Source: Chitinophaga sancti
Lineage (GTDB): Bacteria; Bacteroidota; Bacteroidia; Chitinophagales; Chitinophagaceae
DNA length: 64,000 nt
NCBI RefSeq assembly: GCF_034087045.1
Contig: NZ_CP139247.1
Span: 5,854,001-5,918,000 of the forward strand
Direction of reading: 5' to 3'
Of the stretch, positions 1 to 64,000 are shown in pieces. A program made the position numbers and the translations under genes. The notes below the pieces were generated by a model, which did no database searches, was not told where the DNA came from, and worked only from the letters and a program-made list of their open reading frames with translations. Positions within the stretch are counted from its first letter, which is position 1, and every line of letters begins with the position of its first letter.

Positions 1-944
1 AAAGGGCCATTGCTGTTAAAGTACTCAGGATCAGCACCTCCCTCTTTATGAGGACCATTATCACTGGTAAAGAAGATGTAAGTATTGTCATCCAACCCCA
101 ATTGTTTGATAAGTGCCTGAATCTGACCCACATTCTGATCCAGTTTGGTAACCATGGCTGCAAATGCAGCATGCGGGTTTTGCTGACTACGATATGTTCC
201 CCCATTCTGCACATACGGCGTTTCAGGCCCAAGTTTAGAACTTCCATCTGGGTTCAGCCACTGCTGCATGTCCTTTTTGGGAGCAGCCAGTTCGGCATGC
301 GGCACTGTAATAGAAAGATATAAAAAGAACGGTTTGTCCTTATTTTCATTGATAAATGAATAAGCATGCTCCATAATCTCATCGTGGGTATACACGGTGG
401 TATCATGTTTTATCTTACTGATCTTGCCTGCTTTCACCTGATAGAGGTAATTCGTATAATAATCATGTGCATGCCCCTGATTGAGGTAACCATAGAACTC
501 GTCGAAACCTTTAATCTCTGGTGAGCCCGTCGTTCCCATCTCGCCTAAGCCCCATTTGCCAAACATACCGGTGGCATAGCCATTTTGCTGCAACACCTGA
601 GCCAGGGTACTATCCTGCGGCCGTAATGGCAACCGGGTATTACCCCGGATATAAGAATGCCCCATATTCTTACCCGTTAGTAAGGCATAACGACTGGGTG
701 CACATACCGTATTGCCGGAATAAAAGCGGGTAAACCGAATTCCCTCTGCCCCCAGGTTATCAATATTTGGGGTGGGAATCGGGCTCTTTGGGTTAAACGA
801 TGTGAGGTTCCCATAGCCCAGATCATCTGCCAGGATAAATATGATATTCGGCCGGTCCGAATGTTTCTTTTGCTGTGCCATGGCGGTTATGGAGGTGGTA
901 AGCAACCACCCTGACAACAGGATCCTGTAAAAGCGACGTTGCAT
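1..944 (-). CDS. Sulfatase (arylsulfatase family, S1), C-terminus cut by window edge
   Basis: Reads leftward off the window, so only the N-terminal ~314 residues are seen. The start is the ATG at 944, followed by a signal peptide ending near AMAQ (residue 24), which predicts export to the periplasm or beyond. Motifs seen: NIIFILADD (residues 33-41, metal-binding Asp pair) and CAPSR at residues 81-85, the C-x-P-S-R signature whose cysteine is converted to formylglycine in type I sulfatases; later ITVPHAEL and FFTSDNGPH, further metal-site segments. The family hydrolyses sulfate esters, here probably on sulfated glycans; substrate cannot be told. An anaerobic-type or FGE maturase would be needed elsewhere. 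Family certain, substrate unknown. Confidence 0.93.
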   Translation of the reverse strand, partial: MQRRFYRILLSGWLLTTSITAMAQQKKHSDRPNIIFILADDLGYGNLTSFNPKSPIPTPNIDNLGAEGIRFTRFYSGNTVCAPSRYALLTGKNMGHSYIRGNTRLPLRPQDSTLAQVLQQNGYATGMFGKWGLGEMGTTGSPEIKGFDEFYGYLNQGHAHDYYTNYLYQVKAGKISKIKHDTTVYTHDEIMEHAYSFINENKDKPFFLYLSITVPHAELAAPKKDMQQWLNPDGSSKLGPETPYVQNGGTYRSQQNPHAAFAAMVTKLDQNVGQIQALIKQLGLDDNTYIFFTSDNGPHKEGGADPEYFNSNGP

Positions 945-1168
945 AGTTTCTTATTTTCTGGTGACTAATGTACAAAAACCTACTAAACCGATAGACTAAT
1001 AATTTATGAGCGGTTACCCCCCAGAATTGTAAATAATTTAATCAGAAAGGTACCGTATCAGATACTTTTTTTATATTTGATATATTTTCGTTTCAATTGT
1101 CTTAAATTCATATCGCCCTCAGTGTCAAGGTTTATAGAGGTTATGTGAATGGTTTAAATCAATAGAAA

Positions 1169-1639
1169 ATGATGGTGAGATACTATGCAATATTTGGAGA
1201 TGGAAGTTACAGTCCTTTACATTCACTGGAATCAATCTCCATACTCCCGGAATATTCCTACATACTGATGACAACAGATACACTGAAACCAAACGGATAT
1301 GTGGAATCTACAACTTATCAATTTGTAAACAAAAAAGGTGATGTGGAGTTGCTTCGGATCAACAACTGGGAATTGCTGTACATTAGCCCATGGACGCATA
1401 GTTCCGATGGTCTACGCTATTGCCTGTACAACCATATGACCAAAACGGCCCACGAATTTTTTGGCGAAGAAACAGGCCTTCACTTTTTTAAACACGATCT
1501 GTTTCCTAAACTCAGGGAGCTATCCATTATCTCCGATTACAATCAATACTTACTCAGTGAGAAAGTAGATCTGCTGGAGGTGGAGCTGACTGAGTTAAGG
1601 AGAAGACTGTATGAACTGGAAAAGGTATTGCGGAAGTAA
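1169..1639 (+). CDS. Hypothetical protein with C-terminal coiled coil
   Basis: I do not recognise this 156-residue protein. It has no signal peptide or membrane segment. Residues 1-120 look like a mixed alpha/beta domain rich in Tyr and Phe; the last ~30 residues (SEKVDLLEVELTELRRRLYELEKVLRK) form a leucine heptad pattern typical of a short coiled coil, suggesting oligomerisation. Two ATGs lie in tandem at 1169 and 1172. The sequence TATATTTG at 1072-1079 fits the Bacteroidota -7 box TAnnTTTG, but no clear -33 element is visible. It stands alone: the sulfatase upstream is divergent and the aminopeptidase downstream is convergent with only 17 bases between. Confidence 0.7.
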   Translation: MMVRYYAIFGDGSYSPLHSLESISILPEYSYILMTTDTLKPNGYVESTTYQFVNKKGDVELLRINNWELLYISPWTHSSDGLRYCLYNHMTKTAHEFFGEETGLHFFKHDLFPKLRELSIISDYNQYLLSEKVDLLEVELTELRRRLYELEKVLRK

Positions 1640-1656
1640 AGGTGATCATTTCGGGA

Positions 1657-3192
1657 TCAAAAACTCATATCCGCCAGCAGGTTCGTATCCGGATCCAACC
1701 AAATACCGGCAGGCTTTGTCACTGCTGGTATGATGACGGTGGTGACCTTATCCTTCACTAATATTGTCTGCACAGGCTTTGATTTATCCAGCGTATATTC
1801 CAGCGGAAACTCAAACAAAGGCGTCTGCTGCTGAATCACTTCCAATTTTACCGCATGGATATTCTCATTGTAACTCATATTCACCTGCAGCTTCGGTATA
1901 GCTGTCGTATATAACCACTGTGTAAAGAAGCCTTTCAGATCCTGCCCACTTATTTTCTCCATCTCCTTTCTGAAATCATCTGTATCTGCATTGCGTCCGT
2001 TAAAGTCTTTAAAATACTGGCGGATGCCTTTCCAGAAAAGCTCATCCCCCAACTTTCTCCTTAACATATGTAATACCCACCCTCCTCTTTCGTAGCTATT
2101 CTCATTCAGCAACTGCATGTAATTACTATGTACGGTCGTATCTACTACGGGTGTCTTCCTTTTTTTTGCAAATTCAATGATATTTGCTTTGTCTTCTTTC
2201 AAAGAAGCCCGAAGGGTATCCACCCCATAAGTATGCTCCATATATAACAGCGTCATATAAGTAGCAAAACCCTCGCTCAGCCATAAATGTCGCCAGTCCG
2301 TCTCTGTAATCGCATCGCCAAACCACTGATGAGCAATTTCATGTGCCAGTAATGATTCCAGGCCGGGATATTCAGGTGATTTCTCTGCATAAAAGATTGC
2401 CCCGGCATTTTCCATCCCCCCAAAAATCGTCTTAGATTGAATATTCGCCAGCTTTTCAAACTGAAAAGGACCTACCTGCTGAATGAAATAAGGGAGAATA
2501 TTCGTAGCCCTTGCATATCCCTGATGGCTGGAATCTTCATGGAAAACATAACTGTATACAGGGATCTTTCCCACATCACCGGAATGCGTAACTGAAAAAT
2601 CTGCTGCTGCAATAGCCATTACTTTTATAGGTAGTGGTACCTTCTCATCATATACCGTTCTCTTTAACTGACCAGGTAGATTGGTTTCTGAAACACGCAC
2701 TCCATTCGCTACCACGGTATAATGATCAGGCGCTGTAACAGTAAACGTCACGGTCGCCTTATCTGATGGATGATCTATACAAGGCAGCCACTGATGCGCT
2801 CTGTCAGGCCAATGATCTGTAAAGAAAGTTCTATCTCCGTATTTATTTTTAGAAATGAACAGCCCATCTTTTGGCGTGCCAGAATAAATCACCGTATACG
2901 CTCCCTTCTCTCCTGCTCTCGCATTCACTTTTATATAGAGGGCATTCAAATCCTGTTCGTAATCCAGCAATTTATTATCTGCATGTACCCCACTTACATT
3001 CATTCCTGCCAGATCAATTTTTAACCGGGTCGTATTTTGCAAATACTTTACGGCAATCGTCACCCTCCCCTCTATCCGATTCGTCGTATCATTCAGCGTC
3101 AGATCTATATCGTAATGCTGTACGTCTATCTGCTGTGCTTTTGCCCCTGTGAACCATAAAGCACACAGACATAGAAAAAATCCATTCTTCAT
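1657..3192 (-). CDS. M1 family zinc aminopeptidase, secreted
   Basis: 511 residues with a signal peptide ending near residue 19 (GAKAQ). The gluzincin signature is complete: exopeptidase motif GGMENAG at 258-264, HEIAH at 284-288 and the third zinc ligand Glu307 in WLSEGFATY. It should remove N-terminal residues from peptides in the periplasm or outside. Length is shorter than full PepN-type enzymes (~850) because the long C-terminal helical domain is absent, as is usual for the compact Bacteroidota M1 group. It lies 10 bases downstream of the YjbQ-like gene and probably ends a three-gene transcript (lipoprotein, YjbQ-like, M1). Confidence 0.93.
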   Translation of the reverse strand: MKNGFFLCLCALWFTGAKAQQIDVQHYDIDLTLNDTTNRIEGRVTIAVKYLQNTTRLKIDLAGMNVSGVHADNKLLDYEQDLNALYIKVNARAGEKGAYTVIYSGTPKDGLFISKNKYGDRTFFTDHWPDRAHQWLPCIDHPSDKATVTFTVTAPDHYTVVANGVRVSETNLPGQLKRTVYDEKVPLPIKVMAIAAADFSVTHSGDVGKIPVYSYVFHEDSSHQGYARATNILPYFIQQVGPFQFEKLANIQSKTIFGGMENAGAIFYAEKSPEYPGLESLLAHEIAHQWFGDAITETDWRHLWLSEGFATYMTLLYMEHTYGVDTLRASLKEDKANIIEFAKKRKTPVVDTTVHSNYMQLLNENSYERGGWVLHMLRRKLGDELFWKGIRQYFKDFNGRNADTDDFRKEMEKISGQDLKGFFTQWLYTTAIPKLQVNMSYNENIHAVKLEVIQQQTPLFEFPLEYTLDKSKPVQTILVKDKVTTVIIPAVTKPAGIWLDPDTNLLADMSF

Positions 3193-3202
3193 AATAGATA
3201 AT

Positions 3203-3625
3203 TTATTCTCCCCAAATTGTAATCACTAAACTTCTCGCCCCACCATAATCGCGGTGTTCGCACAAGTAAATACCCTGCCATGTACCTAAATTAAACCGGC
3301 CATTGGTTACAGGTATCATCACCGAACTCCCCAACATAGCGGCTTTCAGGTGCGCAGGCATATCATCCGGCCCCTCGTCGTTGTGCTCGTAATCCGGGTC
3401 ATTTTCAGGCACGGCTTTATTAAAGTAAGTTTCGAAATCTATTCTTACTGTCGGGTCAGCATTTTCATTGATGGTCAATGAAGCAGAAGTATGCTGGATG
3501 AATACCTGGCACATGCCCGTCTTCACCTCCCTTAGTTGCGGAATAGCCTGCAATACTTCGGATGTAATCAGATGAAATCCACGGGCTCTGGCGCGTAGTT
3601 GTATCGATGCCTGGTACATTTTCAT
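3203..3625 (-). CDS. YjbQ/UPF0047 family protein (secondary thiamine-phosphate synthase enzyme)
   Basis: 140 residues, the usual family length. Recognisable segments are the TGMCQVFIQHTSASL stretch (about 46-60), the NENADP segment, and near the end GTWQGIYLCEHRD. E. coli YjbQ is reported to have weak thiamine-phosphate synthase activity, but the true role of the family is unsettled, so only the family is firm. Cytoplasmic, no signal. The start ATG at 3625 gives MKMYQASIQL. Tightly placed between a lipoprotein gene (20 bases upstream) and the M1 aminopeptidase (10 bases downstream), without obvious functional link. Confidence 0.9.
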   Translation of the reverse strand: MKMYQASIQLRARARGFHLITSEVLQAIPQLREVKTGMCQVFIQHTSASLTINENADPTVRIDFETYFNKAVPENDPDYEHNDEGPDDMPAHLKAAMLGSSVMIPVTNGRFNLGTWQGIYLCEHRDYGGARSLVITIWGE

Positions 3626-3645
3626 GCACCGAAATTAAGTCATTA

Positions 3646-4062
3646 CTACTTTACTTTTATATACTTCTCTATGATTTCGTGATCTACACCCGCGCCCTCT
3701 ACCTTTTCAATACCTTTCTGGATGAGGGTATCACCATGTAGACTCACGGTAAAAGTAAAGACGCCCCCCTCCCAGTTTTTGTTATTATAAAAGTCAAGGT
3801 GCTCTGTATACTGGTCACCACTCAGCGTATACCGGCCTCCACCTGCATCGAATGTACCGCCGTGGTTTAAGAAGGCAAAATGCGTGTCGTTGATTATCTT
3901 GATCATCTCCTGATCTTTGGTGTAGTCCGTTACAGTTGTATCGCCCCTGGCAATGGAGGCGTGAGATAAGAGTTTCCAGGTGCCATTTAACCAACCGGAG
4001 CCTGAAGTGGATGCTGGCTGACAGGCAAATAATAACATGGAAAAAAGCAATAAATATTTCAT
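3646..4062 (-). CDS. Small lipoprotein, unknown function
   Basis: 138 residues beginning MKYLLLFSMLLFAC: a short lipoprotein signal with Cys14 as the acylated residue. After a Ser/Gly linker comes WLNGTWKLLSHASI, resembling the first strand of small lipocalin-like domains that bear GTWKL near the start (DUF4440/DUF5004-like folds); this is resemblance only. The remainder alternates strands and turns, compatible with a small beta-barrel on the inner face of the outer membrane. Likely first gene of a transcript with the YjbQ-like and M1 genes. Confidence 0.75.
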   Translation of the reverse strand: MKYLLLFSMLLFACQPASTSGSGWLNGTWKLLSHASIARGDTTVTDYTKDQEMIKIINDTHFAFLNHGGTFDAGGGRYTLSGDQYTEHLDFYNNKNWEGGVFTFTVSLHGDTLIQKGIEKVEGAGVDHEIIEKYIKVK

Positions 4063-4075
4063 ACGACAATATAAT

Positions 4076-4117
4076 AAAAAGAGCCTGTATCAAAAAAACA
4101 AGATACAAGCTCTTTTT
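4076..4117. terminator. Hairpin terminator, works on both strands
   Basis: Inverted repeat AAAAAGAGCcTGTATC / GATACAaGCTCTTTTT with a ~10-base A-rich loop and a run of T on either strand. It sits directly after the GH18 gene stop (minus strand) and upstream of the lipoprotein gene, so it most likely ends the GH18 transcript. Confidence 0.8.
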
Positions 4118-4121
4118 AGAA

Positions 4122-5063
4122 CTACTGCTTTAAATGCCGGATGATATGCTGCGTATAACTCACATCTTTTGTAATGTTCCCATTTGCATCTTTATGATGA
4201 TAGCTACATCCAAACACAAACTCCATCATACCCGAACCCGGGAATGCCATTCTCAATGTATCGGCAATCTTCACCTCCTCTCCTGTAGGTGTAGCCTGTC
4301 CTGCAGTGATCGCACAACCTTGCCCTACTCCTATTAATACATTTTTCACATCCCCGATTGCCGCACTGTAAGACTTCACTATACTCCGTACCTGTTTCGC
4401 TGTGTTCCAGTACGACATCGTCATTACATAATCAATATACTTGTTTGTACGTTTGATCTGCGCAATGTTATTATTGTTATAATCCACTACTGACAAGATC
4501 CTGCCTGTCTTTGAATCTGGTCCCAGGTATTTACCCAAAGCAATCACGCCACTATCTATATTCCTTGTTGTCGCACCACTATATTCAAGGTCCAGATCTA
4601 CCCCATCCAGTTGCCATTTGTCCAGTGAATCTTTTACAATCGATGCCATCTTAGCCGCTTCTGTACCAGATAAATTGACCATATTGCCGGAGAAAGATGT
4701 ACATACAATGCGGACACCTTTTTTCTGCAATGCATGCGCCTTTGTCAATACATCATTCCAGTCATTATAACCAGACACTCCCCTGTGCTCAAATTCCCAG
4801 CTACCATCGGATGTTTTACCTATCCCAAGGGTAAATATATTCACCACATCCACGCTATCCGGAATAGCATCCAAAGGTCCTACATCATTGCGGTCATAGC
4901 AGCAACCACCCCAGTATTCCACCATGAGCGGGCGGGCTGTCAGCGTATTAGGCGTATCGACATCCACCGGATTCGTAGTCGTCGTATGCTCTTTTTTACA
5001 ATAGGCCATCAGGAAAATCAGGAAGAACAAGAGTCGTGGAAAATTAACAGAATTACGTTTCAT
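4122..5063 (-). CDS. GH18-family lipoprotein, endo-beta-N-acetylglucosaminidase/chitinase-like
   Basis: 313 residues. Lipoprotein signal with Cys22 (LMAYC), then a Thr-rich linker and a TIM-barrel domain. The GH18 catalytic motif DxxDxDxE is intact: DGVDLDLE at 153-160 with Glu160 as acid/base; the barrel strand SxGG is replaced by CTSFSGNM (about 121-128), and MTMSYWN matches the MxYD strand with Trp/Asn where many chitinases have Tyr-Asp. These features are closer to single-domain bacterial endo-N-acetylglucosaminidases of the EndoS/EndoF kind than to true chitinases. Predicted to sit on the cell surface or periplasmic face and cut N-glycans or chitin-like chains. Flanked by its own terminators. 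Confidence 0.85.
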   Translation of the reverse strand: MKRNSVNFPRLLFFLIFLMAYCKKEHTTTTNPVDVDTPNTLTARPLMVEYWGGCCYDRNDVGPLDAIPDSVDVVNIFTLGIGKTSDGSWEFEHRGVSGYNDWNDVLTKAHALQKKGVRIVCTSFSGNMVNLSGTEAAKMASIVKDSLDKWQLDGVDLDLEYSGATTRNIDSGVIALGKYLGPDSKTGRILSVVDYNNNNIAQIKRTNKYIDYVMTMSYWNTAKQVRSIVKSYSAAIGDVKNVLIGVGQGCAITAGQATPTGEEVKIADTLRMAFPGSGMMEFVFGCSYHHKDANGNITKDVSYTQHIIRHLKQ

Positions 5064-5091
5064 GGTACAGTACCTTTTTTGAATAAATGAA

Positions 5092-5130
5092 AAAGAGCTA
5101 ACACCAGCTTTTTGCTGGTATTAGCTCTTA
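5092..5130. terminator. Strong hairpin terminator
   Basis: Arms AAGAGCTAAcACCAGC and GCTGGTaTTAGCTCTT around a TTTT loop; nearly perfect. Lies between the convergently read-through pair of minus-strand genes, downstream of the 5201-6124 gene and upstream of the GH18 gene. Confidence 0.85.
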
Positions 5131-5200
5131 TGCTTTGGAAAAAGAATTGTAACCAATGAAAACGCAACGCACAAAATATTTATGCGCAGCGATTCAAAAA

Positions 5201-6124
5201 TTATTTTATAGGAATAGATTTTGTCTTTGTAACAATGTCATCTTCCGTAAGCTCACTATAATGTATAATCACATTCCCCGGTTTCTTCGGATCTTTCTGA
5301 ATCACCTTCACCCCCTGCTCCCACTGATTACAATGGGTCGAGATTACAGGCACCGCATCTATCCACTTCCCGTTCTTCAATGTAAATACATGGTAGCCAC
5401 TCCAGCAGCTGGTCCACCATTGCGGGTTAATGCCAATCTCATCCTTCCCGTCATTATTCAGATCTCCTAATATATCCACGCCCCCGTTCAGACAGTTGAC
5501 TAACCTGATTTCCGGAATTGATTTATTAGAGAAACGTATATAAGATGTACAACTATCATCCAGACAAGACATCTCCCGGGTAGTATCGATAGGTGCCGGT
5601 ACCAGGTACGCATATTCCTTTACACCGTCCCCATCCGCATCACAAGGTACGGCCCCTTTGGCCTTCCATTTCCTTTTCTCCACATTCGCATCTGTAGTAA
5701 GGTCGCTTTCCACGGTGATCTTCCACGCATTGGCTATCTGATGAAATACGAGATAAGATGCATAAGTTTTAGTAGTACCATTAGTAGTAACCGCCTTGTC
5801 AAAACTACATTTCACATCTCCGTTATCCAGGGTTTCTGTTTTCACGGTGCCGGCAATCTGCTGATCTAAACCTGGGTACTTTTTAAAGATGGAGAGTTTA
5901 CCGGCTATGCAATCCTGCTTTTTCATTTTGGTGCCATAAAACAAAACTTCACTATCATAAAAAAAAATGAGTGTTCCAATATCCTGTTTGTTGTTGGCTG
6001 TATTCCATTCCAGGACTAACGTAGCGGGATCTTTGGCCTGTTGGGCATTTGCGTGGTAATAAGACAGGCATGGCAGGCAAAGGAGTAAACGAACGAAAAA
6101 TTTCACTTGACTTAATTTATCCAT
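5201..6124 (-). CDS. Secreted protein, NTF2-like N-terminus plus aspartate-rich repeat region
   Basis: 307 residues with an N-terminal export signal (hydrophobic 9-22, NAQ near 28). Residues ~30-145 resemble an NTF2-like/SnoaL fold (WNTANNKQDIGTLIFFYD, later SYLVFHQIANAWKITVESDL). The second half carries DADGDGVKEYAY and DLNNDGKDEIG, each like an FG-GAP/VCBS or dockerin-type calcium loop. Function unknown; a calcium-stabilised extracellular role is inference. Monocistronic, with a terminator just beyond its end. Confidence 0.72.
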   Translation of the reverse strand: MDKLSQVKFFVRLLLCLPCLSYYHANAQQAKDPATLVLEWNTANNKQDIGTLIFFYDSEVLFYGTKMKKQDCIAGKLSIFKKYPGLDQQIAGTVKTETLDNGDVKCSFDKAVTTNGTTKTYASYLVFHQIANAWKITVESDLTTDANVEKRKWKAKGAVPCDADGDGVKEYAYLVPAPIDTTREMSCLDDSCTSYIRFSNKSIPEIRLVNCLNGGVDILGDLNNDGKDEIGINPQWWTSCWSGYHVFTLKNGKWIDAVPVISTHCNQWEQGVKVIQKDPKKPGNVIIHYSELTEDDIVTKTKSIPIK

Positions 6125-6310
6125 GTAAAGTACAAATAAATTAAATAGGATAAAATGTACTGCATTGAAATTTCAAACAATTAATGTACATTCACTTACC
6201 CTTGAAACCCGTAGCATCAGAATAACCACCAATAGCGCAATCTGTGTTTTTTGAAGACCTATACAAAAGAGACCAGGACCAAAATTCAATAATTGTTAAA
6301 CCAAAACTAC

Positions 6311-7807
6311 ATGAAGAAAAATCTATTGCTATTTTCATTCCCCCTCTTACTGTTAATGTTGCTGGCATCCTGTTCCAAAGACGCTCAGGAAGTCAAACTC
6401 GCCAAAGGGCTTGCCACCACCCCAAAACAAGACAGAGGATTTTTGATTCTTACTGAGCAAAATGTCGATCAGAACGACATCTCAACAGCACTTTCTAATC
6501 TCGGCGTAAAGCGTTTTGTATTCAAAGAATCCAATAAAGAATTGGGTCTCATTCGTGTACAAACTCCTGATCCGTCCTTTCCTGAAAAAGCAAGGAAAGT
6601 ACCCGGTGTTCAATCTGTATCAATTGACCTGGTACAGAACTGGCGCCTGCCTGAGCGAAATTTCCGTTCTTCTATTCCTTACAGCACAAACGCCCCGTCT
6701 ACTGTCAATGCTAAATCAAGTGCCAGTGCCCTTACAGACAGATACAGCTTTCTGCAATGGGGTCTTCAGGCAGTTCATGCACCCGAAGCATGGGCCAAAG
6801 GTTACAAAGGCGCTGGTGTAAAGGTAGCCGTACTCGATGGCGGGTTCCTGCTCAACAACCCCGAAATCAAGCCTAACATTATTCTCACCCACAGTTTCGT
6901 GGAAGGTGAAGAAGTCCAGTACCATGGCGAAGAAGGCTTTAGCCACGGTAGCCACGTAGCCGGTACCATCGCCGCCGTGAAAGATTCCAATGGCGTAGCC
7001 GGTGTAGCTCCGGAAGCTAAACTGATACTCGTAAAAGTATTGTCCGACGCCGGTACAGGTGCCTTTTCCAGCATCATCGACGGTATCTTCTATGCCACTA
7101 ACCATGGCGCTAAGGTTATCAACATGAGCCTGGGTGGTGAACTGCCCCTCAAGACATTCGTAGATGACAACGGTACGCCCGACGATCCATCTGACGATTA
7201 CGTAGTGGAATATGACCGCGACGTAAAAGAACTGATCACCGCTATTAACAGAGCCACCCTGTACGCTACCCTCAAGGGTACTACAGTGATCGCTGCTGCT
7301 GGTAACGATGGATACAACTACGATGTAGAAAAACGCTTTATTACCTACCCTGCAGCAGCATTAGGTGTACTGGCTATTTCCTCTACCGGTCCGCTGGGCT
7401 GGGGTATTAACCAGGATACGTCTCTCTACATCCCATCTATCTTTACCAATTATGGTAAGAACTTTATTCACTATGCCGCTCCAGGCGGTAACTACACACT
7501 GCCTCCAAATACCACCGTTGTGAACGTAGGAGGTATCATCAACTACGAATACGTATTCGACTTTGTCTTCAATATCGGTTACTGGGATGAAGCTTCTGCC
7601 ACCTACTACTATGGCTGGTCAGCCGGTACCAGTATGGCTTCGCCACATGCTGCGGCTGTAGCTGCGCTGATTTACAACAAATATCCGTACGCCAATCCAT
7701 TGCTGGTAGACCTGATCCTGAAAGCATCGTCTGCTGATTATGGTACTCCGGGTAAGGATAAGTACTTCGGTGATGGTGAAGTAAACGCCGCGAAGGCTGT
7801 CCGCTAA
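6311..7807 (+). CDS. Subtilisin-like serine protease (S8), lipoprotein
   Basis: 498 residues from the ATG at 6311; a TTG six codons upstream is in frame but would put residues before a good lipoprotein signal (MKKNLLLF..LLASC, Cys21). Residues ~40-110 form an inhibitor-I9-like propeptide. Catalytic triad: Asp176 in VAVLDGG, His212 in SHGSHVAGT, Ser441 in GTSMASPHAA; oxyanion Asn332 in AAAGNDG. An inserted acidic loop DDNGTPDDPSDD (about 285-296) may bind calcium. Outer-membrane anchored extracellular or periplasmic endoprotease. Single gene followed by a terminator; the neighbour GH29 is separately promoted. Confidence 0.95.
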   Translation: MKKNLLLFSFPLLLLMLLASCSKDAQEVKLAKGLATTPKQDRGFLILTEQNVDQNDISTALSNLGVKRFVFKESNKELGLIRVQTPDPSFPEKARKVPGVQSVSIDLVQNWRLPERNFRSSIPYSTNAPSTVNAKSSASALTDRYSFLQWGLQAVHAPEAWAKGYKGAGVKVAVLDGGFLLNNPEIKPNIILTHSFVEGEEVQYHGEEGFSHGSHVAGTIAAVKDSNGVAGVAPEAKLILVKVLSDAGTGAFSSIIDGIFYATNHGAKVINMSLGGELPLKTFVDDNGTPDDPSDDYVVEYDRDVKELITAINRATLYATLKGTTVIAAAGNDGYNYDVEKRFITYPAAALGVLAISSTGPLGWGINQDTSLYIPSIFTNYGKNFIHYAAPGGNYTLPPNTTVVNVGGIINYEYVFDFVFNIGYWDEASATYYYGWSAGTSMASPHAAAVAALIYNKYPYANPLLVDLILKASSADYGTPGKDKYFGDGEVNAAKAVR

Positions 7808-7840
7808 AGACTAACCATTTACATATATACACCCAAATGA

Positions 7841-7875
7841 AAACGCTTTTGCCAGTGGCAGAAGCGTTTTTTTCT
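7841..7875 (+). terminator. Rho-independent terminator
   Basis: Stem AAACGCTTTTGCCA / GGCAgAAGCGTTT with a two-base loop followed by a T run, 34 bases after the protease stop codon. Confidence 0.88.
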
Positions 7876-7961
7876 TTTAATATCAATATCAGGTAAAATA
7901 TGCGCAATCAATCCGTGAAGATTCCGCATATTACAGCCTGAAATAAAATCAGGTCGAATAC

Positions 7962-9377
7962 ATGAAGAAAACAATCGTTGCTTGCTCCGTTTTATTTGCA
8001 GCTATGCTGTCTGTAAAACAAGCAACAGCCCAGGAAACTGATGGCTTGCACCACATGTCCAAGGAGTATGTAGCTCCCACCGATCCGCTTGTGATCCGTA
8101 AACTGGATAAATGGCAGGACCAACGCTTTGGCTTATTTATGCACTGGGGTCCCTATACCCTTTGGGAAGAAGTAGAAAGCTGGAGCATTTGCCCTGATGA
8201 CTGGGTGGTGAGAAAAGGCCCTTACTCCGCTGATTACAACGTATATCGCGAAGCTTATGAAAAATTACCGAATGAATTCAACCCGGTAGATTTTAACCCG
8301 CAAAAGTGGGCAGATGCCGCTAAGAACGCAGGCATGCGCTATGTGGTATTCACCACCAAACACCACGATGGTTTCTGTATGTTCGATACGAAACAAACGG
8401 ACTACAAAATCACCGCTCCGAATGTACCTTTCTCAAAGAATCCAAAAGCGAATATCGCCAAGGAGATCTTCGACACTTTCCGAAAGGACAGTTTCATGAT
8501 CGGTGCTTACTTTTCCAAACCAGACTGGCATAGCCAGGATTTCTGGTGGAAATACTACCCGGTAATGGGTCGTAACACAAACTACAATATCAAAATGTAC
8601 CCTGAAAAATGGGCCGCATTTAAAGAATATACTTACCGCCAGATCGAAGAACTGATGACCAACTATGGTAAGATCGACATCCTCTGGCTGGATGGTGGCT
8701 GGGTAAGACCAGGAGGCAAACAGGAAATCGATATGCCTAAGATCGCTGCCATGGGTCGTAAAAATCAGCCAGGCCTGATCGTAGTAGACAGAGAAGTACC
8801 CGGTGAATTCGAGAACTATGCAACGCCTGAACAAACGCTTCCTGAAAAACCACTCCCGTACCCATGGGAAACCTGTATGTCTATGGGCGACAGCTGGACG
8901 TATACCCATACCGACCAGATGAAGTCTTCCCTGAAACTGGTAACCCTGCTGGTAAAGATTGTATCAAGAGGTGGTAACTTCCTGCTGAACATCGGCCCAA
9001 GCGCGAAAGGTGACTGGACACCACAGGCTTATGAAAGACTGGCTGACATTGGTGCATGGATGAAGATCAACGGCGAAGGTATTCATGCTTCCCGTCCGGT
9101 AGCTCCATACTCTGATAACAATGTGTACTATACACAGGCGAAAGACAGCTCTGCTACTTACGCCTTTTACACGTCCGACAGCGATGTGGTGAAACTGCCT
9201 GAGACAGTGGCTTTCACGATCGAAACACCTGCTAAGATCAAACGTGTTTCCCTGCTGGGTACCAAAGCTAAACTGAGCTGGAAACTCAACAATGGCAAAC
9301 TTGAAATTAAAATACCTAAGAATTTACAACAACAAAGTGGCCTGAAATACGCCGCTGCGTTCAAAGTAGAAGCTTAA
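7962..9377 (+). CDS. Alpha-L-fucosidase, GH29, secreted
   Basis: 471 residues with a signal peptide (cleavage after ATA/Q, ~residue 24). Family GH29 barrel motifs: FGLFMHWGPYTLWEE (56-70), TTKHHDGFCMFDT (131-143) and the nucleophile strand DILWLDGGW with Asp244. C-terminal ~90 residues form the small beta-sandwich. It removes alpha-linked L-fucose from glycoconjugates; with the sulfatase and GH18 nearby it fits degradation of sulfated or fucosylated glycans, although the genes are not one operon. The acid/base residue of GH29 varies and cannot be fixed by eye. Confidence 0.94.
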   Translation: MKKTIVACSVLFAAMLSVKQATAQETDGLHHMSKEYVAPTDPLVIRKLDKWQDQRFGLFMHWGPYTLWEEVESWSICPDDWVVRKGPYSADYNVYREAYEKLPNEFNPVDFNPQKWADAAKNAGMRYVVFTTKHHDGFCMFDTKQTDYKITAPNVPFSKNPKANIAKEIFDTFRKDSFMIGAYFSKPDWHSQDFWWKYYPVMGRNTNYNIKMYPEKWAAFKEYTYRQIEELMTNYGKIDILWLDGGWVRPGGKQEIDMPKIAAMGRKNQPGLIVVDREVPGEFENYATPEQTLPEKPLPYPWETCMSMGDSWTYTHTDQMKSSLKLVTLLVKIVSRGGNFLLNIGPSAKGDWTPQAYERLADIGAWMKINGEGIHASRPVAPYSDNNVYYTQAKDSSATYAFYTSDSDVVKLPETVAFTIETPAKIKRVSLLGTKAKLSWKLNNGKLEIKIPKNLQQQSGLKYAAAFKVEA

Positions 9378-9381
9378 TAAA

Positions 9382-9435
9382 AATGTTTTTTTTTCTGAAA
9401 GAGAGTTGAATTCTCTTTCAGAAAAAAAAAACATT
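9382..9435. terminator. Long hairpin terminator
   Basis: Perfect arms AATG-T9-CTGAAAGAGA and TCTCTTTCAG-A10-CATT around GTTGAAT. The T9 and A9 tracts at the two ends make it active in both directions; it ends the fucosidase transcript. Confidence 0.9.
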
Positions 9436-9483
9436 CATGAAAGAAGTAATTCTCCAACTGAGAATGAAAAACATTTTCAAAGA

Positions 9484-9534
9484 AAAGAGCTGGCCGCAAA
9501 GGATATTAATATACTCCTTTGTGGCCGGCTCTTC
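9484..9534. terminator. Hairpin overlapping the end of the receiver gene
   Basis: Arms AAGAGCtGGCCGCAAAGGA and TCCTTTGtGGCCGGCTCTT around TATTAATATA. On the minus strand it is followed by TTTTC. It begins before the stop codon (TAA at 9506-9508), which lies in the loop: the last codons of the receiver gene are part of the terminator stem. Confidence 0.8.
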
Positions 9535-9937
9535 TCTTTTTCCAGAGCTGGTCCAGCATCTCCTGCCGCACCGTAGCGCTCATATACTTCTCTCCGTTTA
9601 ATACTGTTTTTACGGCATACTCCATCTCTTCTTTTTTCGCACTCTTACTCAGGTAACCATCTGCTCCCGCCAGTAAATTGTCAATGGCAAATGTTCTTTC
9701 ATCAGCTGCTGTATACACCATAACCCTGATCTCAGGGCATTTTGCTTTGACAGCTCCCAATACTTCGGGATGCAAATCAGTAATAAACAGATCCACACAC
9801 CGGGAATCCAATAAGGTCAATGCTGCATCGAGGGTATCGGCAGTTTCAATCCGGGTGGGCTGGGCCATTGTTGCTATGATCTGTTTGAGTCCATAAGTGA
9901 AAATAGATGGGTCTAAGGCTATCAAAATAGTTTTCAT
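9506..9937 (-). CDS. Single-domain response regulator (receiver only)
   Basis: 143 residues from the ATG at 9937. Receiver fold: phosphoacceptor Asp54 in LFITDLHP, Thr76 in VMVYTAADE, Lys98 in GADGYLSKSA. Of the acidic pair near beta-1 only Asp9 is present, which may weaken magnesium binding. After the receiver there are ~25 residues (MSATVRQEMLDQLWKKRRAGHKGVY), which is where NarL/FixJ regulators join their LuxR helix-turn-helix; that domain is missing. So it is either a stand-alone signalling receiver or a truncated NarL-type regulator. No kinase gene adjoins. Confidence 0.85.
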   Translation of the reverse strand: MKTILIALDPSIFTYGLKQIIATMAQPTRIETADTLDAALTLLDSRCVDLFITDLHPEVLGAVKAKCPEIRVMVYTAADERTFAIDNLLAGADGYLSKSAKKEEMEYAVKTVLNGEKYMSATVRQEMLDQLWKKRRAGHKGVY

Positions 9938-10052
9938 CAATAAAGGATATGATTACATCTGGTAAAATTATAATATTATAAATTCCACATTTGTAGTACT
10001 TATACTACAGGCATATAGAATATCTACTATGTGACGAAGATCAGCTCATTGG

Positions 10053-10060
10053 TACTTTTG
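10053..10060 (+). promoter_or_regulatory. Possible Bacteroidota -7 element
   Basis: TACTTTTG fits TAnnTTTG, 85 bases before the PorE-like start. No convincing -33 TTTG-type element is seen upstream, so this is tentative. Confidence 0.3.
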
Positions 10061-10144
10061 CAATGCGATATGAGATGAAAGGTTACAGTTTAGCCTATGT
10101 GAAACCGATCCTATGGGATCAATTTTTAACCGTTCTCCCTGTAT

Positions 10145-12154
10145 ATGAATAAAAAGATTGCGCTGTTCAGCATTATGCTGCTCTCTGCCACCCTTTCGAA
10201 TGCACAATATGTTTTAAAAGAAGCAGATAAACAGGCATCCTTGTATAATTATTCTGCTGCGATCCCTTTATACAAAAAAGCCTTCAGCAAAAAAGTAACA
10301 GTCAGAGCCATTCGTGGAGTTGCTGATAGTTATCAGTTACTGAATGACTATACAGCTGCTGAAACCTGGTATAATAAACTGGTAGCACTGCCGGAACATA
10401 CTGCCAATGATGAGCTGCATTATGCAAAAGTATTGATCAATAATGCAAAATATGAGGATGCGAAAGTAGCACTTGAGGCCTACCTTGGTAAACAACCGAA
10501 TGACCCACTGGCGATCAGCATGAAACAAGGTTGTGACAGCGCCGTGAAGTGGAAAGTGAAACCGGTGAAAGGAGATTTTGAGAACCTGAAAGCCATGAAT
10601 ACACAGTGGTCCGATTGGGGTACTGGTTTCAGAAACGGTAGGTTTGTATTTGCATCAGATCGCCCATATGATTCTTTGCGTCATGATCGCCTGTTTATTA
10701 ATTCTAACATCAGCAGAAAGAAATATGGTTTTACAGGCCGTAGTTATCTGCACCTGTACGAAAGTGATGGGTTTGACAGTAGTACGACCCGCCTGCTTTC
10801 CCGTAATGTAAACGGAGATTATCACAGTGCGAAAGCAACGTATACCGCTGATGGCAATACCATGTATTATGCAGTGACGAATCTTGTAAAAAAGAAAGGT
10901 CGTTTTGCAGAGCAGTTATATACCCTGAATGTAGAACTGAAAGCATCTAAATGGAACAATACCAACGGTAACTGGGAAATAGACAGCTTTCCATATAATG
11001 AGATCTTTGATTATAGTGTGGGAGATCCTTTTATCAGTGCTGATGGACGTACACTTTACTTTGTAGCTGATTTTGGCACATGGGGTTTAGGTGGTACGGA
11101 TATTTACTACTGTACAAGAGGGAAAGACGGCAGGTGGGAGACGCCTGTAAACATGGGGCCATCCATCAATACAGGGGGTAGTGAGCGCACACCGTTCATG
11201 GATAGTACAGGTGTGTTTTACTTTGCAACTGATGGCAGACCAGGTGTAGGTGGATTGGATATTTTCTCTGCAAAGCAGGTAAATGGTAACTGGGTGCCTG
11301 TGAATATGGGGTATCCCGTAAATAGTGCACAGGATGATTTCAGCCCTGCTTATAATACAGGCAAGACGCTGTACTTCTCTTCCAACAGACCGGGTGGGTA
11401 TGGTAATGATGATATTTACCGCTTTACACCCTGGAAGATCCTCGTGTTCAGCCTGGAAGGTAAGGCATTTGACAAAGCGACGAAAGCACCACTCAGCAAT
11501 GCTACTGTAACACTTGCTAACAAAGCCACAGGCAATGTGTTGACGGCAGAGACGGACGATGAAGGCCACTACAAATTTGTACTGGATAGTTTGTCTGATT
11601 ATAGTTTGAATGCAACGAGAGTAACTTACAATCCTGCTGAGAATAGCTCTGTGACTACAAATGGATTGACAGAATCACAGGTGTTACACCAGGATGTGTG
11701 GTTGCAGAAAATAGAGATCAAACAGGTGTCGGCGCCGGAAAAGAAACCATTGATCATTGCAAAAGCAAATGTGAAAGGGCATAAAATAGATCTGGGCAAC
11801 CGTTTCAATCCTGCGAATGTATATTTTGATCTGGGTAAAGCGAATGTACGACCAGATGCGGGAAGAGAGCTGGACAAGCTGATTGCGTTGATGAAGGAGA
11901 ATCCAACCTGGAAAGTGGCGATGGGTTTCCATACGGATAGCCGGTCAGATGACAATTACAACATGAAATTATCACAGAAAAGAGCAGCTTCTGTATTAGC
12001 ATATTTCGTATCCAGGGGCATCGCAAAAGAGCGCATGACAGCTACTGGATATGGTGAAACGAGATTAATTAACCGTTGTGCAAACGGTGTGCATTGTTCG
12101 GAACAGGAACACCAGGCCAATAGAAGGACTGAATTTGAAGTGTTTGATAGATAA
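10145..12154 (+). CDS. PorE-like protein: TPR, beta-propeller, CarboxypepD_reg-like domain, OmpA C-terminal domain
   Basis: 669 residues. Signal peptide to about residue 20 (SNAQ). Then TPR-like helices (~25-145), PD40/WD40-like blades (RFVFASDRPYDS, YYAVTNL, RTLYFVADFG, GVFYFATDGRPG, KTLYFSSNRPGGYGNDDIY; ~170-430), a carboxypeptidase-regulatory-like sandwich (~437-520, EGKAFDKATKAPLSNATVTL) and an OmpA peptidoglycan-binding domain (~560-669; FDLGKANVRPDAGRELDKL, HTDSRSDDNYNMKLSQKRAASV). This order matches PorE of the type IX secretion system, but Bacteroidota have many paralogs, often paired with PorP/SprF, which is absent here. Probably outer-membrane/periplasmic, tethering a complex to peptidoglycan. 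Confidence 0.88.
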   Translation: MNKKIALFSIMLLSATLSNAQYVLKEADKQASLYNYSAAIPLYKKAFSKKVTVRAIRGVADSYQLLNDYTAAETWYNKLVALPEHTANDELHYAKVLINNAKYEDAKVALEAYLGKQPNDPLAISMKQGCDSAVKWKVKPVKGDFENLKAMNTQWSDWGTGFRNGRFVFASDRPYDSLRHDRLFINSNISRKKYGFTGRSYLHLYESDGFDSSTTRLLSRNVNGDYHSAKATYTADGNTMYYAVTNLVKKKGRFAEQLYTLNVELKASKWNNTNGNWEIDSFPYNEIFDYSVGDPFISADGRTLYFVADFGTWGLGGTDIYYCTRGKDGRWETPVNMGPSINTGGSERTPFMDSTGVFYFATDGRPGVGGLDIFSAKQVNGNWVPVNMGYPVNSAQDDFSPAYNTGKTLYFSSNRPGGYGNDDIYRFTPWKILVFSLEGKAFDKATKAPLSNATVTLANKATGNVLTAETDDEGHYKFVLDSLSDYSLNATRVTYNPAENSSVTTNGLTESQVLHQDVWLQKIEIKQVSAPEKKPLIIAKANVKGHKIDLGNRFNPANVYFDLGKANVRPDAGRELDKLIALMKENPTWKVAMGFHTDSRSDDNYNMKLSQKRAASVLAYFVSRGIAKERMTATGYGETRLINRCANGVHCSEQEHQANRRTEFEVFDR

Positions 12155-12178
12155 TCAGGGTTTGGTGTTTATTAATAG

Positions 12179-12213
12179 GAGGCCGTATCATAAGTAAGAT
12201 ACGGCCTCTTTTA
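12179..12213 (+). terminator. Rho-independent terminator
   Basis: GAGGCCGTATC / GATACGGCCTC perfect 11-bp stem, 8-base loop, then TTTTAATT, 25 bases after the PorE-like stop. Confidence 0.92.
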
Positions 12214-12249
12214 ATTCATGTACCTGATGAAAGTAGGTCGTCCATTACG

Positions 12250-12257
12250 TACTTTTG
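12250..12257 (+). promoter_or_regulatory. Possible Bacteroidota -7 element
   Basis: TACTTTTG, identical to the octamer before the PorE-like gene, 167 bases upstream of the alcohol dehydrogenase start. No good -33 element, so tentative. Confidence 0.25.
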
Positions 12258-12423
12258 AAAAGTTTTATTTTATACACCTTCTTTTTTTTACATGAAAAGA
12301 GGTTCATTTCATGCTGATGTTTTCCTGAAGTGTGTATGATTAGAAACATTGTATTGCGCCCTCATCTGGCATTACCTCCTAAAAAACGGCATGGCCCTGT
12401 TATTGCCCATTGTTCTATTTTAA

Positions 12424-13590
12424 ATGAACAATATGAAAGCAGCCGTATTCCACCATCCTGGCAAGATTTCTTTTGATAGTGTAGCAGACCCGGTTATAGA
12501 AAAGGATACAGACCTTATTCTGAAAGTCACATCTACTGTCATATGTGGCTCCGATTTACATATTTATGATGGATTTTTTCCGCAGAGCAAAGACATGATC
12601 ATGGGTCATGAGTTCATGGGCATTGTGGAAGAAACAGGTCGTGGCGTAAATAAATTTAAAGTAGGTGACAGGGTTGTAGTACCCTTTCCCATCGCCTGCG
12701 GGCAATGTTATTTCTGTCAGCACAAGCTGCCTACTGCCTGTGAGCATTCTAATCCTGAAAATTACGGACCACAGGGCGATATGCTGAAAGGCAAAGGTGG
12801 CGCGCTATTTGGCTATACTGATTTGTATGGTGGATATAGTGGCGGGCAGGCCGAATATGTACGTGTGCCCTATGCAGATGTGAGTCCACGCAAGATACCA
12901 GATGCGCTTGCTGATGAGCAGGTATTATTCCTCACAGATATATTTCCTACAGGATGGGCGGCCATTGACTGGGCTCAACTGAAAGGTGGAGAAACAGTGG
13001 CCATCTTTGGCTCCGGTCCCGTTGGCCTGATGGCACAGAAGGCCGCGTGGTTACAGGGTGCAGGCAGGGTGATTGCTATCGATCCATTGGATTACAGGCT
13101 AGAGAAAGCAAGAGCAGTAAACAATGTGGAAACTATTAATCCACACAAAGTGAATGCGGTGGAACTGATCAGGGAGCTGACGGGTGGCAGAGGTGCGGAT
13201 GTGTGCGTAGATGCGGTGGGTACAGAGGCAGAGCGATCTTTCTTTGACAAGGTAAAGACTGTGATCAATTTTGAAAAAGGAACAATGAAGGTGTTGGAAT
13301 CCTGTTTTAAAGCAGTGAGAAGAGGTGGTACGGTTACTGTAGTAGGGGTGTATGGCAGTCCTTATGATAATTTCCCCCTACACAGGATATTTGATAAAGG
13401 GATTAAAATACAGATGGGACAGGCGCCGGTTACGAATTATATTGATCACTTGCTGGAGATGGTAGAGACCGGAAAGGTAAAGTTGCACGATATCGTGAGT
13501 CATTCATTACCATTGGCAGATGTGTCACATGCGTATGATATCTTCAAGCATAAGGAAGATGATTGCGTAAAGGTGATCCTTAAACCATAA
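12424..13590 (+). CDS. Zinc-dependent alcohol dehydrogenase (MDR family, formaldehyde dehydrogenase-like)
   Basis: 388 residues. Catalytic zinc ligands Cys41 (VICGSDLH) and His62-Glu63 (GHEFMG); structural zinc cysteines 92, 95, 98 and 106 (CGQCYFCQHKLPTAC). Rossmann motif GSGPVGLMAQ with Asp in VIAIDPLDYR at the end of beta-2, indicating NAD rather than NADP. The insert HSNPENYGPQGDMLKGKGGALFGYTD and overall length match the glutathione-independent formaldehyde dehydrogenase/threonine-dehydrogenase-like branch. Substrate not determinable. The ATG at 12433 is an alternative start. The next gene is a pseudogene, giving no functional context. Confidence 0.9.
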   Translation: MNNMKAAVFHHPGKISFDSVADPVIEKDTDLILKVTSTVICGSDLHIYDGFFPQSKDMIMGHEFMGIVEETGRGVNKFKVGDRVVVPFPIACGQCYFCQHKLPTACEHSNPENYGPQGDMLKGKGGALFGYTDLYGGYSGGQAEYVRVPYADVSPRKIPDALADEQVLFLTDIFPTGWAAIDWAQLKGGETVAIFGSGPVGLMAQKAAWLQGAGRVIAIDPLDYRLEKARAVNNVETINPHKVNAVELIRELTGGRGADVCVDAVGTEAERSFFDKVKTVINFEKGTMKVLESCFKAVRRGGTVTVVGVYGSPYDNFPLHRIFDKGIKIQMGQAPVTNYIDHLLEMVETGKVKLHDIVSHSLPLADVSHAYDIFKHKEDDCVKVILKP

Positions 13591-13616
13591 TAAATTTAAT
13601 AGCAGCATCGCTTGTA

Positions 13617-13699
13617 TCTGCATTTCCGGAAGTCGGTTCTTTCCTCCTGCTGGGCTGTAAAGCTACTGTTTGGTTGATTTGGCTTTCCGGAAATACAGA
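13617..13699. repeat. Spaced inverted repeat before the decayed gene
   Basis: TCTGcATTTCCGGAA (13617-13631) and TTCCGGAAATaCAGA (13685-13699) are inverted copies with one mismatch, ~53 bases apart. Could form a long-stem hairpin terminating the dehydrogenase transcript, or mark an old insertion end. Nothing decides between these. Confidence 0.5.
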
Positions 13700-13730
13700 G
13701 CAGGCGTTGCAGCTTTAACCTAGTTAGAAG

Positions 13731-14226
13731 ATGAAATATATTGTTTTAATTTTCTCAATGGCGCTGTTCGCATGTAATCATGGGCAAAAACAGGAGACGA
13801 ATACTGTTAAAGACTCCTTAATACCTGCGCCGGAAAAGTCGGTAAAAAACTTTAGTAAGGTAGTAGGTTGGGACAAAGACAAATTAGCAAAAAGCTATTG
13901 TACCTGATTTCCCTTTAGGGGCACATACGGCCTCATTAGGGCTGGCATTTTATAATGGCGACTCATGGGGAGCCAAATATAACGGAGGGGCTTTTATAGG
14001 CCAGCACGGGTCATGGAATAGCTCTGTGTTAACCGGATATAAGGTGATCTTTGTTCCTTTTAATGATGGCAAGCCTTCGGGACCTGCAGAAGATTTTCTG
14101 ACCGGGTATATTAAAGAGGGTGATGAGGTGTATGGAAGACCTGTAGGCGTAGCTGTAGCAAAAGATGGATCCTTGCTGGTTGCGGATGATGCGGGGAATA
14201 CGATTTGGAAAGTATCAAAACAATAA
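13731..14226 (+). pseudogene. Sorbosone/PQQ-type sugar dehydrogenase, internal deletion plus frame change
   Basis: The 5' piece starts at ATG 13731 with a lipoprotein signal (LFAC, Cys15) and runs to SKVVGWDKDKLAKSYCT, stopping at 13905-13907. From 13900 a different frame reads VPDFPLGAHTASLGLAFY and continues GGAFIGQHGSWN, GYKVIFVPF, YGRPVGVAV, SLLVADDAGNTIWKVS to the stop at 14224-14226. That is the normal end of L-sorbosone/glucose dehydrogenase-like beta-propeller proteins. The whole middle, about 250-300 residues, is missing, and the join changes frame at ~13900. The product cannot be functional. The last 67 residues from the ATG at 14026 could still be made but would be a propeller scrap. 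Confidence 0.9.
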
Positions 14227-14230
14227 TGTT

Positions 14231-14509
14231 ATGGCTAAGAAAAAGTGGTCTAAACATGTAACAGAGACCAGTGATGCAATGGATCTTAAAAAAGATGTTT
14301 TTACCCTGAATGATCCGGAAGAGATTGCGAAATCACTCAAACGCTCTGCTAATAAAAGTCATCGGAGAAAAACAACGCCTTTCCGATCTGCCATGTCTAT
14401 GTTAAATTTTTATATTAACAGGGCAGGGAAAAATTTACCTGAGCAGCAGCTAAAGGTACTGGAAGAAGCAAAGGACAAACTAAGGGAAGTCTTTGGCCAT
14501 AAAAAATAG
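14231..14509 (+). CDS. DUF3175 family small protein
   Basis: 92 residues from the ATG at 14231, four bases after the pseudogene stop. Lys-rich, soluble; segments KWSKHVTETSDAMDL, VFTLNDPEEIAKSLKRSA and FRSAMSMLNFYINRAGKNL are the conserved core of DUF3175. Function unknown for the family; the basic, compact composition suggests nucleic-acid or ribosome association but that is inference. Followed after 24 bases by phosphoglycerate mutase, possibly cotranscribed. Confidence 0.85.
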   Translation: MAKKKWSKHVTETSDAMDLKKDVFTLNDPEEIAKSLKRSANKSHRRKTTPFRSAMSMLNFYINRAGKNLPEQQLKVLEEAKDKLREVFGHKK

Positions 14510-14533
14510 CATCATTTTTGCGCATTCCTATGC

Positions 14534-15223
14534 ATGCAAAAATTAGTACTCTTACGCCATGGCGAGAGCCTCTGGAACCTGGAAAACAGGTTTACCGGAT
14601 GGACTGATGTAGACTTATCCCAAACTGGCATTGAACAGGCCATACATGCAGGAAAATTACTCGCTGATAATGGGTTTCATTTTGACATCGCATTTACCTC
14701 TGTGCTCAAAAGAGCGATCAAGACACTTCATTTAGCATTAGAATCTCTCGATCAGTTGTACATTCCTGAAGAGAAATCATGGCGCTTAAATGAACGTTTC
14801 TATGGTGCTTTACAAGGGTTGAATAAAGCAGAGACTGTGCTGCAATATGGTGAAGAACAGGTGCACAAATGGAGAAGGGATCCGCACGAACACCCGCCAA
14901 AATTAGCCCAAACAGATGCCCGTTTTCCCGGAAACGACCCAAGGTATAAAGATCTGTTACCCACTGAATTGCCCTTTACTGAAAATTTAAGTGAGACAAT
15001 GGATCGGGTACTCCCCTATTGGACAAATACCATCATTCCTGCATTGAAACAGAAAAAACAAGTGATCATTGTGGCTCATGGCAATAGCCTAAGGGCACTG
15101 ATTCAGTATATCGATCACTTATCTGATGAGGAAGTAACAAATTTAGATATTCCTACAGGAACACCGTGGGTGTATGAGTTGAATGATGATCTGAGCAGGA
15201 TCAGGCATTATTATCTGCACTGA
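14534..15223 (+). CDS. gpmA: 2,3-bisphosphoglycerate-dependent phosphoglycerate mutase
   Basis: 229 residues, near the usual ~230-250. Histidine phosphatase fold: phosphorylated His9 in LLRHGES, ENRFTGWTDVDLS (substrate loop), Glu87 in RLNERFYGALQG, and the second catalytic His near 184 in IIVAHGNSLRAL. Interconverts 3- and 2-phosphoglycerate in glycolysis and gluconeogenesis in the cytoplasm. Note DPHEHPPKLAQTDARFPGNDPRY, the family lid segment. Ends nine bases before a convergent gene with no hairpin visible between. Confidence 0.95.
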   Translation: MQKLVLLRHGESLWNLENRFTGWTDVDLSQTGIEQAIHAGKLLADNGFHFDIAFTSVLKRAIKTLHLALESLDQLYIPEEKSWRLNERFYGALQGLNKAETVLQYGEEQVHKWRRDPHEHPPKLAQTDARFPGNDPRYKDLLPTELPFTENLSETMDRVLPYWTNTIIPALKQKKQVIIVAHGNSLRALIQYIDHLSDEEVTNLDIPTGTPWVYELNDDLSRIRHYYLH

Positions 15224-15232
15224 GGATAACCG

Positions 15233-16210
15233 TTATTTCGGCTTCTTCTTCGATGACTGCTGCTGCATCGTTTCCTCATTCATATCCTCCGCTGTCTTCG
15301 GATTCGTCAGGTCCTTCTTCTTCATATCCAACGGTTGTCCCACCGGATACTTTCCTAACTGCAACGCATCGTGAAACACCTTATCTATATGCACCCACTT
15401 CCCTCCTTTCCACTTAAACCCTTCATAATCCAGATCCGGTACATACGTAGATGGCTTCCCCTTCTGATTCGTTTCAGAGATCAGATGATCATACACGATC
15501 ATATCCATCTCCGCATTATAACTCAAACTAATCGTCGCCTCCTTCTTATACTCCAATATAAACCTGTTCTTCAGCGGCTTCGGCACTGTATCTTCCGCAA
15601 AACTAAAGAATGGTCCGCCAAACACAGGCTTGCCATCCTTAAATGACAACATCTCTATCATCTTCTTCTGACTTCTCAGGTTATTTGCATCCCACCCAAA
15701 CAAGGTATAATAATCCGTATTAAAGAACCTGCGTTGCAATATCTTATAATACAGGCACCCATACCAGTTCTTATTATCCGTAATCGTATCCGTGTTCAAT
15801 ATATAATCAGACGCATCGAACAGCGGGAACAACTTCAGCTTCCCATCTTCCGTACGCATCTGTATCGCCCCATAATGGTGGAAAAAAGTATTTTCCCGCT
15901 CCACCCCCCATGTAAAAATACGGAATGTACTATCCTGCGGATATTGAATAGAAACTGTTGTAATTGAATCAAAAGGAAAATAGAAAGAATTCGGGGTCTT
16001 CAGCGCCTGCACCAGTTTTGGGATGAAACGGTCACTTGCATTCTGCCGGGAATCTTCATCTCTGCCACGTAAAATAAGGTCAGATAAGTATTTCAGTGAG
16101 TCCTGCTGCGCGTTCAACGATGCCGCATCAGTCGCACTGATTCTTTGCCCCCGTACAGTAGCAGCCACAAACAGCAGACAGGATAACCCAATTATGCGCA
16201 CTTTCTTCAT
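15233..16210 (-). CDS. Secreted/periplasmic protein, unknown function
   Basis: 325 residues from the ATG at 16210, which gives a signal peptide ending at VRGQ (~21); an ATG 22 codons upstream would precede it with charged residues. I do not recognise a defined domain. The body is beta-rich with many aromatic strands (FFHHYGAIQMRTEDGKLKLFPL, WYGCLYYKILQRRFFNTDYYTLFGWDANN). The C-terminus is strongly basic and acidic mixed (MKKKDLTNPKTAEDMNEETMQQQSSKKKPK). Last gene on the minus strand of the heptose operon, 28 bases after gmhB, but no link to sugar metabolism is apparent. Confidence 0.75.
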   Translation of the reverse strand: MKKVRIIGLSCLLFVAATVRGQRISATDAASLNAQQDSLKYLSDLILRGRDEDSRQNASDRFIPKLVQALKTPNSFYFPFDSITTVSIQYPQDSTFRIFTWGVERENTFFHHYGAIQMRTEDGKLKLFPLFDASDYILNTDTITDNKNWYGCLYYKILQRRFFNTDYYTLFGWDANNLRSQKKMIEMLSFKDGKPVFGGPFFSFAEDTVPKPLKNRFILEYKKEATISLSYNAEMDMIVYDHLISETNQKGKPSTYVPDLDYEGFKWKGGKWVHIDKVFHDALQLGKYPVGQPLDMKKKDLTNPKTAEDMNEETMQQQSSKKKPK

Positions 16211-16238
16211 AGCCTTATTTACGTTATATGAAACAAAT

Positions 16239-16781
16239 TTATTGTATGATCTTCGAAAATTCCAATAAATTGTCACACTTAAAATCGATCATCGGATCAG
16301 GAAATGCCTGCCACGGTTTGGTAGAAGGGATAAATACCGTCTTCATTCCCAACTGTTTCCCGAATTTCATATCTCCCATGGTATTCCCCACCATTATTGA
16401 TTTACTGAAATCTATCTCAGGAAATGCTGCCTTGGCCTGCATCGCCATACCTGACTGCGGCTTACGGCAGGGACTGTCATTATTCACATCCGGACAGTGG
16501 TAAATGGCATCTATCCTACCCCCGTGGGTACGGATTTCGGAAAGCATATGCCTATGAATATCTTCCAACCCTTCTTCTGTCAGCAACCCTCTTCCTATAC
16601 AACGCTGGTTCGTTGTGATCACAATACGGCCAAAACGGGCATTCAACACAGGCATTGCCGCCAGTACACCTTCCGAAAACCGGAACATATCCCATTGCAG
16701 CACATACCCATCTTTAATCTCCTCGTTCATGACCCCATCGCGGTCCAGGAACAACGTCCAGCTATTATCTATTGCTATCAT
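16239..16781 (-). CDS. gmhB: D-glycero-D-manno-heptose 1,7-bisphosphate 7-phosphatase (HAD, GmhB-like)
   Basis: 180 residues, HAD histidinol-phosphatase subfamily. Nucleophile Asp13 and Asp15 in LFLDRDGVMNE; TTNQRCIGRGLL is motif II; Lys107 in CRKPQSGM. The usual zinc loop C-x-H-x(n)-C-x-C is incomplete: Cys96 and Cys105 remain, the His position is Asp98 and the other Cys is Ser103. The VGD motif reads VGNTMGD (Asn133, Asp137). Still expected to remove the C7 phosphate, making heptose 1-phosphate for HddC; its ATG overlaps the hddC stop by four bases. Reduced zinc site is noted, activity not certain. Confidence 0.88.
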   Translation of the reverse strand: MIAIDNSWTLFLDRDGVMNEEIKDGYVLQWDMFRFSEGVLAAMPVLNARFGRIVITTNQRCIGRGLLTEEGLEDIHRHMLSEIRTHGGRIDAIYHCPDVNNDSPCRKPQSGMAMQAKAAFPEIDFSKSIMVGNTMGDMKFGKQLGMKTVFIPSTKPWQAFPDPMIDFKCDNLLEFSKIIQ

Positions 16782-17470
16782 GCCAGTTCTTGCTGCGCCC
16801 GCTCATAATCTGCCGGTACGCCAATGTCTATAAAATAGGAATCACTCTCAAAACCGTACACTTTACCACTTTGCACCTGTGCTTCCAGTACATCTTTTTC
16901 AAAGGAGAATTTCTTTGGCAGATCCAAACTTTCCAGGTACTCCCTGTTCGCCACATAAATACCACCATTGATCAGCCCTTCCTCGCAATATTCCTTTTCG
17001 AGGAAAGCGGTGATCCTTTTATTGTTATCCAGCTTTACACTGCCGTAACGATCAAATTGTTTCATCGGCTTCAATGCCAGTGACAATGCACTCCCCTTTT
17101 CTTCGTGAAAGTTTGAATAATCAAACAGGTCTACATTGAAAAGGGTATCCCCATTCATGATGAAGAATGCATCTTCTTCCAACTCTTCCAGTGCATTCAT
17201 GATCGCTCCACCGGTACCCAGCGGTTCTTCCTCGATCACAAAATCCACCTTCAACATCCATTCGTTGGACTCAATGTATTCTATCACCTGTTCTGACAGG
17301 TGTCCCAATGATAATACCACATGCGTCATTCCTTCTTTGAGCAGGTAACGCAACAGGTAATCTATAAAAGGAACATCGCCCACAGGGGCCATGCATTTAG
17401 GCTTATCCGCCACCACACTACGCAACCGGGTACCCAGCCCTCCTGCTAATACAATACATTCTGTAATCAT
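16778..17470 (-). CDS. hddC: D-glycero-alpha-D-manno-heptose 1-phosphate guanylyltransferase
   Basis: 230 residues; nucleotidyltransferase signature VLAGGLGTRLRSVVADKPKCMAPV at residues 6-30 with Lys24-Pro, and the metal Asp in MNGDTLF. Short, no left-handed helix domain, as expected for HddC rather than GlmU/GMP. Uses GTP and heptose 1-phosphate to give GDP-heptose. Identity as HddC rests on the neighbours gmhA, hddA and gmhB; by itself it could be any sugar-1-phosphate nucleotidyltransferase. Four-base overlaps with both flanking genes show translational coupling. Confidence 0.88.
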   Translation of the reverse strand: MITECIVLAGGLGTRLRSVVADKPKCMAPVGDVPFIDYLLRYLLKEGMTHVVLSLGHLSEQVIEYIESNEWMLKVDFVIEEEPLGTGGAIMNALEELEEDAFFIMNGDTLFNVDLFDYSNFHEEKGSALSLALKPMKQFDRYGSVKLDNNKRITAFLEKEYCEEGLINGGIYVANREYLESLDLPKKFSFEKDVLEAQVQSGKVYGFESDSYFIDIGVPADYERAQQELA

Positions 17471-18045
17471 GATCCGAAAAGGTTATTTTCTACAATTTCA
17501 CAAATGATATGACCAATAGTAATATGCGACTCCTGGATACGCGGTGTATCGGTAGAAGGTACGTTCAGCAGATAGTCGCTTCCATCTTTCATTTTACCAC
17601 CAGATTGCCCTGTCATGCTTACCACGATCATTCCTTTGGACTTGGCCACCTTAATGGCTTCCAGGATATTGGCAGAATTGCCTGAGGTAGAAATGCCGAC
17701 AAACACATCGCCTGCCTGACCAATACCACGCAGCATGCGTGCATACACTTCGCTGTAACCATAGTCATTGCCGACAGCGGTCAGGAATGAGGTATTACAA
17801 TGCAGTGCTTCGGAATACAGTGGTGTTCTGTCTTTATAAAAACGTCCGGAAAACTCAGCGGCCAGGTGTTGCGCATCCGCAGCACTACCGCCATTCCCCG
17901 CAAATAATACTTTATGATTTTGCTGGAAGCAACCCGTCATCACACTAGCTACCTGTGCGATGGTTCTCACTAATTCGTCGTCGTTGATAATCGCCTGTTT
18001 TACCGCGATGCTTTCCTGTATTGTCTTAATTATTTTCTCTGTCAT
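17467..18045 (-). CDS. gmhA: Sedoheptulose 7-phosphate isomerase
   Basis: 192 residues, full length for GmhA. SIS domain: AGNGGSAADAQHLAAEFSGRF (48-68) with substrate Ser and metal His/Glu, then FVGISTSGNSANI (about 117-129) and the C-terminal ESHITIGHIICEIVE with metal/catalytic His. Converts sedoheptulose 7-phosphate into D-glycero-D-manno-heptose 7-phosphate, the entry step of heptose synthesis. Overlaps hddC by four bases, follows hddA by 11. Confidence 0.93.
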   Translation of the reverse strand: MTEKIIKTIQESIAVKQAIINDDELVRTIAQVASVMTGCFQQNHKVLFAGNGGSAADAQHLAAEFSGRFYKDRTPLYSEALHCNTSFLTAVGNDYGYSEVYARMLRGIGQAGDVFVGISTSGNSANILEAIKVAKSKGMIVVSMTGQSGGKMKDGSDYLLNVPSTDTPRIQESHITIGHIICEIVENNLFGS

Positions 18046-18056
18046 TGTTGCTGCTT

Positions 18057-19073
18057 TTAAATGGTCCAGGTGTTCACTCCCTGATGCGTAAAATGATAGC
18101 GTTTTACCTGGCCACCAAAGGCATTCAGGGCATCGACTACGGCATAACGTGTATTCCGTGGACAGTAAAATATCATAAAGCCACCGCCACCAGCACCGGA
18201 GATCTTGCCTCCTGAAGCACCGGCACCTTTAGCCGCTTCGTAAATTTCGTCTAATTGTGTGTTGGAAATGCCTTTGGCCATGTTTTTCTTATGCTGAAAA
18301 CCATAGTCCAGGATCTCTCCGATTTTATCGATCTCACCTCTCAGCAGGGCTTCTTTCATCATCACTGACTGCTCTTTCAGGTGGTGCATGGCTTCAATGC
18401 TGGATTCTTTCTTATCCGTTACATTCTTCTGTTGTTCAGAAATAATGCTGCTGGACAAACGGCTGGTAGAAGTATAGTACAATACCAGGTTATTCTCCAG
18501 TTCATCGAGGTATTTTTGCTTAATGCGCAGGGGATTCACGATCACCTTATCGCCGTAAAATTCCATGAAGTTTACACCACCAAAGGTCGCGGCATACTGA
18601 TCCTGTTTACCACCAGCCTGTTGCAGGTCTTCTCTCTCGATGCAATAAGCCAGGTGTGCCATATCATACTCACCCAGCGGCAGTTTCAGCCACTCTGCAA
18701 ATGCGCCCAGCACCGCCACCACCAGTGTGGAAGAGGTACCCAGACCGGAACCAGCCGGAGCATCTACAAAGGTAGTGAGTTTAAAACCCGATGGAATACC
18801 ATAATCTTTTGCCACACGGTTGATGACACCTTTCAGGATATCCAGTTTACCATCATAGGCCAGCGGGAAAACGGCTTCGCATTCCAGTTGTTCTTTTCTG
18901 TCTGCCGACTCAAAAAGGACTTTGTTTTCAGCAATCGGCTCTATGGCTGCTCTGGCGTATAACGAGATAGTAGCGTTCAGGATAGCGCCACCAAACATAT
19001 CAGAATATGGACTTACATCGGTACCACCGCCTGCCAGTCCCAGGCGTAATGGTGCTTTACTACGATAGATCAT
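18057..19073 (-). CDS. hddA: D-glycero-alpha-D-manno-heptose 7-phosphate kinase (GHMP)
   Basis: 338 residues. GHMP kinase motif 1 RSKAPLRLGLAGGGTDVSPY (residues 3-22), motif 2 PAGSGLGTSSTLVVA (phosphate-binding), motif 3 GASGGKISGAGGGGFMIFY near 285-303. All are typical of HddA/fucokinase-like enzymes. Phosphorylates C1 of heptose 7-phosphate to the alpha 1,7-bisphosphate. With gmhA, gmhB and hddC the four steps to GDP-D-glycero-alpha-D-manno-heptose are all present, a donor used for S-layer or capsule glycans, not for the ADP-heptose of LPS core. Confidence 0.92.
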   Translation of the reverse strand: MIYRSKAPLRLGLAGGGTDVSPYSDMFGGAILNATISLYARAAIEPIAENKVLFESADRKEQLECEAVFPLAYDGKLDILKGVINRVAKDYGIPSGFKLTTFVDAPAGSGLGTSSTLVVAVLGAFAEWLKLPLGEYDMAHLAYCIEREDLQQAGGKQDQYAATFGGVNFMEFYGDKVIVNPLRIKQKYLDELENNLVLYYTSTSRLSSSIISEQQKNVTDKKESSIEAMHHLKEQSVMMKEALLRGEIDKIGEILDYGFQHKKNMAKGISNTQLDEIYEAAKGAGASGGKISGAGGGGFMIFYCPRNTRYAVVDALNAFGGQVKRYHFTHQGVNTWTI

Positions 19074-19143
19074 GTTTAAATAATATGGACCGGCAAGATA
19101 AATGATTCCTGTGGCCGAACATTTAAAAAACCGTTAAAATATC

Positions 19144-20274
19144 TTACAAACCTGTCAGGCGGAGAATTTCTTTTGCCAGTCTGTCCCAGGAATACTTTTG
19201 CTTTTCTATGTGAACAGCCGCTGTCATATCGGTTTCCCTGTTGCCAATATAGTATTTTTCTATGGCGGCAGCGATATCTGCAGGATCAGGTTCGCATTGG
19301 AAACCCACTACATTGTCAGGCACCATTTCGACTAATCCTCCTACCCTTGTCACAACCATTGGTTTTTCGAAGTGGTAAGCGATCTGTGAAATGCCACTCT
19401 GGGTAGCGCTTTTATAAGGTTGTACCACCAGGTCGGCAGCACAGAAGTAGTTCTTAACAGCGTCGTTTGGAATAAAATCGGTGTGCATGAGAATGCGGTC
19501 ACCCAGTTGTAGTTTGGCGAGCAACTCCTTGTAAGGGGTGGCGTCTTCGTAGTATTCGCCTGCTACGATCAGGTGTACATCCAGCTTTTTCATTCTTTCG
19601 TCTGCCATAGCCTGCATGAGCAGATCGAGGCCTTTGTATTGGCGGATAAAGCCGAAAAAGAGAATGTACTTTTTGTTTTCATCCAGCTTCAATACCGCTT
19701 TGGCGGCCGGTTTTGAAATCGGCGTGCCATAGTTGTCGTAAATGGGATGAGGTATGAGTGATACTGGTTTATTTGGTTCAAACACCTTGAGATCATCCAG
19801 TACGGATTGGCTCATGGCGATGAAGGCATCCACCGGTTTCAGGAAGTATTTAGTAAAGGCCACATCGCCCGGACGTTTTTCATGGGGCACCACATTGTCG
19901 AGGATAGAAAGGGCTTTGGTATTGCCTCTTTTACCTAAACGCAGCAGGGAACCCAGGGCAGGACCCATAAGTGGCAGCCAGAATTTGGCAATGACCAGGT
20001 CTGGCTTCATTTTGCGGATTTGTCGGCCCACTTTCAACCAGTTCAGCGGATTGATAGAATTAATCCTTCTGGTGATATGCAGGTGAGGCGGCGCCGCTTC
20101 TGTCGCATATTGACTTTTGCCGGGGAAAATAAATTTCGGGTATTGCAGGGTAAAGGTCCAGATCTCTACATCTGCGTCCTTTTGCAGTTCTTCAGCCAGT
20201 CTTTCATTGTAGGCGGCAAGACCTCCACGATAAGGCCAGGCGGGTCCCAGGATAAGTATCTTCTTTCTTCCCAT
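19144..20274 (-). CDS. Glycosyltransferase family 4
   Basis: 376 residues from the ATG at 20274 (a TTG two codons up is less likely). GT-B fold: N-terminal KILILGPAWPYRGGLAAYNERLAEEL with the Gly-Gly acceptor loop, linker, then donor domain with ILFFGFIRQYKGLDLLMQA, HTDFIPNDAVKNYFCAADLVVQPYKSATQSG and PMVVTRVGGLVEMVPDN, the E-x7-E type site being loosely kept. Retaining transferase using an NDP-sugar, plausibly GDP-heptose or GDP-mannose in view of the downstream genes, but donor specificity is inference. Directly follows the GT2 gene (6 bases) and precedes hddA. Confidence 0.88.
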   Translation of the reverse strand: MGRKKILILGPAWPYRGGLAAYNERLAEELQKDADVEIWTFTLQYPKFIFPGKSQYATEAAPPHLHITRRINSINPLNWLKVGRQIRKMKPDLVIAKFWLPLMGPALGSLLRLGKRGNTKALSILDNVVPHEKRPGDVAFTKYFLKPVDAFIAMSQSVLDDLKVFEPNKPVSLIPHPIYDNYGTPISKPAAKAVLKLDENKKYILFFGFIRQYKGLDLLMQAMADERMKKLDVHLIVAGEYYEDATPYKELLAKLQLGDRILMHTDFIPNDAVKNYFCAADLVVQPYKSATQSGISQIAYHFEKPMVVTRVGGLVEMVPDNVVGFQCEPDPADIAAAIEKYYIGNRETDMTAAVHIEKQKYSWDRLAKEILRLTGL

Positions 20275-20280
20275 CAGCAA

Positions 20281-21228
20281 TTATTTCGTGCGGTCTAAAG
20301 TAGTTTCAACGAGGTAGTCGTTTCGTTCCACGGCATTTCTAGTCACCAGTTCTCCAATGAAACCAGCGAGGAACAGCTGAGATCCAATGATCATGGCCAG
20401 CAGTGCCAGATAGAAGATCGGGCGTTCAGTCATTTTAAAGACATCATTGAAGATCTTCTCGTAACCGAGATATGCTGCGATGACGAAACCGATCATAAAA
20501 CACAAGGTACCCATTGCGCCAAAGAGGTGCATAGGGCGCTTGCCAAACTTCCCGATGAACATGATGGTAGCCAGGTCCAGGAAGCCGTTGATAAAGCGTT
20601 CCAGGCCAAACTTGGATACTCCGTATTTACGGGCGCGGTGTTCCACCACTTTCTCTCCGATATTGCGGAAACCATTCCATTTCGCAATAACCGGGATGTA
20701 GCGGTGCATTTCACCATATACTTCTATGCTTTTTACCACTTTTTTACGGTAGGATTTCAGGCCGCAGTTCATGTCGTGCAGCTTGACCCCACTCATCCTG
20801 GTAGTGGTCCAGTTGTATAATTTAGAAGGGAGGTTTTTGGTCAGGGCGCTATCATATCGTTTCTTTTTCCAGCCGCTCACGATGTCGAAGCCGCCTTCTT
20901 TGATCATGCTGTACAGCTCTGGTATTTCGTCAGGACTATCCTGCAGATCGGCGTCCATGGTGATGATCACATCGCCTTTGGCCATCTTGAAGCCTTCGTT
21001 GAGGGCGGCAGATTTGCCATAGTTGCGCTGGAACTTGATGCCTTTGATATTGGCGTTGGCAGCGGCCAGGGTTTGGATCACCTCCCAAGAATTGTCAGTA
21101 CTACCATCATCTACCATCCACACTTCATAGGAAAACTGGTTCTCCTTCATGACACGGTCTATCCATGCTGCCAGTTCCGGCAGTGATTCATCTTCGTTTT
21201 TTAAGGGAACGATTACGGAAATATCCAT
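20281..21228 (-). CDS. GT2 glycosyltransferase with C-terminal membrane anchor (DPM1/GtrB-type)
   Basis: 315 residues. GT-A domain: DISVIVPLKNEDESLPEL, VDDGSTDNSW, DADLQDSPDEIPEL (metal DxD), and LHDMNCGLKSYRKKVV. Two transmembrane helices near 230-255 (LFGAMGTLCFMIGFVIAAYLGY) and 268-292 (PIFYLALLAMIIGSQLFLAGFIGEL). This is the polyprenyl-phosphate sugar transferase layout (ArnC/GtrB/dolichol-phosphate mannosyltransferase), so it probably loads a sugar onto undecaprenyl phosphate on the cytoplasmic face. In Bacteroidota it is often next to DUF4199, as here (24 bases). Confidence 0.9.
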   Translation of the reverse strand: MDISVIVPLKNEDESLPELAAWIDRVMKENQFSYEVWMVDDGSTDNSWEVIQTLAAANANIKGIKFQRNYGKSAALNEGFKMAKGDVIITMDADLQDSPDEIPELYSMIKEGGFDIVSGWKKKRYDSALTKNLPSKLYNWTTTRMSGVKLHDMNCGLKSYRKKVVKSIEVYGEMHRYIPVIAKWNGFRNIGEKVVEHRARKYGVSKFGLERFINGFLDLATIMFIGKFGKRPMHLFGAMGTLCFMIGFVIAAYLGYEKIFNDVFKMTERPIFYLALLAMIIGSQLFLAGFIGELVTRNAVERNDYLVETTLDRTK

Positions 21229-21252
21229 CTTAAATTACTATGTATTAAATGG

Positions 21253-21783
21253 TTACTTTCTACGAACAATCAGGGAAAGTATCGCAGAAAGGATGAATGA
21301 TTTAATCAGCTTTTGCAGATAATTTATGACACTGCCTGCAATTGTCACGCCATATTCACCTGTTTCCGCCTCTTTTAGTTCCCTGTTGTAATCGGATTCA
21401 GAGTAACCCAATGCTTTGTAAAGGTTTTTCATATCCCTCACATCGGCAATATGTGCCTGTTTCATCTGTTCTACCAGTGAAGGATCGATAAAATTGAATA
21501 GGACATAGGTAAAAATGACCCCGATCAGCAGTGAAATTACGAAAGTCGTAAAGATAGGCTGCAGAACGGTCTTAAAATCTATTTTTCCCCCATGGGCCTT
21601 TCTGCGTTCCAGGCCAGCCAGGAGGGCGCAGATGGCGGTAACTGCGAGTTCGATGCCGCCGAAAAGGAGGCTTTGCAGTTTGATCGGGTTGGTGAAATAG
21701 AAGATCAGCCCGACAGCAACGACGGATAATCCTGCTATTAAACCCCATTTAACGCCCTGGTTGGGAGAAGATGCATTACTCAT
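21253..21783 (-). CDS. DUF4199 membrane protein
   Basis: 176 residues from the ATG at 21783. Four hydrophobic segments (about 13-30, 37-57, 74-97 and 150-172) give a small inner-membrane protein; the loop after the third helix (FIDPSLVEQMKQAHIADVRDMKNLYKALGYSESDYNREL) is amphipathic. DUF4199 is a Bacteroidota family of unknown role, repeatedly found between a dihydroorotase-like gene and a GT2; a helper for polyprenyl-linked sugar transfer is a reasonable guess only. Confidence 0.82.
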   Translation of the reverse strand: MSNASSPNQGVKWGLIAGLSVVAVGLIFYFTNPIKLQSLLFGGIELAVTAICALLAGLERRKAHGGKIDFKTVLQPIFTTFVISLLIGVIFTYVLFNFIDPSLVEQMKQAHIADVRDMKNLYKALGYSESDYNRELKEAETGEYGVTIAGSVINYLQKLIKSFILSAILSLIVRRK

Positions 21784-21827
21784 ACTCAAAATGACATTTA
21801 TTATAGTTGGGCATTGGTGCCGGTTTC

Positions 21828-23102
21828 TTAAGCCTCTATGCCAGCGATCCGGGTATTGGTGCCACTAATAATCCCTTTCACGGACCCTTTTAACCGGGCG
21901 CCAAGATACGCCGAATTTTTGGACCTGCTCGCCAGATGTGCGGTGGTCAGCGTCCATTCTTCCTCCGGATCAAAGATGGTGAGGTTAGCGACCGCACCTA
22001 CAGCCAGACTGTGAGCAGGGAGGTTAAAGATCCTCCGTGGCTGAATGGCCAGCATATCGATCAGTTTTTCCAGCGGCACTTCCGGCAGGTATTGACGGAG
22101 TACGCCAAAGGCACTTTCCAGACCAATCATCCCATTCTTAGCATATTCAAATTCAAGGACTTTGGCATCCCAGTCCTGTGGCAGGTGGTGGGTGGCAAAG
22201 CAGTCGATCAGCCCATCTTTCACCGCTTGTTGCAGGGCTTTTACATCTTCCTTGCCGCGGAGGGGTGGATTGACCTTGAGGTTGGAATCGTAAGTTTCCA
22301 GTTGATTGTCAGTGAGTGACAGGTGGTATGGAGTTACGGAGCAGGTCACTTTTACGCCTTTCTTCTTCGCTTCGGATATAAGCTGGATAGATTTGGCGGT
22401 ACTTACCCCGGTAAAGTGAATTTTGGAATCGGTGTATGCTGCCAGTTCCAGGTCCCGCTGAATGATCAGTTCTTCCGCGATGGCAGGTTTTCCGGGCATA
22501 CCCAGCTGTGTGCTGTAGATGCCTTCGTTCATGAGGCCGTGAGCAGAGATACTCAGGTCATCAGGCATTTGTATGATAGTACCGTCGATGGCTTTTACGT
22601 ATTGGAGAGCTTTGAGCATGATACCTGGGCTCTGGATGGGTTTCAGGCCATCCGAGAAGGCTACAGCGCCGGCTTCGCGCATTTCGTACATCTCTGCCAG
22701 TGAAGTGCCTTCGATATTTTTGGTAACAGCACCAATGGGGAGCACCTGAACCCCGGTATGGCGGGTACGGCTGATGACGTACTCGATTTGCGGCTTGGTG
22801 TGCAGGGCGGGTTGGGTATTGGGTACGATGAGTACAGTGGTATACCCACCTTTTGCAGCAGCGGCGGCGCCACTTTGAAGGTCTTCTTTGTATTCCTGAC
22901 CAGGATCAGAAAAGTGAGCGAATACATCGGTCCATCCTGGAGACACAGAGAGGTTTTTACCTTCTACGATCCGGGCATTGGGCGCAGAGATGTTGTTTCC
23001 AATGTGGCTGATGATGCCATTTTCGATTAAAATGTCCTGTTGCTGGCCATGGTTGGGAGCACCAGGAGCTGTGATCTGTACGTTTTTGAGTAATATATGC
23101 AT
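21828..23102 (-). CDS. Dihydroorotase homolog lacking key active-site residues
   Basis: 424 residues, same length and fold pattern as class II dihydroorotase: amidohydrolase N-terminal strand domain, GWTDVFAHFSDPGQEYKEDLQSGAAAAAKGGYT (57-89), VPNTQP, and the C-terminal NLTIFDPEEEWTL. But the metal motif H-x-H-x-R reads F-A-H-F-S: first His and substrate Arg are lost. The catalytic T-D-H-A-P-H segment reads T-H-H-L-P-Q, losing the catalytic Asp. It resembles the non-catalytic PyrC' type proteins known to partner aspartate carbamoyltransferase in some bacteria. So the pyrC symbol is avoided. First gene of the heptose/glycan operon. Confidence 0.85.
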   Translation of the reverse strand: MHILLKNVQITAPGAPNHGQQQDILIENGIISHIGNNISAPNARIVEGKNLSVSPGWTDVFAHFSDPGQEYKEDLQSGAAAAAKGGYTTVLIVPNTQPALHTKPQIEYVISRTRHTGVQVLPIGAVTKNIEGTSLAEMYEMREAGAVAFSDGLKPIQSPGIMLKALQYVKAIDGTIIQMPDDLSISAHGLMNEGIYSTQLGMPGKPAIAEELIIQRDLELAAYTDSKIHFTGVSTAKSIQLISEAKKKGVKVTCSVTPYHLSLTDNQLETYDSNLKVNPPLRGKEDVKALQQAVKDGLIDCFATHHLPQDWDAKVLEFEYAKNGMIGLESAFGVLRQYLPEVPLEKLIDMLAIQPRRIFNLPAHSLAVGAVANLTIFDPEEEWTLTTAHLASRSKNSAYLGARLKGSVKGIISGTNTRIAGIEA

Positions 23103-23421
23103 GCTATACTAACTGAGTCTAAACCGTTCTGAAATACCGGGGACAAAAGTAATAGAAATTCGGGGTAAGGAGTGCAGGCGGGGATAAAAAAGCTGATGGG
23201 GTGTGGGATGCCCCTTTCGAGGTGTTGAATCCTGCTAAGCCCCCTCCTACTGTGGGAGAAAGTTGTTTTCACGCTGTATAGGCAGGCAAGGGCCAGGCTT
23301 CAGGGCATAGATTGCTGGAATCGGCTATGGCCGGATGGTGGTATAAATACCCATTTACGCTTAGATGAGCGTTTCTCATGTGATAAGTAATATGGAGGCT
23401 GACAATGGCCTGAAACCAGTT

Positions 23422-23508
23422 ATTGAGTAAAGTCACGCTGGCGATATCCATTACCAGTGCGATAATAAGTGGTAAGATTGAGTGAGGTCACGCTGGCGAT
23501 ATCCATCA
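23422..23508. repeat. Direct repeat pair, 55-base period, in a gene-poor stretch
   Basis: TTGAGTrArGTCACGCTGGCGATATCCATyA occurs twice (first ~23423-23453, second ~23478-23508); the inner 20 bases GTCACGCTGGCGATATCCAT are identical. It lies in 23103-23537, where I see no convincing gene, at the change from the heptose operon to the A/T-richer block. Could be a recombination scar or regulator site. Confidence 0.75.
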
Positions 23509-23537
23509 TCATTAATAACCCGATATACGATACCTGA

Positions 23538-23918
23538 TCAATGGGCAAAGAAATATTTTTTAACAAAAGCATGCTGCTGATTTTCTGTCATCCTATCAGC
23601 TTGCATGGTTTCGATCTTTTTATTATCAAAATGATGATCTGTTTTCAGCAAATTTACCAGCTCAGTTTTAGCCTCAGTAGGGCCAAAAATTAACACCTCA
23701 TCATAGTTTTCTATGACGGCAGCTATCTCTTTATAATAAGCAGATTCTTCATGCTGCTCTTTATGGTGCATTGCTTTTTCACCTTTATTCAAAGTCTCCT
23801 TCTTTTCCTCGTAGGTAAATTTTGAATTGATAGTTTTAATTTTCATTTCGCTACCTATCATTTCCATCAGGTAGGCACTTGCATGATCCATCCAGATACC
23901 TATATATTTTTTTTCCAT
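23538..23918 (-). CDS. eRF1-domain-like small protein (host-attachment/peptide-release fold)
   Basis: 126 residues: begins KKYIGIWMDHASAYLMEM, a beta-hairpin with Asp-His followed by a charged linker (KFTYEEKKETLNKGEKAMHHKEQHEE), then YKEIAAVIENYDEVLIFGPTEAKTELVNLLKTDHHF, which resembles domain 3 of eRF1/L30e-like proteins that read DEVLIFGPxxAK. Cytoplasmic. Such proteins often occur in stress clusters with BON and universal stress genes; function not shown. Its start overlaps the preceding 74-residue gene by 19 bases. Confidence 0.65.
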   Translation of the reverse strand: MEKKYIGIWMDHASAYLMEMIGSEMKIKTINSKFTYEEKKETLNKGEKAMHHKEQHEESAYYKEIAAVIENYDEVLIFGPTEAKTELVNLLKTDHHFDNKKIETMQADRMTENQQHAFVKKYFFAH

Positions 23919-24124
23919 AACTTTTCTACTTTTGAATAATTTGAAACAAATTCGTTTAGCAATGTATTGTAGTCGTCTAAATTGCCAACGGTGATAACCG
24001 GCTTCGCTACATTTGGAATTGTAACAGGCATCTCAATAATGTATTTGGATAATTCCGGAAAATCCTGGTGAATACCCATTGTGGTATTCATAATGGCATT
24101 AGTAATTTCATTTTCTGTTTTCAT
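23900..24124 (-). CDS. Small hypothetical protein
   Basis: 74 residues: MKTENEITNAIMNTTMGIHQDFPELSKYIIEMPVTIP and LDDYNTLLNEFVSNYSKVEKLWKKN; no signal or membrane helix, two short amphipathic helices around a beta segment. Not recognised. The repeated pairing of this gene with the next (19-base overlap) indicates cotranslation; it may regulate or bind that protein, inference only. Confidence 0.62.
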   Translation of the reverse strand: MKTENEITNAIMNTTMGIHQDFPELSKYIIEMPVTIPNVAKPVITVGNLDDYNTLLNEFVSNYSKVEKLWKKNI

Positions 24125-24226
24125 ATTTTTATCATTTATTTAAGTAAAACCCCTTCAGGTATTATAATATAAAAAGCGATCTATTATTTTATTTTAAACT
24201 GTGAAATAACAGGTTTTTAAAAATAT

Positions 24227-24988
24227 TTATTGTGCACACATTCCACCATCAATTACCTGTGTTGTACCGGTAATAAACTGACTGTCATCGCTGGCTAGAA
24301 ACAATACCAATTTTGCAATTTCAATGGGCTCAGCATAACGACCCAATGGGATAGCAGCCTCAAATTTCTTTTTTATTTCTTCGCCATGACCGGTGGATGC
24401 ACCTTCTTCTATCGAACGCATCATCCGGTTGTTTACCGGCGACGGATGAATAGAATTAACCCTGATATGCAGGGGCGCCGCTTCAATGGCTGTTGTTCTC
24501 ATAATACCGACAACAGCATGTTTACTGGTTACATAGGCACTTAAACCAGCAAAGCCTAATAGCCCTGCTACTGATGAGGTCAGGATAATACTTCCGCCTG
24601 TATTCATTTGGGGTAAGGCATATTTATTGCCCAGCCATGTTCCTTTTACATTTACGGCAATTACCCTGTCAAAAATATCTTCAGGATAATCTGTAATGGG
24701 TTTCACCACACCTTCAATACCGGCGTTGTTAAAAAAAATGTCGATCTTTCCAAATAAACTTACCGCTTCATTGATGTAACGTTCCACGTCAACTGCCTTT
24801 GACACATCTGCAGTACAATATTTTACCTGGTCACTGTTTAATTCCTCCACAGAATTTTTCAATGCGTCTTCCGAAAGGTCAACCAGCAATACATTTGCGC
24901 CTTCTTCTAATAACAATTTTGCCGTTACTTTCCCTATACTGCCTGCGCCACCGGTTATAACCGCAACTTTATTTTCTAACTTTTTCAT
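24227..24988 (-). CDS. SDR-family oxidoreductase
   Basis: 253 residues, classical SDR: VAVITGGAGSIGKVTAKLL (cofactor Gly motif TGGxGxIG), Asp in LLVDLSEDA (NAD-preferring), NNAG, Ser in LTSSVAGL and YVTSK (Tyr-x3-Lys) with intact catalytic Lys. C-terminal FITGTTQVIDGGM. Substrate unknown. Separated by ~100 bases from the small-protein pair downstream and by ~290 bases from the BON pseudogene upstream; in A/T-rich surroundings. Confidence 0.93.
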   Translation of the reverse strand: MKKLENKVAVITGGAGSIGKVTAKLLLEEGANVLLVDLSEDALKNSVEELNSDQVKYCTADVSKAVDVERYINEAVSLFGKIDIFFNNAGIEGVVKPITDYPEDIFDRVIAVNVKGTWLGNKYALPQMNTGGSIILTSSVAGLLGFAGLSAYVTSKHAVVGIMRTTAIEAAPLHIRVNSIHPSPVNNRMMRSIEEGASTGHGEEIKKKFEAAIPLGRYAEPIEIAKLVLFLASDDSQFITGTTQVIDGGMCAQ

Positions 24989-25274
24989 ATTGTTTTGTGT
25001 TTCTAATATCTGTTATATCAATTCCTGTTCATTCAATCTCAAAATGATCCATTGACAGGTAGCAGCAGTACAACATTTTGAAACCGTTGAGGAAATTAAT
25101 AGCATTTCAAACTACTTACCTGTAATTTTTTTAAATCAACATACTACTCGGCTTGCAGAAGTAGATACTTTGAATTTGCGTTGAACATTGAATAAATGGA
25201 ATTTAAAAGGTGGTATATTATTCCATAAGGAATAAAAACGGTGGAAAATAACGCTTCCACCGTTTTAATATTTT

Positions 25275-25945
25275 TTAGTCGATAAGCATAAATTCATAGT
25301 CAACAACTAATTCATTTTTTACATCCAGGATACCAGGTGTTTTCCAGGCGATACGGCCTGCTTCATCCCTCTGGTACCAGGAATTGACCGTTCCAGTTAA
25401 TGTAACAGTTGTTCCAGATACAGAAACGTTAATATCATTATCCTTTACGGACCAGTTTCTGGCAATGGCATTTTCAACTTTTTTCTTTTCAATCACATAG
25501 TGGCTTTCCAGTTTGATTTGAATGTTGTTGGTTACACCTTTCACACCAGTTAGATAACTGACAGCATTTTGTGCTACTTCTCTCTGGTAATGCCATGGTA
25601 ATTCACCTTCTAATGCAACCCACCCCTCTTCTACTTTTACCATTACCTTGTCTTTAGGAATTGCCCAGTTATTTTTCAATCCAACCAGGACTTCATTGGC
25701 TACTTCACCATCTGTTTTAATCCATGAGTTTGGAAATTTAACAGCGATTTTTTCAACCCGGCTTTTACCCCGATTACTTTTTTGGCAGTATTTTCGGCTT
25801 CCAATTTCTTAGCGTAGCTATCTACTGTTCCTGTTAAAGAAACAATACCGTCTTTGGCTGTAACACCAATTTCTGCTCCATTCAATAATGGTTCCCATTT
25901 GATGGCATTTTGAACATCCCTTTGTAATTCTGCATTATTTTTCAT
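25275..25945 (-). pseudogene. BON-domain protein broken by a single-base frameshift
   Basis: Starts at ATG 25945 with MKNNAELQRDVQNAIKWEPLLNGAEIGV and follows the intact paralog at 27731-28408 until GVKA, then leaves frame near 25757-25763. In the shifted frame the sequence resumes RVEKIAVKFPNSWIK and continues through two more BON domains (VKVEEGWVALEGELPWHYQREVAQNAV; INVSVSGTTVTLTGTVNSWYQRDEAGRI) to the stop at 25275. The paralog reads VVEKIEVKF at the same point, so exactly one base appears lost in the CCGGG/GC stretch. The short N-terminal product would hold one BON domain. Sequencing error cannot be excluded by eye. Confidence 0.85.
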
Positions 25946-26148
25946 TTCGGAATAATTATGGATTGCAGCGAAAATGTTGCAATAACACAAAGGTGAAGAT
26001 TTGGGTACTTTAAATTGTTATACAGTTACTAAAATAAGTTGCATGATTCACACATTACTTTGAATTTCATGACGCTTAAAATGGTATTTCAGAATTCTGT
26101 AGTGGAGACGTGTTGGCGGATCTGAATGAGCAATACATCAAAGCAAAT

Positions 26149-26532
26149 TTATATTTTCCTTCCATTCTCCATACATTCAATTTCTGTTTTCTCCTTTTTA
26201 ATGTTCTGGCGAATAAAACTGAACAGGCTCATGTAAAAATTAGCTACCCAGACCAATGAAAACCCCGCAATTAAATATCCACGCCAGTCATCCATTAGTA
26301 ATTTATAACCTGTTAAAAAGAGGGTTGCTATAGCTATATAATGGCTAAAGCAATATTCACAAGTAAACAGGTAAAAAAACTTCCGCACTAATAAGGTTTT
26401 GGCTGTTTTACTTTTTTTACTGCAATAGTCTCTTGGTTCCCTGAATACCTCTTCATGTGTAACTGTCCATGCTATGCAGGCAACGGGTATTGCCAACAAA
26501 AAAAGCCACGCTGTTTGCAAAAAAATAGTCAT
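26149..26532 (-). CDS. Small integral membrane protein, unknown
   Basis: 127 residues with three hydrophobic spans (about 5-23, 58-76, 87-107). Carries a CEYCFSHY motif near 59-66 next to a helix start and a basic segment CSKKSKTAKTLLVRK, a little like the Cys-x2-Cys motif of DUF1360 membrane proteins. Not firmly assignable. C-terminus ends in a charged KKEKTEIECMENGRKI. Lies alone between the BON pseudogene and the DUF6629 gene. Confidence 0.65.
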   Translation of the reverse strand: MTIFLQTAWLFLLAIPVACIAWTVTHEEVFREPRDYCSKKSKTAKTLLVRKFFYLFTCEYCFSHYIAIATLFLTGYKLLMDDWRGYLIAGFSLVWVANFYMSLFSFIRQNIKKEKTEIECMENGRKI

Positions 26533-26674
26533 ACCAGTGTTGGTTTCTTTTGATAAATAAGATAGTCAGTATAGTTCCTCCCCTATTTTTACCAGCGTAA
26601 ATGCAATAATGATAAAGCAATCGAAAAAAAGTGGGAACAACCATTACCTTAATCTGATACCTTCCAAAAGTGTA

Positions 26675-27388
26675 TCATTTCTTATTTTTCAATTTCTGCA
26701 CTTTAAAAATAGGCATCGGTGCTGCGTACAAGGATTTGCCGGCCGTATAATTCCTATCCATTTCTATCATAATTGCATATACTGCTATGCTGATGATAGA
26801 TGCAAAAAAGCACCAGACAGAAAGTATATAGTGTTCATAAAACATTGCAGAAATGATATATGAAGTCAAAATCGCCAAACCCAGCATCCATATTCTTTTA
26901 ATGGATGAAAAGAAAGGAGAAACAACGGTGGCAAGTGCATATAATACAATACCATATTTTCTGAGTGATGGAGGAAAATCTAATGTATATGCAATGTGGT
27001 ACCCAACAATATCAGCCTTAACCGGATATCTTATTAAACACCAGGCAAAATATACTCCTACTATTAATCCTGCAGCAACAAAGTAACGCCCCATCCGTTT
27101 TCGGCCGGCTTCTTCTTCCAGCAGCAATATGGCAACCGGCACCCAAATAGGCCAGACCACCTGTGCAAAAAAAAGGAAAATATAGGTAAAGGAAACCTGG
27201 GTTGCCAAATATGCCGGATTGGGTAAGGATAGCCATAGTACTCCTTCTGCTGATTGCTGTACCGCAAAAATAAGGGGTATGGCCGCAAACATAGTCTGAG
27301 AGGAATGTTTCACTTTTTTAAAAGTGGCCACTCCAATAATGGCAAGCACAACACCTGCGCTAAAGCTTGCAGTGGCTGAAAAGCACAT
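26675..27388 (-). CDS. DUF6629-like polytopic membrane protein
   Basis: 237 residues, seven or so predicted transmembrane helices. Starts MCFSATASFSAGVVLAIIG, the hallmark opening of this family; then FAVQQSAEGVLWL and EHYILSVWCFFASIISI. Function unknown. Cytoplasmic C-terminus is basic (FKVQKLKNKK). Upstream of it on the same strand is the 51-residue gene, 100 bases away. In this genome block it travels with BON and Mla genes, suggesting an envelope or stress role by context only. Confidence 0.8.
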   Translation of the reverse strand: MCFSATASFSAGVVLAIIGVATFKKVKHSSQTMFAAIPLIFAVQQSAEGVLWLSLPNPAYLATQVSFTYIFLFFAQVVWPIWVPVAILLLEEEAGRKRMGRYFVAAGLIVGVYFAWCLIRYPVKADIVGYHIAYTLDFPPSLRKYGIVLYALATVVSPFFSSIKRIWMLGLAILTSYIISAMFYEHYILSVWCFFASIISIAVYAIMIEMDRNYTAGKSLYAAPMPIFKVQKLKNKK

Positions 27389-27487
27389 AGGATTTTTTTT
27401 TGCTGAATTAATTTAAACAACCAATTAGTTCATTAATATGCTACCCTTCAGGCCCTCTCCGGAAAAGGATTGGCAGATGGCAGTTGG

Positions 27488-27643
27488 TTATGTTTTTTGT
27501 GTGTGCCTGACTGAAAAAGCCTTAATAGATTTATCAAGGTCTTTCTCAAGTGTATTAATCAGGCCTTTATTATTAGCAGTCAGGGTTTTCTTTACTGAAA
27601 CAATCAGCTTTTCCTTCAATTCTTTAATCTCTTTCGTTTTCAT
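27488..27643 (-). CDS. Small basic protein, unknown
   Basis: 51 residues from the ATG at 27643: MKTKEIKELKEKLIVSVKKTL, then NTLEKDLDKSIKAFSVRHTQKT. Very Lys-rich and likely all alpha-helical. The longer possible start at 27715 would add an unlikely hydrophobic leader. No recognised family. Position between BON and DUF6629 genes on the same strand supports it being expressed. Confidence 0.5.
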   Translation of the reverse strand: MKTKEIKELKEKLIVSVKKTLTANNKGLINTLEKDLDKSIKAFSVRHTQKT

Positions 27644-27730
27644 GATATATGATTTGATTTGAATGTAGTATTCAACTTGTACTGTATTTAATGAATTAAA
27701 AAAAACGGTAAGCATTCTTCTCTTTTAAAC

Positions 27731-28408
27731 TCATTCATCCATTAATGAATAATCATAATAAACCACCAGTTCATTATCTACTGACCATACGCCAGGTGCA
27801 TTAAAGGTAATCCGTCCTGCTTCAGTTTTCTGGCACCAGGAATCCACAGTACCTGTCAATGTAGCCTTATGACCAGACACCTTAACATCAATGTCATTTT
27901 CATAAATTGACCAGTTAAGTTTAAGTGCGCTTTCTATATCTGCTTTAACAATGGCTGCATTTAAATCAGATTTAATTTTGATATTGTTTGAAACCCCCGT
28001 TACCCCTAACAGATTCTTTACAGCATCGTTAGCAGCTGTTCTTTCATAATGCCATTGAAATTCTCCTTCCAATGTAACCCATCCTTTTTCAACTTTTACT
28101 TTCACATTGTCATTTGGCACACGCCAGTTCCATTCAAAAGCATTTAATATTTCGGAAGCAATCTCATTGTCATCATTTGGAGCATAAGAGCTACTGAATT
28201 TAACCTCAATTTTTTCAACAACTGCCATAACACCAGCTACATTCTTTGCAGCATCTTCAGCTTCAGATTTTTTAGTATAATTATCTACCACACCGGTAAG
28301 TGTTACTACACCATCTTTTACGATTACGCCAATTTCTGTTGCGCTCAATAAAGGCTCCCATTTGATGGCATCCTGAACATCCTTCTGTAAGTCTGTGTAA
28401 TTTTTCAT
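27731..28408 (-). CDS. Triple BON-domain protein (OsmY-like)
   Basis: 225 residues: three BON domains at about 1-72, 78-148 and 150-222, each with the pattern V-x-V-x-x-G-x-V-T-L-x-G-x-V-(D/Q). No signal peptide is visible (it starts MKNYTDLQKDVQDAIKWEP), so, unlike periplasmic OsmY, it may be cytoplasmic. BON domains bind phospholipid and respond to osmotic or envelope stress. Intact copy of the frameshifted gene at 25275-25945; a local duplication is likely. Directly upstream, but on the other strand, is the mla operon. Confidence 0.9.
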   Translation of the reverse strand: MKNYTDLQKDVQDAIKWEPLLSATEIGVIVKDGVVTLTGVVDNYTKKSEAEDAAKNVAGVMAVVEKIEVKFSSSYAPNDDNEIASEILNAFEWNWRVPNDNVKVKVEKGWVTLEGEFQWHYERTAANDAVKNLLGVTGVSNNIKIKSDLNAAIVKADIESALKLNWSIYENDIDVKVSGHKATLTGTVDSWCQKTEAGRITFNAPGVWSVDNELVVYYDYSLMDE

Positions 28409-28764
28409 TTTATTAAAATTGAAATTGCAAATGAATCTTACAATTATGTAAGGTCAGTTTATATCATACAGCACTCCTTTACTGTCATTATTCTCTCGTA
28501 TTCACGGCTGCAAGAGGAGTGATTTGGTTAATTATTTAGTAAAGGTCGGTCTATCCGGACTGGAAAGTATTACACAATAAAAAGAATGAGTTGTATTATT
28601 CACACATTTGAATGACTGTGTTACGTATTATAAGTAACTTGGATTTTTTAGGCGGTAATAAAGGTTTGCCAGGGAACCGTTCTAACAGCGATTCTAAAAT
28701 GGGTAGATCATAAAGTAAAAGGAATGGTGAAATTAATAAATATTTGAAACGATCAAACAACGTC
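28409..28764. other. Divergent intergenic region between BON and mlaE genes
   Basis: No gene, RNA or clear hairpin seen. A/T-rich and probably holds promoters for both directions. A 73-residue minus-strand reading frame in it (28596-28817) overlaps the mlaE start and looks accidental. Confidence 0.5.
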
Positions 28765-29568
28765 ATGGAATCAGAAATACCTGTAACCTCCAAACCGGGA
28801 AAATTTTTACTATCCAAAAAAGCAGATTCATTCTTCAGGGATATCTATAACGTTTATATATTCATCTTACAGTATTTTAAGGAACTCTTTTCAGCACCAT
28901 TTGAATGGAAGGAATTAATCAACCAGTGCTACCAGGTTGGCTACAGATCATTACCCCTAATTTCGTTAACAGGCTTTATAACCGGCACCGTATTTACAAA
29001 GCAATCCCGCCCATCCCTGTCAGAGTTTGGAGCTACCTCATGGCTTCCCTCTTTGATATCAATTGCTATCATCCGTGCACTTGCTCCGTTGGTTACGGCT
29101 TTGATTGCCGCAGGAAAAGTAGGTTCTAATATGGGAGCCGAACTGGGCTCCATGAAAGTAACCGAACAAATTGATGCTATGGAAGTATCCGGTACCAATC
29201 CATTTAAATATTTAGTTGTAACAAGAATCACAGCTATCACTTTAATGCTTCCTATATTGGTGATTTACACCGGCCTGATCGGGATGCTGGGGTCTTTTCT
29301 AAATATTCATCAAAATGAGTTGACAAGTTTTCCTGCCTTTATCAGCAGTGCTTTCAAAACAATTTCATTTCTTGATATTACCGCTTCCGTTTTCAAAGCA
29401 GTGTGTTATGGTTTTACTATAGGCGTAGCCGGCTGTTACCAGGGTTATTATGCACAAAATGGAACCAAGGGCGTAGGTACTGCTGCAAATGTAGCTGTAG
29501 TCCTTTCGATGTTTATGATTTTCGTGGAGGAAATGGTAATTGTACAGGTTGTAAATGCATTTAGATAA
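28765..29568 (+). CDS. mlaE: MlaE-family ABC permease
   Basis: 267 residues from the ATG at 28765. Six or so hydrophobic spans; family signature EQIDAMEVSGTNPFKYLVVTRI at ~140-160 and the GSxMGAELGSMKVTE stretch before it. Permease of the Mla/Mce phospholipid transporter in the inner membrane, moving lipids between the inner and outer membrane to keep outer-membrane asymmetry. Followed 15 bases later by the ATPase gene and then by mlaD; mlaB/mlaC are not here, as in many Bacteroidota. Confidence 0.92.
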   Translation: MESEIPVTSKPGKFLLSKKADSFFRDIYNVYIFILQYFKELFSAPFEWKELINQCYQVGYRSLPLISLTGFITGTVFTKQSRPSLSEFGATSWLPSLISIAIIRALAPLVTALIAAGKVGSNMGAELGSMKVTEQIDAMEVSGTNPFKYLVVTRITAITLMLPILVIYTGLIGMLGSFLNIHQNELTSFPAFISSAFKTISFLDITASVFKAVCYGFTIGVAGCYQGYYAQNGTKGVGTAANVAVVLSMFMIFVEEMVIVQVVNAFR

Positions 29569-29583
29569 ATTGAATAGTGAGTT

Positions 29584-30360
29584 ATGAATGAAGCAGCAAC
29601 AAATTACAATAACGACACTGTAATTTCTATTAAAGATTTAAAGAAATCCTTTGATACGAACATTGTACTGAATGGGATAGACATTGATATTTTAAAAGGA
29701 GAAAATCTTGCGGTGCTGGGTCGTTCCGGAAGTGGAAAATCCGTACTGATAAAAATAATCTCCGGTCTGCTAAAACCTGATAGTGGTACTGTAAAAGTGC
29801 TGGGTCAGGAAGTAAATAAATTAACCGGGAAGGCATTACAGGCACTAAGATTAAAAATTGGTTTCTCTTTTCAAAGCAGTGCTTTGTACGACAGTATGAC
29901 CGTCAGAGAAAATCTCGCATTTCCACTGGTAAGAAATAAACGTAACTTAAAAACAAAGGAGGTGAATGAAGCCATTGAATCGGTTTTGAATGATGTGGAT
30001 TTATTACAAACCATCAACCAAATGCCCGCAGAACTTTCCGGAGGGCAGAGAAAACGTATCGGCATTGCCCGTACGCTGATAATGAAGCCGGAAATAATGT
30101 TGTATGATGAGCCTACATCTGGGCTTGATCCCCTCACCTGCATAGAGATAAATGCCCTGATTGTGAAGGTTCGCCAACAATACAACGCCAGCTCAATTAT
30201 TATTACACATGATTTAACCTGTGCAAAAGCTACTGCTGACAAAGTCACCATGATAGTAGATGGCAGGTTTTTGATACCCGGAAGTTTTAGCGAAATATTC
30301 AATAAAAAAAATACAAATGCAAAATCCTTTTATGATTACAATTTCATCAACGACAAATGA
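29584..30360 (+). CDS. mlaF: MlaF-type ABC ATPase
   Basis: 258 residues. Walker A GRSGSGKSVLIK, Q-loop FSFQSSALYDSMTV, signature LSGGQRKRIGIART, Walker B IMLYDEPTSGLDP, H-loop IIITHD. The SALYDSMTV segment after the Q-loop is typical of MlaF. Energises lipid transport with MlaE. Stop codon overlaps the mlaD start by four bases (ATGA), indicating coupled translation. Confidence 0.94.
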   Translation: MNEAATNYNNDTVISIKDLKKSFDTNIVLNGIDIDILKGENLAVLGRSGSGKSVLIKIISGLLKPDSGTVKVLGQEVNKLTGKALQALRLKIGFSFQSSALYDSMTVRENLAFPLVRNKRNLKTKEVNEAIESVLNDVDLLQTINQMPAELSGGQRKRIGIARTLIMKPEIMLYDEPTSGLDPLTCIEINALIVKVRQQYNASSIIITHDLTCAKATADKVTMIVDGRFLIPGSFSEIFNKKNTNAKSFYDYNFINDK

Positions 30361-31334
30361 CTACATTTAAAAATAACCGCCCCGTAATTGTTGGGATATT
30401 TATACTACTGGGCCTTGCGATATTAGTGGTTACCATTTTCACCTTAGGGGGGCAGAAAAAAACATTCGTAAAATCGTATACCATATATGCGGTTTTCAAT
30501 GATGTAGGAGGTTTAATAAAAGGGGGCAATGTTTGGTTTTCTGGTGTAAAAGTGGGTACGGTCAAGAACATCACATTCTATCAAAACTCGCAGGTGCTGG
30601 TTACGATGAACATTGAGAAAGAAGCTCAATCACATATCCATAAAGATGCAATGGCAAAAATCGGTTCAGATGGACTGATAGGCAACAAAATAGTAATTAT
30701 TTATGGAGGAAGTGAAAACATGCCCCAGGCAGAGGCAAATGATCTTCTACATGTCGAAAACATAGCTGGCACTGATGATATGCTGGCAACCTTACAGGCC
30801 AACAATATAAATCTATTGGAAATAACAAACGATTTTAAGCGTATAAGTAAAAAGATCGATAGTGGGAAAGGTACGTTAGCTACATTATTAAATGATCCTG
30901 CAATGGCCAATAAGCTTTCCAACACGTTTGACAACCTACAGGCTACCGCATCAAATTTTAAAGCCGTTTCTATTAACAGTAAAGATGTTTTATTAAATCT
31001 CAAAGATTTTTCCAACAAAATCAATAAGCCAGGTAATTCAATAAATGATGTGGTTACAGATACTGTCATGTATGCTTCTATTAAAGGAACATTATTCCAA
31101 TTGAAAAAAGCAGCTGATGCGGTGACCATATTTACTGGCAACCTCGAAAAGGCAAGTGAAAGACTAAACCAGGATAACAATGTAGCAGGAGTGTTATTGA
31201 ACGATTCACTCACAGCCGCCTCCATTAAAATCACTTTAAAGAACCTGGAAACCAGCAGCCAGAAATTAGATGCAGACCTTGAGGCATTGCAACACAATTT
31301 TTTATTAAGAGGCTATTTCAGGAAAAAGAAATAA
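30357..31334 (+). CDS. mlaD: MlaD/MCE-domain substrate-binding protein
   Basis: 325 residues: short cytoplasmic Lys tail, one transmembrane helix (RPVIVGIFILLGLAILVVTIFTL), then the MCE domain (~35-125; VKSYTIYAVFNDVGGLIKGGNVWFSGVKVGTV). The C-terminal ~190 residues are helical with repeated TLxNLxxTSxNFKA / TLKNLETSSQKLDADLEA patterns, the long-needle type of C-terminus used to span the periplasm. Anchored in the inner membrane and hexameric in known members. Completes an E-F-D transporter. Confidence 0.93.
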   Translation: MTTFKNNRPVIVGIFILLGLAILVVTIFTLGGQKKTFVKSYTIYAVFNDVGGLIKGGNVWFSGVKVGTVKNITFYQNSQVLVTMNIEKEAQSHIHKDAMAKIGSDGLIGNKIVIIYGGSENMPQAEANDLLHVENIAGTDDMLATLQANNINLLEITNDFKRISKKIDSGKGTLATLLNDPAMANKLSNTFDNLQATASNFKAVSINSKDVLLNLKDFSNKINKPGNSINDVVTDTVMYASIKGTLFQLKKAADAVTIFTGNLEKASERLNQDNNVAGVLLNDSLTAASIKITLKNLETSSQKLDADLEALQHNFLLRGYFRKKK

Positions 31335-31380
31335 TAAACAAGTGATACGGATTAACAACCAGTTTGACAGGTATTTGAAA

Positions 31381-33882
31381 CTACCTTAACTTCTTTTTTA
31401 AAAGCGTTTTATAAACTTCAAACCATCCTGTTATAACCAGGCTTACCCCCGTGCAAAGAATAAAATCCCGCGCGCTGATCCGGGTTAATTGAAACGCACG
31501 CTGTACAAACGGAATAATAGTTATTCCTGCCAGAAAAACCAATGAGGCAGACAAGACAAAAGGGACAAGATTATTTTTGAACCGAAAGGTTTTAAAAATA
31601 TTTTCCTGGAAGGACCGGTTCACGAAAGTGAGAAATACATTACTGATTACAAGCGTAAGGAATATAATTGTGCGCACGTATTCGATCGTATTACCGCTCT
31701 GCATAAAACCATAGTACAGGGAAAGGATTCCGAATGCGATGATGAAACCCTGAATAAGGCTGATCAGCAGTTCCTTTCCGGTGAATATACTTTGCGATTT
31801 CTTACGGGGTGGCTGGATCATGATGGAGCTTTCCACCGGCTCTTTTTCAAAAAAGATCGAGCAGGTTGGCCCCATGATCAGTTCAAGAAATATCACATGA
31901 ATGGGGGTGAAGATATTAGGGTACCTCCAACCCAGTAATAAAGGAAGGGATGCCGTAAGTATAATCGGTATATGAATGGAAATGATGTAGCGAACAGCTT
32001 TTTTCAGGTTATAGTAGATCTTTCTTCCCTGTTTGATAGCTTCTGTTACTTTTTCCAGGCGGTCATCCGTGAGAATAAGGTCCGAAGCTTCTCTCGCGAT
32101 CTCCGTGCCCCTCCCCCCCATCGCTATCCCGATATTGGCTGATTTCAGGGCCGGGCCATCGTTCACTCCGTCTCCCATCATGGCAACGGTCTCACCGCTT
32201 TCTTTCAATGCTTCAATGATCTTCAGCTTGGCCTCTGGAAACATCCGTGCAAAAACAACTACTTCCCTGACAACTTTGACAATTTCGGTTGAAGTCATGG
32301 TCATTAATTCTTCGCCCGTGATAGCGGCACCATTCAATTGCATACCTACCTGCTTAGCAATATGCATAGCAGTCTCTTTATTATCGCCTGTTATGAGCTT
32401 TACTTTTATACCTGCGGCATACCATTGGTCAAAATCGTTTTTTATTCCCTGCTTAGGAGGATCATACAAAGCTACAATCCCCTCGAACTGCCAGTTAAAG
32501 TTCTGCTGCAGTTCCGGGAAATCCTTTCCGGTAAAGGTGGCGGAGCAAATGCCCAGTAACCGAAGTCCTTTGGCAGCCATACTGCTGATAACTACATTTA
32601 TTTTTTCGGTAGCCGCCGGGGACATTTTACAGACAGCCAGGATTCTCTCGGGTGCTCCCTTTCCTGCAACAATGATGTTGCCCTTCATCCTGTATACATG
32701 TGTCATCATGGGTGGCATACCGCTTAATGGGTATTCCCGGATCATTTCTTCCTTTTCGGCTTCTATGCGGGGAACCCGTTCATAAGCTGCTATGATGGCT
32801 TTTTCCATTGCATCAAAAGCCTCCTGTTCACTGGCCAGCCTCGCATAACGAAGCACTTTACTGCTCTTAATAGCACTTTCCGGTGTTATAATTTCTGTAA
32901 TGTCGTTTTCAAAATCATAGATACTGTTGACTTCCATTCTATTTTCGGTGATCGTGCCCGTCTTATCGAGGCAAATGACACTTACTGCCCCAAGATTTTC
33001 TATCGTTAGCGGTTGGCGTGTTATGATGCCCAGTTTTGACATATGGTATGCCCCGAGTGCCATAAAAGAAGAAAACGCTACGGGAATTTCTTCCGGAATA
33101 ACGGCCATCGCGATGGTAAGACCTAACAGGAGACTTTGAATAATACTTCCGGAATGAAGATAATTGACTAACCAGATTAAAGCAAAGGTGATAAACCCAA
33201 TGGCCGCCATAATTTTCACGAATTGCGCGATCTGGTTTTGCAACAACGTTCCCGGGGTTGAAATAGTTGTGATCGATTTGCCCAACTTTCCCAGAACTGT
33301 GCTGTTGCCAATGGCAGTGACGATTGCGTAACAACTTCCCGAATTGACGGTTGTGCCCTGGAAAAGCAGGTTGTGCCCCTCAGCTGCACTTTTATCCACC
33401 GGCTGAGATTCGCCGGTAATAATTGATTCATTAATACTCAAATCATTGGCGTGTACAATTTTACAATCGGCGGGGATGCTGTTTCCTTCTGCCAGCAATA
33501 ATATGTCGCCAGGTAAGAGGTCCTCCGAGAATATAGCCTGTTCTTTCTCATCCCGGACTACAGTAACCCTTGGTTGTGTATATTGTTTGAGCGCCGCCAG
33601 GGCTTTGGAGCTTTTGACGCCCTGAAAAATGGAAATAGCTCCGACAAAAACCATCGCTGCCAGCATGAGTAGTCCCTCTTTTACCTCTCCCAGGAAGAAA
33701 TATAGCAGGCAGGCAAGCAGAAGCATAAGAAACATAGGTTCTTTTACGATCTCCCATACCATCCTGGCAAACCCATGTTCCCGGGCTGCTATGAATTGGT
33801 TCTTACCATATTGCCTGACAAGTGCAGGTACATCCATGCTTCTCAAACCTGAAAACCCTGGTTCTAATTTGACGTTTTTCAT
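31381..33882 (-). CDS. P-type cation ATPase (P2, calcium-type)
   Basis: 833 residues. Actuator TGES at 156-159, phosphorylated Asp306 in CLDKTGTITEN, KGAPE in the nucleotide-binding domain, TGDN and GDGVNDGPALKSANIG hinge. The M4 ion site reads PEEIPV (263-268), where Ca2+ pumps have PEGLP; type II pumps of bacteria use PEEFP or PEELP, so the Glu here is consistent with divalent or monovalent cation export, the ion uncertain. About ten transmembrane helices. Lone gene; opposite in direction to the mla operon, with 46 bases between ends. Confidence 0.92.
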   Translation of the reverse strand: MKNVKLEPGFSGLRSMDVPALVRQYGKNQFIAAREHGFARMVWEIVKEPMFLMLLLACLLYFFLGEVKEGLLMLAAMVFVGAISIFQGVKSSKALAALKQYTQPRVTVVRDEKEQAIFSEDLLPGDILLLAEGNSIPADCKIVHANDLSINESIITGESQPVDKSAAEGHNLLFQGTTVNSGSCYAIVTAIGNSTVLGKLGKSITTISTPGTLLQNQIAQFVKIMAAIGFITFALIWLVNYLHSGSIIQSLLLGLTIAMAVIPEEIPVAFSSFMALGAYHMSKLGIITRQPLTIENLGAVSVICLDKTGTITENRMEVNSIYDFENDITEIITPESAIKSSKVLRYARLASEQEAFDAMEKAIIAAYERVPRIEAEKEEMIREYPLSGMPPMMTHVYRMKGNIIVAGKGAPERILAVCKMSPAATEKINVVISSMAAKGLRLLGICSATFTGKDFPELQQNFNWQFEGIVALYDPPKQGIKNDFDQWYAAGIKVKLITGDNKETAMHIAKQVGMQLNGAAITGEELMTMTSTEIVKVVREVVVFARMFPEAKLKIIEALKESGETVAMMGDGVNDGPALKSANIGIAMGGRGTEIAREASDLILTDDRLEKVTEAIKQGRKIYYNLKKAVRYIISIHIPIILTASLPLLLGWRYPNIFTPIHVIFLELIMGPTCSIFFEKEPVESSIMIQPPRKKSQSIFTGKELLISLIQGFIIAFGILSLYYGFMQSGNTIEYVRTIIFLTLVISNVFLTFVNRSFQENIFKTFRFKNNLVPFVLSASLVFLAGITIIPFVQRAFQLTRISARDFILCTGVSLVITGWFEVYKTLLKKKLR

Positions 33883-34010
33883 GCCGGCTGATTTATTGGT
33901 ATTGGATGGAGGACTCTGGTAAGTTAGTAAAGTTTCAGGGGAAATGAAATGATTAAACTCATCAAGGGTGGTGATTCTTAATGCGAGGTAGCGTTTGATT
34001 CTATGAGGTG

Positions 34011-34328
34011 CTATAATTCTTCTGACGCATACTTTACAAAAAACTCAAAGGCATAGACATTGTTATTATAGTTTGATTTAAATCTTCCATGAAGAATATG
34101 TCTTTCATCTACATCATTGGATTTATCAATCTCATCAAATAAATGCGTTAATTCATGAAATTTAATATGGTCGACGGTCCAATTCCTTCCATGAGTTGTA
34201 TAAAGCAATGGCCTTAAACTTTCCCTGCTTACAGTAAGGCTCCTGATATATTCCATTCCCAGCAAAAAACTGGGATTAGAATAACGATTGTCACAACCGC
34301 TAACAAATTCTTTCCCGTCAACATTCAA
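34011..34328 (-). CDS. Small protein with an HExxH motif, start uncertain
   Basis: 105 residues if started at the TTG at 34328; the frame stays open upstream for ~15 more codons (LASALTLLLLSDL), a hydrophobic stretch that looks like part of a signal, but no ATG lies in it. The core TVDHIKFHELTHLFDEIDKSND contains HELTH, the zincin motif HExxH, without a recognisable third ligand. It could be a small metalloprotease or only a coincidence; family unknown. Located 40 bases after the previous minus-strand gene, so likely in the same transcript. The missing ATG suggests a damaged or truncated start. Confidence 0.5.
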   Translation of the reverse strand: MNVDGKEFVSGCDNRYSNPSFLLGMEYIRSLTVSRESLRPLLYTTHGRNWTVDHIKFHELTHLFDEIDKSNDVDERHILHGRFKSNYNNNVYAFEFFVKYASEEL

Positions 34329-34368
34329 ATCAGATAATAATAATAGTGTCAGTGCAGATGCCAGTGAG

Positions 34369-35841
34369 TTAATGCTCCCGGTTCATTGCCACCTGCTTCA
34401 ACATTTTTTTATACCGGGCAAATGCCGGTCCCATAATATACCCGATATTCAGCTGTACCCTAAATCCATTATACCGTTCCAACCCCCCGATATAAGGATC
34501 ATATTTAGGTGTCCACAAGTATTTAACAGACAAATCATAGGCGAATCTTTTGCCTGCCCTGGTAAACATACCTACTCCCGCTTCCATAGAAAAACGCTTC
34601 TGCGAATAATCCTTGGCGTCAATATCTGCCATGGTCCCCTTTATTTTAATCAGGGTTGTATTTACGGCCCCCACACCCAACATTAAATAAGGTCTTGGTT
34701 CTGCGGCTAACAAGCCTCTCAGGAAACTTCTGCGGCTATTCAGATAACCAAGTTCTATTTCATCATTCTCTTTCGCAATTTCCTCATCCAGTGCCCTGAT
34801 CTTCATCCACTGATTCGCTTTGTATCGCTTGCTATAGATTCCTCCCAGCCCCCATTTAAAATAGGAATAATTAGATAAAATAAAACCCGTGCTCGCACTG
34901 ATGGAAGAACCATTACTGCCAATCAGTGCCTTATAGCGTTCTGTTCTATTCATCTGGATCTCCGTTCCTATCCGATGTCTATCTGAGATAAAACTCTCCG
35001 AAGCAATACCAAAGTAAAATTTCTTTTCTGCAATGTTTATCCTCGTTTTCACATCCTCAGGCGTTTGATAACTACGCGGAATATAGGTATTACCGAATGT
35101 AATACTGATGACCCTGTTGCTTAAATAGGAATCCAGCAGTTGGTCAGTCATCTCCTTGCGTACATGGTTATACATTTTTTCGTACCGTGCCAGTCTTTCA
35201 ATTTCCCATTCGTAGTCATTGTCTCCATTCATTTTCCTTTTCTGAACATAATACATCGTATCTGCCGGAATTTCACCCGTAAGCAGGCTATAGTTACTGT
35301 TTTTTTTGTTTACATGGTGATACGGAAACATGGCATCACCAAAGTAAGTGGTAGCCAGTTGCATAGATGGCATCATGATCCAGATACCAGGGGAAGAAGA
35401 AAAATATTCCGGTAAAAAAGACATCACCGGCACCATAGCTGCTCCCTTCGCAGCGGCATCCACATTTCTATTGAGTGGTTTTATCGACCTGATATTTTCA
35501 AATTTAATACTGTCAAAGCTTGGCGCCCCTAGTTTAACAGGAATAGGTATAGGGATAAATGGTGGCCGTTTAATAAATACCAGGCATGAGTCAGTTATAC
35601 CGACAAGTACAGATTCAACATAATAGGTATGTCTGTTAAAATCAGTCCTGGTAAGGGGCTGTTCCATCTTTATCTTTTTATCTGACCAGAACCATAATTT
35701 TATGAAGCTACCTGTTTTTATAGTATCACATTTCCCTGATTGAACGTTTTTAATAATAAGTACTTTTTGCGTTGCAGGTAACTGGCCGTAGGCAAAGGAA
35801 ACAGAAAGGCAATAAATAATAATTTGTAGGTAGCACTTCAT
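34369..35841 (-). CDS. Exported protein, possible outer-membrane beta-barrel, unknown
   Basis: 490 residues with a signal peptide (ending AYGQ, ~20). N-terminal domain of strands: GKCDTIKTGSFIKLWFWSDK, LVGITDSCLVFIKRPPFIPIPIPVKLGAPSFDSIKFENIRSI, a pattern also seen in Bacteroidota proteins that translate surface ions or sense. The C-terminal half alternates aromatic strands (YSYFKWGLGGIYSKRYKA, RPYLMLGVGAVNTTLIK, GFRVQLNIGYIMG), as in small outer-membrane barrels. No known family recognised. Nothing links it to the ATPase or the two-component system beside it. Confidence 0.72.
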   Translation of the reverse strand: MKCYLQIIIYCLSVSFAYGQLPATQKVLIIKNVQSGKCDTIKTGSFIKLWFWSDKKIKMEQPLTRTDFNRHTYYVESVLVGITDSCLVFIKRPPFIPIPIPVKLGAPSFDSIKFENIRSIKPLNRNVDAAAKGAAMVPVMSFLPEYFSSSPGIWIMMPSMQLATTYFGDAMFPYHHVNKKNSNYSLLTGEIPADTMYYVQKRKMNGDNDYEWEIERLARYEKMYNHVRKEMTDQLLDSYLSNRVISITFGNTYIPRSYQTPEDVKTRINIAEKKFYFGIASESFISDRHRIGTEIQMNRTERYKALIGSNGSSISASTGFILSNYSYFKWGLGGIYSKRYKANQWMKIRALDEEIAKENDEIELGYLNSRRSFLRGLLAAEPRPYLMLGVGAVNTTLIKIKGTMADIDAKDYSQKRFSMEAGVGMFTRAGKRFAYDLSVKYLWTPKYDPYIGGLERYNGFRVQLNIGYIMGPAFARYKKMLKQVAMNREH

Positions 35842-36048
35842 AAATTGTTGTTCGTATCATACAAATCTATCGGTGAAACGAACTATTCGGCAAAAAAATG
35901 GATAAACCAACCAATTGTCAGGGAGAATTAAATGTATCACAAACAGAAAGTAAATCAGTGGATTAACGGCAGCATATTTACCGGTAAATTGGTGGATTGA
36001 TCGATTAATTTTATATTGGATGATTGAAATTTTTTACTTTCCCCCCAG

Positions 36049-37068
36049 ATGAGAGCAAGATTGATCACGATTATCGTTCATGTGTTATTTTTAGCAGCAT
36101 TTTTTTATGCGCCCTTATTTATTATTCCCGACTTTCCCATGAAAATTAAACCAGATGAATGGCGGGTAACAATCATCGTCAACAATCTATTTGCAGTATT
36201 TGTATTTTATATCAATTACAGCCTGCTAATACCAAGGTTCATACTTTCAGGAAATTATTATAAATATATAATTTACACTATTCCCATTGCATTAGCCTGT
36301 TTAGCAACACCCAATTTAGTAAATGTAGTACTTGACTACCTTTACGGACATAACCCTGATATCCGCCCAACAAATTTCATCATAGGCACTATCCTGATGT
36401 CTGCTATGGGGTTAGTATTGGCATTTGCCATGCGATTCTCTGAAGACTGGAAAAGAATGCGGGAGGAAAAAAAAGAGCTGGAGAATACCATAAAAGCAAC
36501 AGAGCTGGTTTATTTAAAAAAGCAATTGAATCCGCATTTCTTTTTTAATACGCTGAACGGAATTTATGCAATGATCATTAAAAAGTCGCCAATGGCCCCT
36601 AAGGCGGTGTTATTATTGTCTAACCTCATGCGGTATGTACTATATGATTCCGACAATACGTTGGTAGAACTCGAAAAAGAGGTCAACTATGTAACGAATT
36701 ATGTTGAAATGCAGAAAATGAGGCTCAGCGAAAATAATCATGTATCCGTCACTGTGAAAGGTGATATGTCACAGGTAAATATACTTCCGCTGGTGTTTAT
36801 TCCTTTTATAGAAAATGCTTTTAAATACGGGATTTCTTCAGAAGTGGAAAGCAGTATAATTATAGATATCCATTACATTGACAATTATATTTTCTTTTCC
36901 TGTATCAATGATATAAATGAGAACAATATGCCCTCTTTTCACTCGGGTATTGGCATCAGCAATTCTATCAAACGACTGGATATGACCTATCCCGGCAAGT
37001 ATTCGCTCACACATCTTGCCAGAAAAGGGAAATATTATGTGGAATTAAAAATAGACCTTTTATGTTAA
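36049..37068 (+). CDS. LytS-type sensor histidine kinase
   Basis: 339 residues. Four transmembrane helices (~8-27, 40-60, 73-92, 108-128), coiled coil (~132-152), then the His_kinase domain with LVYLKKQLNPHFFFNTLN, His163 as phosphorylation site, and an N-box VFIPFIENAFKYGIS. A short G-box GIGISNSIKRLDMTYPGKYSL follows, so the ATPase lid is complete. No extracellular sensor domain; signal unknown. Overlaps its regulator by seven bases and lies upstream of an RND efflux operon, which is probably its target. Confidence 0.92.
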   Translation: MRARLITIIVHVLFLAAFFYAPLFIIPDFPMKIKPDEWRVTIIVNNLFAVFVFYINYSLLIPRFILSGNYYKYIIYTIPIALACLATPNLVNVVLDYLYGHNPDIRPTNFIIGTILMSAMGLVLAFAMRFSEDWKRMREEKKELENTIKATELVYLKKQLNPHFFFNTLNGIYAMIIKKSPMAPKAVLLLSNLMRYVLYDSDNTLVELEKEVNYVTNYVEMQKMRLSENNHVSVTVKGDMSQVNILPLVFIPFIENAFKYGISSEVESSIIIDIHYIDNYIFFSCINDINENNMPSFHSGIGISNSIKRLDMTYPGKYSLTHLARKGKYYVELKIDLLC

Positions 37069-37757
37069 GTTGTATTGCAATTGACGATGAACCACTGGCG
37101 TTAGATGTGTTGAAAGAGTACATACAGCTCATTCCGGAGGTGACATTGTTTAAGACTTTTACCAGTAAGGAAAAAGCGAAAAACTATCTATCCGACTACC
37201 CGGTAGATTTTATTTTTCTGGATATTGAAATGCCGGATCTCAACGGCGTTGATTTTTACAGATCGCTCACCAGGAAACCCCCGGTTATATTTATTACCGC
37301 CTACAGCAATTATGCTGTAGCAGGTTTTGAGCTGGACGCGGTCGATTACCTGTTGAAGCCCATAGACCCGGAGCGGTTACAACAATCAGTAAACCGGGTT
37401 TTGTTGAGAATGAAGAACATACAGCCGGATGTTCAGTCATTTCTTACCATCCGCCATAAATACCAGTTAAAGAACATTTTGCTATCGGAAATCCTGTATG
37501 TGGAAGGGTTAAATGATTATGTTAAGATTTTTACCCGCCAGGAATCCAAACCAATCATCGCCTTAATGTCCATGAAGGAGATCGCCATGAAACTTCCCCA
37601 GCAGATTTTCCTTAGAATACACCGCTCATTCATCATCCCTGTCAGTGATATCGTATCCTATAACAGTAAAATGGTGCAACTGAAAAGTATCGCACTTCCT
37701 ATCGGGGATACATATCGCACGAACATAGCCCAGATTCTTAAAAGCAAGAATAGCTGA
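37062..37757 (+). CDS. LytTR-type response regulator
   Basis: 231 residues. Receiver (1-~120): acidic pair Asp8/Asp9, phosphoacceptor Asp54 in FIFLDIEMP, Thr79 in FITAYS, Lys99 in DYLLKP. LytTR DNA-binding domain (~135-231): FLTIRHKYQLKNILLSEILYVEGLNDYVKIFT and RIHRSFIIPVSDIVSYNSKMVQL. Pairs with the LytS kinase. In Bacteroidota such pairs sit beside the transporters they control; the TolC gene begins 85 bases later. Confidence 0.93.
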   Translation: MLSCIAIDDEPLALDVLKEYIQLIPEVTLFKTFTSKEKAKNYLSDYPVDFIFLDIEMPDLNGVDFYRSLTRKPPVIFITAYSNYAVAGFELDAVDYLLKPIDPERLQQSVNRVLLRMKNIQPDVQSFLTIRHKYQLKNILLSEILYVEGLNDYVKIFTRQESKPIIALMSMKEIAMKLPQQIFLRIHRSFIIPVSDIVSYNSKMVQLKSIALPIGDTYRTNIAQILKSKNS

Positions 37758-37842
37758 TTCTCCAATATTATGCATGGGTTCACCCGATTATTTTGAATCC
37801 ATTCCCCTGCCTCCCTAATTTTGAGCATCAATTCAAATTTAT

Positions 37843-39186
37843 ATGAAAAGAATGATGCTTGGCTTTGTTTCATGGTTGCTGCTCTTTCAGGCCAACAGTG
37901 CAGCACAGGAAAAGGCAGATACGTTAAGGCTTAAAGATTGCATACAGTTTGCACTTGCCCATCATGAAAATTCCCTCATCTATGCAAACAAAGTAACAGC
38001 ATCGAAAGAAGCTATCCGGGAAAGTAAATCAGTACTATTGCCGACCGTTAGTGGCAATGCGTCATTTGATTATAACCTTAAACTTCAAACGTCCGTCATC
38101 CCTGCCGGCGCGCTCTCAGACAAAGAACTCCGCTTGCAGATGGGTAGCAGGTATAGCACGGGGGCATACCTGGAAGCCGATGAAACCCTTTTTGATAAAG
38201 CTAACTGGCTGAATATAAAATCCGCTAAAACAGACAAAGACCTGGCCGATCTGAACTTAAAGAAACAGCAGGAACTAATTGTATATAATACCGTAAAGGC
38301 ATATTACAACGTATTGTCCTACGCAGAGAAAGTGCGGTTACTGAAAGAGAATGAAAAAGAATATCTTCAACTCGAGCAAATTCTGAAACTTAGGTATGAG
38401 CAGGGTGTAGTGAAGAAAAGCTCGTACGATAAAACCCGCCTGGACCTGAATAATATACAGGCCGAAATCAGCTCAAATGAAAATTACTACCGGCTGGCTT
38501 TAAACCAGCTGAAAAAAGAAATAGGGGCTGATCTTGAAACGGAAGTAGCGGTCAGTACCCGGATCAGGTTCGATGAATCAGCACCATCACCTGGCTTCAC
38601 CAATTTACCATTAACCCAACTTACTGATTATAACATTGATTTACAACAATTGCGTAAGCAGGAGATCGCTGCACAACAGAAAAAGGCGGCCTTCCTTCCT
38701 ACGCTTTCCCTGTATGCAAAGTATGGAGTCAATGCATATGGAACTAAATCTTCAGATGCGTTTAATGACTGGTTTGACTATTCTGTCATAGGCATGAAAC
38801 TAAGTGTGCCTATTTTCAGTGGGTTCAAAAAGCAAAGTCAATACCAGCAAAGTAAAATAGCACTGACCAATCAGCAGCTGACTGCCACCTTAAATGCCAG
38901 AACATATAAGCTTGATTTCCAGGATGCGAATGCGAACTTATATAGCTCCTATACGACCTTGATAAAAAATAAAGAAAATCTATCACTGGCATCAGAACTC
39001 CTTTCTGAAGCCACCGTGGAATTCAAAGAAGGGAAAACAGACCTTTCATCGTACCTGGACACAGAATATTCTTACAAAGAATCTCAGAGTAACTACATTA
39101 ATTCCCTGATAGATTACCTCAATGCCAAAGTAGCCATGGAAAAGGCAAACGGCAGTTTATTGAATTACGTTAACAATCTTGAATAA
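37843..39186 (+). CDS. TolC-family outer-membrane efflux protein
   Basis: 447 residues with a signal peptide (ANSAAQ, ~21). Two OEP repeats (~27-200 and ~235-440) with long coiled-coil helices, ending with FKEGKTDLSSYLDTEYSYKESQSNYINSLIDYLNAKVAMEKANG, the typical C-terminal end of TolC-like channels. Forms the outer-membrane duct of the tripartite pump encoded by the next two genes. The stop is six bases before the MFP start. Confidence 0.92.
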   Translation: MKRMMLGFVSWLLLFQANSAAQEKADTLRLKDCIQFALAHHENSLIYANKVTASKEAIRESKSVLLPTVSGNASFDYNLKLQTSVIPAGALSDKELRLQMGSRYSTGAYLEADETLFDKANWLNIKSAKTDKDLADLNLKKQQELIVYNTVKAYYNVLSYAEKVRLLKENEKEYLQLEQILKLRYEQGVVKKSSYDKTRLDLNNIQAEISSNENYYRLALNQLKKEIGADLETEVAVSTRIRFDESAPSPGFTNLPLTQLTDYNIDLQQLRKQEIAAQQKKAAFLPTLSLYAKYGVNAYGTKSSDAFNDWFDYSVIGMKLSVPIFSGFKKQSQYQQSKIALTNQQLTATLNARTYKLDFQDANANLYSSYTTLIKNKENLSLASELLSEATVEFKEGKTDLSSYLDTEYSYKESQSNYINSLIDYLNAKVAMEKANGSLLNYVNNLE

Positions 39187-39187
39187 T

Positions 39188-40258
39188 ATGACTGGAAAAA
39201 GAATAATAACTATAGTCGTTGCAGTTGTGGTAGTCGGTATTATTTTTCTAACACTGACCAAAAACAAAAAGAAACTGGACGAAGATAAAAAACCGGAAGA
39301 CAGGTCAAAGATAGCGGTCAATGTACTTACAGATACTGTGAGGAAACAACCTTTATCCAACACCTTGCAATTGCCGGCCACTCTCATCGCAAAGGATGAA
39401 GGTACCATTACCGCCGAGACCTCAGGTCGTATTGATGTATTGCATATAGAGCTTGGTACATATGTGAACAAGGGACAAGTGGTTGGACACATCGACATGA
39501 CGGAGAACAAAATAAAACTGAGTGCGACAGAATTATCCATTTCAAAGCTGGAACAGGATTATGAACGCAACAAAGTGTTACTACAGGGAAATGCCACCAA
39601 TGCAAATGCTGTCAGTGATGCCAGGTATGACCTGGACAGTAAAAAACTGGATGCCGATCAGCTACGTGCCACTATCAGTAAAGCCAATATTATCTCACCC
39701 GTTTCAGGTACAATTATAGAAAAGAAAGTATTAGCAGGTGAATATGTAACCACGGGCGGATCCATCGCTTCCGTGTTCAATACAATGATTTTGAAGGCAC
39801 GGATTTATGTGCCTGAATCCAGGATAATGGCAATAAAGCCCGGTCAAAAGGCTGTGATCACGACCGAATCTTTGCCAGGAAAGGTCTTTCATGGTACGGT
39901 TGCTTTCATCAGCCCCAAAGGGGATGACAATCATAATTTTACAGTAGAATTGGTGGTAGACAATACCAACGGTCATCTATTAAAAGCAGGTTTATATGTG
40001 AAAGCTACTCTGATGGAAAATGAGATAGTGAATGCATTGCAGATACCTAAAGTTGCACTGGTTGAAGGAGTAAAAAATCCATATGTCTATACCATCGTGA
40101 ATAATAGAGCAGTCGCTGTAAAGATTATGGTTGGCCGGGAAAACAATGATATGATTGAGGTACTGAGCGGCCTGTCTGAAGGACAGGTGGTGATCACCAG
40201 TGGCCTTATAAATGTTGTTTCAGGAAATAACGTACATGCGATCAACAAAAGCAAATAG
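39188..40258 (+). CDS. RND membrane-fusion (adaptor) protein
   Basis: 356 residues from the ATG at 39188. N-terminal signal anchor (IITIVVAVVVVGIIFLTL), charged Lys/Asp linker, then barrel-sandwich AKDEGTITAETSGRIDVLHIELGTYVNKGQVVGHID, hairpin helices and ANIISPVSGTIIEKKVLAGEYVTTGGSIASVF, beta-barrel with LPGKVFHGTVAFISPKGD. Length and order match HlyD/AcrA-type adaptors. Links the TolC channel to the RND pump. Confidence 0.93.
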   Translation: MTGKRIITIVVAVVVVGIIFLTLTKNKKKLDEDKKPEDRSKIAVNVLTDTVRKQPLSNTLQLPATLIAKDEGTITAETSGRIDVLHIELGTYVNKGQVVGHIDMTENKIKLSATELSISKLEQDYERNKVLLQGNATNANAVSDARYDLDSKKLDADQLRATISKANIISPVSGTIIEKKVLAGEYVTTGGSIASVFNTMILKARIYVPESRIMAIKPGQKAVITTESLPGKVFHGTVAFISPKGDDNHNFTVELVVDNTNGHLLKAGLYVKATLMENEIVNALQIPKVALVEGVKNPYVYTIVNNRAVAVKIMVGRENNDMIEVLSGLSEGQVVITSGLINVVSGNNVHAINKSK

Positions 40259-40264
40259 TTCCGT

Positions 40265-43200
40265 ATGAGTTTAACAGAATTTTCAATAAAACGTCCACTA
40301 TTCATTACGGTAATATTTGCATGTTTACTACTGTTTGGATACCTAAGTTATCGTAGCCTGAATTATAACCTGCTACCGAAGTTCGAGACGAATATGATTA
40401 GTGTAACCACCTCCTACTCCGGCGCTTCGGCAGAGGAGGTGCAGACCAGTGTGACTAAACCGATAGAAGATGCGGTAACCGCAATTGAGGGTGTTGACAG
40501 GGTGAGCTCTTCTTCACAGGAGGGCGCGTCAAGCGTTTCTGTGGAGTTGACAAATGATGCGGATGTAAAACAGGCACAGCTGGATGCAGAAAGAAAAATA
40601 AACCAGATAAAGTCAAGTCTTCCCGATAATGCGGATGACCCGGTTGTGTCCAGGTTCAGTACAGATGATCAGGCTATTATGAAGATCAGTCTGACATCGT
40701 CCTTGTCTGATACCAAGCTGTATGACTTTGTTGATAATGAGTTAAAGCCACAGTTGACCAACATTCCCGGCGTCGCACAGGTAGATATTACGGGGGGCAT
40801 AGAGCGGCAAATTAATGTGATGCTGGACAATGATAAACTGAAAGCCTACAACCTGTCCATCAGCGAGGTCAACCAGGCGGTTGTTTACAGTGGTGCAACT
40901 TATCCTGCTGGGTCACTTTCCGATAACCAGACACGGTATTCTATTGATCTGAATGCAAAAGTATCCAGTCCTGAAGAATTAAAGCAGATTATTGTCAGGC
41001 AGAACCAGGATGGTAGCAGGGTCTTACTCAGTGATGTAGCTTCGGTTACAGATGGGCACGAGGAAGAAAGCACCCTGAACCGTCTGAACGGAAGACCTGC
41101 GATCGGTATAGAGATTAAAAAGCAATCTGATGCCAATACGGTAAAAGTTTGTCAGCTGGCAGCACAAAAGCTGGAATCATTAAAACAAACATATGCAGAT
41201 AATAACCTGCAGTACCATATCGCCTCTGACCAGTCCATTTACACACTGGAATCGGCAGATGCGGTAATTGAAGATATATTTCTGGCGATTGTGATTGTGG
41301 CACTGGTGATGTTGTTCTTTTTGCATAGTCTTCGCAGCTCAAGTTTTGTACTGGTAGCGCTCCCGTCTGCCATGGTACCGACCTTTATATTGATGTGGGC
41401 ATTCAAATTCTCCCTAAACATGATGACACTCATGAGTTTGTCATTGGTGGTAGGGATCCTGGTAGATGATAGTATAGTTGTACTGGAAAACATTTACCGG
41501 CACCTTGAAATGGGGAAAGATAAACGGAGTGCTGCGATCGATGGCCGCAAAGAGATCGGGTTTACCGCCATTGCCATTACACTGGTGGACGTGGTTGTTT
41601 TCCTTCCATTAGCCCTGGCAGGTGGAATCATTGGAAACATTGTGAAAGAATATGCCCTGGTGGTTGTTTTCTCCACCCTGCTCAGTTTATTTGTTGCATT
41701 TACTCTAACGCCCTTACTGGCATCCAGGTGGGGCAAACTGAGTCATTTTACAAATGATACGTTGTGGGGAAGAGTTAATGGCTGGTTTGAGTCATTAATC
41801 AACCAGTTGCGGGAGTTCTACGTCACAATATTGAACTGGTCACTGACGCATAAAAGATATGTCATCATCTTTATCACATTCCTCATTTTAGGTACCATTG
41901 CATTGGTACCGGCGGGATTTGTTGGTGCTGAATTTATGGAGCAGAGTGACAGGGGAGAATTAAATATCCAGCTCGACCTGGCTTCACAAAGTTCATTGAA
42001 ACAGACCAACCAGGTGGTATCCCAGGTAGAGGAGCTCATCTTAAAACATCCGGAAGTGAAGGATGTATTTTCAAATGTGGGCACTCAGTCCGGCGCGAGT
42101 ATTGGTTCAAATGCATCCAATAACAGTAACCTGGCAGAAGTGACAGTTACATTGGTAGACAAAAAAGATCGGAAGATTAAAACCGAGGACTTCGGGAAGT
42201 TGCTGCGCGAAGAAATCAATACTGTTCCCGGTGTAAAACCAACCATTAAACTAACCGGCATCACTGGAAATGCATCTTATGGTGTGCAGCTGGCGGTGAA
42301 GGGGAATAACAGGGACTCCATTTCAAAAGCAGCAGCGATTGTGAAGGAGATTGTTGCCGGTACAGCAGGAGCTGACTACGTACAGTATAGTACCAAAGAA
42401 GCTAAAACGCAAATTTCCATCCAGCTGGACAGAGATAAGATGGCACAGCTGGGTGTATCTGTGGAGAACGTAGGTACTGCCATCCAATATTCATTCAAAG
42501 GTAATGACAATACGAAATACAGGGAAGGTGGGCAGGAGTATAATATTAACCTGCAGATGGATAATGCTGACAGAAGTAATATTTCCAATGTACGGAACCT
42601 GAATATATATAATGACAGGGGTGGCATAGTTCCTCTCAATGAAATTGCAGTGATAAAGGAGATTCAGATGCAGGGTGTGCTCGAGAGAAAGGACAGGATG
42701 AATTCAATGGAAGTCGATGCCGCCACGGTAGGCCGGCCGGCAGGTAGCATTATGGAGGAAATAAAGGCGAAGCTGGCAAAAGTAAAATTGCCGGCTGGTG
42801 TAGAAGTCTCAGAAGAGGGCATGAATAAAAACCAGACAGATTCATTCAAAAATCTTTTCCTGGCTATCGGAATCGGGATACTACTGATGTATATGATAAT
42901 GGTAGCCCTGTACGAAAGCGTGGTGTATCCTTTTGTAGTCCTGTTTTCATTGCCGGTGGCATTGATAGGTGCAATCCTGGCCCTGGCCCTTACGCTGAAA
43001 ACGATCAATATCTTTTCTTTGTTAGGTATTATTCTACTGTTAGGTCTGGTGGCGAAGAATGCTATTCTGATAGTCGATTTCGCCAATCAACAGAAAGGAG
43101 AAGGATTACCTGTAAAAAATGCACTTATAGAAGCGGGTAAAGAACGACTTCGCCCGATCCTGATGACTACCCTGGCCATGATATTCGGCATGTTGCCCAT

Positions 43201-43366
43201 GGCACTGTCTACAGGGGCAGGTTCGGAAACGAAAGGTTCAATGGCCTGGGTGATCATTGGCGGATTGACGAGTTCCATGATGTTTACCCTGATACTGGTA
43301 CCCTGTGTTTATATGATAATTGAAGGCTGGCGGGTAAGGGTAAATAAATTATTCAGTAAAAAATAA
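40265..43366 (+). CDS. RND efflux transporter (HAE1/AcrB family)
   Basis: 1033 residues, the usual length. Twelve transmembrane helices around two porter loops. Motifs: FIKRPLFITVIFACLLLFGYLSY start, GASAEEVQTSVTKPIEDAV in porter, VMLFFLHSLRSSSFVLVALP, MSLSLVVGILVDDSIVVLENIYRHLE (TM4 with the proton-relay Asp-Asp), LLLGLVAKNAILIVDFANQQ (TM10), RPILMTTLAMIFGMLPMALSTGAGSE. Proton-driven exporter of drugs, metals or lipids; substrate not determinable. Third gene of the pump operon, ended by a terminator at 43397. Confidence 0.94.
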   Translation: MSLTEFSIKRPLFITVIFACLLLFGYLSYRSLNYNLLPKFETNMISVTTSYSGASAEEVQTSVTKPIEDAVTAIEGVDRVSSSSQEGASSVSVELTNDADVKQAQLDAERKINQIKSSLPDNADDPVVSRFSTDDQAIMKISLTSSLSDTKLYDFVDNELKPQLTNIPGVAQVDITGGIERQINVMLDNDKLKAYNLSISEVNQAVVYSGATYPAGSLSDNQTRYSIDLNAKVSSPEELKQIIVRQNQDGSRVLLSDVASVTDGHEEESTLNRLNGRPAIGIEIKKQSDANTVKVCQLAAQKLESLKQTYADNNLQYHIASDQSIYTLESADAVIEDIFLAIVIVALVMLFFLHSLRSSSFVLVALPSAMVPTFILMWAFKFSLNMMTLMSLSLVVGILVDDSIVVLENIYRHLEMGKDKRSAAIDGRKEIGFTAIAITLVDVVVFLPLALAGGIIGNIVKEYALVVVFSTLLSLFVAFTLTPLLASRWGKLSHFTNDTLWGRVNGWFESLINQLREFYVTILNWSLTHKRYVIIFITFLILGTIALVPAGFVGAEFMEQSDRGELNIQLDLASQSSLKQTNQVVSQVEELILKHPEVKDVFSNVGTQSGASIGSNASNNSNLAEVTVTLVDKKDRKIKTEDFGKLLREEINTVPGVKPTIKLTGITGNASYGVQLAVKGNNRDSISKAAAIVKEIVAGTAGADYVQYSTKEAKTQISIQLDRDKMAQLGVSVENVGTAIQYSFKGNDNTKYREGGQEYNINLQMDNADRSNISNVRNLNIYNDRGGIVPLNEIAVIKEIQMQGVLERKDRMNSMEVDAATVGRPAGSIMEEIKAKLAKVKLPAGVEVSEEGMNKNQTDSFKNLFLAIGIGILLMYMIMVALYESVVYPFVVLFSLPVALIGAILALALTLKTINIFSLLGIILLLGLVAKNAILIVDFANQQKGEGLPVKNALIEAGKERLRPILMTTLAMIFGMLPMALSTGAGSETKGSMAWVIIGGLTSSMMFTLILVPCVYMIIEGWRVRVNKLFSKK

Positions 43367-43396
43367 GCTCATTTTTTTGATATATGGTTTTAATTA

Positions 43397-43445
43397 AAAG
43401 AGCCATTTATTCCAAAGTGTAAGATTGGTTAAATGGCTCTTTTTC
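43397..43445. terminator. Hairpin terminator after the RND operon
   Basis: AAAAGAGCCATTTA / TAAATGGCTCTTTTT, loop ~20 bases, T run after. Bidirectional. Confidence 0.9.
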
Positions 43446-43582
43446 GTAAAACAGTATGCAAGTGAATGCCTGCCTTGTCGAGGGCGGGCATATTTGTTGT
43501 TACGTCAAAATGCCTTCGTCCTAATATTTTCCGGGTTCGGGGTTGCCTACTTTATTGTCATTTTGCAACAAGCGCCTTTATC

Positions 43583-43957
43583 TCATATACCCGGATGAAA
43601 GAGACGATTGCCCAATTCCTTAAATCTGATGGTAGCCGTAATCCAGACTAGCACTTCAATTCCTATAGGAAACAGAATACTTTGCTGGTGTTGCAAATGT
43701 GTCGCTAATGCACCTCCCAGGTAGGATGCTAAAAGTAAAGTTCCTAAAATCCCGGTTCTGGGAATAGCAAACAGCAGAACTGACAGCAGTTCGATCATAC
43801 CAAGTACCTGATAAACTCCCGCCTTAATCCCAAAGGACCCAGCCATTTCAAGAGCGTGTTCACTACTACGTATTTTATCTGTTGCGGAGGCTACCAGCAT
43901 CAATACAATAATGCCTGTCAATACCCAACCTGTGATATACTTTGCCTTAGTACTCAT
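43583..43957 (-). CDS. DoxX-like membrane protein
   Basis: 124 residues, four transmembrane helices, with YITGWVLTGIIVLMLVASATDKI at the start, GMIELLSVLLFAIPRTGILGTLLLASYLGGALATHL in the middle: DoxX/DoxX-like family organisation. Role in quinone or thiol redox is suggested for the family. Follows the SDR (11 bases) and is probably cotranscribed from the HxlR-controlled divergent promoter. Confidence 0.85.
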   Translation of the reverse strand: MSTKAKYITGWVLTGIIVLMLVASATDKIRSSEHALEMAGSFGIKAGVYQVLGMIELLSVLLFAIPRTGILGTLLLASYLGGALATHLQHQQSILFPIGIEVLVWITATIRFKELGNRLFHPGI

Positions 43958-43968
43958 TTGTTTTAAAT

Positions 43969-44766
43969 TTAAATGGATTGTACCAAACCGCCGTCTACCC
44001 GTACCACAGTTCCGCTGATGTAATCTGCCAAAGGGCTGGCCAGGTAAGCCACGGCACTTGCGATCTCTTCCGGACGTCCTAAGCGTCCGATATCATTTGA
44101 TGCAAGTTGTGCTATCGCATTCTTTTCAATGTCTGCCCAGTCTTGTCCCCATCCAAATTTTTCAGCCATACCCAGCAGCATGTTTTTAGTCGTTTCCACT
44201 AACATGGCACCAGGAGAAACTGTATTGGAAGTAATACCTGTCCCTTTAAGCTCCCGTGCCAGTGAAACTGTCAGGTTATGCCGGGCAGCCGTTGAGGCGC
44301 TATAATCAGGCTGTACACTCATCGGCTGAATGGCCACAGATGAACCTATCTGGATGATGCGTCCCCACCCCAATCCTTTCATTTGCGGCACCAGGCGATG
44401 GATCATTCGCACATACGACAGTACATTGTTGTTGTAAGTATCCTTCCAATTATGCACCGTCGCATTCATCCAGGGCTGCGGATTATAAATGCCCATATTA
44501 TTCACTAAAATATCGATCTGACCACCCGCCAGTGCAGCTTCAGCAACGGTATCAGCACCTTCATCTGTTGACAGGTCGCCTATGACATATTCAGCGCTCC
44601 CGCCGGTTTCCCGGATGCTTTCAGCAATTGCCGTGCTGCGCTTTTCATTTCTCCCATGTACGATCACTGACGCACCTTCTGTAGCCAGGAAACTTACGAT
44701 TGCTTCGCCGAGGCCCGAACTTGATCCGGTTACTAGTGCTCTTTTACCTTTTAATTTTAAGTCCAT
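43969..44766 (-). CDS. SDR-family oxidoreductase with Lys replaced in the YxxxK motif
   Basis: 265 residues, SDR fold: ALVTGSSSGLGEAIVSFL, NNMG, IQIGSSVAI (Ser) and PDYSASTAARHNL, where the catalytic Tyr-x3-Lys reads Tyr-x3-Thr (codon ACG, seen at ~44298). Most of this branch keeps Asn-Ser-Tyr and the C-terminal SGTVVRVDGGL, so the change is isolated. NADP-type arginine (VHGRNEKR) is present after beta-2. It may use another proton relay or be inactive. First gene after the operator, divergent from HxlR. Confidence 0.9.
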   Translation of the reverse strand: MDLKLKGKRALVTGSSSGLGEAIVSFLATEGASVIVHGRNEKRSTAIAESIRETGGSAEYVIGDLSTDEGADTVAEAALAGGQIDILVNNMGIYNPQPWMNATVHNWKDTYNNNVLSYVRMIHRLVPQMKGLGWGRIIQIGSSVAIQPMSVQPDYSASTAARHNLTVSLARELKGTGITSNTVSPGAMLVETTKNMLLGMAEKFGWGQDWADIEKNAIAQLASNDIGRLGRPEEIASAVAYLASPLADYISGTVVRVDGGLVQSI

Positions 44767-44788
44767 AATTTGTTACTTTTGCTATTTA

Positions 44789-44875
44789 ACTTACTTTTTG
44801 TAAGTCAAAAATACCTGGTAACTAAGTATAAGACAAGAAGGCATTTGTAAATCAGTCACTTACGTCAATGTAACT
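44789..44875. promoter_or_regulatory. HxlR-type operator region with two inverted repeats
   Basis: ACTTAC-N5-GTAAGT at 44789-44805 and ACTTAC-N6-GTAACT at 44858-44875 lie between the divergent SDR and HxlR starts. A related half site GTTACTTTT lies at 44772. HxlR proteins bind such inverted repeats as dimers, commonly repressing both neighbour and own gene. Confidence 0.72.
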
Positions 44876-44896
44876 ATTGCTGATAACCAAATAGAT

Positions 44897-45286
44897 ATGA
44901 AAAAAGAAAATTCAAAAAAATGTGCAGAAGACCGGGAAGATTGCCCGATAAAGGATGTTCTTTACCGGGTAGGTGATAAATGGTCAATGTTAACGGTGAT
45001 CATGTTAAGCGATCATGGTACCCTCCGGTTTAATGAACTGCATCAACTGATCGACACTATTTCACAAAGAATGCTAACCGTCACCTTAAAGACGTTAGAA
45101 GCAGACGGATTGGTTTCAAGAAAAATGTATCCACAGATTCCGCCTAAAGTTGAGTATGCGCTTACTCCGCTTGGCGAGAGTTTGGTTCCTCCACTAATGA
45201 CTCTCTACCATTGGGCGAATGCAAGTATGCCTGCTATTAAAGAATCACGGAAACGCTTTCAAAAACAATTGAGCAAGGCGCTGTAA
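44897..45286 (+). CDS. HxlR-family transcriptional regulator
   Basis: 129 residues. CPIKDVLYRVGDKWSMLTVIMLSDHGTLRFNELHQLIDTISQRMLTVTLKTLEADGLVSRK is the winged helix core, with the characteristic N-terminal Cys16, sensor of electrophiles or oxidants in related HxlR/HypR proteins; there is another Cys at 9. Divergent from the SDR-DoxX pair, so likely its repressor or activator, acting at the inverted repeats in between. Confidence 0.93.
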   Translation: MKKENSKKCAEDREDCPIKDVLYRVGDKWSMLTVIMLSDHGTLRFNELHQLIDTISQRMLTVTLKTLEADGLVSRKMYPQIPPKVEYALTPLGESLVPPLMTLYHWANASMPAIKESRKRFQKQLSKAL

Positions 45287-45500
45287 ATTTAACCTTGATG
45301 GGTTTGTGAAAAGGTCAATAAAATATGACTGCCAATGATTGGTCAGCGAGTTATATTTTGGCCCATAGCGTGAATATCAGACCAGGCCAGGGCGCCCCGT
45401 ACCATTCGCTACCGGCCTTTGCTACATCCCAAAACTTTTATCCTGTTTACAATCAATAGGTATAAAAAGTAAGTGAATTTTCATTTATTCAAAAAATAAA

Positions 45501-48173
45501 TTATCGTATAAGCGTCACCACACCCTTTTCCATATTCACCTTATTCTCTTCACCATAATAACCAAACTGAATCATATATACATATGTTCCCATTGGCAAT
45601 AATCCATCCTTCAATCTTCCATCCCAACCCTGATTTATATCCCGGCTCTGGAATACCAGATTGCCATTACGATTGTAAACCGACATCTGAAAATAAGCAA
45701 TCCCCTTCCCTTTCACTCTGAACACATCATTCTGCCCATCTCCATTCGGTGTAAATGCGGTAGGGATGAATATGTGCTTATTATAAGTCACGGTGACCGT
45801 CACCGAATCGGCAGCTACACAATTATTGCCGGTTAAGGTGGATACTACATAAGTCGTCGTTTCACCTGGATAAGCCACTGGCGATGCACAATCCACACAG
45901 CTCAGTCCATCAGCGGGGGTCCAGACATAATCTACTGCATTGGCAGCCTTTAATGTGACAGATTCACCTATGTTGATAGTGGTATCCCTGTTCCAGATGG
46001 TGACTGGTAAAGTGATTACATCTAATACATTCAGCGTCGTATCCCATGCACAATCATGAGCATCTGTTATTCTTACTGCATAAGTACCTGCAGACAGATC
46101 ATTCATCGGATTACTGGTCATGAGCACATTCTCCCAATAATATTTATAGGGCGATGTACCACCTGTTGCTACCAGCACAACACTACCATTCCCACGTTCA
46201 CACAGCTCATCGGTTACGGTAACCTCTGCCTTCAATGCAGTTGGTACGGATAATGCAATAAACACACTATCCATACAAACCGCATTACTGATATAGATTT
46301 TATAATCCCCTTTGGTTAATCCGGTAAATACAGGATTGGATTGTTTGGTATTTTCCTTTCCTGCAATCCAGTATTCAAATGGGGCGACCCCCTTATTGAC
46401 CTGTACAGTAATAGCGCCATCCGTAGCATCATAACAGGTGGGTAAAGTCCCACTGGCAGTTGCACGGATAATGCGGTCGGTATGTTCTATTACCGTAAAA
46501 TCACCGGATGTTTTACAACCCACAGAGTCGATGACTGTAACAGTATAAGTACCCGGGTTCAGCTTACGATACAGGGAATCATCACCTTTATACACCCCAT
46601 CCATGTAATAAGTATAAGGATAGATTCCTCCTGTAGGCATAACTTCCAGCTGCCCCCACTCTACTCCACAATCGATATTGGTTACAACACTGGTGCTGAT
46701 GTCCAGTGCAGCATTACCGGAAACGGAGATAGTATCGGAGCCGGTGCAATAGCCATTGCTGACAGTTACAGAATAGTCACCGGATGTGTTTACGTTGATA
46801 ATACGGGTTGTTTGCCCTGTGCTCCATAAATAACTTCTGTATAATCCGGCATCCAGCGTAATGGTATTACCACCACACAAGGAAGTATCCTTCCCCAGAT
46901 CTGGTTTGGGATAAGCCAATACCACGACATCTTTACAATAGGATGTCTGGGTAGGTAGGTCTACATCTGTGAGCAATTGAATCTTATTCACCCCAGGTGT
47001 ACTGAAAGTGATAGGAGAAACTGCCGTCTCCAGAGAGGATGTTGGCTGGTGCGGGTTGCCACAGGCATCAAACTGAATTCTTGCCAGGGAGTTATCAGCT
47101 GCACTGGTGATGATCCCTACCAGACTACTATCCTGGCGTATGAGCGGAGTCATACATACCGGGAAGTCAAAACCGCTGTTAGCAACAACTTCACCTGTGA
47201 TAGAAGTACTGTTTACACCATCGGGGAAACTCACCTTTACCAGATCATTTGTTGTATGGTTGACTACCAGCCCATATAAGTTACCACATTCATTTATCAT
47301 GACGATATCTCTTGGGTCGGCTAGTTTATCACTGGCGTTTCCCAGGTCCGTAGATACCGGTGTATTTGTGATGGAATTGCCAAAGGCCATTTTCACGATT
47401 GACTGAGTATAGGTATTGGCTATAAAGAAGTATAAATTACCATTGTCCATCATGCGATACACGCCAGTAGGCCAATTGAGGGTACCTGTTACGTTACCCA
47501 GATTTTCGCCGGTAGGCGGATTTGCGAAACTTGTACCAAACGTCAGTCTGGTGACTGTATTGGATTGGGAATTTACAGTAAGTCCATACCAGATGCCATT
47601 TTCCTGGAATACATTCAGTTCCGAAGGGAAGTTAAGGGTACCGATATTGCCCCAGTTTACCCAACTCTGAGGGGCATTGCCCAGAGAACCACCAAAATCA
47701 ATTTTGATGATACGCGCCATACTTTCTCCTAATCCACCACATTCAAGTACGTGCCATCCATCTGCATCTTTCACTGCCTGGGCACCCTGTGTGTAAAGAG
47801 GAACGATACCACCAAATGTACCTAAGTCGTCGATTGTAGGGGTATTGAGCAAACTTGTACCAAAGTTTAACCGGAACAGGCGTGCATTGCCATAGTTTGA
47901 TACAAAGCCGTAATAATTATCACCATCCTGTGCCAGGCACATGAAACTGGGAGTGAAAAGGATATTCTGGATGTTCCCCATATTGGTAATTTTTGGGGTA
48001 CTATAAATATCAGTGCCACAATAATTCCAGAAATATGTGGATACTCCTGTAGAGGTGTTGGCGATACTGATAGGTTGATTGATACATACCGTATCTGGGG
48101 CTGTAAATGATGCCTGTGCGAATAACTTTGCTGCAATGAACATAGCCAGACAAAAAATAAAAATACGCTTCAT
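45501..48173 (-). CDS. Large secreted protein with gliding-motility-type C-terminal domain (T9SS type B)
   Basis: 890 residues with signal peptide (FIAAKLFAQ, ~19). Short PKD-like start (TSTGVSTYFWNYCG), then a seven-bladed-like propeller region (~60-380) with repeated LxFGTSxxNTP motifs, Ig-like repeats (SLCGGNTITLDAGLYRSYLWSTGQTT, SNGYCTGSDTI; ~400-560; TISxGxYxVT), and C-terminal IFIPTAFTPNGDGQNDVFRVKGKGIAYFQMSVYNRNGNLVF..W, the CHU_C/gliding domain that sends proteins through type IX secretion. Probably a surface or secreted adhesin/sensor. Monocistronic. Regular multiple repeats make it a good phase-variation or ligand candidate. Confidence 0.92.
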   Translation of the reverse strand: MKRIFIFCLAMFIAAKLFAQASFTAPDTVCINQPISIANTSTGVSTYFWNYCGTDIYSTPKITNMGNIQNILFTPSFMCLAQDGDNYYGFVSNYGNARLFRLNFGTSLLNTPTIDDLGTFGGIVPLYTQGAQAVKDADGWHVLECGGLGESMARIIKIDFGGSLGNAPQSWVNWGNIGTLNFPSELNVFQENGIWYGLTVNSQSNTVTRLTFGTSFANPPTGENLGNVTGTLNWPTGVYRMMDNGNLYFFIANTYTQSIVKMAFGNSITNTPVSTDLGNASDKLADPRDIVMINECGNLYGLVVNHTTNDLVKVSFPDGVNSTSITGEVVANSGFDFPVCMTPLIRQDSSLVGIITSAADNSLARIQFDACGNPHQPTSSLETAVSPITFSTPGVNKIQLLTDVDLPTQTSYCKDVVVLAYPKPDLGKDTSLCGGNTITLDAGLYRSYLWSTGQTTRIINVNTSGDYSVTVSNGYCTGSDTISVSGNAALDISTSVVTNIDCGVEWGQLEVMPTGGIYPYTYYMDGVYKGDDSLYRKLNPGTYTVTVIDSVGCKTSGDFTVIEHTDRIIRATASGTLPTCYDATDGAITVQVNKGVAPFEYWIAGKENTKQSNPVFTGLTKGDYKIYISNAVCMDSVFIALSVPTALKAEVTVTDELCERGNGSVVLVATGGTSPYKYYWENVLMTSNPMNDLSAGTYAVRITDAHDCAWDTTLNVLDVITLPVTIWNRDTTINIGESVTLKAANAVDYVWTPADGLSCVDCASPVAYPGETTTYVVSTLTGNNCVAADSVTVTVTYNKHIFIPTAFTPNGDGQNDVFRVKGKGIAYFQMSVYNRNGNLVFQSRDINQGWDGRLKDGLLPMGTYVYMIQFGYYGEENKVNMEKGVVTLIR

Positions 48174-49025
48174 GTTCAGGTATAAGGTAAGTACCTCATT
48201 ACAATTGGGTAAAAAATATATTGTCCCTAATTACATTATCGGAGTACAAAGCACGTCCGGATTATAGTAATTGTCTCATTATTTGTAGGTTCGAACAATT
48301 AAGAATAGAACTGCGGAATAACTTATTGCAGCCCTTTCCGGATAAAATTTTTGGGTCTTCGAAGATTTCCGGTTATAAACATGACAAATTTCTTGTCTTT
48401 ACTTCCGTTTATAAATGAATGTTGTTTTGCTCAATTTCGAGCGTAAAGCGTGCTTTACAACCTGCTATCTGGAACATTCATGGTTTAACTACGCAGTTGG
48501 CGTTATAACGGTAAAATTATATTTTTTTTTAAATATTCAGTCCCTATTTATTTAAAATTATTAATGTAATTTATAAACCACATTTGTAGCTAAAGCAATA
48601 TTAATCTTAGCTTTTAGTATGTTTTAATGAATCTGATTAATACAACCTGGCTCACTGATTAATCAGGCTAACCTACCACGAAATCACAGTGCCGGCAACG
48701 AATGGTGACAATGTTGGCTCCTTTATTAAAACTAAGGCACGGGTTGTCAATAAAGCATAGAAAGCGTTGCACTTATTCAATTTATTGAATCATTCCCTGC
48801 CCAAACACAGGGTAGGTTTTGACAGTTGCGAACAGCTTTGAACCCACTCCGCAAATACTGCTGCCAGAAAAACAAGACTTAATTCCTATACAACACAGTT
48901 GGAAGAGCTGCTAGTGAAGAAATGGTTTTATAAATTGACTACCTGATTGTTTTTTTGCAACAATGGAATGGTGTAAAAAAGGGGCTATCTTCATTTCACT
49001 GCTGATGATAGTCCTTATTGCGTTT
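48174..49025. other. Gene-free stretch of about 850 bases
   Basis: No convincing gene, RNA or mobile element. Contains a small perfect palindrome GTAAAGC-GT-GCTTTAC at 48443-48458 and A/T-rich sequence near 48520. Only short, non-conserved reading frames are present, for example a 34-residue Lys-rich one ending near 48944. It probably includes promoters for the genes at 48173 (leftward). Confidence 0.4.
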
Positions 49026-49985
49026 TTAAAAATCAAAATCTGTTGTTCCTGTCCAGGTAGTATCTGTCAACTGAAAATTGGGCGTTACATTCAACGAATC
49101 TGTAGTCAGAAAAACGGAGATAGCTGTCAGCGAGCTACGTTTTGGCCGGATTGGTTTGGTACCTAATACGACCGCATTTCCACTTCCATTGATCCAGGTA
49201 AGTGTGACCTGTAGCTGTGCACCGGGGATAGAATCCTGTGTTCTGAAAAGATCAGCAGTGTATATCTGGATGGGGAGAGTATCGTTTGTATGTATGGTAT
49301 CGGGGATCATTTGTCCGCCGTAGGTAGCTTGTAAAAATCCACTGGTCAGGTTGTGGATATCATAGCGGATGGCAAAAGCCAGTCTTTTTAACTGTAGACT
49401 AATCGTCGTATTGCTTGAATCGCGTGCGGTGTAGTTAGTACTACCGAAATAAGTATCGGCTTCTGACAAGGGATATTTAGCAAATGTATTTGTAAGGGTA
49501 TCGGTTACGATACTCATATTGTTCAGAGAGTCGATGAAACCTGTTTCCATTGTTTCATTTGCAGCATAATACATATGATTGCGCAGGGTACGATGTATAG
49601 GATAAGCATATTGCTTATACCCATCTGTAGAAAGTTGCCACCATAATCCCAGGCTACTGCCTCTTTTGATGGCAGCTACGTTGACGATGTAGGAACTGTC
49701 TTTCAGCAGATCGATGCTGATACTGTCAGTGTTGTCAAATAATCCCTGTGCGTATAATGTGCCCTGGCCTGTTCTGATATTCACACCATAAATGGTGCTG
49801 TCATAGGCTGATCTGGCGGCGATCCATGCTTTGCGAAGGTCGCCTATGCTGGTAGTAATGTCGCCACTAAGCTGTAAGTGTATGGTCACCTTTTCAGCAG
49901 TAGTGGGAGGAGGAGTAGGTTGCGTGGTAGCATCTCTTTTACAGGATAGAAAAAGTGCTGCCAGTATGAGTAGGTAATTTTTCAT
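49026..49985 (-). CDS. Lipoprotein, paralog of the next gene, unknown
   Basis: 319 residues; lipoprotein signal (LALFLSC, Cys15). The body is strands with Thr/Ser-rich turns (VTIHLQLSGDITTSIGDLRK, YDSTIYGVNIRTGQGTLYAQGLFDNTDSISIDLLKDSSYIVNVAAIKRGS), homologous along the length with the upstream gene 49998-51053 (LFDNxDSI, NHMxY, LKRLxFxIxY). Possibly a Bacteroidota surface lipoprotein in a Sus-like or fimbrial role, not assigned. Ends with TDTTWTGTTDFDF. Twelve bases from its paralog. Confidence 0.75.
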   Translation of the reverse strand: MKNYLLILAALFLSCKRDATTQPTPPPTTAEKVTIHLQLSGDITTSIGDLRKAWIAARSAYDSTIYGVNIRTGQGTLYAQGLFDNTDSISIDLLKDSSYIVNVAAIKRGSSLGLWWQLSTDGYKQYAYPIHRTLRNHMYYAANETMETGFIDSLNNMSIVTDTLTNTFAKYPLSEADTYFGSTNYTARDSSNTTISLQLKRLAFAIRYDIHNLTSGFLQATYGGQMIPDTIHTNDTLPIQIYTADLFRTQDSIPGAQLQVTLTWINGSGNAVVLGTKPIRPKRSSLTAISVFLTTDSLNVTPNFQLTDTTWTGTTDFDF

Positions 49986-49997
49986 AATGAAAATTGC

Positions 49998-51053
49998 TTA
50001 GAATCTGATAGGAGTATTTGTTGACCATGATGTAGTTGAATATTTCAGGCTTAGCGTACTATTGCCTGAAGTAGCACTACTGTCCAGTACGGGCAGTGTG
50101 ATATTCACATTGAGGAGGTGATTCCGGTCTGGCGTAGGGAGTGCAGTCGTGCTGCTTCCTATGTTGTAAGTCCGGCCATCAGGTAATTCCCATTTGATGC
50201 TTGCGCTGATATTATAGATGCCATCATCCATTACCAAAGTATCTGCTGTTAAGAATCCAACGGCAGAATAGATGCTCAGATTATTGTCGATTGTGTTTGG
50301 ATACAATACTTTCCCGGGTAAATAATTAGGCCAGCCGAAAGTGATTACCAGTCGTCCCTGTGTAAGCTGGGGGCAGATGTATTTAATGCCGAATACCAGC
50401 CGGCGCATGGGAATGGTGATGCTGGGGTGGGTAGTATCGACGGTGTAACCTTGTACATCTCCGGCGTAGGTAGTGGCTTCTCCTAAGCTTTGGGTCACGA
50501 TCTCGTTGGTGCTGTCACTGGTATAGGTCTGATAATCGGTGCCATTTTCTCCAAATCCATAAGCGTAGTTAGGAATGTTGGGGGTGTAATCCATATGGTT
50601 TTGCAGGATGCCACCGATGGGATAGTTGAATAGGGGTTTGCCGTCATCCTGTGTATTTCCATACAACGATCCCCATTGATAAAGATCATAAAATAATCCG
50701 GGGCCGGTACCTTTTTGCAATACTACCAGCCGAATTTTGTAGGTATAGGCAGGGTCCAGCAGGAAATGGATAGAGTCGGGGTTGTCAAAGATGCCTAATG
50801 CATATTTGGTAGAACCGTTCCATATCTCTACAGAATAATAGGCACTATCCCGTATTGTTTTGGCGGAAATACTACCGTTTACCTTTCGGGCAGACTGATC
50901 GACGATAAATTCACCTCCGGGCTGGAGGGTTACCATCACTTTTTTGGTGGACGAGGTCGTTGAGGTAGGTTTGGTGTCTGAATTCTTTTGACAAGAAGAA
51001 CAGTACAGGACAAAGGCCACCCCACAAACAATCAGGGAGATTGTAGTTTTCAT
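49998..51053 (-). CDS. Lipoprotein, unknown, tandem paralog
   Basis: 351 residues; lipoprotein signal (FVLYCSSC, Cys21), then KKVMVTLQPGGEFIV and strands YYSVEIWNGSTKYALGIFDNPDSIHFLLDPAYTYKIRLVVLQKG. The same order of segments as the downstream gene supports an old tandem duplication. An embedded Tyr-rich tract (YTPNIPNYAYGFGENGTDYQTYTSD) and conserved NHMDY follow. Surface lipoprotein, function unknown. First gene of the pair. Confidence 0.75.
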   Translation of the reverse strand: MKTTISLIVCGVAFVLYCSSCQKNSDTKPTSTTSSTKKVMVTLQPGGEFIVDQSARKVNGSISAKTIRDSAYYSVEIWNGSTKYALGIFDNPDSIHFLLDPAYTYKIRLVVLQKGTGPGLFYDLYQWGSLYGNTQDDGKPLFNYPIGGILQNHMDYTPNIPNYAYGFGENGTDYQTYTSDSTNEIVTQSLGEATTYAGDVQGYTVDTTHPSITIPMRRLVFGIKYICPQLTQGRLVITFGWPNYLPGKVLYPNTIDNNLSIYSAVGFLTADTLVMDDGIYNISASIKWELPDGRTYNIGSSTTALPTPDRNHLLNVNITLPVLDSSATSGNSTLSLKYSTTSWSTNTPIRF

Positions 51054-51252
51054 TTTTTGGGTGTTTAGTTTTATTTTTTTGAAGAAATGCTACACATTCC
51101 AGGCAGAGAGGTACAGCATGAAAGAAATAGGAATAATTGTATTGGTTCCCCTTATGAGGAGCAATTTACTGTATTTTTTGGGGTAGAATATTACTTGTAA
51201 TAGTAGACTCGGTAAGTGATGGGAGAGGTAATTATTTACAGCGTACACTGCA

Positions 51253-51471
51253 ATGGGCGAAGGAACTGACCTCTGGATCGGAAAATCCCCTGCATTGAAT
51301 GCATCCACCCTTCAAAAATACGTTGGCGCTTTTGGCGATCGTCAGGTTAACCCATGGTGGGTTTTTGGCGTAGCAGGTGTGATGGCTATCACTCTTACAC
51401 TCGTTACAATCAGCATACAAACTATTAGCGCAGCATTGGCCAACCCAGTAAAATACCTTCACGCGGAATAA
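51253..51471 (+). pseudogene. C-terminal remnant of an FtsX/MacB-like ABC permease
   Basis: The last ~40 residues, NPWWVFGVAGVMAITLTLVTISIQTISAALANPVKYLHAE (from 51349), are the standard final transmembrane helix and ANPVKxLRxE tail of MacB/FtsX permeases, which normally have ~800 residues. The first 32 residues (MGEGTDLWIG...) do not match any permease, so the join near 51345 is a rearrangement. Followed by a strong terminator, so it is the true end of a lost gene. No other part of it remains in the window. Confidence 0.85.
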
Positions 51472-51484
51472 TCCATGCCCTTTG

Positions 51485-51533
51485 AAAACGCCGGCAATTG
51501 TAATTGCAAATTAATGCTACCGGCGTTTTTTTA
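51485..51533 (+). terminator. Rho-independent terminator
   Basis: AAAACGCCGG / CCGGCGTTTTTTT with a ~25-base spacer. Just after the permease remnant. Confidence 0.85.
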
Positions 51534-51783
51534 TTTCATCCCCCTGTTAAGCTCGGTAACAGCATAGGTGTTATCACCCTTTTTTAAATTATTTTAGCCT
51601 GGCCACACTTTCGCTAAAATAGATGCGACTACCAAACCATCTGTATCAACAACCAAATTATTTTTTAAACACTTATAAAATTAATACACATTAAAAATTC
51701 GCTCTGGATAGACCTATTGGCGAAATGATTTTTTTATCTATTTTCGATCACATCAAAGTTATTGTTTACCATTTTTCATCACT

Positions 51784-51987
51784 CTAAACCTCAATTAACT
51801 GTGATATAAACGTTGTGAAATTACCCTCAAAATGCCGGTCGGTGGTAACTTTCCCTTCGCCATTCATTTCAATAACACTTCTTTTATACAGCCGGAATTT
51901 TCCTGATGCAGTGGTATCTCTAATCCGCTCGTTCCATTTTCTGAATAGCAATACCCCTGTTGTTAAAATGACACATCCTTTGAAAAC
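51784..51987 (-). other. Open frame without start, possible gene remnant
   Basis: Minus-strand frame from a TGA upstream of 51987 to TAG at 51784-51786, reading GVLLFRKWNERIRDTTASGKFRLYKRSVIEMNGEGKVTTDRHFEGNF... with protein-like composition and no ATG before the middle. It may be the last ~65 codons of a lost gene. The remaining 51541-52068 stretch contains only A/T-rich sequence and probable promoter for the cluster at 52069. Not supported by homology known to me. Confidence 0.3.
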
Positions 51988-52068
51988 TCAGCCTGGAGCA
52001 ATTTCGGGAAGTGCATCTACTTAGCCGCAATATTTCTTTATTCTTTATTCCATAAATGAAATACTCTT

Positions 52069-52680
52069 ATGAACACGCTCACACAAGCACAGAAAGACAA
52101 TCATGCATCCGTTAATCAGCGTCTGGGATTGGCGCCAGATGTGCACCTCACGCTCAACAAGCAAATTAAAAGTATCCAACAGCAAAAAAAGAACCTGGTA
52201 TTTTCTTCCGATCCACTTGAATCTGACGTTCCTCCAATTCATGTCAGTGTTGGATCCATCGCGGAATTTAAAAAAATGGTAGGTGTCCCTGATGACCAGG
52301 ATGACAGTCACGTCAACTATCCTTCTCCTTTGGAGGATCAACATCGCCAGCTGATGGCCAGTGTGGGCTCCAAAGCAGAATTACTGGGCAGAATGGATGA
52401 AGACCTCCACGATAAAATGCGACAAGCAGCTTATGCTTATGTGATGGGGAATTCCCGTAAAGTGCAGGAATACGAGCCACTGATTAATTCCCTCATGTTC
52501 CCTGGCAGAATAGCCGTATTCACTGGCCAAGACCTGAATATCCCTGCAGACGAAACTTACACTATTAAAGGAGAAGATCCTGTTGTAATGAATTTCGAAG
52601 AAATTACGGAAGGCCAGAATGCAGAAATTATGATCACTACCAATTGTTCATTGCATACACAATACTTCACCCAGCTGTAG
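52069..52680 (+). CDS. Hypothetical protein, first gene of the glycine-rich cluster
   Basis: 203 residues, no signal peptide. Helical N-terminus (TQAQKDNHASVNQRLGLAPDVHLTLNKQIKSIQQQKKNLVF), a middle helix-rich domain (MDEDLHDKMRQAAYAYVMGNSRKVQEYEPLINSLMFPGRIAVFTGQDL) and a beta stretch (YTIKGEDPVVMNFEEITEGQNAEIMITTN) that recalls solvent-exposed beta-helix starts. Not assigned to any family. Ends at a TAG where the next 43-residue frame stays open through the join, so a frameshift may have split one longer protein (see findings). No gene lies between. Confidence 0.72.
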   Translation: MNTLTQAQKDNHASVNQRLGLAPDVHLTLNKQIKSIQQQKKNLVFSSDPLESDVPPIHVSVGSIAEFKKMVGVPDDQDDSHVNYPSPLEDQHRQLMASVGSKAELLGRMDEDLHDKMRQAAYAYVMGNSRKVQEYEPLINSLMFPGRIAVFTGQDLNIPADETYTIKGEDPVVMNFEEITEGQNAEIMITTNCSLHTQYFTQL

Positions 52681-52724
52681 TACGTTCAGTACCTGCATTG
52701 TTCACCGTATCCAAAAAATTTCCT

Positions 52725-52856
52725 ATGGGAACAACATTCAATGTTACTGGAAGACCTTATAGTCATCCTGGCAATGCTGGCATCGCCGGGAATTCAGGTG
52801 GAAGTGGCGCCAATGGCATTGGTGGAAAATGTACCATAAAGGTTACAGGGAAATAA
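52725..52856 (+). CDS. Short glycine-rich protein (43 residues) or C-terminal part of the preceding gene
   Basis: MGTTFNVTGRPYSHPGNAGIAGNSGGSGANGIGGKC then a short strand TIKVTGK. Its start copies the N-terminus of the three following proteins (xFxxTGxPYxSP). Upstream, the same frame is open from ~52644 with VVRSVPALFTVSKKFP, in good coding style, so it may join 52069-52680 across a one-base shift near 52672-52682. Confidence 0.6.
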   Translation: MGTTFNVTGRPYSHPGNAGIAGNSGGSGANGIGGKCTIKVTGK

Positions 52857-52877
52857 TCGGTTACAAAAACTATTCTT

Positions 52878-53549
52878 ATGACAACCTTCTTATTCACAGG
52901 AGAACCGTATACGAGTTCAGGCACCCCTGGTAGCATGGGTTCTACCGGTTCCATTGGTGCAAGTGGCGTGGATGGCGCCTTTGCAGTGGAAAACAGCAAC
53001 ATAGTTTGTACCAGGAAGCCTGGCAACGGGCAGGTAGGAAACAGCGGTTCCACCGGTTCCACCGCTGCGGACGGCGCTAAAGGTCGTCCTGCTCCTCCCA
53101 GTACTCTTCACTTAGGCGTAGTAACCGGTACTGTCACTATTAAAGCAGGTGGCGGCACCGGCCAGGATGGTGGACAGGGAGGGACAGGCGGTACTGGCGG
53201 CCAAGGTGGCCAACCTGGTAATAATCCAGCATTCACCTTCCCTCCTCCTTTTAATATCCCACCTGTATATCCTTGTACAGCCGGGGTAGCGGGAGCGCAG
53301 GGCCCCGGCGGAAAAGGAGGCAATGGCGGCAATGCAGGCAATGGAGGGGACGGTGCTACTATCATGGCATTCTATACGTCTATCAACGATGGTAAACTTG
53401 AACCTATTACTTTTTATGGCACTCCTGGAACCCCCGGTCCTGGAGGCATTGGTGGTAGTAGTAATAACAGTAATCTGGGCCCTGGCAACACCGGAGCTCC
53501 CGGAAATCCCGGCACAGCCTCCAGCATCATCATACGTCAGGAACCCTAG
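52878..53549 (+). CDS. Collagen-like glycine-rich protein 1
   Basis: 223 residues, no signal. N-terminus MTTFLFTGEPYTSSGTPG, then glycine-triplet (Gly-x-y) runs (GSMGSTGSIGASGVDG; GGQGGTGGTGGQGGQPG; GGKGGNGGNAGNGGDG; GTPGTPGPGGIGG) alternating with beta segments (GRPAPPSTLHLGVVTGTVTIKAGGG; MAFYTSINDGKLEPITFYG). C-terminus SSIIIRQEP. Polyglycine-II or collagen-like rods are the likely fold; whether they trimerise or pack side by side is not shown. Cys at 46 and 132 only. Confidence 0.85.
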   Translation: MTTFLFTGEPYTSSGTPGSMGSTGSIGASGVDGAFAVENSNIVCTRKPGNGQVGNSGSTGSTAADGAKGRPAPPSTLHLGVVTGTVTIKAGGGTGQDGGQGGTGGTGGQGGQPGNNPAFTFPPPFNIPPVYPCTAGVAGAQGPGGKGGNGGNAGNGGDGATIMAFYTSINDGKLEPITFYGTPGTPGPGGIGGSSNNSNLGPGNTGAPGNPGTASSIIIRQEP

Positions 53550-53600
53550 CAAGAACTTTACGTTCATTCACCCTTATCTAAACCAAAAAAATATAAAATC

Positions 53601-54242
53601 ATGGCTACTATTTTAATTACTGGAGAGCCTTATTCCAGCCCGGCCCCGAATGGCGGGAATGGCAGCACCGGCACACAAGGTAGTCCGGGTGTTGCAGGCG
53701 AAACCGGCTACAATAGCAGTAACTGTACTTATTACTGCCTTTCAGGTCCTAGCAATGGTGGGCAGGGCGGTCAGGGAACAACTGGTATCACCGGATCTGC
53801 CGGGGCTAAAGGACGTCCTGCTCCTCCCACTACCCTGAATCTTGGCGTAGTAACCGATAACATAATCATTCGTGTGGGTGGCGGAAGAGGCCAGGATGGC
53901 GGTAATGGAGGCATTGGCGGCAATGGCGGACCTGGTGGTAATGCCGGTGCTTTGGATCCTAAAGGGAAATGTACATCTGCCAGCCAGGGTCCACAAGGGA
54001 GAGGAGGAACTGGCGGCAACGGGGGTAAAGCCGGCGATGGAGGCGATGGTACTACCGTAACCGTCAATTACACCAAGATCTCCGGCGGTTCTATCACACC
54101 GGATCCTTTCTTCGGAGACCCAGGTACTCCTGGTGGCTTAGGCAATGGTGGACCGGGAAATCCTACGGGCACAAATGGCAGCAATGGCCCTTCCGGCGCC
54201 AAAGGCAGCGCATCACAGGTGATTATTCGTCAAGTACCATAA
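53601..54242 (+). CDS. Collagen-like glycine-rich protein 2
   Basis: 213 residues with N-terminus MATILITGEPYSSPAPNGG, the Cys pair YNSSNCTYYCLSGPSNGG, repeat tract GGNGGIGGNGGPGGNAG, second strand segment RPAPPTTLNLGVVTDNIIIRVGGG, and C-terminus SQVIIRQVP. Paralog of genes 1 and 3 in every segment. Preceded by A-rich sequence instead of a Shine-Dalgarno, as usual in Bacteroidota. Confidence 0.85.
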   Translation: MATILITGEPYSSPAPNGGNGSTGTQGSPGVAGETGYNSSNCTYYCLSGPSNGGQGGQGTTGITGSAGAKGRPAPPTTLNLGVVTDNIIIRVGGGRGQDGGNGGIGGNGGPGGNAGALDPKGKCTSASQGPQGRGGTGGNGGKAGDGGDGTTVTVNYTKISGGSITPDPFFGDPGTPGGLGNGGPGNPTGTNGSNGPSGAKGSASQVIIRQVP

Positions 54243-54257
54243 AAAATTAAAAATACT

Positions 54258-54902
54258 ATGTCTTCAATTTTTATTATCGGCGCGCCTTATACAAGTCCGG
54301 CTCAGATTGGAACAAAAGGGGCTGCCGGCAACATCGGTAATCAGGGAGCTGCCGGCCAATATGCTTACAACAGTACCAACTGTACCTACTACTGTCAAAG
54401 TCCTCCTACCAATGGCTCAATGGGTACTACCGGCACCACAGGTGGTACTGGTATTGGAGGTGGCAAAGGCAACCCTATGCCGCTGAATGATATTCATCTC
54501 GGCATCGTTACAGGTGAATGCACTGTAGAAGCAGGTGGCGGCGACGGCCAGATTGGTGGCGCCGGCGGCGTAGGGGGAGACGGCGGTCCGGGCGGACCGC
54601 CAGGAGCAGTTGACAGCAAAAGTACATGCACGCCCGCTTCTTACGGCCCACAGGGATATGGTGGCCAGGGCGGCAATGGCGGACGTGGTGGCGACGGTGG
54701 TAATGGTGATACGCTCATGGTATACTACAAAGGCCTCGGACCCAACGGCAACATCATCGCAAAAGAATTTAATGGCGCTCCAGGCACACCAGGTACTGCC
54801 GGCCTGCCAGGCGTTAGCAGCAGTGGGAATTTTGGCCCCGGAAATCCAGGCGGCCCCGGAAATCCAGGCGCACCTTCCAGTATCATCATTCGCAAAGAAT
54901 AA
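54258..54902 (+). CDS. Collagen-like glycine-rich protein 3
   Basis: 214 residues with N-terminus MSSIFIIGAPYTSPAQIG, Cys pair YNSTNCTYYCQSPPTNGS, glycine tract GGDGQIGGAGGVGGDGGPGGPPG, then GGQGGNGGRGGDGGNGD, and C-terminus SSIIIRKE. The PxPLNDIHLGIVTGECTVEAGGG segment corresponds to PAPPSTLHLGVVTGTVTIKAGGG. Seventeen-base gap after protein 2 indicates an operon. Confidence 0.85.
   Translation: MSSIFIIGAPYTSPAQIGTKGAAGNIGNQGAAGQYAYNSTNCTYYCQSPPTNGSMGTTGTTGGTGIGGGKGNPMPLNDIHLGIVTGECTVEAGGGDGQIGGAGGVGGDGGPGGPPGAVDSKSTCTPASYGPQGYGGQGGNGGRGGDGGNGDTLMVYYKGLGPNGNIIAKEFNGAPGTPGTAGLPGVSSSGNFGPGNPGGPGNPGAPSSIIIRKE
54834..54869 (+). repeat. Exact two-copy 18-base tandem repeat
   Basis: GGCCCCGGAAATCCAGGC occurs at 54834-54851 and again at 54852-54869 inside the glycine-rich protein 3, coding Gly-Pro-Gly-Asn-Pro-Gly twice. 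Consistent with growth by slippage. Confidence 0.85.
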
Positions 54903-55058
54903 CTCCTGCAAATATTTTCGTTCGATAGCAAATCAACATGGTCTGGTCCCGCTAATGACTTATTACAAATCCGGGACCGGTTTTCCGATCAATTCTTCAA
55001 TTACCTGTCTGGGGAACAAAAGGAGATTTGTTCTCCAGACATAAAACGTCTTCATACA

Positions 55059-56651
55059 ATGGCACAGACTAATTCAGCTCCTGAACCAACTGCGCTGGCT
55101 ACCAATATTCATGTTCCTCTCGCCAGCCTGGAAATGATTGCGGCACAGGCAAACATTTATGATTTACTCGACGATGATCCCAGCCTACCTCCCGGGTGGG
55201 ATGTCATCATACGACCATTCAAAAATGATCCCGCTACCGATAAAATCGTTCCTATCCCATCTCAGGGATACATGGTCAAAATAACCGTTCAGGATAACGA
55301 CGGCAATAAAGTCCAGGTAGATATTCTGGCTGTCGGCATCTCCTGGCTGAAATTTTTACTGTACCAATATGATGGTGCTTTTAAACTGGAGACCTTACCC
55401 ACAGACATTGCCGGAAAATCCATTCCGGCAACAGCACAAGTACTTTCTATGTATTCCATCGCCTATCAATTCCTACGCAGACCGATATGGAATGCGGTTA
55501 TTAAAAGAGAAGATCCTTCCCGTCCGCTGTATATCTGCGGATTTGGAGTAGGTGCGCCACTGGCACAGATAGCTGCACTGGATCTGCGTATTGGCAACCA
55601 GGGTCCTACCGATCCCAATACAGGCATCAAACCCAATGCGCCCTCTACGCCTACTCCCTGCTATACTTTCACCAATGCCAGCTTCGCGAACAGCGACATG
55701 GCTACCTATTTTACCAATACCATCACTGCGCCAGTAACGGTTACCAGAGCAGGCAATGCTGGCAATGATGTAGATCAGTGGCCCAACTCTCCCGCTGGTT
55801 TCTCCTTACTGGGCACCTACAACCCGGTGAATGCGAGTCTTGATCCAAATGCAGATGATCCATGGTGGGAAAGAGCCACTATATACTATACTCAAACACT
55901 GGGTGGTAGCCCGATTCAGAATGATCCTGAGCCTGTAAATATTAATCCTCCCGCAGGATTCTCCAGAGACATGGCTTTCTCCTTATCCAAACTCGCCATG
56001 CTCTCCTATCACTGGGCACAGCACCCCGACAGCAGCGGCGCTGATGCACCTGCCAATTATCAATATTTAACAAAAATTGATAGTAACGGCAGCACCTGGG
56101 CTTATCTCTTTAAAGGCGACACCAATAACTCCATTGTGGTCGTATTCCGTGGAGAAATCAACTGGACAGAGTTTAATACCTACACAGCCCTCACCGGCTT
56201 TACCATGCCACCATGGAGCCCAATGGGTTCCGCGCAGGTGAATATAGGTGCATATAACATTTATGCAGGCCTTGCCAATGCCCTCAAAACTGCATTACAA
56301 CCATACAGCACAAGAGATCTCTACTTCACAGGACACAGTCTTGGTGGTGCTATCGCCAATATTGCCGCATCCAATTATGCAATCTCCAAAATTCAAACGG
56401 TGAAAGCAGTGTACACTTTTGGCAGCTTAATGTCGGCCAACGCTGATTTCTCCACCGTATTTAATAATGCGCTTGGCAGCAACAGCTACCAGATAAGAAG
56501 ACCGAATGATATTCTCGCCATAGGATTTATGAGCATCGGATATTATGAGGTGAATACTCCCGTGCTGCTGCAGGGACAATTGAAATATGAAGATCCGGAC
56601 TATCACAATCTGCTCAACTACATGAAACTACTGGACACAGCACTTTTATAA
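55059..56651 (+). CDS. Class 3-type lipase with tandem alpha/beta-hydrolase halves, first half degenerate
   Basis: 530 residues, no signal. The second half is a lipase_3 domain: VVVFRGEINWTEFN, nucleophile Ser427 in FTGHSLGGAIANIAA, Asp484 in RRPNDILA and His516 in DPDYHNLLNY. The first half has matching positions: PLYICGFGVGAPLAQIAALDLRI (158-179) aligns with DLYFTGHSLGGAIANIAASNYAI (420-442), and CYTFTNASFANSDMATYFTN with VYTFGSLMSANADFSTVFNN, but its Ser is Gly163. So the protein is an internal duplication with a dead first domain. Would hydrolyse lipids or esters, target unknown. Sits between glycine-rich proteins and the giant gene. Confidence 0.88.
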   Translation: MAQTNSAPEPTALATNIHVPLASLEMIAAQANIYDLLDDDPSLPPGWDVIIRPFKNDPATDKIVPIPSQGYMVKITVQDNDGNKVQVDILAVGISWLKFLLYQYDGAFKLETLPTDIAGKSIPATAQVLSMYSIAYQFLRRPIWNAVIKREDPSRPLYICGFGVGAPLAQIAALDLRIGNQGPTDPNTGIKPNAPSTPTPCYTFTNASFANSDMATYFTNTITAPVTVTRAGNAGNDVDQWPNSPAGFSLLGTYNPVNASLDPNADDPWWERATIYYTQTLGGSPIQNDPEPVNINPPAGFSRDMAFSLSKLAMLSYHWAQHPDSSGADAPANYQYLTKIDSNGSTWAYLFKGDTNNSIVVVFRGEINWTEFNTYTALTGFTMPPWSPMGSAQVNIGAYNIYAGLANALKTALQPYSTRDLYFTGHSLGGAIANIAASNYAISKIQTVKAVYTFGSLMSANADFSTVFNNALGSNSYQIRRPNDILAIGFMSIGYYEVNTPVLLQGQLKYEDPDYHNLLNYMKLLDTALL

Positions 56652-56694
56652 TGCCAGGTGATTTCCGATTTTCCTGACCCACAAATCATTGACG

Positions 56695-59600
56695 ATGATT
56701 AATGAAATAAGCGCCGCCAAATCAGCCAGACATAAACAGGCGATGGCCGGCATCGGTGATAATGGTTTAACTTTTGCCGGCCTGGATCCCGTACTTGCCA
56801 GCATGGGAATATTGATAGGTTTACTCACCCAGCCCGATCCTCAACAGGAAGTTTATCAGCTAAACCCCAACTGGTTCGCCAATCCTATCAATAATACCCA
56901 GCAGGGTATTACTGCCAATCCGGAGCAATTCGAAAAGTTATTAACTTCCATACTGGGTAAAATCGGAGGCAATGCCCTGGGCATTCCCATACAGGATGCA
57001 GCGCTTCTCGGCACCTGGTATCCCATTAAAAATGGTAATGACCCTACGGGGTTTTACCTGGTCAGCTATCAGAAAGAAAACAACGGCTTAAAAGAAACGG
57101 TACTGGGCCTGGGCGTCCTGCATACCTGGAAAGTGCCTCCCGGCGCCCCGCTCCTTACAGTAAATGTTTGGGGCTTAATGCCTTTCGTAGCCATTGGTAA
57201 CGGCAGCTTTAAAATTACCTTTGCTGATCAGGGCTATCCCATAAGTCTGGGTGTAGCCACACAGGGCGGCGATCCAAAACTCCCGCTGGTGGATATCAAC
57301 GGCATCTCTTTCGACGGGGTGAAGTTCAGCGCCATGATAGACGTTGCCGCCAGTGATCCTTTTAGTGTATCCCTGGAAGTATTGTCGTTAAAGCTCGGTA
57401 GCGCTCCTCCTGCCAATAAATCCCTCGCAGACCTGCTGGCCATCAGCGGGCAAGAAATGCTGGAAATAGCCACCAACCTGTTTATGGGAGCACTTAGCTA
57501 TGTCTTCCCGAATCAACAGCAATACCTCAATTATATCACTCCTTTACTTGGCCTCACCTCGCAGGTACCTAATCTACCAAATATCACCCTTCCTGTAATG
57601 GAGTGGTATAACCTTTTTGAGGTAGCTTCCAATCCTGCGAAATATCCGGAAGGTGTTAAAACGCTGTTCTTTAAATGGTTTAATGCACTGTGTACAGATC
57701 CCGATGCGCTGAAAGGATGGATCTCCGCTCTCAGCGGATTCCTCGGCAATTCCAATCTGCAAATAGCGGGAACGGGTACACGTATAAATCCATTCCGGTT
57801 AGGCATCCTGAATGTCAGCAGTATAGGGCAACTGGATTTTGCCGTGGCTACCACGGTAGATGAAGGGGGCATCCGCTACTTTTATCCCGGTTTTTCCTTC
57901 ACCGGCAGCAATGTGCCTTTAGGCAGCTCCCCTGCTGTATTCACCGCCCAGGCCAACCTTGAACTGGGACAGTTTGGACTCAGCGCGCAGGCAGTTACTG
58001 CCTCTCCTGAAATAAATTTTCAATTCCAGTTCGCTCTGCAAAATAGAACGACCGGTCAGCCTTTGGTATCCTATGATGGCAACAGCGTAGGTTCCCTCAC
58101 GGCAGGACTGATCCTGGGCTCCGACGGAAAAATCGTTCCTGATTTTTCCCTGAACCAGGTTATTACCACTACAACTTCTTTTGATAAAGTAAATCTCTTA
58201 TCTCCTGGCGAACTGGCAGAAGCCGGCGCGGCTGCTCTCAGTGCTGCACTGGGTACCCTCATTGGTATTGGCACCAGCGATTTTGCCAACACCATAGGGG
58301 CATTGATCGGATTAATCACGCCTGCCAGTGCAAAGAGTAACTGGCCAGCTACACTCCCAGCGCCATTCTCCGGCACGCAGATGGCTCACTCCATCCTGAA
58401 TCCGGTGAAGGCCTGGGCAGATTATTATCTCGCAGTCTTACAATATGCCAACCCGGTAGACGGTAAGGCGGCATTTGCCTATATCATCCAGGAAATGGCG
58501 CTTTTACTGCAACAAACTGTATCAGGACTTAATGTAACCGTTACAGGAAGCGGTACCAAAGACGATCCCTGGATGGCCGGTATTGCGCTGAGCAGCAGTA
58601 GTCTCCCAGCCTTCCTAACGGCCTTCAAACAGGTAAATACAGACAACAGTATCGATCTGGTGATGGGACTGATGCTCCAGCCTACGATTACAGTGGCTGG
58701 TGTAGACATTGCGCCATCGCTGAACATGGGAGGACTTGCGCTGAATTTCCCTGCAAACGGCGCTGGTATAGATGCATCCTGGCTGCCTGCCGTCAGCGCC
58801 CAGCTACAGCTTCCAAACGGATTCATGACGCCGGCTATTGGAGGTGTAGTCGTTAGCGTTAGTAAATCACAACTCTCGGCCGAATGGAACCGCCAGAGCG
58901 GATGGGGATGGTCCATGTTTGTGGATTCACCGAAACTCATCATCAACGGACAGGATATTATCCTCGGACAGAACCTGAATTTCGATCAGCAAACCAACCT
59001 GAAAGATCTGGTACTAAACGCTGTACCAGCTTTCAGTCCTTTCCTGGTAGGTGCACTCGGTGCTTTACTGATGCGCGTGGAAAACAGGGCTGCCCTCTTC
59101 ACCATTGGTGCACTGGGCCTGGTTCCGGATATTACCAAATCGCCGGTATTCCCTACAGGTCTGAGCTGGACCGGCTTCCAACAACTCAAACTCAACAGCC
59201 TGAGTAATCCATGGCCGGACCTGCGCAACTACCTGTCGGCCACCTTTGGTTCAGCAGCTAATGCCAAAAGCCTGCTCTCCTTACTCTCCTATGTAATCAA
59301 CACGCAGATTGAAGCAGCTCCTGCCACCGGTGGCACCGGCACTTTCGACGATCCATGGATATTCCCGCTGCCATTAGGTTTTGAAGGAATCGCCTGGTAT
59401 GAAGGTACCGGACAGATATTAGGTCTCGGCGCAGGCAGATCCAATTCCTGGCAATATCAGATTACTAATGGCAACGACACTACGAAATTTGGATTCGATT
59501 TACTCGCCCGTGCAAACGCACTGAAATATAATCTTTCCACCGGTAACCTCCTCTTCGATGGGCAGGTGCCTTCATTCAGCCTGACAGGAGTTCTCTACAA

Positions 59601-62600
59601 CCCGAATGGCATGCTGGTTAATTTACCAGCATCGCTGGGCAGCGTCGAAAAAGTGATCGTTGGCTGTAATCTCTCTTACGATACCACCAAAAAGTCATTT
59701 CATTTCGAACCCGTTGTAACGCTGGTCAACGTCACCTTACCTGGCCAGCAGCCAAAAGCACTATTAACCTTACAGGACTTCCTGGATCCAGGCTTTACAG
59801 CTGCGTTCCAAAATGGCTTCATGGTATTACTGAATGCAGGTCTGCAAGCGGCATTTGAACAGGTGAAAGCCAAACCGCTCTTCCAGCAGGCCTACAGCCT
59901 GCTGTCCATGCTGGGACTAACGATAACGCACGATGGAGAAACAGACCTCCGCAACATCCAGCAGAACAATATCACAGACGGATTGCTGGGCATCAACACC
60001 GCAGGCTGGAATGGACTACTCGCGAATTTCGACACTTATATACAAACCCAGTTCAATAGCCTGCTGGCCATAAAAGAACAGCGTAGTCTGCTATTCAACT
60101 TCCTGTCTGAGATCTTCGGCATACAGTTCCCGAACTTCCCTGAGCCGGTGCTGCAGCTGTTACAGGGCATGGGCATCTGCGGTCCTGCTGAGGATGGATA
60201 TACCGTCTATCCGTATGTGTTACTTGATTTAATCAGTAATCCGTACAAAACATTCCAGCAACTTTATCAGCAACTGTTTGATATCGCAAACGTCGCCAAC
60301 CTGAAACAACTGGCGGCGCATCTGTCCAGGAACCTGGGCCCGTATAAGACCGGCAGCTGGACCTTCAGCACCGATTCCAACGGCGTTATATCCTTTGGTA
60401 TTTTACCAGCCGACGCATTCCAGCTGGGTTCCTTCCTCCTTACCAGTGGCGGCATACAGCTAGACCTCAGCAACGAAAAGCTGGAAGGAACAATGGATAT
60501 TTACTGCGCAAACGTAGGTATAACCCTGAGATGTGGATTTACCCTGAAGCTGGAAGCCGGCGTACTTAAGCCTGCATTTAAAGCATCAGCGATATGGGGG
60601 GACGGCAGCAAACCAGCCGCGCAAGCCCTCCATCTTATACCGTTTAACACCAGCGACTTCCTCAACAACGTCGCGGATCTGGCTCCAGCTTTTACCCTCA
60701 ATATCTTTCTCAACGCCATTTTTGAAGAACAGCTGCTGAAAAAATATCCGCTCATCCAACAAATTTTCATTGGGCTGGGATTGGGAGAACAAATACAGAC
60801 AGAAAGTCAGGCAGTACAAAAAGCGGTGAACGGACGGCATGCTATTGCTACATCTGTTGCCGATCAGCAGTGGCAGATGCCAGCCCTCATGGGCATTCTC
60901 GAAAATCCTTTGGGATGGCTCCTCTCCGACGATGTATTAGGCACCAACGGCAGATTCAGTATCTCTAAACTGGTGCAAATGCTCAGTCATTTGCCGGCAG
61001 TACAAGCCTCCAATGGCATCAAAGTAACGCCTGATAACAAAGGTATGACCATCAGCGGCATGCCTTATGGCTTTGAAATTTCCATGAGTGGAGAAAATGA
61101 AGTAGCCACTTTCGGTTTTGACACCAAAGACCTTGTTATCAGCGACCAGTGGGGCACTTTGAATATCCTGTCTTTCCAGGTGAGTGTGGATAGTAACTAT
61201 CAGCCTTCTTTCGCTGGTGAACTTACCGTTTCCACCGGTTCAAAAATAACCGTTCCATTTTTTGTCAACACCGGATATAACAACGACTTTTTCCTCAACA
61301 TCGCGCAGGGCAAACCAGGCACCCCAAATGGCCTCTCGCTGCAACTACTGCCTTTCATTGGGTGGGGTACACTGGCCGAACAGGCAGCCCGGCTCGCAGC
61401 TGCAGCGGCTTTGAAGAACCTTGTTCCGATTGTATTACAAAAATTATCCGACAGCGGAGCCAAAGTATTTGTAGATAAACTCATTGCATTTGGCGATACC
61501 GTCAATACCACAGAACTGGTAGACAACATCATCAAAGTACTTACGCCATCTGCATTTGCGACTACATCACAGCAGGATCTGCTCAAGCAGATTGAACGGG
61601 TTGCCCTCGCGTGGTTACAGGAAAAATTTACCCCAACAGGCGCTCCAATAACGGTACAGGGTTTAATTACATTGCTCAAAGATGTAATGCCCGGTGTGTC
61701 TGCACAAGGTGGCAGATTAGCATTTACACCAGACATTAAGATACCGATCACCATTCTCGCAGGATTGAATGACAATGGGTTTTTAGGACTGTGGGCTACC
61801 TTCACTCTTCCTGATACACAGGTATTGAAAATACAAATTGCGGAAACCGGCGTAGGTGTGAAACTAGATGGAACACTTGATTTCTCTTTTGCACTGGATA
61901 TGCTGATCCCTGTAGATGATAAAAGCGGACCGGGTCTAACGTTTGCATATGATTTAAACAAAGGATTCAATCTCGTATTCGACCCAACCAGTGATAGTAC
62001 CGATTTCTCCAAACATTCAGATCTGGCAGTAGAACTGTTACCGAATTTCTTCAGCAAACCTACCGCTGATCTGGGCGCCATGCAACAGGGCGTGACCGAT
62101 TGGTTGTTGCAAGTAGTAAAAGTAGTGCTACCCCGATACGTTTCTCTCCTGGTGCTCAACATCCAAAAAGTGAAAGACTGGCTGGAAGCCCCTATCGTGA
62201 CTTCTGTTACCGGTGCGCCTACACCTGCTACACTGTTGATAGCGACGTCTCTCATCCTGAAAAACAATGGAAAATATGAACTGAACAGTATCGATAATCT
62301 TACCAAGCTGACACCCTCCGGGTTCTTTGGCAATCTGTTCTATACGCTGATGCAGACAGAATTAACCCTGTTGCAATTCGGTGATAAGAACAGTGGTAAA
62401 ATTACCGTAGGACCGCGTGCGGGCAAGCAGGATTACTATGGCGTAAGAGTGGCAGCACCTAACCTTAAACTCGCAGCCCTGCCTAATCTCGTAGTACAAA
62501 TAGGAGCAGATGATACCGAATGGATCGATAAATCCAGTACCAATAAAATCACAGGAGAACCGGGCATAGGTTTCTACCTGCCTATTACTAAGTCGGGTAA

Positions 62601-64000
62601 CAATGAACTGAATGTAGACTTCTCTCTGTTCAATTTATTGTTGTATAATCTCGGTTTTGATGTAGTTGGTACCAATGGCAAGCCTATTGTGGATCAGCCG
62701 CGATTTAAAATTGGTGCAGTACAGCCTAGAACAGTATTTGAACTGGACTTCAAAGGCAATGCAAAACCTGGCTTACAATTCGGTGCAGGCGTCACTTTGG
62801 CGAACATCGGATTATCGCTCGCGCCGGATAAACTGGCTGGTTCCGCGGGCACCAACCCTATTGCCAATAACCTCCTCGGCTCAGGTAGTACAGCTGGTAA
62901 TCCGCCTGTAAATCCTGAATTTTCTGTCAGTACTGCCTATACAGAAAAACTGTGGGTGAATCTGAAATCCAATACGGGTAATGGTGCGCAGGTAATTGTA
63001 CCGATAGAACGTTCTTTTGGTCCATTGTATATTGATAGTCTGGGTTTAGGTTGGGAAGACACGAATAAACTACTTGACTTCCTCTTCTCCGGTAATGTGG
63101 CCCTGGCAGGTCTTAAAGCATCCGTAGTAGGCTTAACAGTAGGCGTTCCAGTTACTGACCCAACGAACTTCAGTTTATATAAGGCAGACCTCCAGGGATT
63201 GGATATCAGTTTCAATGGAGGTGCTGTTGCCATCAATGGCGGGTTCTTAAAAACAGAAACCATTGTCAACAATGCGAAGGTTATTATGTACAACGGTGTG
63301 GCGGTGATTAAAGCAGGTACCTTCTCGCTGATGGCATTGGGCTCTTACGCGGAAGTGCCGGTATCGTCTGCCCCTGGTGCAGCCACCATGCCTTCTCTGT
63401 TCATTTTCGCTGTGCTGAATTCGCCATTGGGTGGCCCTCCATTCCTGTTTATTACAGGTATCGCGGCGGGCTTTAGTTTTAACCGTTCGCTGGTGATTCC
63501 TGATATTACCCAGGTGCAGGACTTCCCGCTGCTGAAAGGCCTCGTGGATGGCACTTTTGCAGAAGGAGAAGATCCGGGCAAGGCGCTGCAGCAACTGAGT
63601 TCAGTAGTACATCCGGAAATAGGAAAGTACTGGCTGGCAGCAGGTGTGAAGTTTACTTCCTTCGAACTGTTGACCACCTCCGCCCTGCTGTTCCTCAGCT
63701 TTGGCAAGGAATGGGAAGTCAATTTGCTGGGGCTTAGCTTTACCTCCCTGCCACCAAAGATTCCAAGAAATCTGGCGCTGGCCTACTTCGAGCTGGCTAT
63801 CAAAATATCCTTCCTTCCAGTAGATGGAATACTTTCCGCAGAAGCACAACTGACCCCCAACTCATTCGTATTATCGAAAGATGTGAAAGTGACCGGAGGG
63901 TTTGCTTTCTTCCTATGGTTTAAAAATATTAAAACATCCACCTATACTATACCTGCCGGTGATTTCGTCATCTCATTGGGTGGCTACCATCCTGATTTCA
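56695..64000 (+). CDS. Giant protein with DUF6603-like C-terminal part, truncated at window end
   Basis: Open from ATG 56695 to the window edge without a stop, at least 2,435 codons. No signal peptide: MINEISAAKSARHKQAMAGIGDNGLTFAGLDP. The N-half repeats a motif GTGTxxxPF/GSGTKDDPW/GTGTFDDPW at residues ~359, 618 and 880, spacing 259-262 residues, so it is built of ~260-residue modules. Amphipathic strands fill the middle. From residue ~2080 on: EKLWVNLKSNTGNGAQVIVPIERSFGPLYIDSLGLGW, GGFLKTETIVNNAKVIMYNGVAVIKAGTFSLMALGSYAEVP, SLFIFAVLNSPLGGPPFLFITGIAAGFSFNRSLVIPD, resembling DUF6603 as I recall it. Role unknown. Long minus-strand frames inside are shadows. Confidence 0.85.
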   Translation, partial: MINEISAAKSARHKQAMAGIGDNGLTFAGLDPVLASMGILIGLLTQPDPQQEVYQLNPNWFANPINNTQQGITANPEQFEKLLTSILGKIGGNALGIPIQDAALLGTWYPIKNGNDPTGFYLVSYQKENNGLKETVLGLGVLHTWKVPPGAPLLTVNVWGLMPFVAIGNGSFKITFADQGYPISLGVATQGGDPKLPLVDINGISFDGVKFSAMIDVAASDPFSVSLEVLSLKLGSAPPANKSLADLLAISGQEMLEIATNLFMGALSYVFPNQQQYLNYITPLLGLTSQVPNLPNITLPVMEWYNLFEVASNPAKYPEGVKTLFFKWFNALCTDPDALKGWISALSGFLGNSNLQIAGTGTRINPFRLGILNVSSIGQLDFAVATTVDEGGIRYFYPGFSFTGSNVPLGSSPAVFTAQANLELGQFGLSAQAVTASPEINFQFQFALQNRTTGQPLVSYDGNSVGSLTAGLILGSDGKIVPDFSLNQVITTTTSFDKVNLLSPGELAEAGAAALSAALGTLIGIGTSDFANTIGALIGLITPASAKSNWPATLPAPFSGTQMAHSILNPVKAWADYYLAVLQYANPVDGKAAFAYIIQEMALLLQQTVSGLNVTVTGSGTKDDPWMAGIALSSSSLPAFLTAFKQVNTDNSIDLVMGLMLQPTITVAGVDIAPSLNMGGLALNFPANGAGIDASWLPAVSAQLQLPNGFMTPAIGGVVVSVSKSQLSAEWNRQSGWGWSMFVDSPKLIINGQDIILGQNLNFDQQTNLKDLVLNAVPAFSPFLVGALGALLMRVENRAALFTIGALGLVPDITKSPVFPTGLSWTGFQQLKLNSLSNPWPDLRNYLSATFGSAANAKSLLSLLSYVINTQIEAAPATGGTGTFDDPWIFPLPLGFEGIAWYEGTGQILGLGAGRSNSWQYQITNGNDTTKFGFDLLARANALKYNLSTGNLLFDGQVPSFSLTGVLYNPNGMLVNLPASLGSVEKVIVGCNLSYDTTKKSFHFEPVVTLVNVTLPGQQPKALLTLQDFLDPGFTAAFQNGFMVLLNAGLQAAFEQVKAKPLFQQAYSLLSMLGLTITHDGETDLRNIQQNNITDGLLGINTAGWNGLLANFDTYIQTQFNSLLAIKEQRSLLFNFLSEIFGIQFPNFPEPVLQLLQGMGICGPAEDGYTVYPYVLLDLISNPYKTFQQLYQQLFDIANVANLKQLAAHLSRNLGPYKTGSWTFSTDSNGVISFGILPADAFQLGSFLLTSGGIQLDLSNEKLEGTMDIYCANVGITLRCGFTLKLEAGVLKPAFKASAIWGDGSKPAAQALHLIPFNTSDFLNNVADLAPAFTLNIFLNAIFEEQLLKKYPLIQQIFIGLGLGEQIQTESQAVQKAVNGRHAIATSVADQQWQMPALMGILENPLGWLLSDDVLGTNGRFSISKLVQMLSHLPAVQASNGIKVTPDNKGMTISGMPYGFEISMSGENEVATFGFDTKDLVISDQWGTLNILSFQVSVDSNYQPSFAGELTVSTGSKITVPFFVNTGYNNDFFLNIAQGKPGTPNGLSLQLLPFIGWGTLAEQAARLAAAAALKNLVPIVLQKLSDSGAKVFVDKLIAFGDTVNTTELVDNIIKVLTPSAFATTSQQDLLKQIERVALAWLQEKFTPTGAPITVQGLITLLKDVMPGVSAQGGRLAFTPDIKIPITILAGLNDNGFLGLWATFTLPDTQVLKIQIAETGVGVKLDGTLDFSFALDMLIPVDDKSGPGLTFAYDLNKGFNLVFDPTSDSTDFSKHSDLAVELLPNFFSKPTADLGAMQQGVTDWLLQVVKVVLPRYVSLLVLNIQKVKDWLEAPIVTSVTGAPTPATLLIATSLILKNNGKYELNSIDNLTKLTPSGFFGNLFYTLMQTELTLLQFGDKNSGKITVGPRAGKQDYYGVRVAAPNLKLAALPNLVVQIGADDTEWIDKSSTNKITGEPGIGFYLPITKSGNNELNVDFSLFNLLLYNLGFDVVGTNGKPIVDQPRFKIGAVQPRTVFELDFKGNAKPGLQFGAGVTLANIGLSLAPDKLAGSAGTNPIANNLLGSGSTAGNPPVNPEFSVSTAYTEKLWVNLKSNTGNGAQVIVPIERSFGPLYIDSLGLGWEDTNKLLDFLFSGNVALAGLKASVVGLTVGVPVTDPTNFSLYKADLQGLDISFNGGAVAINGGFLKTETIVNNAKVIMYNGVAVIKAGTFSLMALGSYAEVPVSSAPGAATMPSLFIFAVLNSPLGGPPFLFITGIAAGFSFNRSLVIPDITQVQDFPLLKGLVDGTFAEGEDPGKALQQLSSVVHPEIGKYWLAAGVKFTSFELLTTSALLFLSFGKEWEVNLLGLSFTSLPPKIPRNLALAYFELAIKISFLPVDGILSAEAQLTPNSFVLSKDVKVTGGFAFFLWFKNIKTSTYTIPAGDFVISLGGYHPDF

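Follow-up and report, generated by a model that had tools for sequence, protein, structure and literature searches.

A cross-phylum gene cluster around a giant DUF6603 protein and a predicted fatty-acid module in Chitinophaga sancti

The seven plus-strand genes running from position 52069 to the end of the window (the whole 64,000-nucleotide stretch of Chitinophaga sancti DNA analysed here) form the front of a cluster of 15 genes on one strand, which continues for about 19 kb more. The cluster brings together glycine-triplet proteins, a two-headed lipase-like protein, a giant DUF6603 protein, a PKS and an AspH-type hydroxylase. The same gene order is found from Chitinophaga to Vibrio to Paracoccus, and this conservation across phyla supports the single system that a preliminary description of the window had proposed. 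On sequence and prediction, the cluster may build an assembly of protein and lipid, without leader peptides, that carries its own dedicated hydroxy fatty acid, a reading that we hold tentatively.

Organization of the cluster

Open reading frames and their translation agree with the seven closely spaced genes first described, the intergenic gaps within the window being 15 to 156 bases. B43, with 43 aa, falls under the 80-aa cut-off of the open reading frame list and was found from the sequence and its translation. The further genes sought downstream were read in the flank and complete the set of 15, including the PKS and the hydroxylase; coordinates past 64000 extend the window numbering into the genome.

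52069..52680, plus strand: A203, 203 aa, first protein of the cluster (open reading frame)
52725..52856, plus strand: B43, 43 aa, minimal Gly-triplet protein (sequence and translation)
52878..53549, plus strand: C1, Gly-triplet protein of 223 aa (GxxG count)
53601..54242, plus strand: C2, Gly-triplet protein of 213 aa (GxxG count)
54258..54902, plus strand: C3, Gly-triplet protein of 214 aa (GxxG count)
55059..56651, plus strand: LIP, 530 aa, two-headed alpha/beta-hydrolase of class 3 lipase type (Pfam Lipase_3)
56695..64000, ending at 66309, plus strand: GIANT, 3,204 aa, 2,435 residues of it in the window (DUF6603)
66306-67826, same strand as the cluster: D506
67823-68734, same strand: E303
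68745-72740, same strand: F1331
72751-74205, same strand: G484
74249-74677, same strand: H142
74761-75255, same strand: I164
75330-82277, same strand: PKS
82283-83035, same strand: AspH-type hydroxylase

GIANT and D overlap by 4 bases, as do D and E, and 5 bases separate the PKS from the hydroxylase. An Rfam search of 44000-64000 gave no match, and promoter- or terminator-like sites in 51000-56800 did not rise above shuffled sequence.

Conservation across phyla

The recurrent order is Gly-triplet genes, LIP, GIANT, D, E, F, G, PKS and hydroxylase, and the constant-core gene set occurs in Bacteroidota, Pseudomonadota, Acidobacteriota, Cyanobacteriota, Actinomycetota, Bacillota and others. Of 79 genomes of the genus, seven have GIANT, and those seven are also the ones with the AspH-type hydroxylase. 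On cross-phylum conservation and this co-occurrence we reject a chance gene order. In a phylum sample of 395 genomes, reaching beyond the genus, the long giant was found in two and the hydroxylase in two, and both together only in the window's own genome, G000.

The loci compared are the 80 best-ranked out of 294 related places, so the locus counts are skewed towards close kin of the long form. Thirty-four long-type loci were tabulated (L023-L056; the long-type L090 and L057 lie outside the table), of which L050 is a contig fragment of undeterminable type, while a contig end truncates L030, L037 and L056. The profiles were built partly from these same loci, the independent first matches being those of single-sequence phmmer; a separate profile served for A203 and a composition test for the Gly-triplet genes.

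In this table D, E and F are present in 34 of 34 loci and G is usually present. An acyl-making neighbour accompanies them in 28 (FAAL-PKS in 21, a stand-alone ketosynthase in 7), a number that counts the flank of L041; the profile count of 29 for the PKS includes an unrelated AMP-ligase in L049. The other six show neither PKS nor KS, two of them (L050 and L056) being cut by contig ends. The PKS of L055 is located upstream, on the opposite strand. The 15 PKS flanks cannot give a frequency for the enzyme, because they were chosen for a KS already seen at the expected place, in a search that did not cover L038. One genome, G224, carries GIANT-D-E-F-G with no match to A203, LIP, PKS or hydroxylase in the 39.5 kb read. 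Monoderms (Gram-positive bacteria) also have DUF6603 together with D, E and F, in short-type loci. Among 77 short-type neighbours scanned, of 146 candidates, Lactamase_B was matched 5 times, Collar 4, Kelch 3 and Laminin_G_3 2, and L079 holds a LamG protein with an S74 chaperone.

The giant protein

The preliminary description had a lipase followed by a DUF6603-like protein of more than 2,400 residues; the latter proves to be 3,204 aa long and matches DUF6603 (PF20248) at 442-447 bits against a curated cut-off of 27. The DUF6603 core occupies residues 2105-2613, partly past the window end, and is preceded by repeats of about 230-260 residues. The PF20248 model spans about 500 of the 3,204 residues of a family that Pfam names as of unknown function, and whose members also occur in eukaryotes (fungi). 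The long form, with its additional N-terminal repeats and its gene set, is absent from the literature searched, and no paper on the system was found.

Structure models of moderate confidence predict GIANT to be a chain of repeats, made of helices and long antiparallel strands, with a beta-meander at its end. Of two structure models (pTM 0.38 and 0.43), the one covering the DUF6603 region (pTM 0.43) is a long antiparallel beta-meander with a weak likeness to outer-membrane proteins. In the fold search, seven rows reach E under 0.001, their TM-scores being 0.10-0.25, and the best outer-membrane barrel rows lie at an rmsd of 12-16 A from the model, so the relationship is a common topology at best. 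Bridge-like lipid transfer proteins of VPS13 or AsmA type were absent from the fold matches listed, and a sequence profile search with GIANT, D, E and F gave no solved relative at E below 0.1.

The protein is rather hydrophobic overall. By the contrast applied, 12 of the 22 long strands of the DUF6603 model count as amphipathic; the first repeats give a weak signal (z 1.7), and it is not specific, protein G reaching 3.2 and a control outer-membrane barrel 1.0. As initially described for the seven genes up to the window end, hydropathy and inspection by eye show no clear signal peptide. Residues 27-45 of GIANT are fairly hydrophobic (mean hydropathy 1.72) and belong to a conserved motif; several giants have such a stretch in their first 60 residues (mean 1.6-1.7), with no clear leader by eye in the N-termini listed.

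A203, the glycine-triplet proteins and LIP

A203 matches no entry in Pfam, PHROG, NCBIfam or PADLOC. Its own profile finds it in 29 of 34 long-type loci, and in L025, L028, L029 and L031 it is fused to a Gly-triplet region (396-397 aa). A Gly-triplet gene is likewise present in 29 of 34 loci by the composition test. The four such genes of the window have common ends, as had been noticed at the outset, starting with TGEPYxS or similar; C1-C3 end in SSIIIRQE or similar, the likeness of B43 being weaker (by eye). GxxG pairs number 39 in C1, 42 in C2 and 42 in C3, whereas shuffled sequence averages 14.7, 18.0 and 17.4 (sd about 3). Uninterrupted Gxx repeats extend to at most 7-8 triplets, where shuffling gives a mean of about 4 and a maximum of 8. 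B43 has 5 phmmer matches in 4 loci, its own among them. C1 and C3 match no Pfam family at E 0.1, nor do C2 and the Gly-triplet proteins of L025 and L039 at 0.01, with the caution that HMMER filters may discard repetitive sequence. No Pfam model, that of collagen (Gly-X-Y triple helix) included, is matched by these five proteins. Gly-rich adhesins exist in phages, and a paper on the S16 adhesin stands in a reference list; with the packed polyglycine-II helices of such adhesins, the comparison covers the Gly-triplet pattern.

LIP, found in 28 of 34 long-type loci, matches Lipase_3 (PF01764) in two stretches at 71 bits against a cut-off of 22. At the nucleophile position, the catalytic serine of GxSxG, head 1 has Gly and head 2 Ser. 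Across 26 aligned sequences (of 28 rows; L079 and L100 were removed as not orthologous) the serine is present in head 1 in 4, in head 2 in 4 and in neither head in 19. A working lipase as the core of the system is therefore rejected for the family, and LIP probably does not work as an enzyme with two active heads.

LIP is also the sole one of 10 cluster proteins to match a PHROG (esterase/lipase), none matching a phage structural family (tail, sheath, baseplate). No relative was found in the viral contigs searched, and five rows of a viral fold search at E below 0.001 have TM-scores of 0.08-0.15. A phage or tail-like element, including a contractile injection system, has no support in the PHROG and viral-contig results, which agree with the lack of phage markers reported earlier. 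There is no support for a defence island or known anti-phage system: PADLOC, run on 9 proteins, gave one weak row, LmuB against the coiled-coil region of F (E 0.0007, 16.2 bits).

The acyl module

The PKS is a single module with the Pfam domains FAAL-KS-AT-KR-ACP-TE, and all 16 sequences compared retain its active-site residues. PKS distances co-vary with those of GIANT, a correlation, uncorrected for the species tree, that partly reflects shared descent. The hydroxylase belongs to the AspH family (PF05118, 151.8 bits), keeps the histidine motifs and matches the solved AspH chain 5apa at 2.9e-22. LpxO, another member of this family, hydroxylates lipid A; the AspH-type enzyme of the cluster might hydroxylate something other than an acyl chain. 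Some other lineages carry an ACP, a ketosynthase and a PF05118 hydroxylase in place of these two genes. In L106 and L117 an APH-type kinase (Pfam) adjoins the PKS or the hydroxylase, and look-alike genes of 267-275 aa were seen by eye in L109, L110, L114 and L115.

Possible function of the cluster

How might these parts work together? The lipid handling proposed in the preliminary description gains support from the FAAL-PKS and AspH-family hydroxylase downstream; its lipase component fares less well, with 19 of 26 sequences lacking the serine in both heads. In the tentatively favoured protein-lipid assembly, FAAL would activate a fatty acid, the KS-AT-KR-ACP-TE module would lengthen it by two carbons, giving a 3-hydroxy acid, to which the AspH-family enzyme would, by family, add a further hydroxyl, as LpxO does on lipid A. 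A hydrophobic face of GIANT may hold the hydroxylated acyl product, the pseudo-lipase LIP may bind acyl esters rather than cleave them, D, E, F and G may complete the body, and the Gly-triplet proteins could be rods on the outside. This explanation is weakened because the core stands without an acyl module in G224, six of 34 loci show no PKS or KS, and in the phylum sample GIANT and the hydroxylase coincide only in the window's own genome. A bolder form is speculative and on balance unlikely: an apoB-like bacterial particle in which a leaderless giant beta-sheet protein wraps the hydroxy fatty acid of a dedicated one-module PKS and bears rods of glycine and an inactive lipase, the whole having passed from phylum to phylum as a single cassette, while the DUF6603, D, E and F core takes other tips elsewhere. 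Were such a particle of lipid and protein to exist in bacteria, it would be a structure of a new kind. The acyl module provides a first handle on the function of the system.

Alternatively, the acyl product could be a diffusible or envelope lipid, a FAAL-PKS natural product that the giant complex carries, exports or makes safe for its producer. Such enzymes are characteristic of natural-product clusters (PMC11837247), and the neighbouring kinases and their look-alikes fit this picture. However, it is D, E and F that accompany the giant in every tabulated locus, not the PKS, and no transporter was recognised among recurring unassigned neighbours (none was searched for by name). We consider this alternative rather doubtful.

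It is improbable that the cluster encodes an extracellular binding or antagonistic machine freed by lysis, with the giant as a large beta-barrel in the target membrane and the Gly-triplet, Collar, LamG and Kelch proteins as target binders. Outer-membrane barrels are the nearest folds of the model, the short-type neighbours include the families named above and the LamG-S74 pair, and glycine-rich phage adhesins provide a precedent. Nevertheless, the 10 cluster proteins scanned match no phage structural family, no relative appeared in viral contigs, no toxin domain stands among the 25 neighbour families listed of 88, and the dedicated fatty-acid module would be left unexplained.

A cytoplasmic scaffold of GIANT and D-G that organises the PKS and hydroxylase and binds no lipid would suit the lack of clear leaders and the co-varying distances; it is quite unlikely given that the core of G224 has no PKS and that monoderms, too, have short-type loci in which DUF6603 stands with D, E and F. 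Finally, that the PKS and hydroxylase are chance hitch-hikers unrelated to the giant, as the loci without PKS or KS and the phylum sample might suggest, is scarcely credible against the one order from Chitinophaga to Paracoccus, the 7 of 7 co-occurrence in the genus and the different acyl module at the same place in other lineages.

Comparison with known systems

The favoured protein-lipid assembly may be compared with apolipoprotein B and lipovitellin, large lipid transfer proteins described as very long chains with an amphipathic beta belt around lipid (PMC12419007). GIANT is likened to them by its supposed working only. It has no solved relative by sequence profile, and Foldseek with the GIANT models gave weak rows (lipovitellin E 0.023, apoB 0.019 at best). 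With outer-membrane barrels (SlpA, SprA, LptD, porins) the model shares the meander of long antiparallel strands; GIANT differs from them in that no signal peptide stands out by eye, and in its short forms in Gram-positive bacteria. The hydroxylase resembles LpxO and AspH (PF05118) in family and histidine motifs and differs in its PKS setting. The PKS has the AMP-ligase, KS, AT, KR, ACP and TE of FAAL-loaded type I enzymes such as the cyanobacterial olefin synthase and that of desmamide; for desmamide, too, FAAL is reported to be joined to the PKS with no intervening ACP (PMC11837247). In contrast to these, the cluster enzyme consists of one module only, is followed by an AspH-type hydroxylase and adjoins the genes of a giant protein.

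Composition of the cluster

The sequence corresponds to bases 5854001-5918000 of the 8.3-Mb Chitinophaga sancti genome, which is in a single contig. The seven genes that the preliminary description had proposed as a candidate cluster are real by open reading frame, sequence and translation: A203, B43, C1-C3 (Gly-triplet proteins, as is B43), the Lipase_3-type LIP and the DUF6603 protein GIANT, with a full length of 3,204 aa. When the genome sequence is read onward past the window, eight further plus-strand genes follow:

D506, plus strand
E303, plus strand
F1331, plus strand
G484, plus strand
H142 and I164, 74249-75255 (window numbering extended), plus strand, two small genes between G484 and PKS
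PKS, plus strand, FAAL-type polyketide synthase, 2,315 aa
Hydroxylase, plus strand, AspH-type, 250 aa

Intergenic gaps across the cluster range from -4 to 156 bases, and the large genes next after the hydroxylase lie on the opposite strand. Just upstream, the minus strand (45501-48173 and 49026-51053) encodes a large protein whose C-terminal end is of gliding type and two proteins, similar to each other, that resemble lipoproteins, all named by eye.

In a Pfam scan of the cluster proteins other than B43, DUF6603 was matched in GIANT and Lipase_3 in LIP, and no curated family above cut-off was found for A203, C1-C3 or D506 to I164. PHROGs and NCBIfam searches (ten cluster proteins each) returned nothing beyond hydrolase-type rows for LIP, those from NCBIfam all being far below cut-offs. 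Residues ~426-536 of F1331 (L003:5745-9740) are likely to form a long coiled-coil hairpin, with weak matches to coiled-coil chains only. Among the loci examined, own locus counted, phmmer finds relatives of H142 in five and of I164 in four. In the open-licence papers searched, no mention of DUF6603 (PF20248) was found, nor any report of a fatty acyl-AMP ligase, a polyketide synthase and Chitinophaga together, or of the cluster's parts in combination.

Conservation and gene order

An alignment of 32 long giants, searched against genome contigs, found 294 related places, of which the best 80 were analyzed; the same search of viral contigs found none. The giant comes in two types, long (~3,200 aa) and short (~950-2,100 aa by ORF). 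Six-frame profile searches of 34 loci (L023-L056) place D506, E303 and F1331 relatives in every one, followed by G484 (30/34), A203 and the Gly-triplet genes (29/34 each) and LIP (28/34). The usual order is A203, Gly, LIP, GIANT, D, E, F, G, PKS. As exceptions, A203 and the Gly genes stand after G in L041 and L043, F is upstream and inverted in L039, PKS and hydroxylase are on the opposite strand in L030, L038 and L053, and in L055 the PKS is found upstream in the opposite orientation, with an A203 match following G. In L038 (Marinomonas) the reading frames for giant, LIP and F are fragmented.

Among the 46 remaining loci (L057-L102), 37 have D or E, 39 have F and 32 have both, with Actinomycetota, Bacillota and Chloroflexota among the hosts; LIP matches occur in three and Gly-gene (C1) matches in two. 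Nine short-type clusters (L060, L063, L070, L075, L079-L081, L083, L091) have neighbors with phage Collar domains, with LamG plus an S74 chaperone, or with a metallo-beta-lactamase fold, some named by Pfam and others by look; Kelch proteins likewise occur near such loci (L059). A ketosynthase adjoins the Pseudomonas short-type loci L083 (3226-5255), L076 and L084, and L083 also has a short-chain reductase. Since GIANT, D, E and F are constant while the outer genes are exchanged (Gly proteins and LIP here; Collar, LamG, Kelch or metallo-hydrolase in some short types), the arrangement suggests a body whose tips can vary.

Several comparisons bear on whether the genes form one set. Of 79 Chitinophaga genomes, seven carry the N-terminal half of GIANT, and these seven are also the ones with the hydroxylase, ~25 kb away. 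Pairwise distances in 15-16 lineages correlate with those of GIANT at 0.99 for F, 0.94 for PKS, 0.93 for LIP and 0.88 for the hydroxylase. Against a strict bond, one genome (G224) carries GIANT-D-E-F-G without the acyl genes and another (G147) the hydroxylase without the giant; in a phylum sample of 395 genomes, giant and hydroxylase are each found in two, and both only in the window's own. The hydroxylase relative in G147 (L128:15108-15854), from a member of the window's taxonomic class, is 38% identical, and the 20 kb read around it gave no match to giant or other cluster profiles. Within Chitinophaga, short DUF6603 ORFs outnumber long ones (59 genomes searched), and G016 and G017 carry three and two DUF6603 genes, respectively. 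The giants of Fulvivirga, Algoriphagus and Belliella share 60% identity with that of Vibrio but only 45-46% with GIANT; judged from these giant identities, the cassette has likely crossed phyla.

The acyl module

A type I PKS, whole or partial, is nearby in 21 of the 34 loci and a stand-alone ketosynthase in seven. In 15 downstream flanks, picked because a KS hit stood at the expected place, PKS is always present and the hydroxylase follows in 14, the contig ending in the 15th. Pfam divides the PKS as follows:

20-397, AMP-ligase
557-931, KS
1082-1372, AT
1693-1885, KR
1998-2050, ACP
2092-2311, TE

Active-site residues of KS, AT, KR, ACP and TE are conserved in 16/16 sequences, although the residues flanking the AT serine vary; the histidines of the hydroxylase are conserved in 15/15. 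LpxO, an acyl hydroxylase, is described as an AspH family member (PMC5767591). Pfam finds no ACP in the FAAL-KS interval, a feature shared with the desmamide PKS as a review describes it (PMC11837247).

In Janthinobacterium, alphaproteobacteria and an acidobacterium (L040, L046, L051, L054, L057), the acyl slot is instead filled by an ACP-like gene (88-113 aa) and a KS. The ACP is above the Pfam cut-off in all but L057, where it is below; the KS is found by Pfam in L046 and L054 and by profile or clustering in the other three, and Pfam assigns hydroxylases of L046, L051 and L054 to PF05118. That two different enzyme sets would meet one function speaks for an acyl product being required by the assembly.

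In several lineages an APH-type kinase gene adjoins PKS or hydroxylase, although in the window's genome no such gene was seen next to either:

L106:8565-9386, PF01636 by Pfam
L117:18147-18983, minus strand, PF01636 by Pfam
L109, L110, L114 and L115, by look of sequence

A possible protein-lipid assembly

Lipase_3 matches LIP twice. At the nucleophile place, head 1 of the window protein has Gly; among 26 LIP sequences, Ser is found in head 1 of four, in head 2 of four and in neither head of 19, so LIP looks like a binding subunit rather than a cutting one. GIANT would be a rather hydrophobic, probably leaderless beta protein of several thousand residues, linked to a fatty-acid route of its own and to a lipase that is mostly dead. 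Given this combination, the simplest account of the cluster would be a protein-lipid assembly, which we regard as possible rather than probable. Its nearest comparison, in way of working and not by descent, is apoB, for which an amphipathic beta belt is described (PMC12419007).
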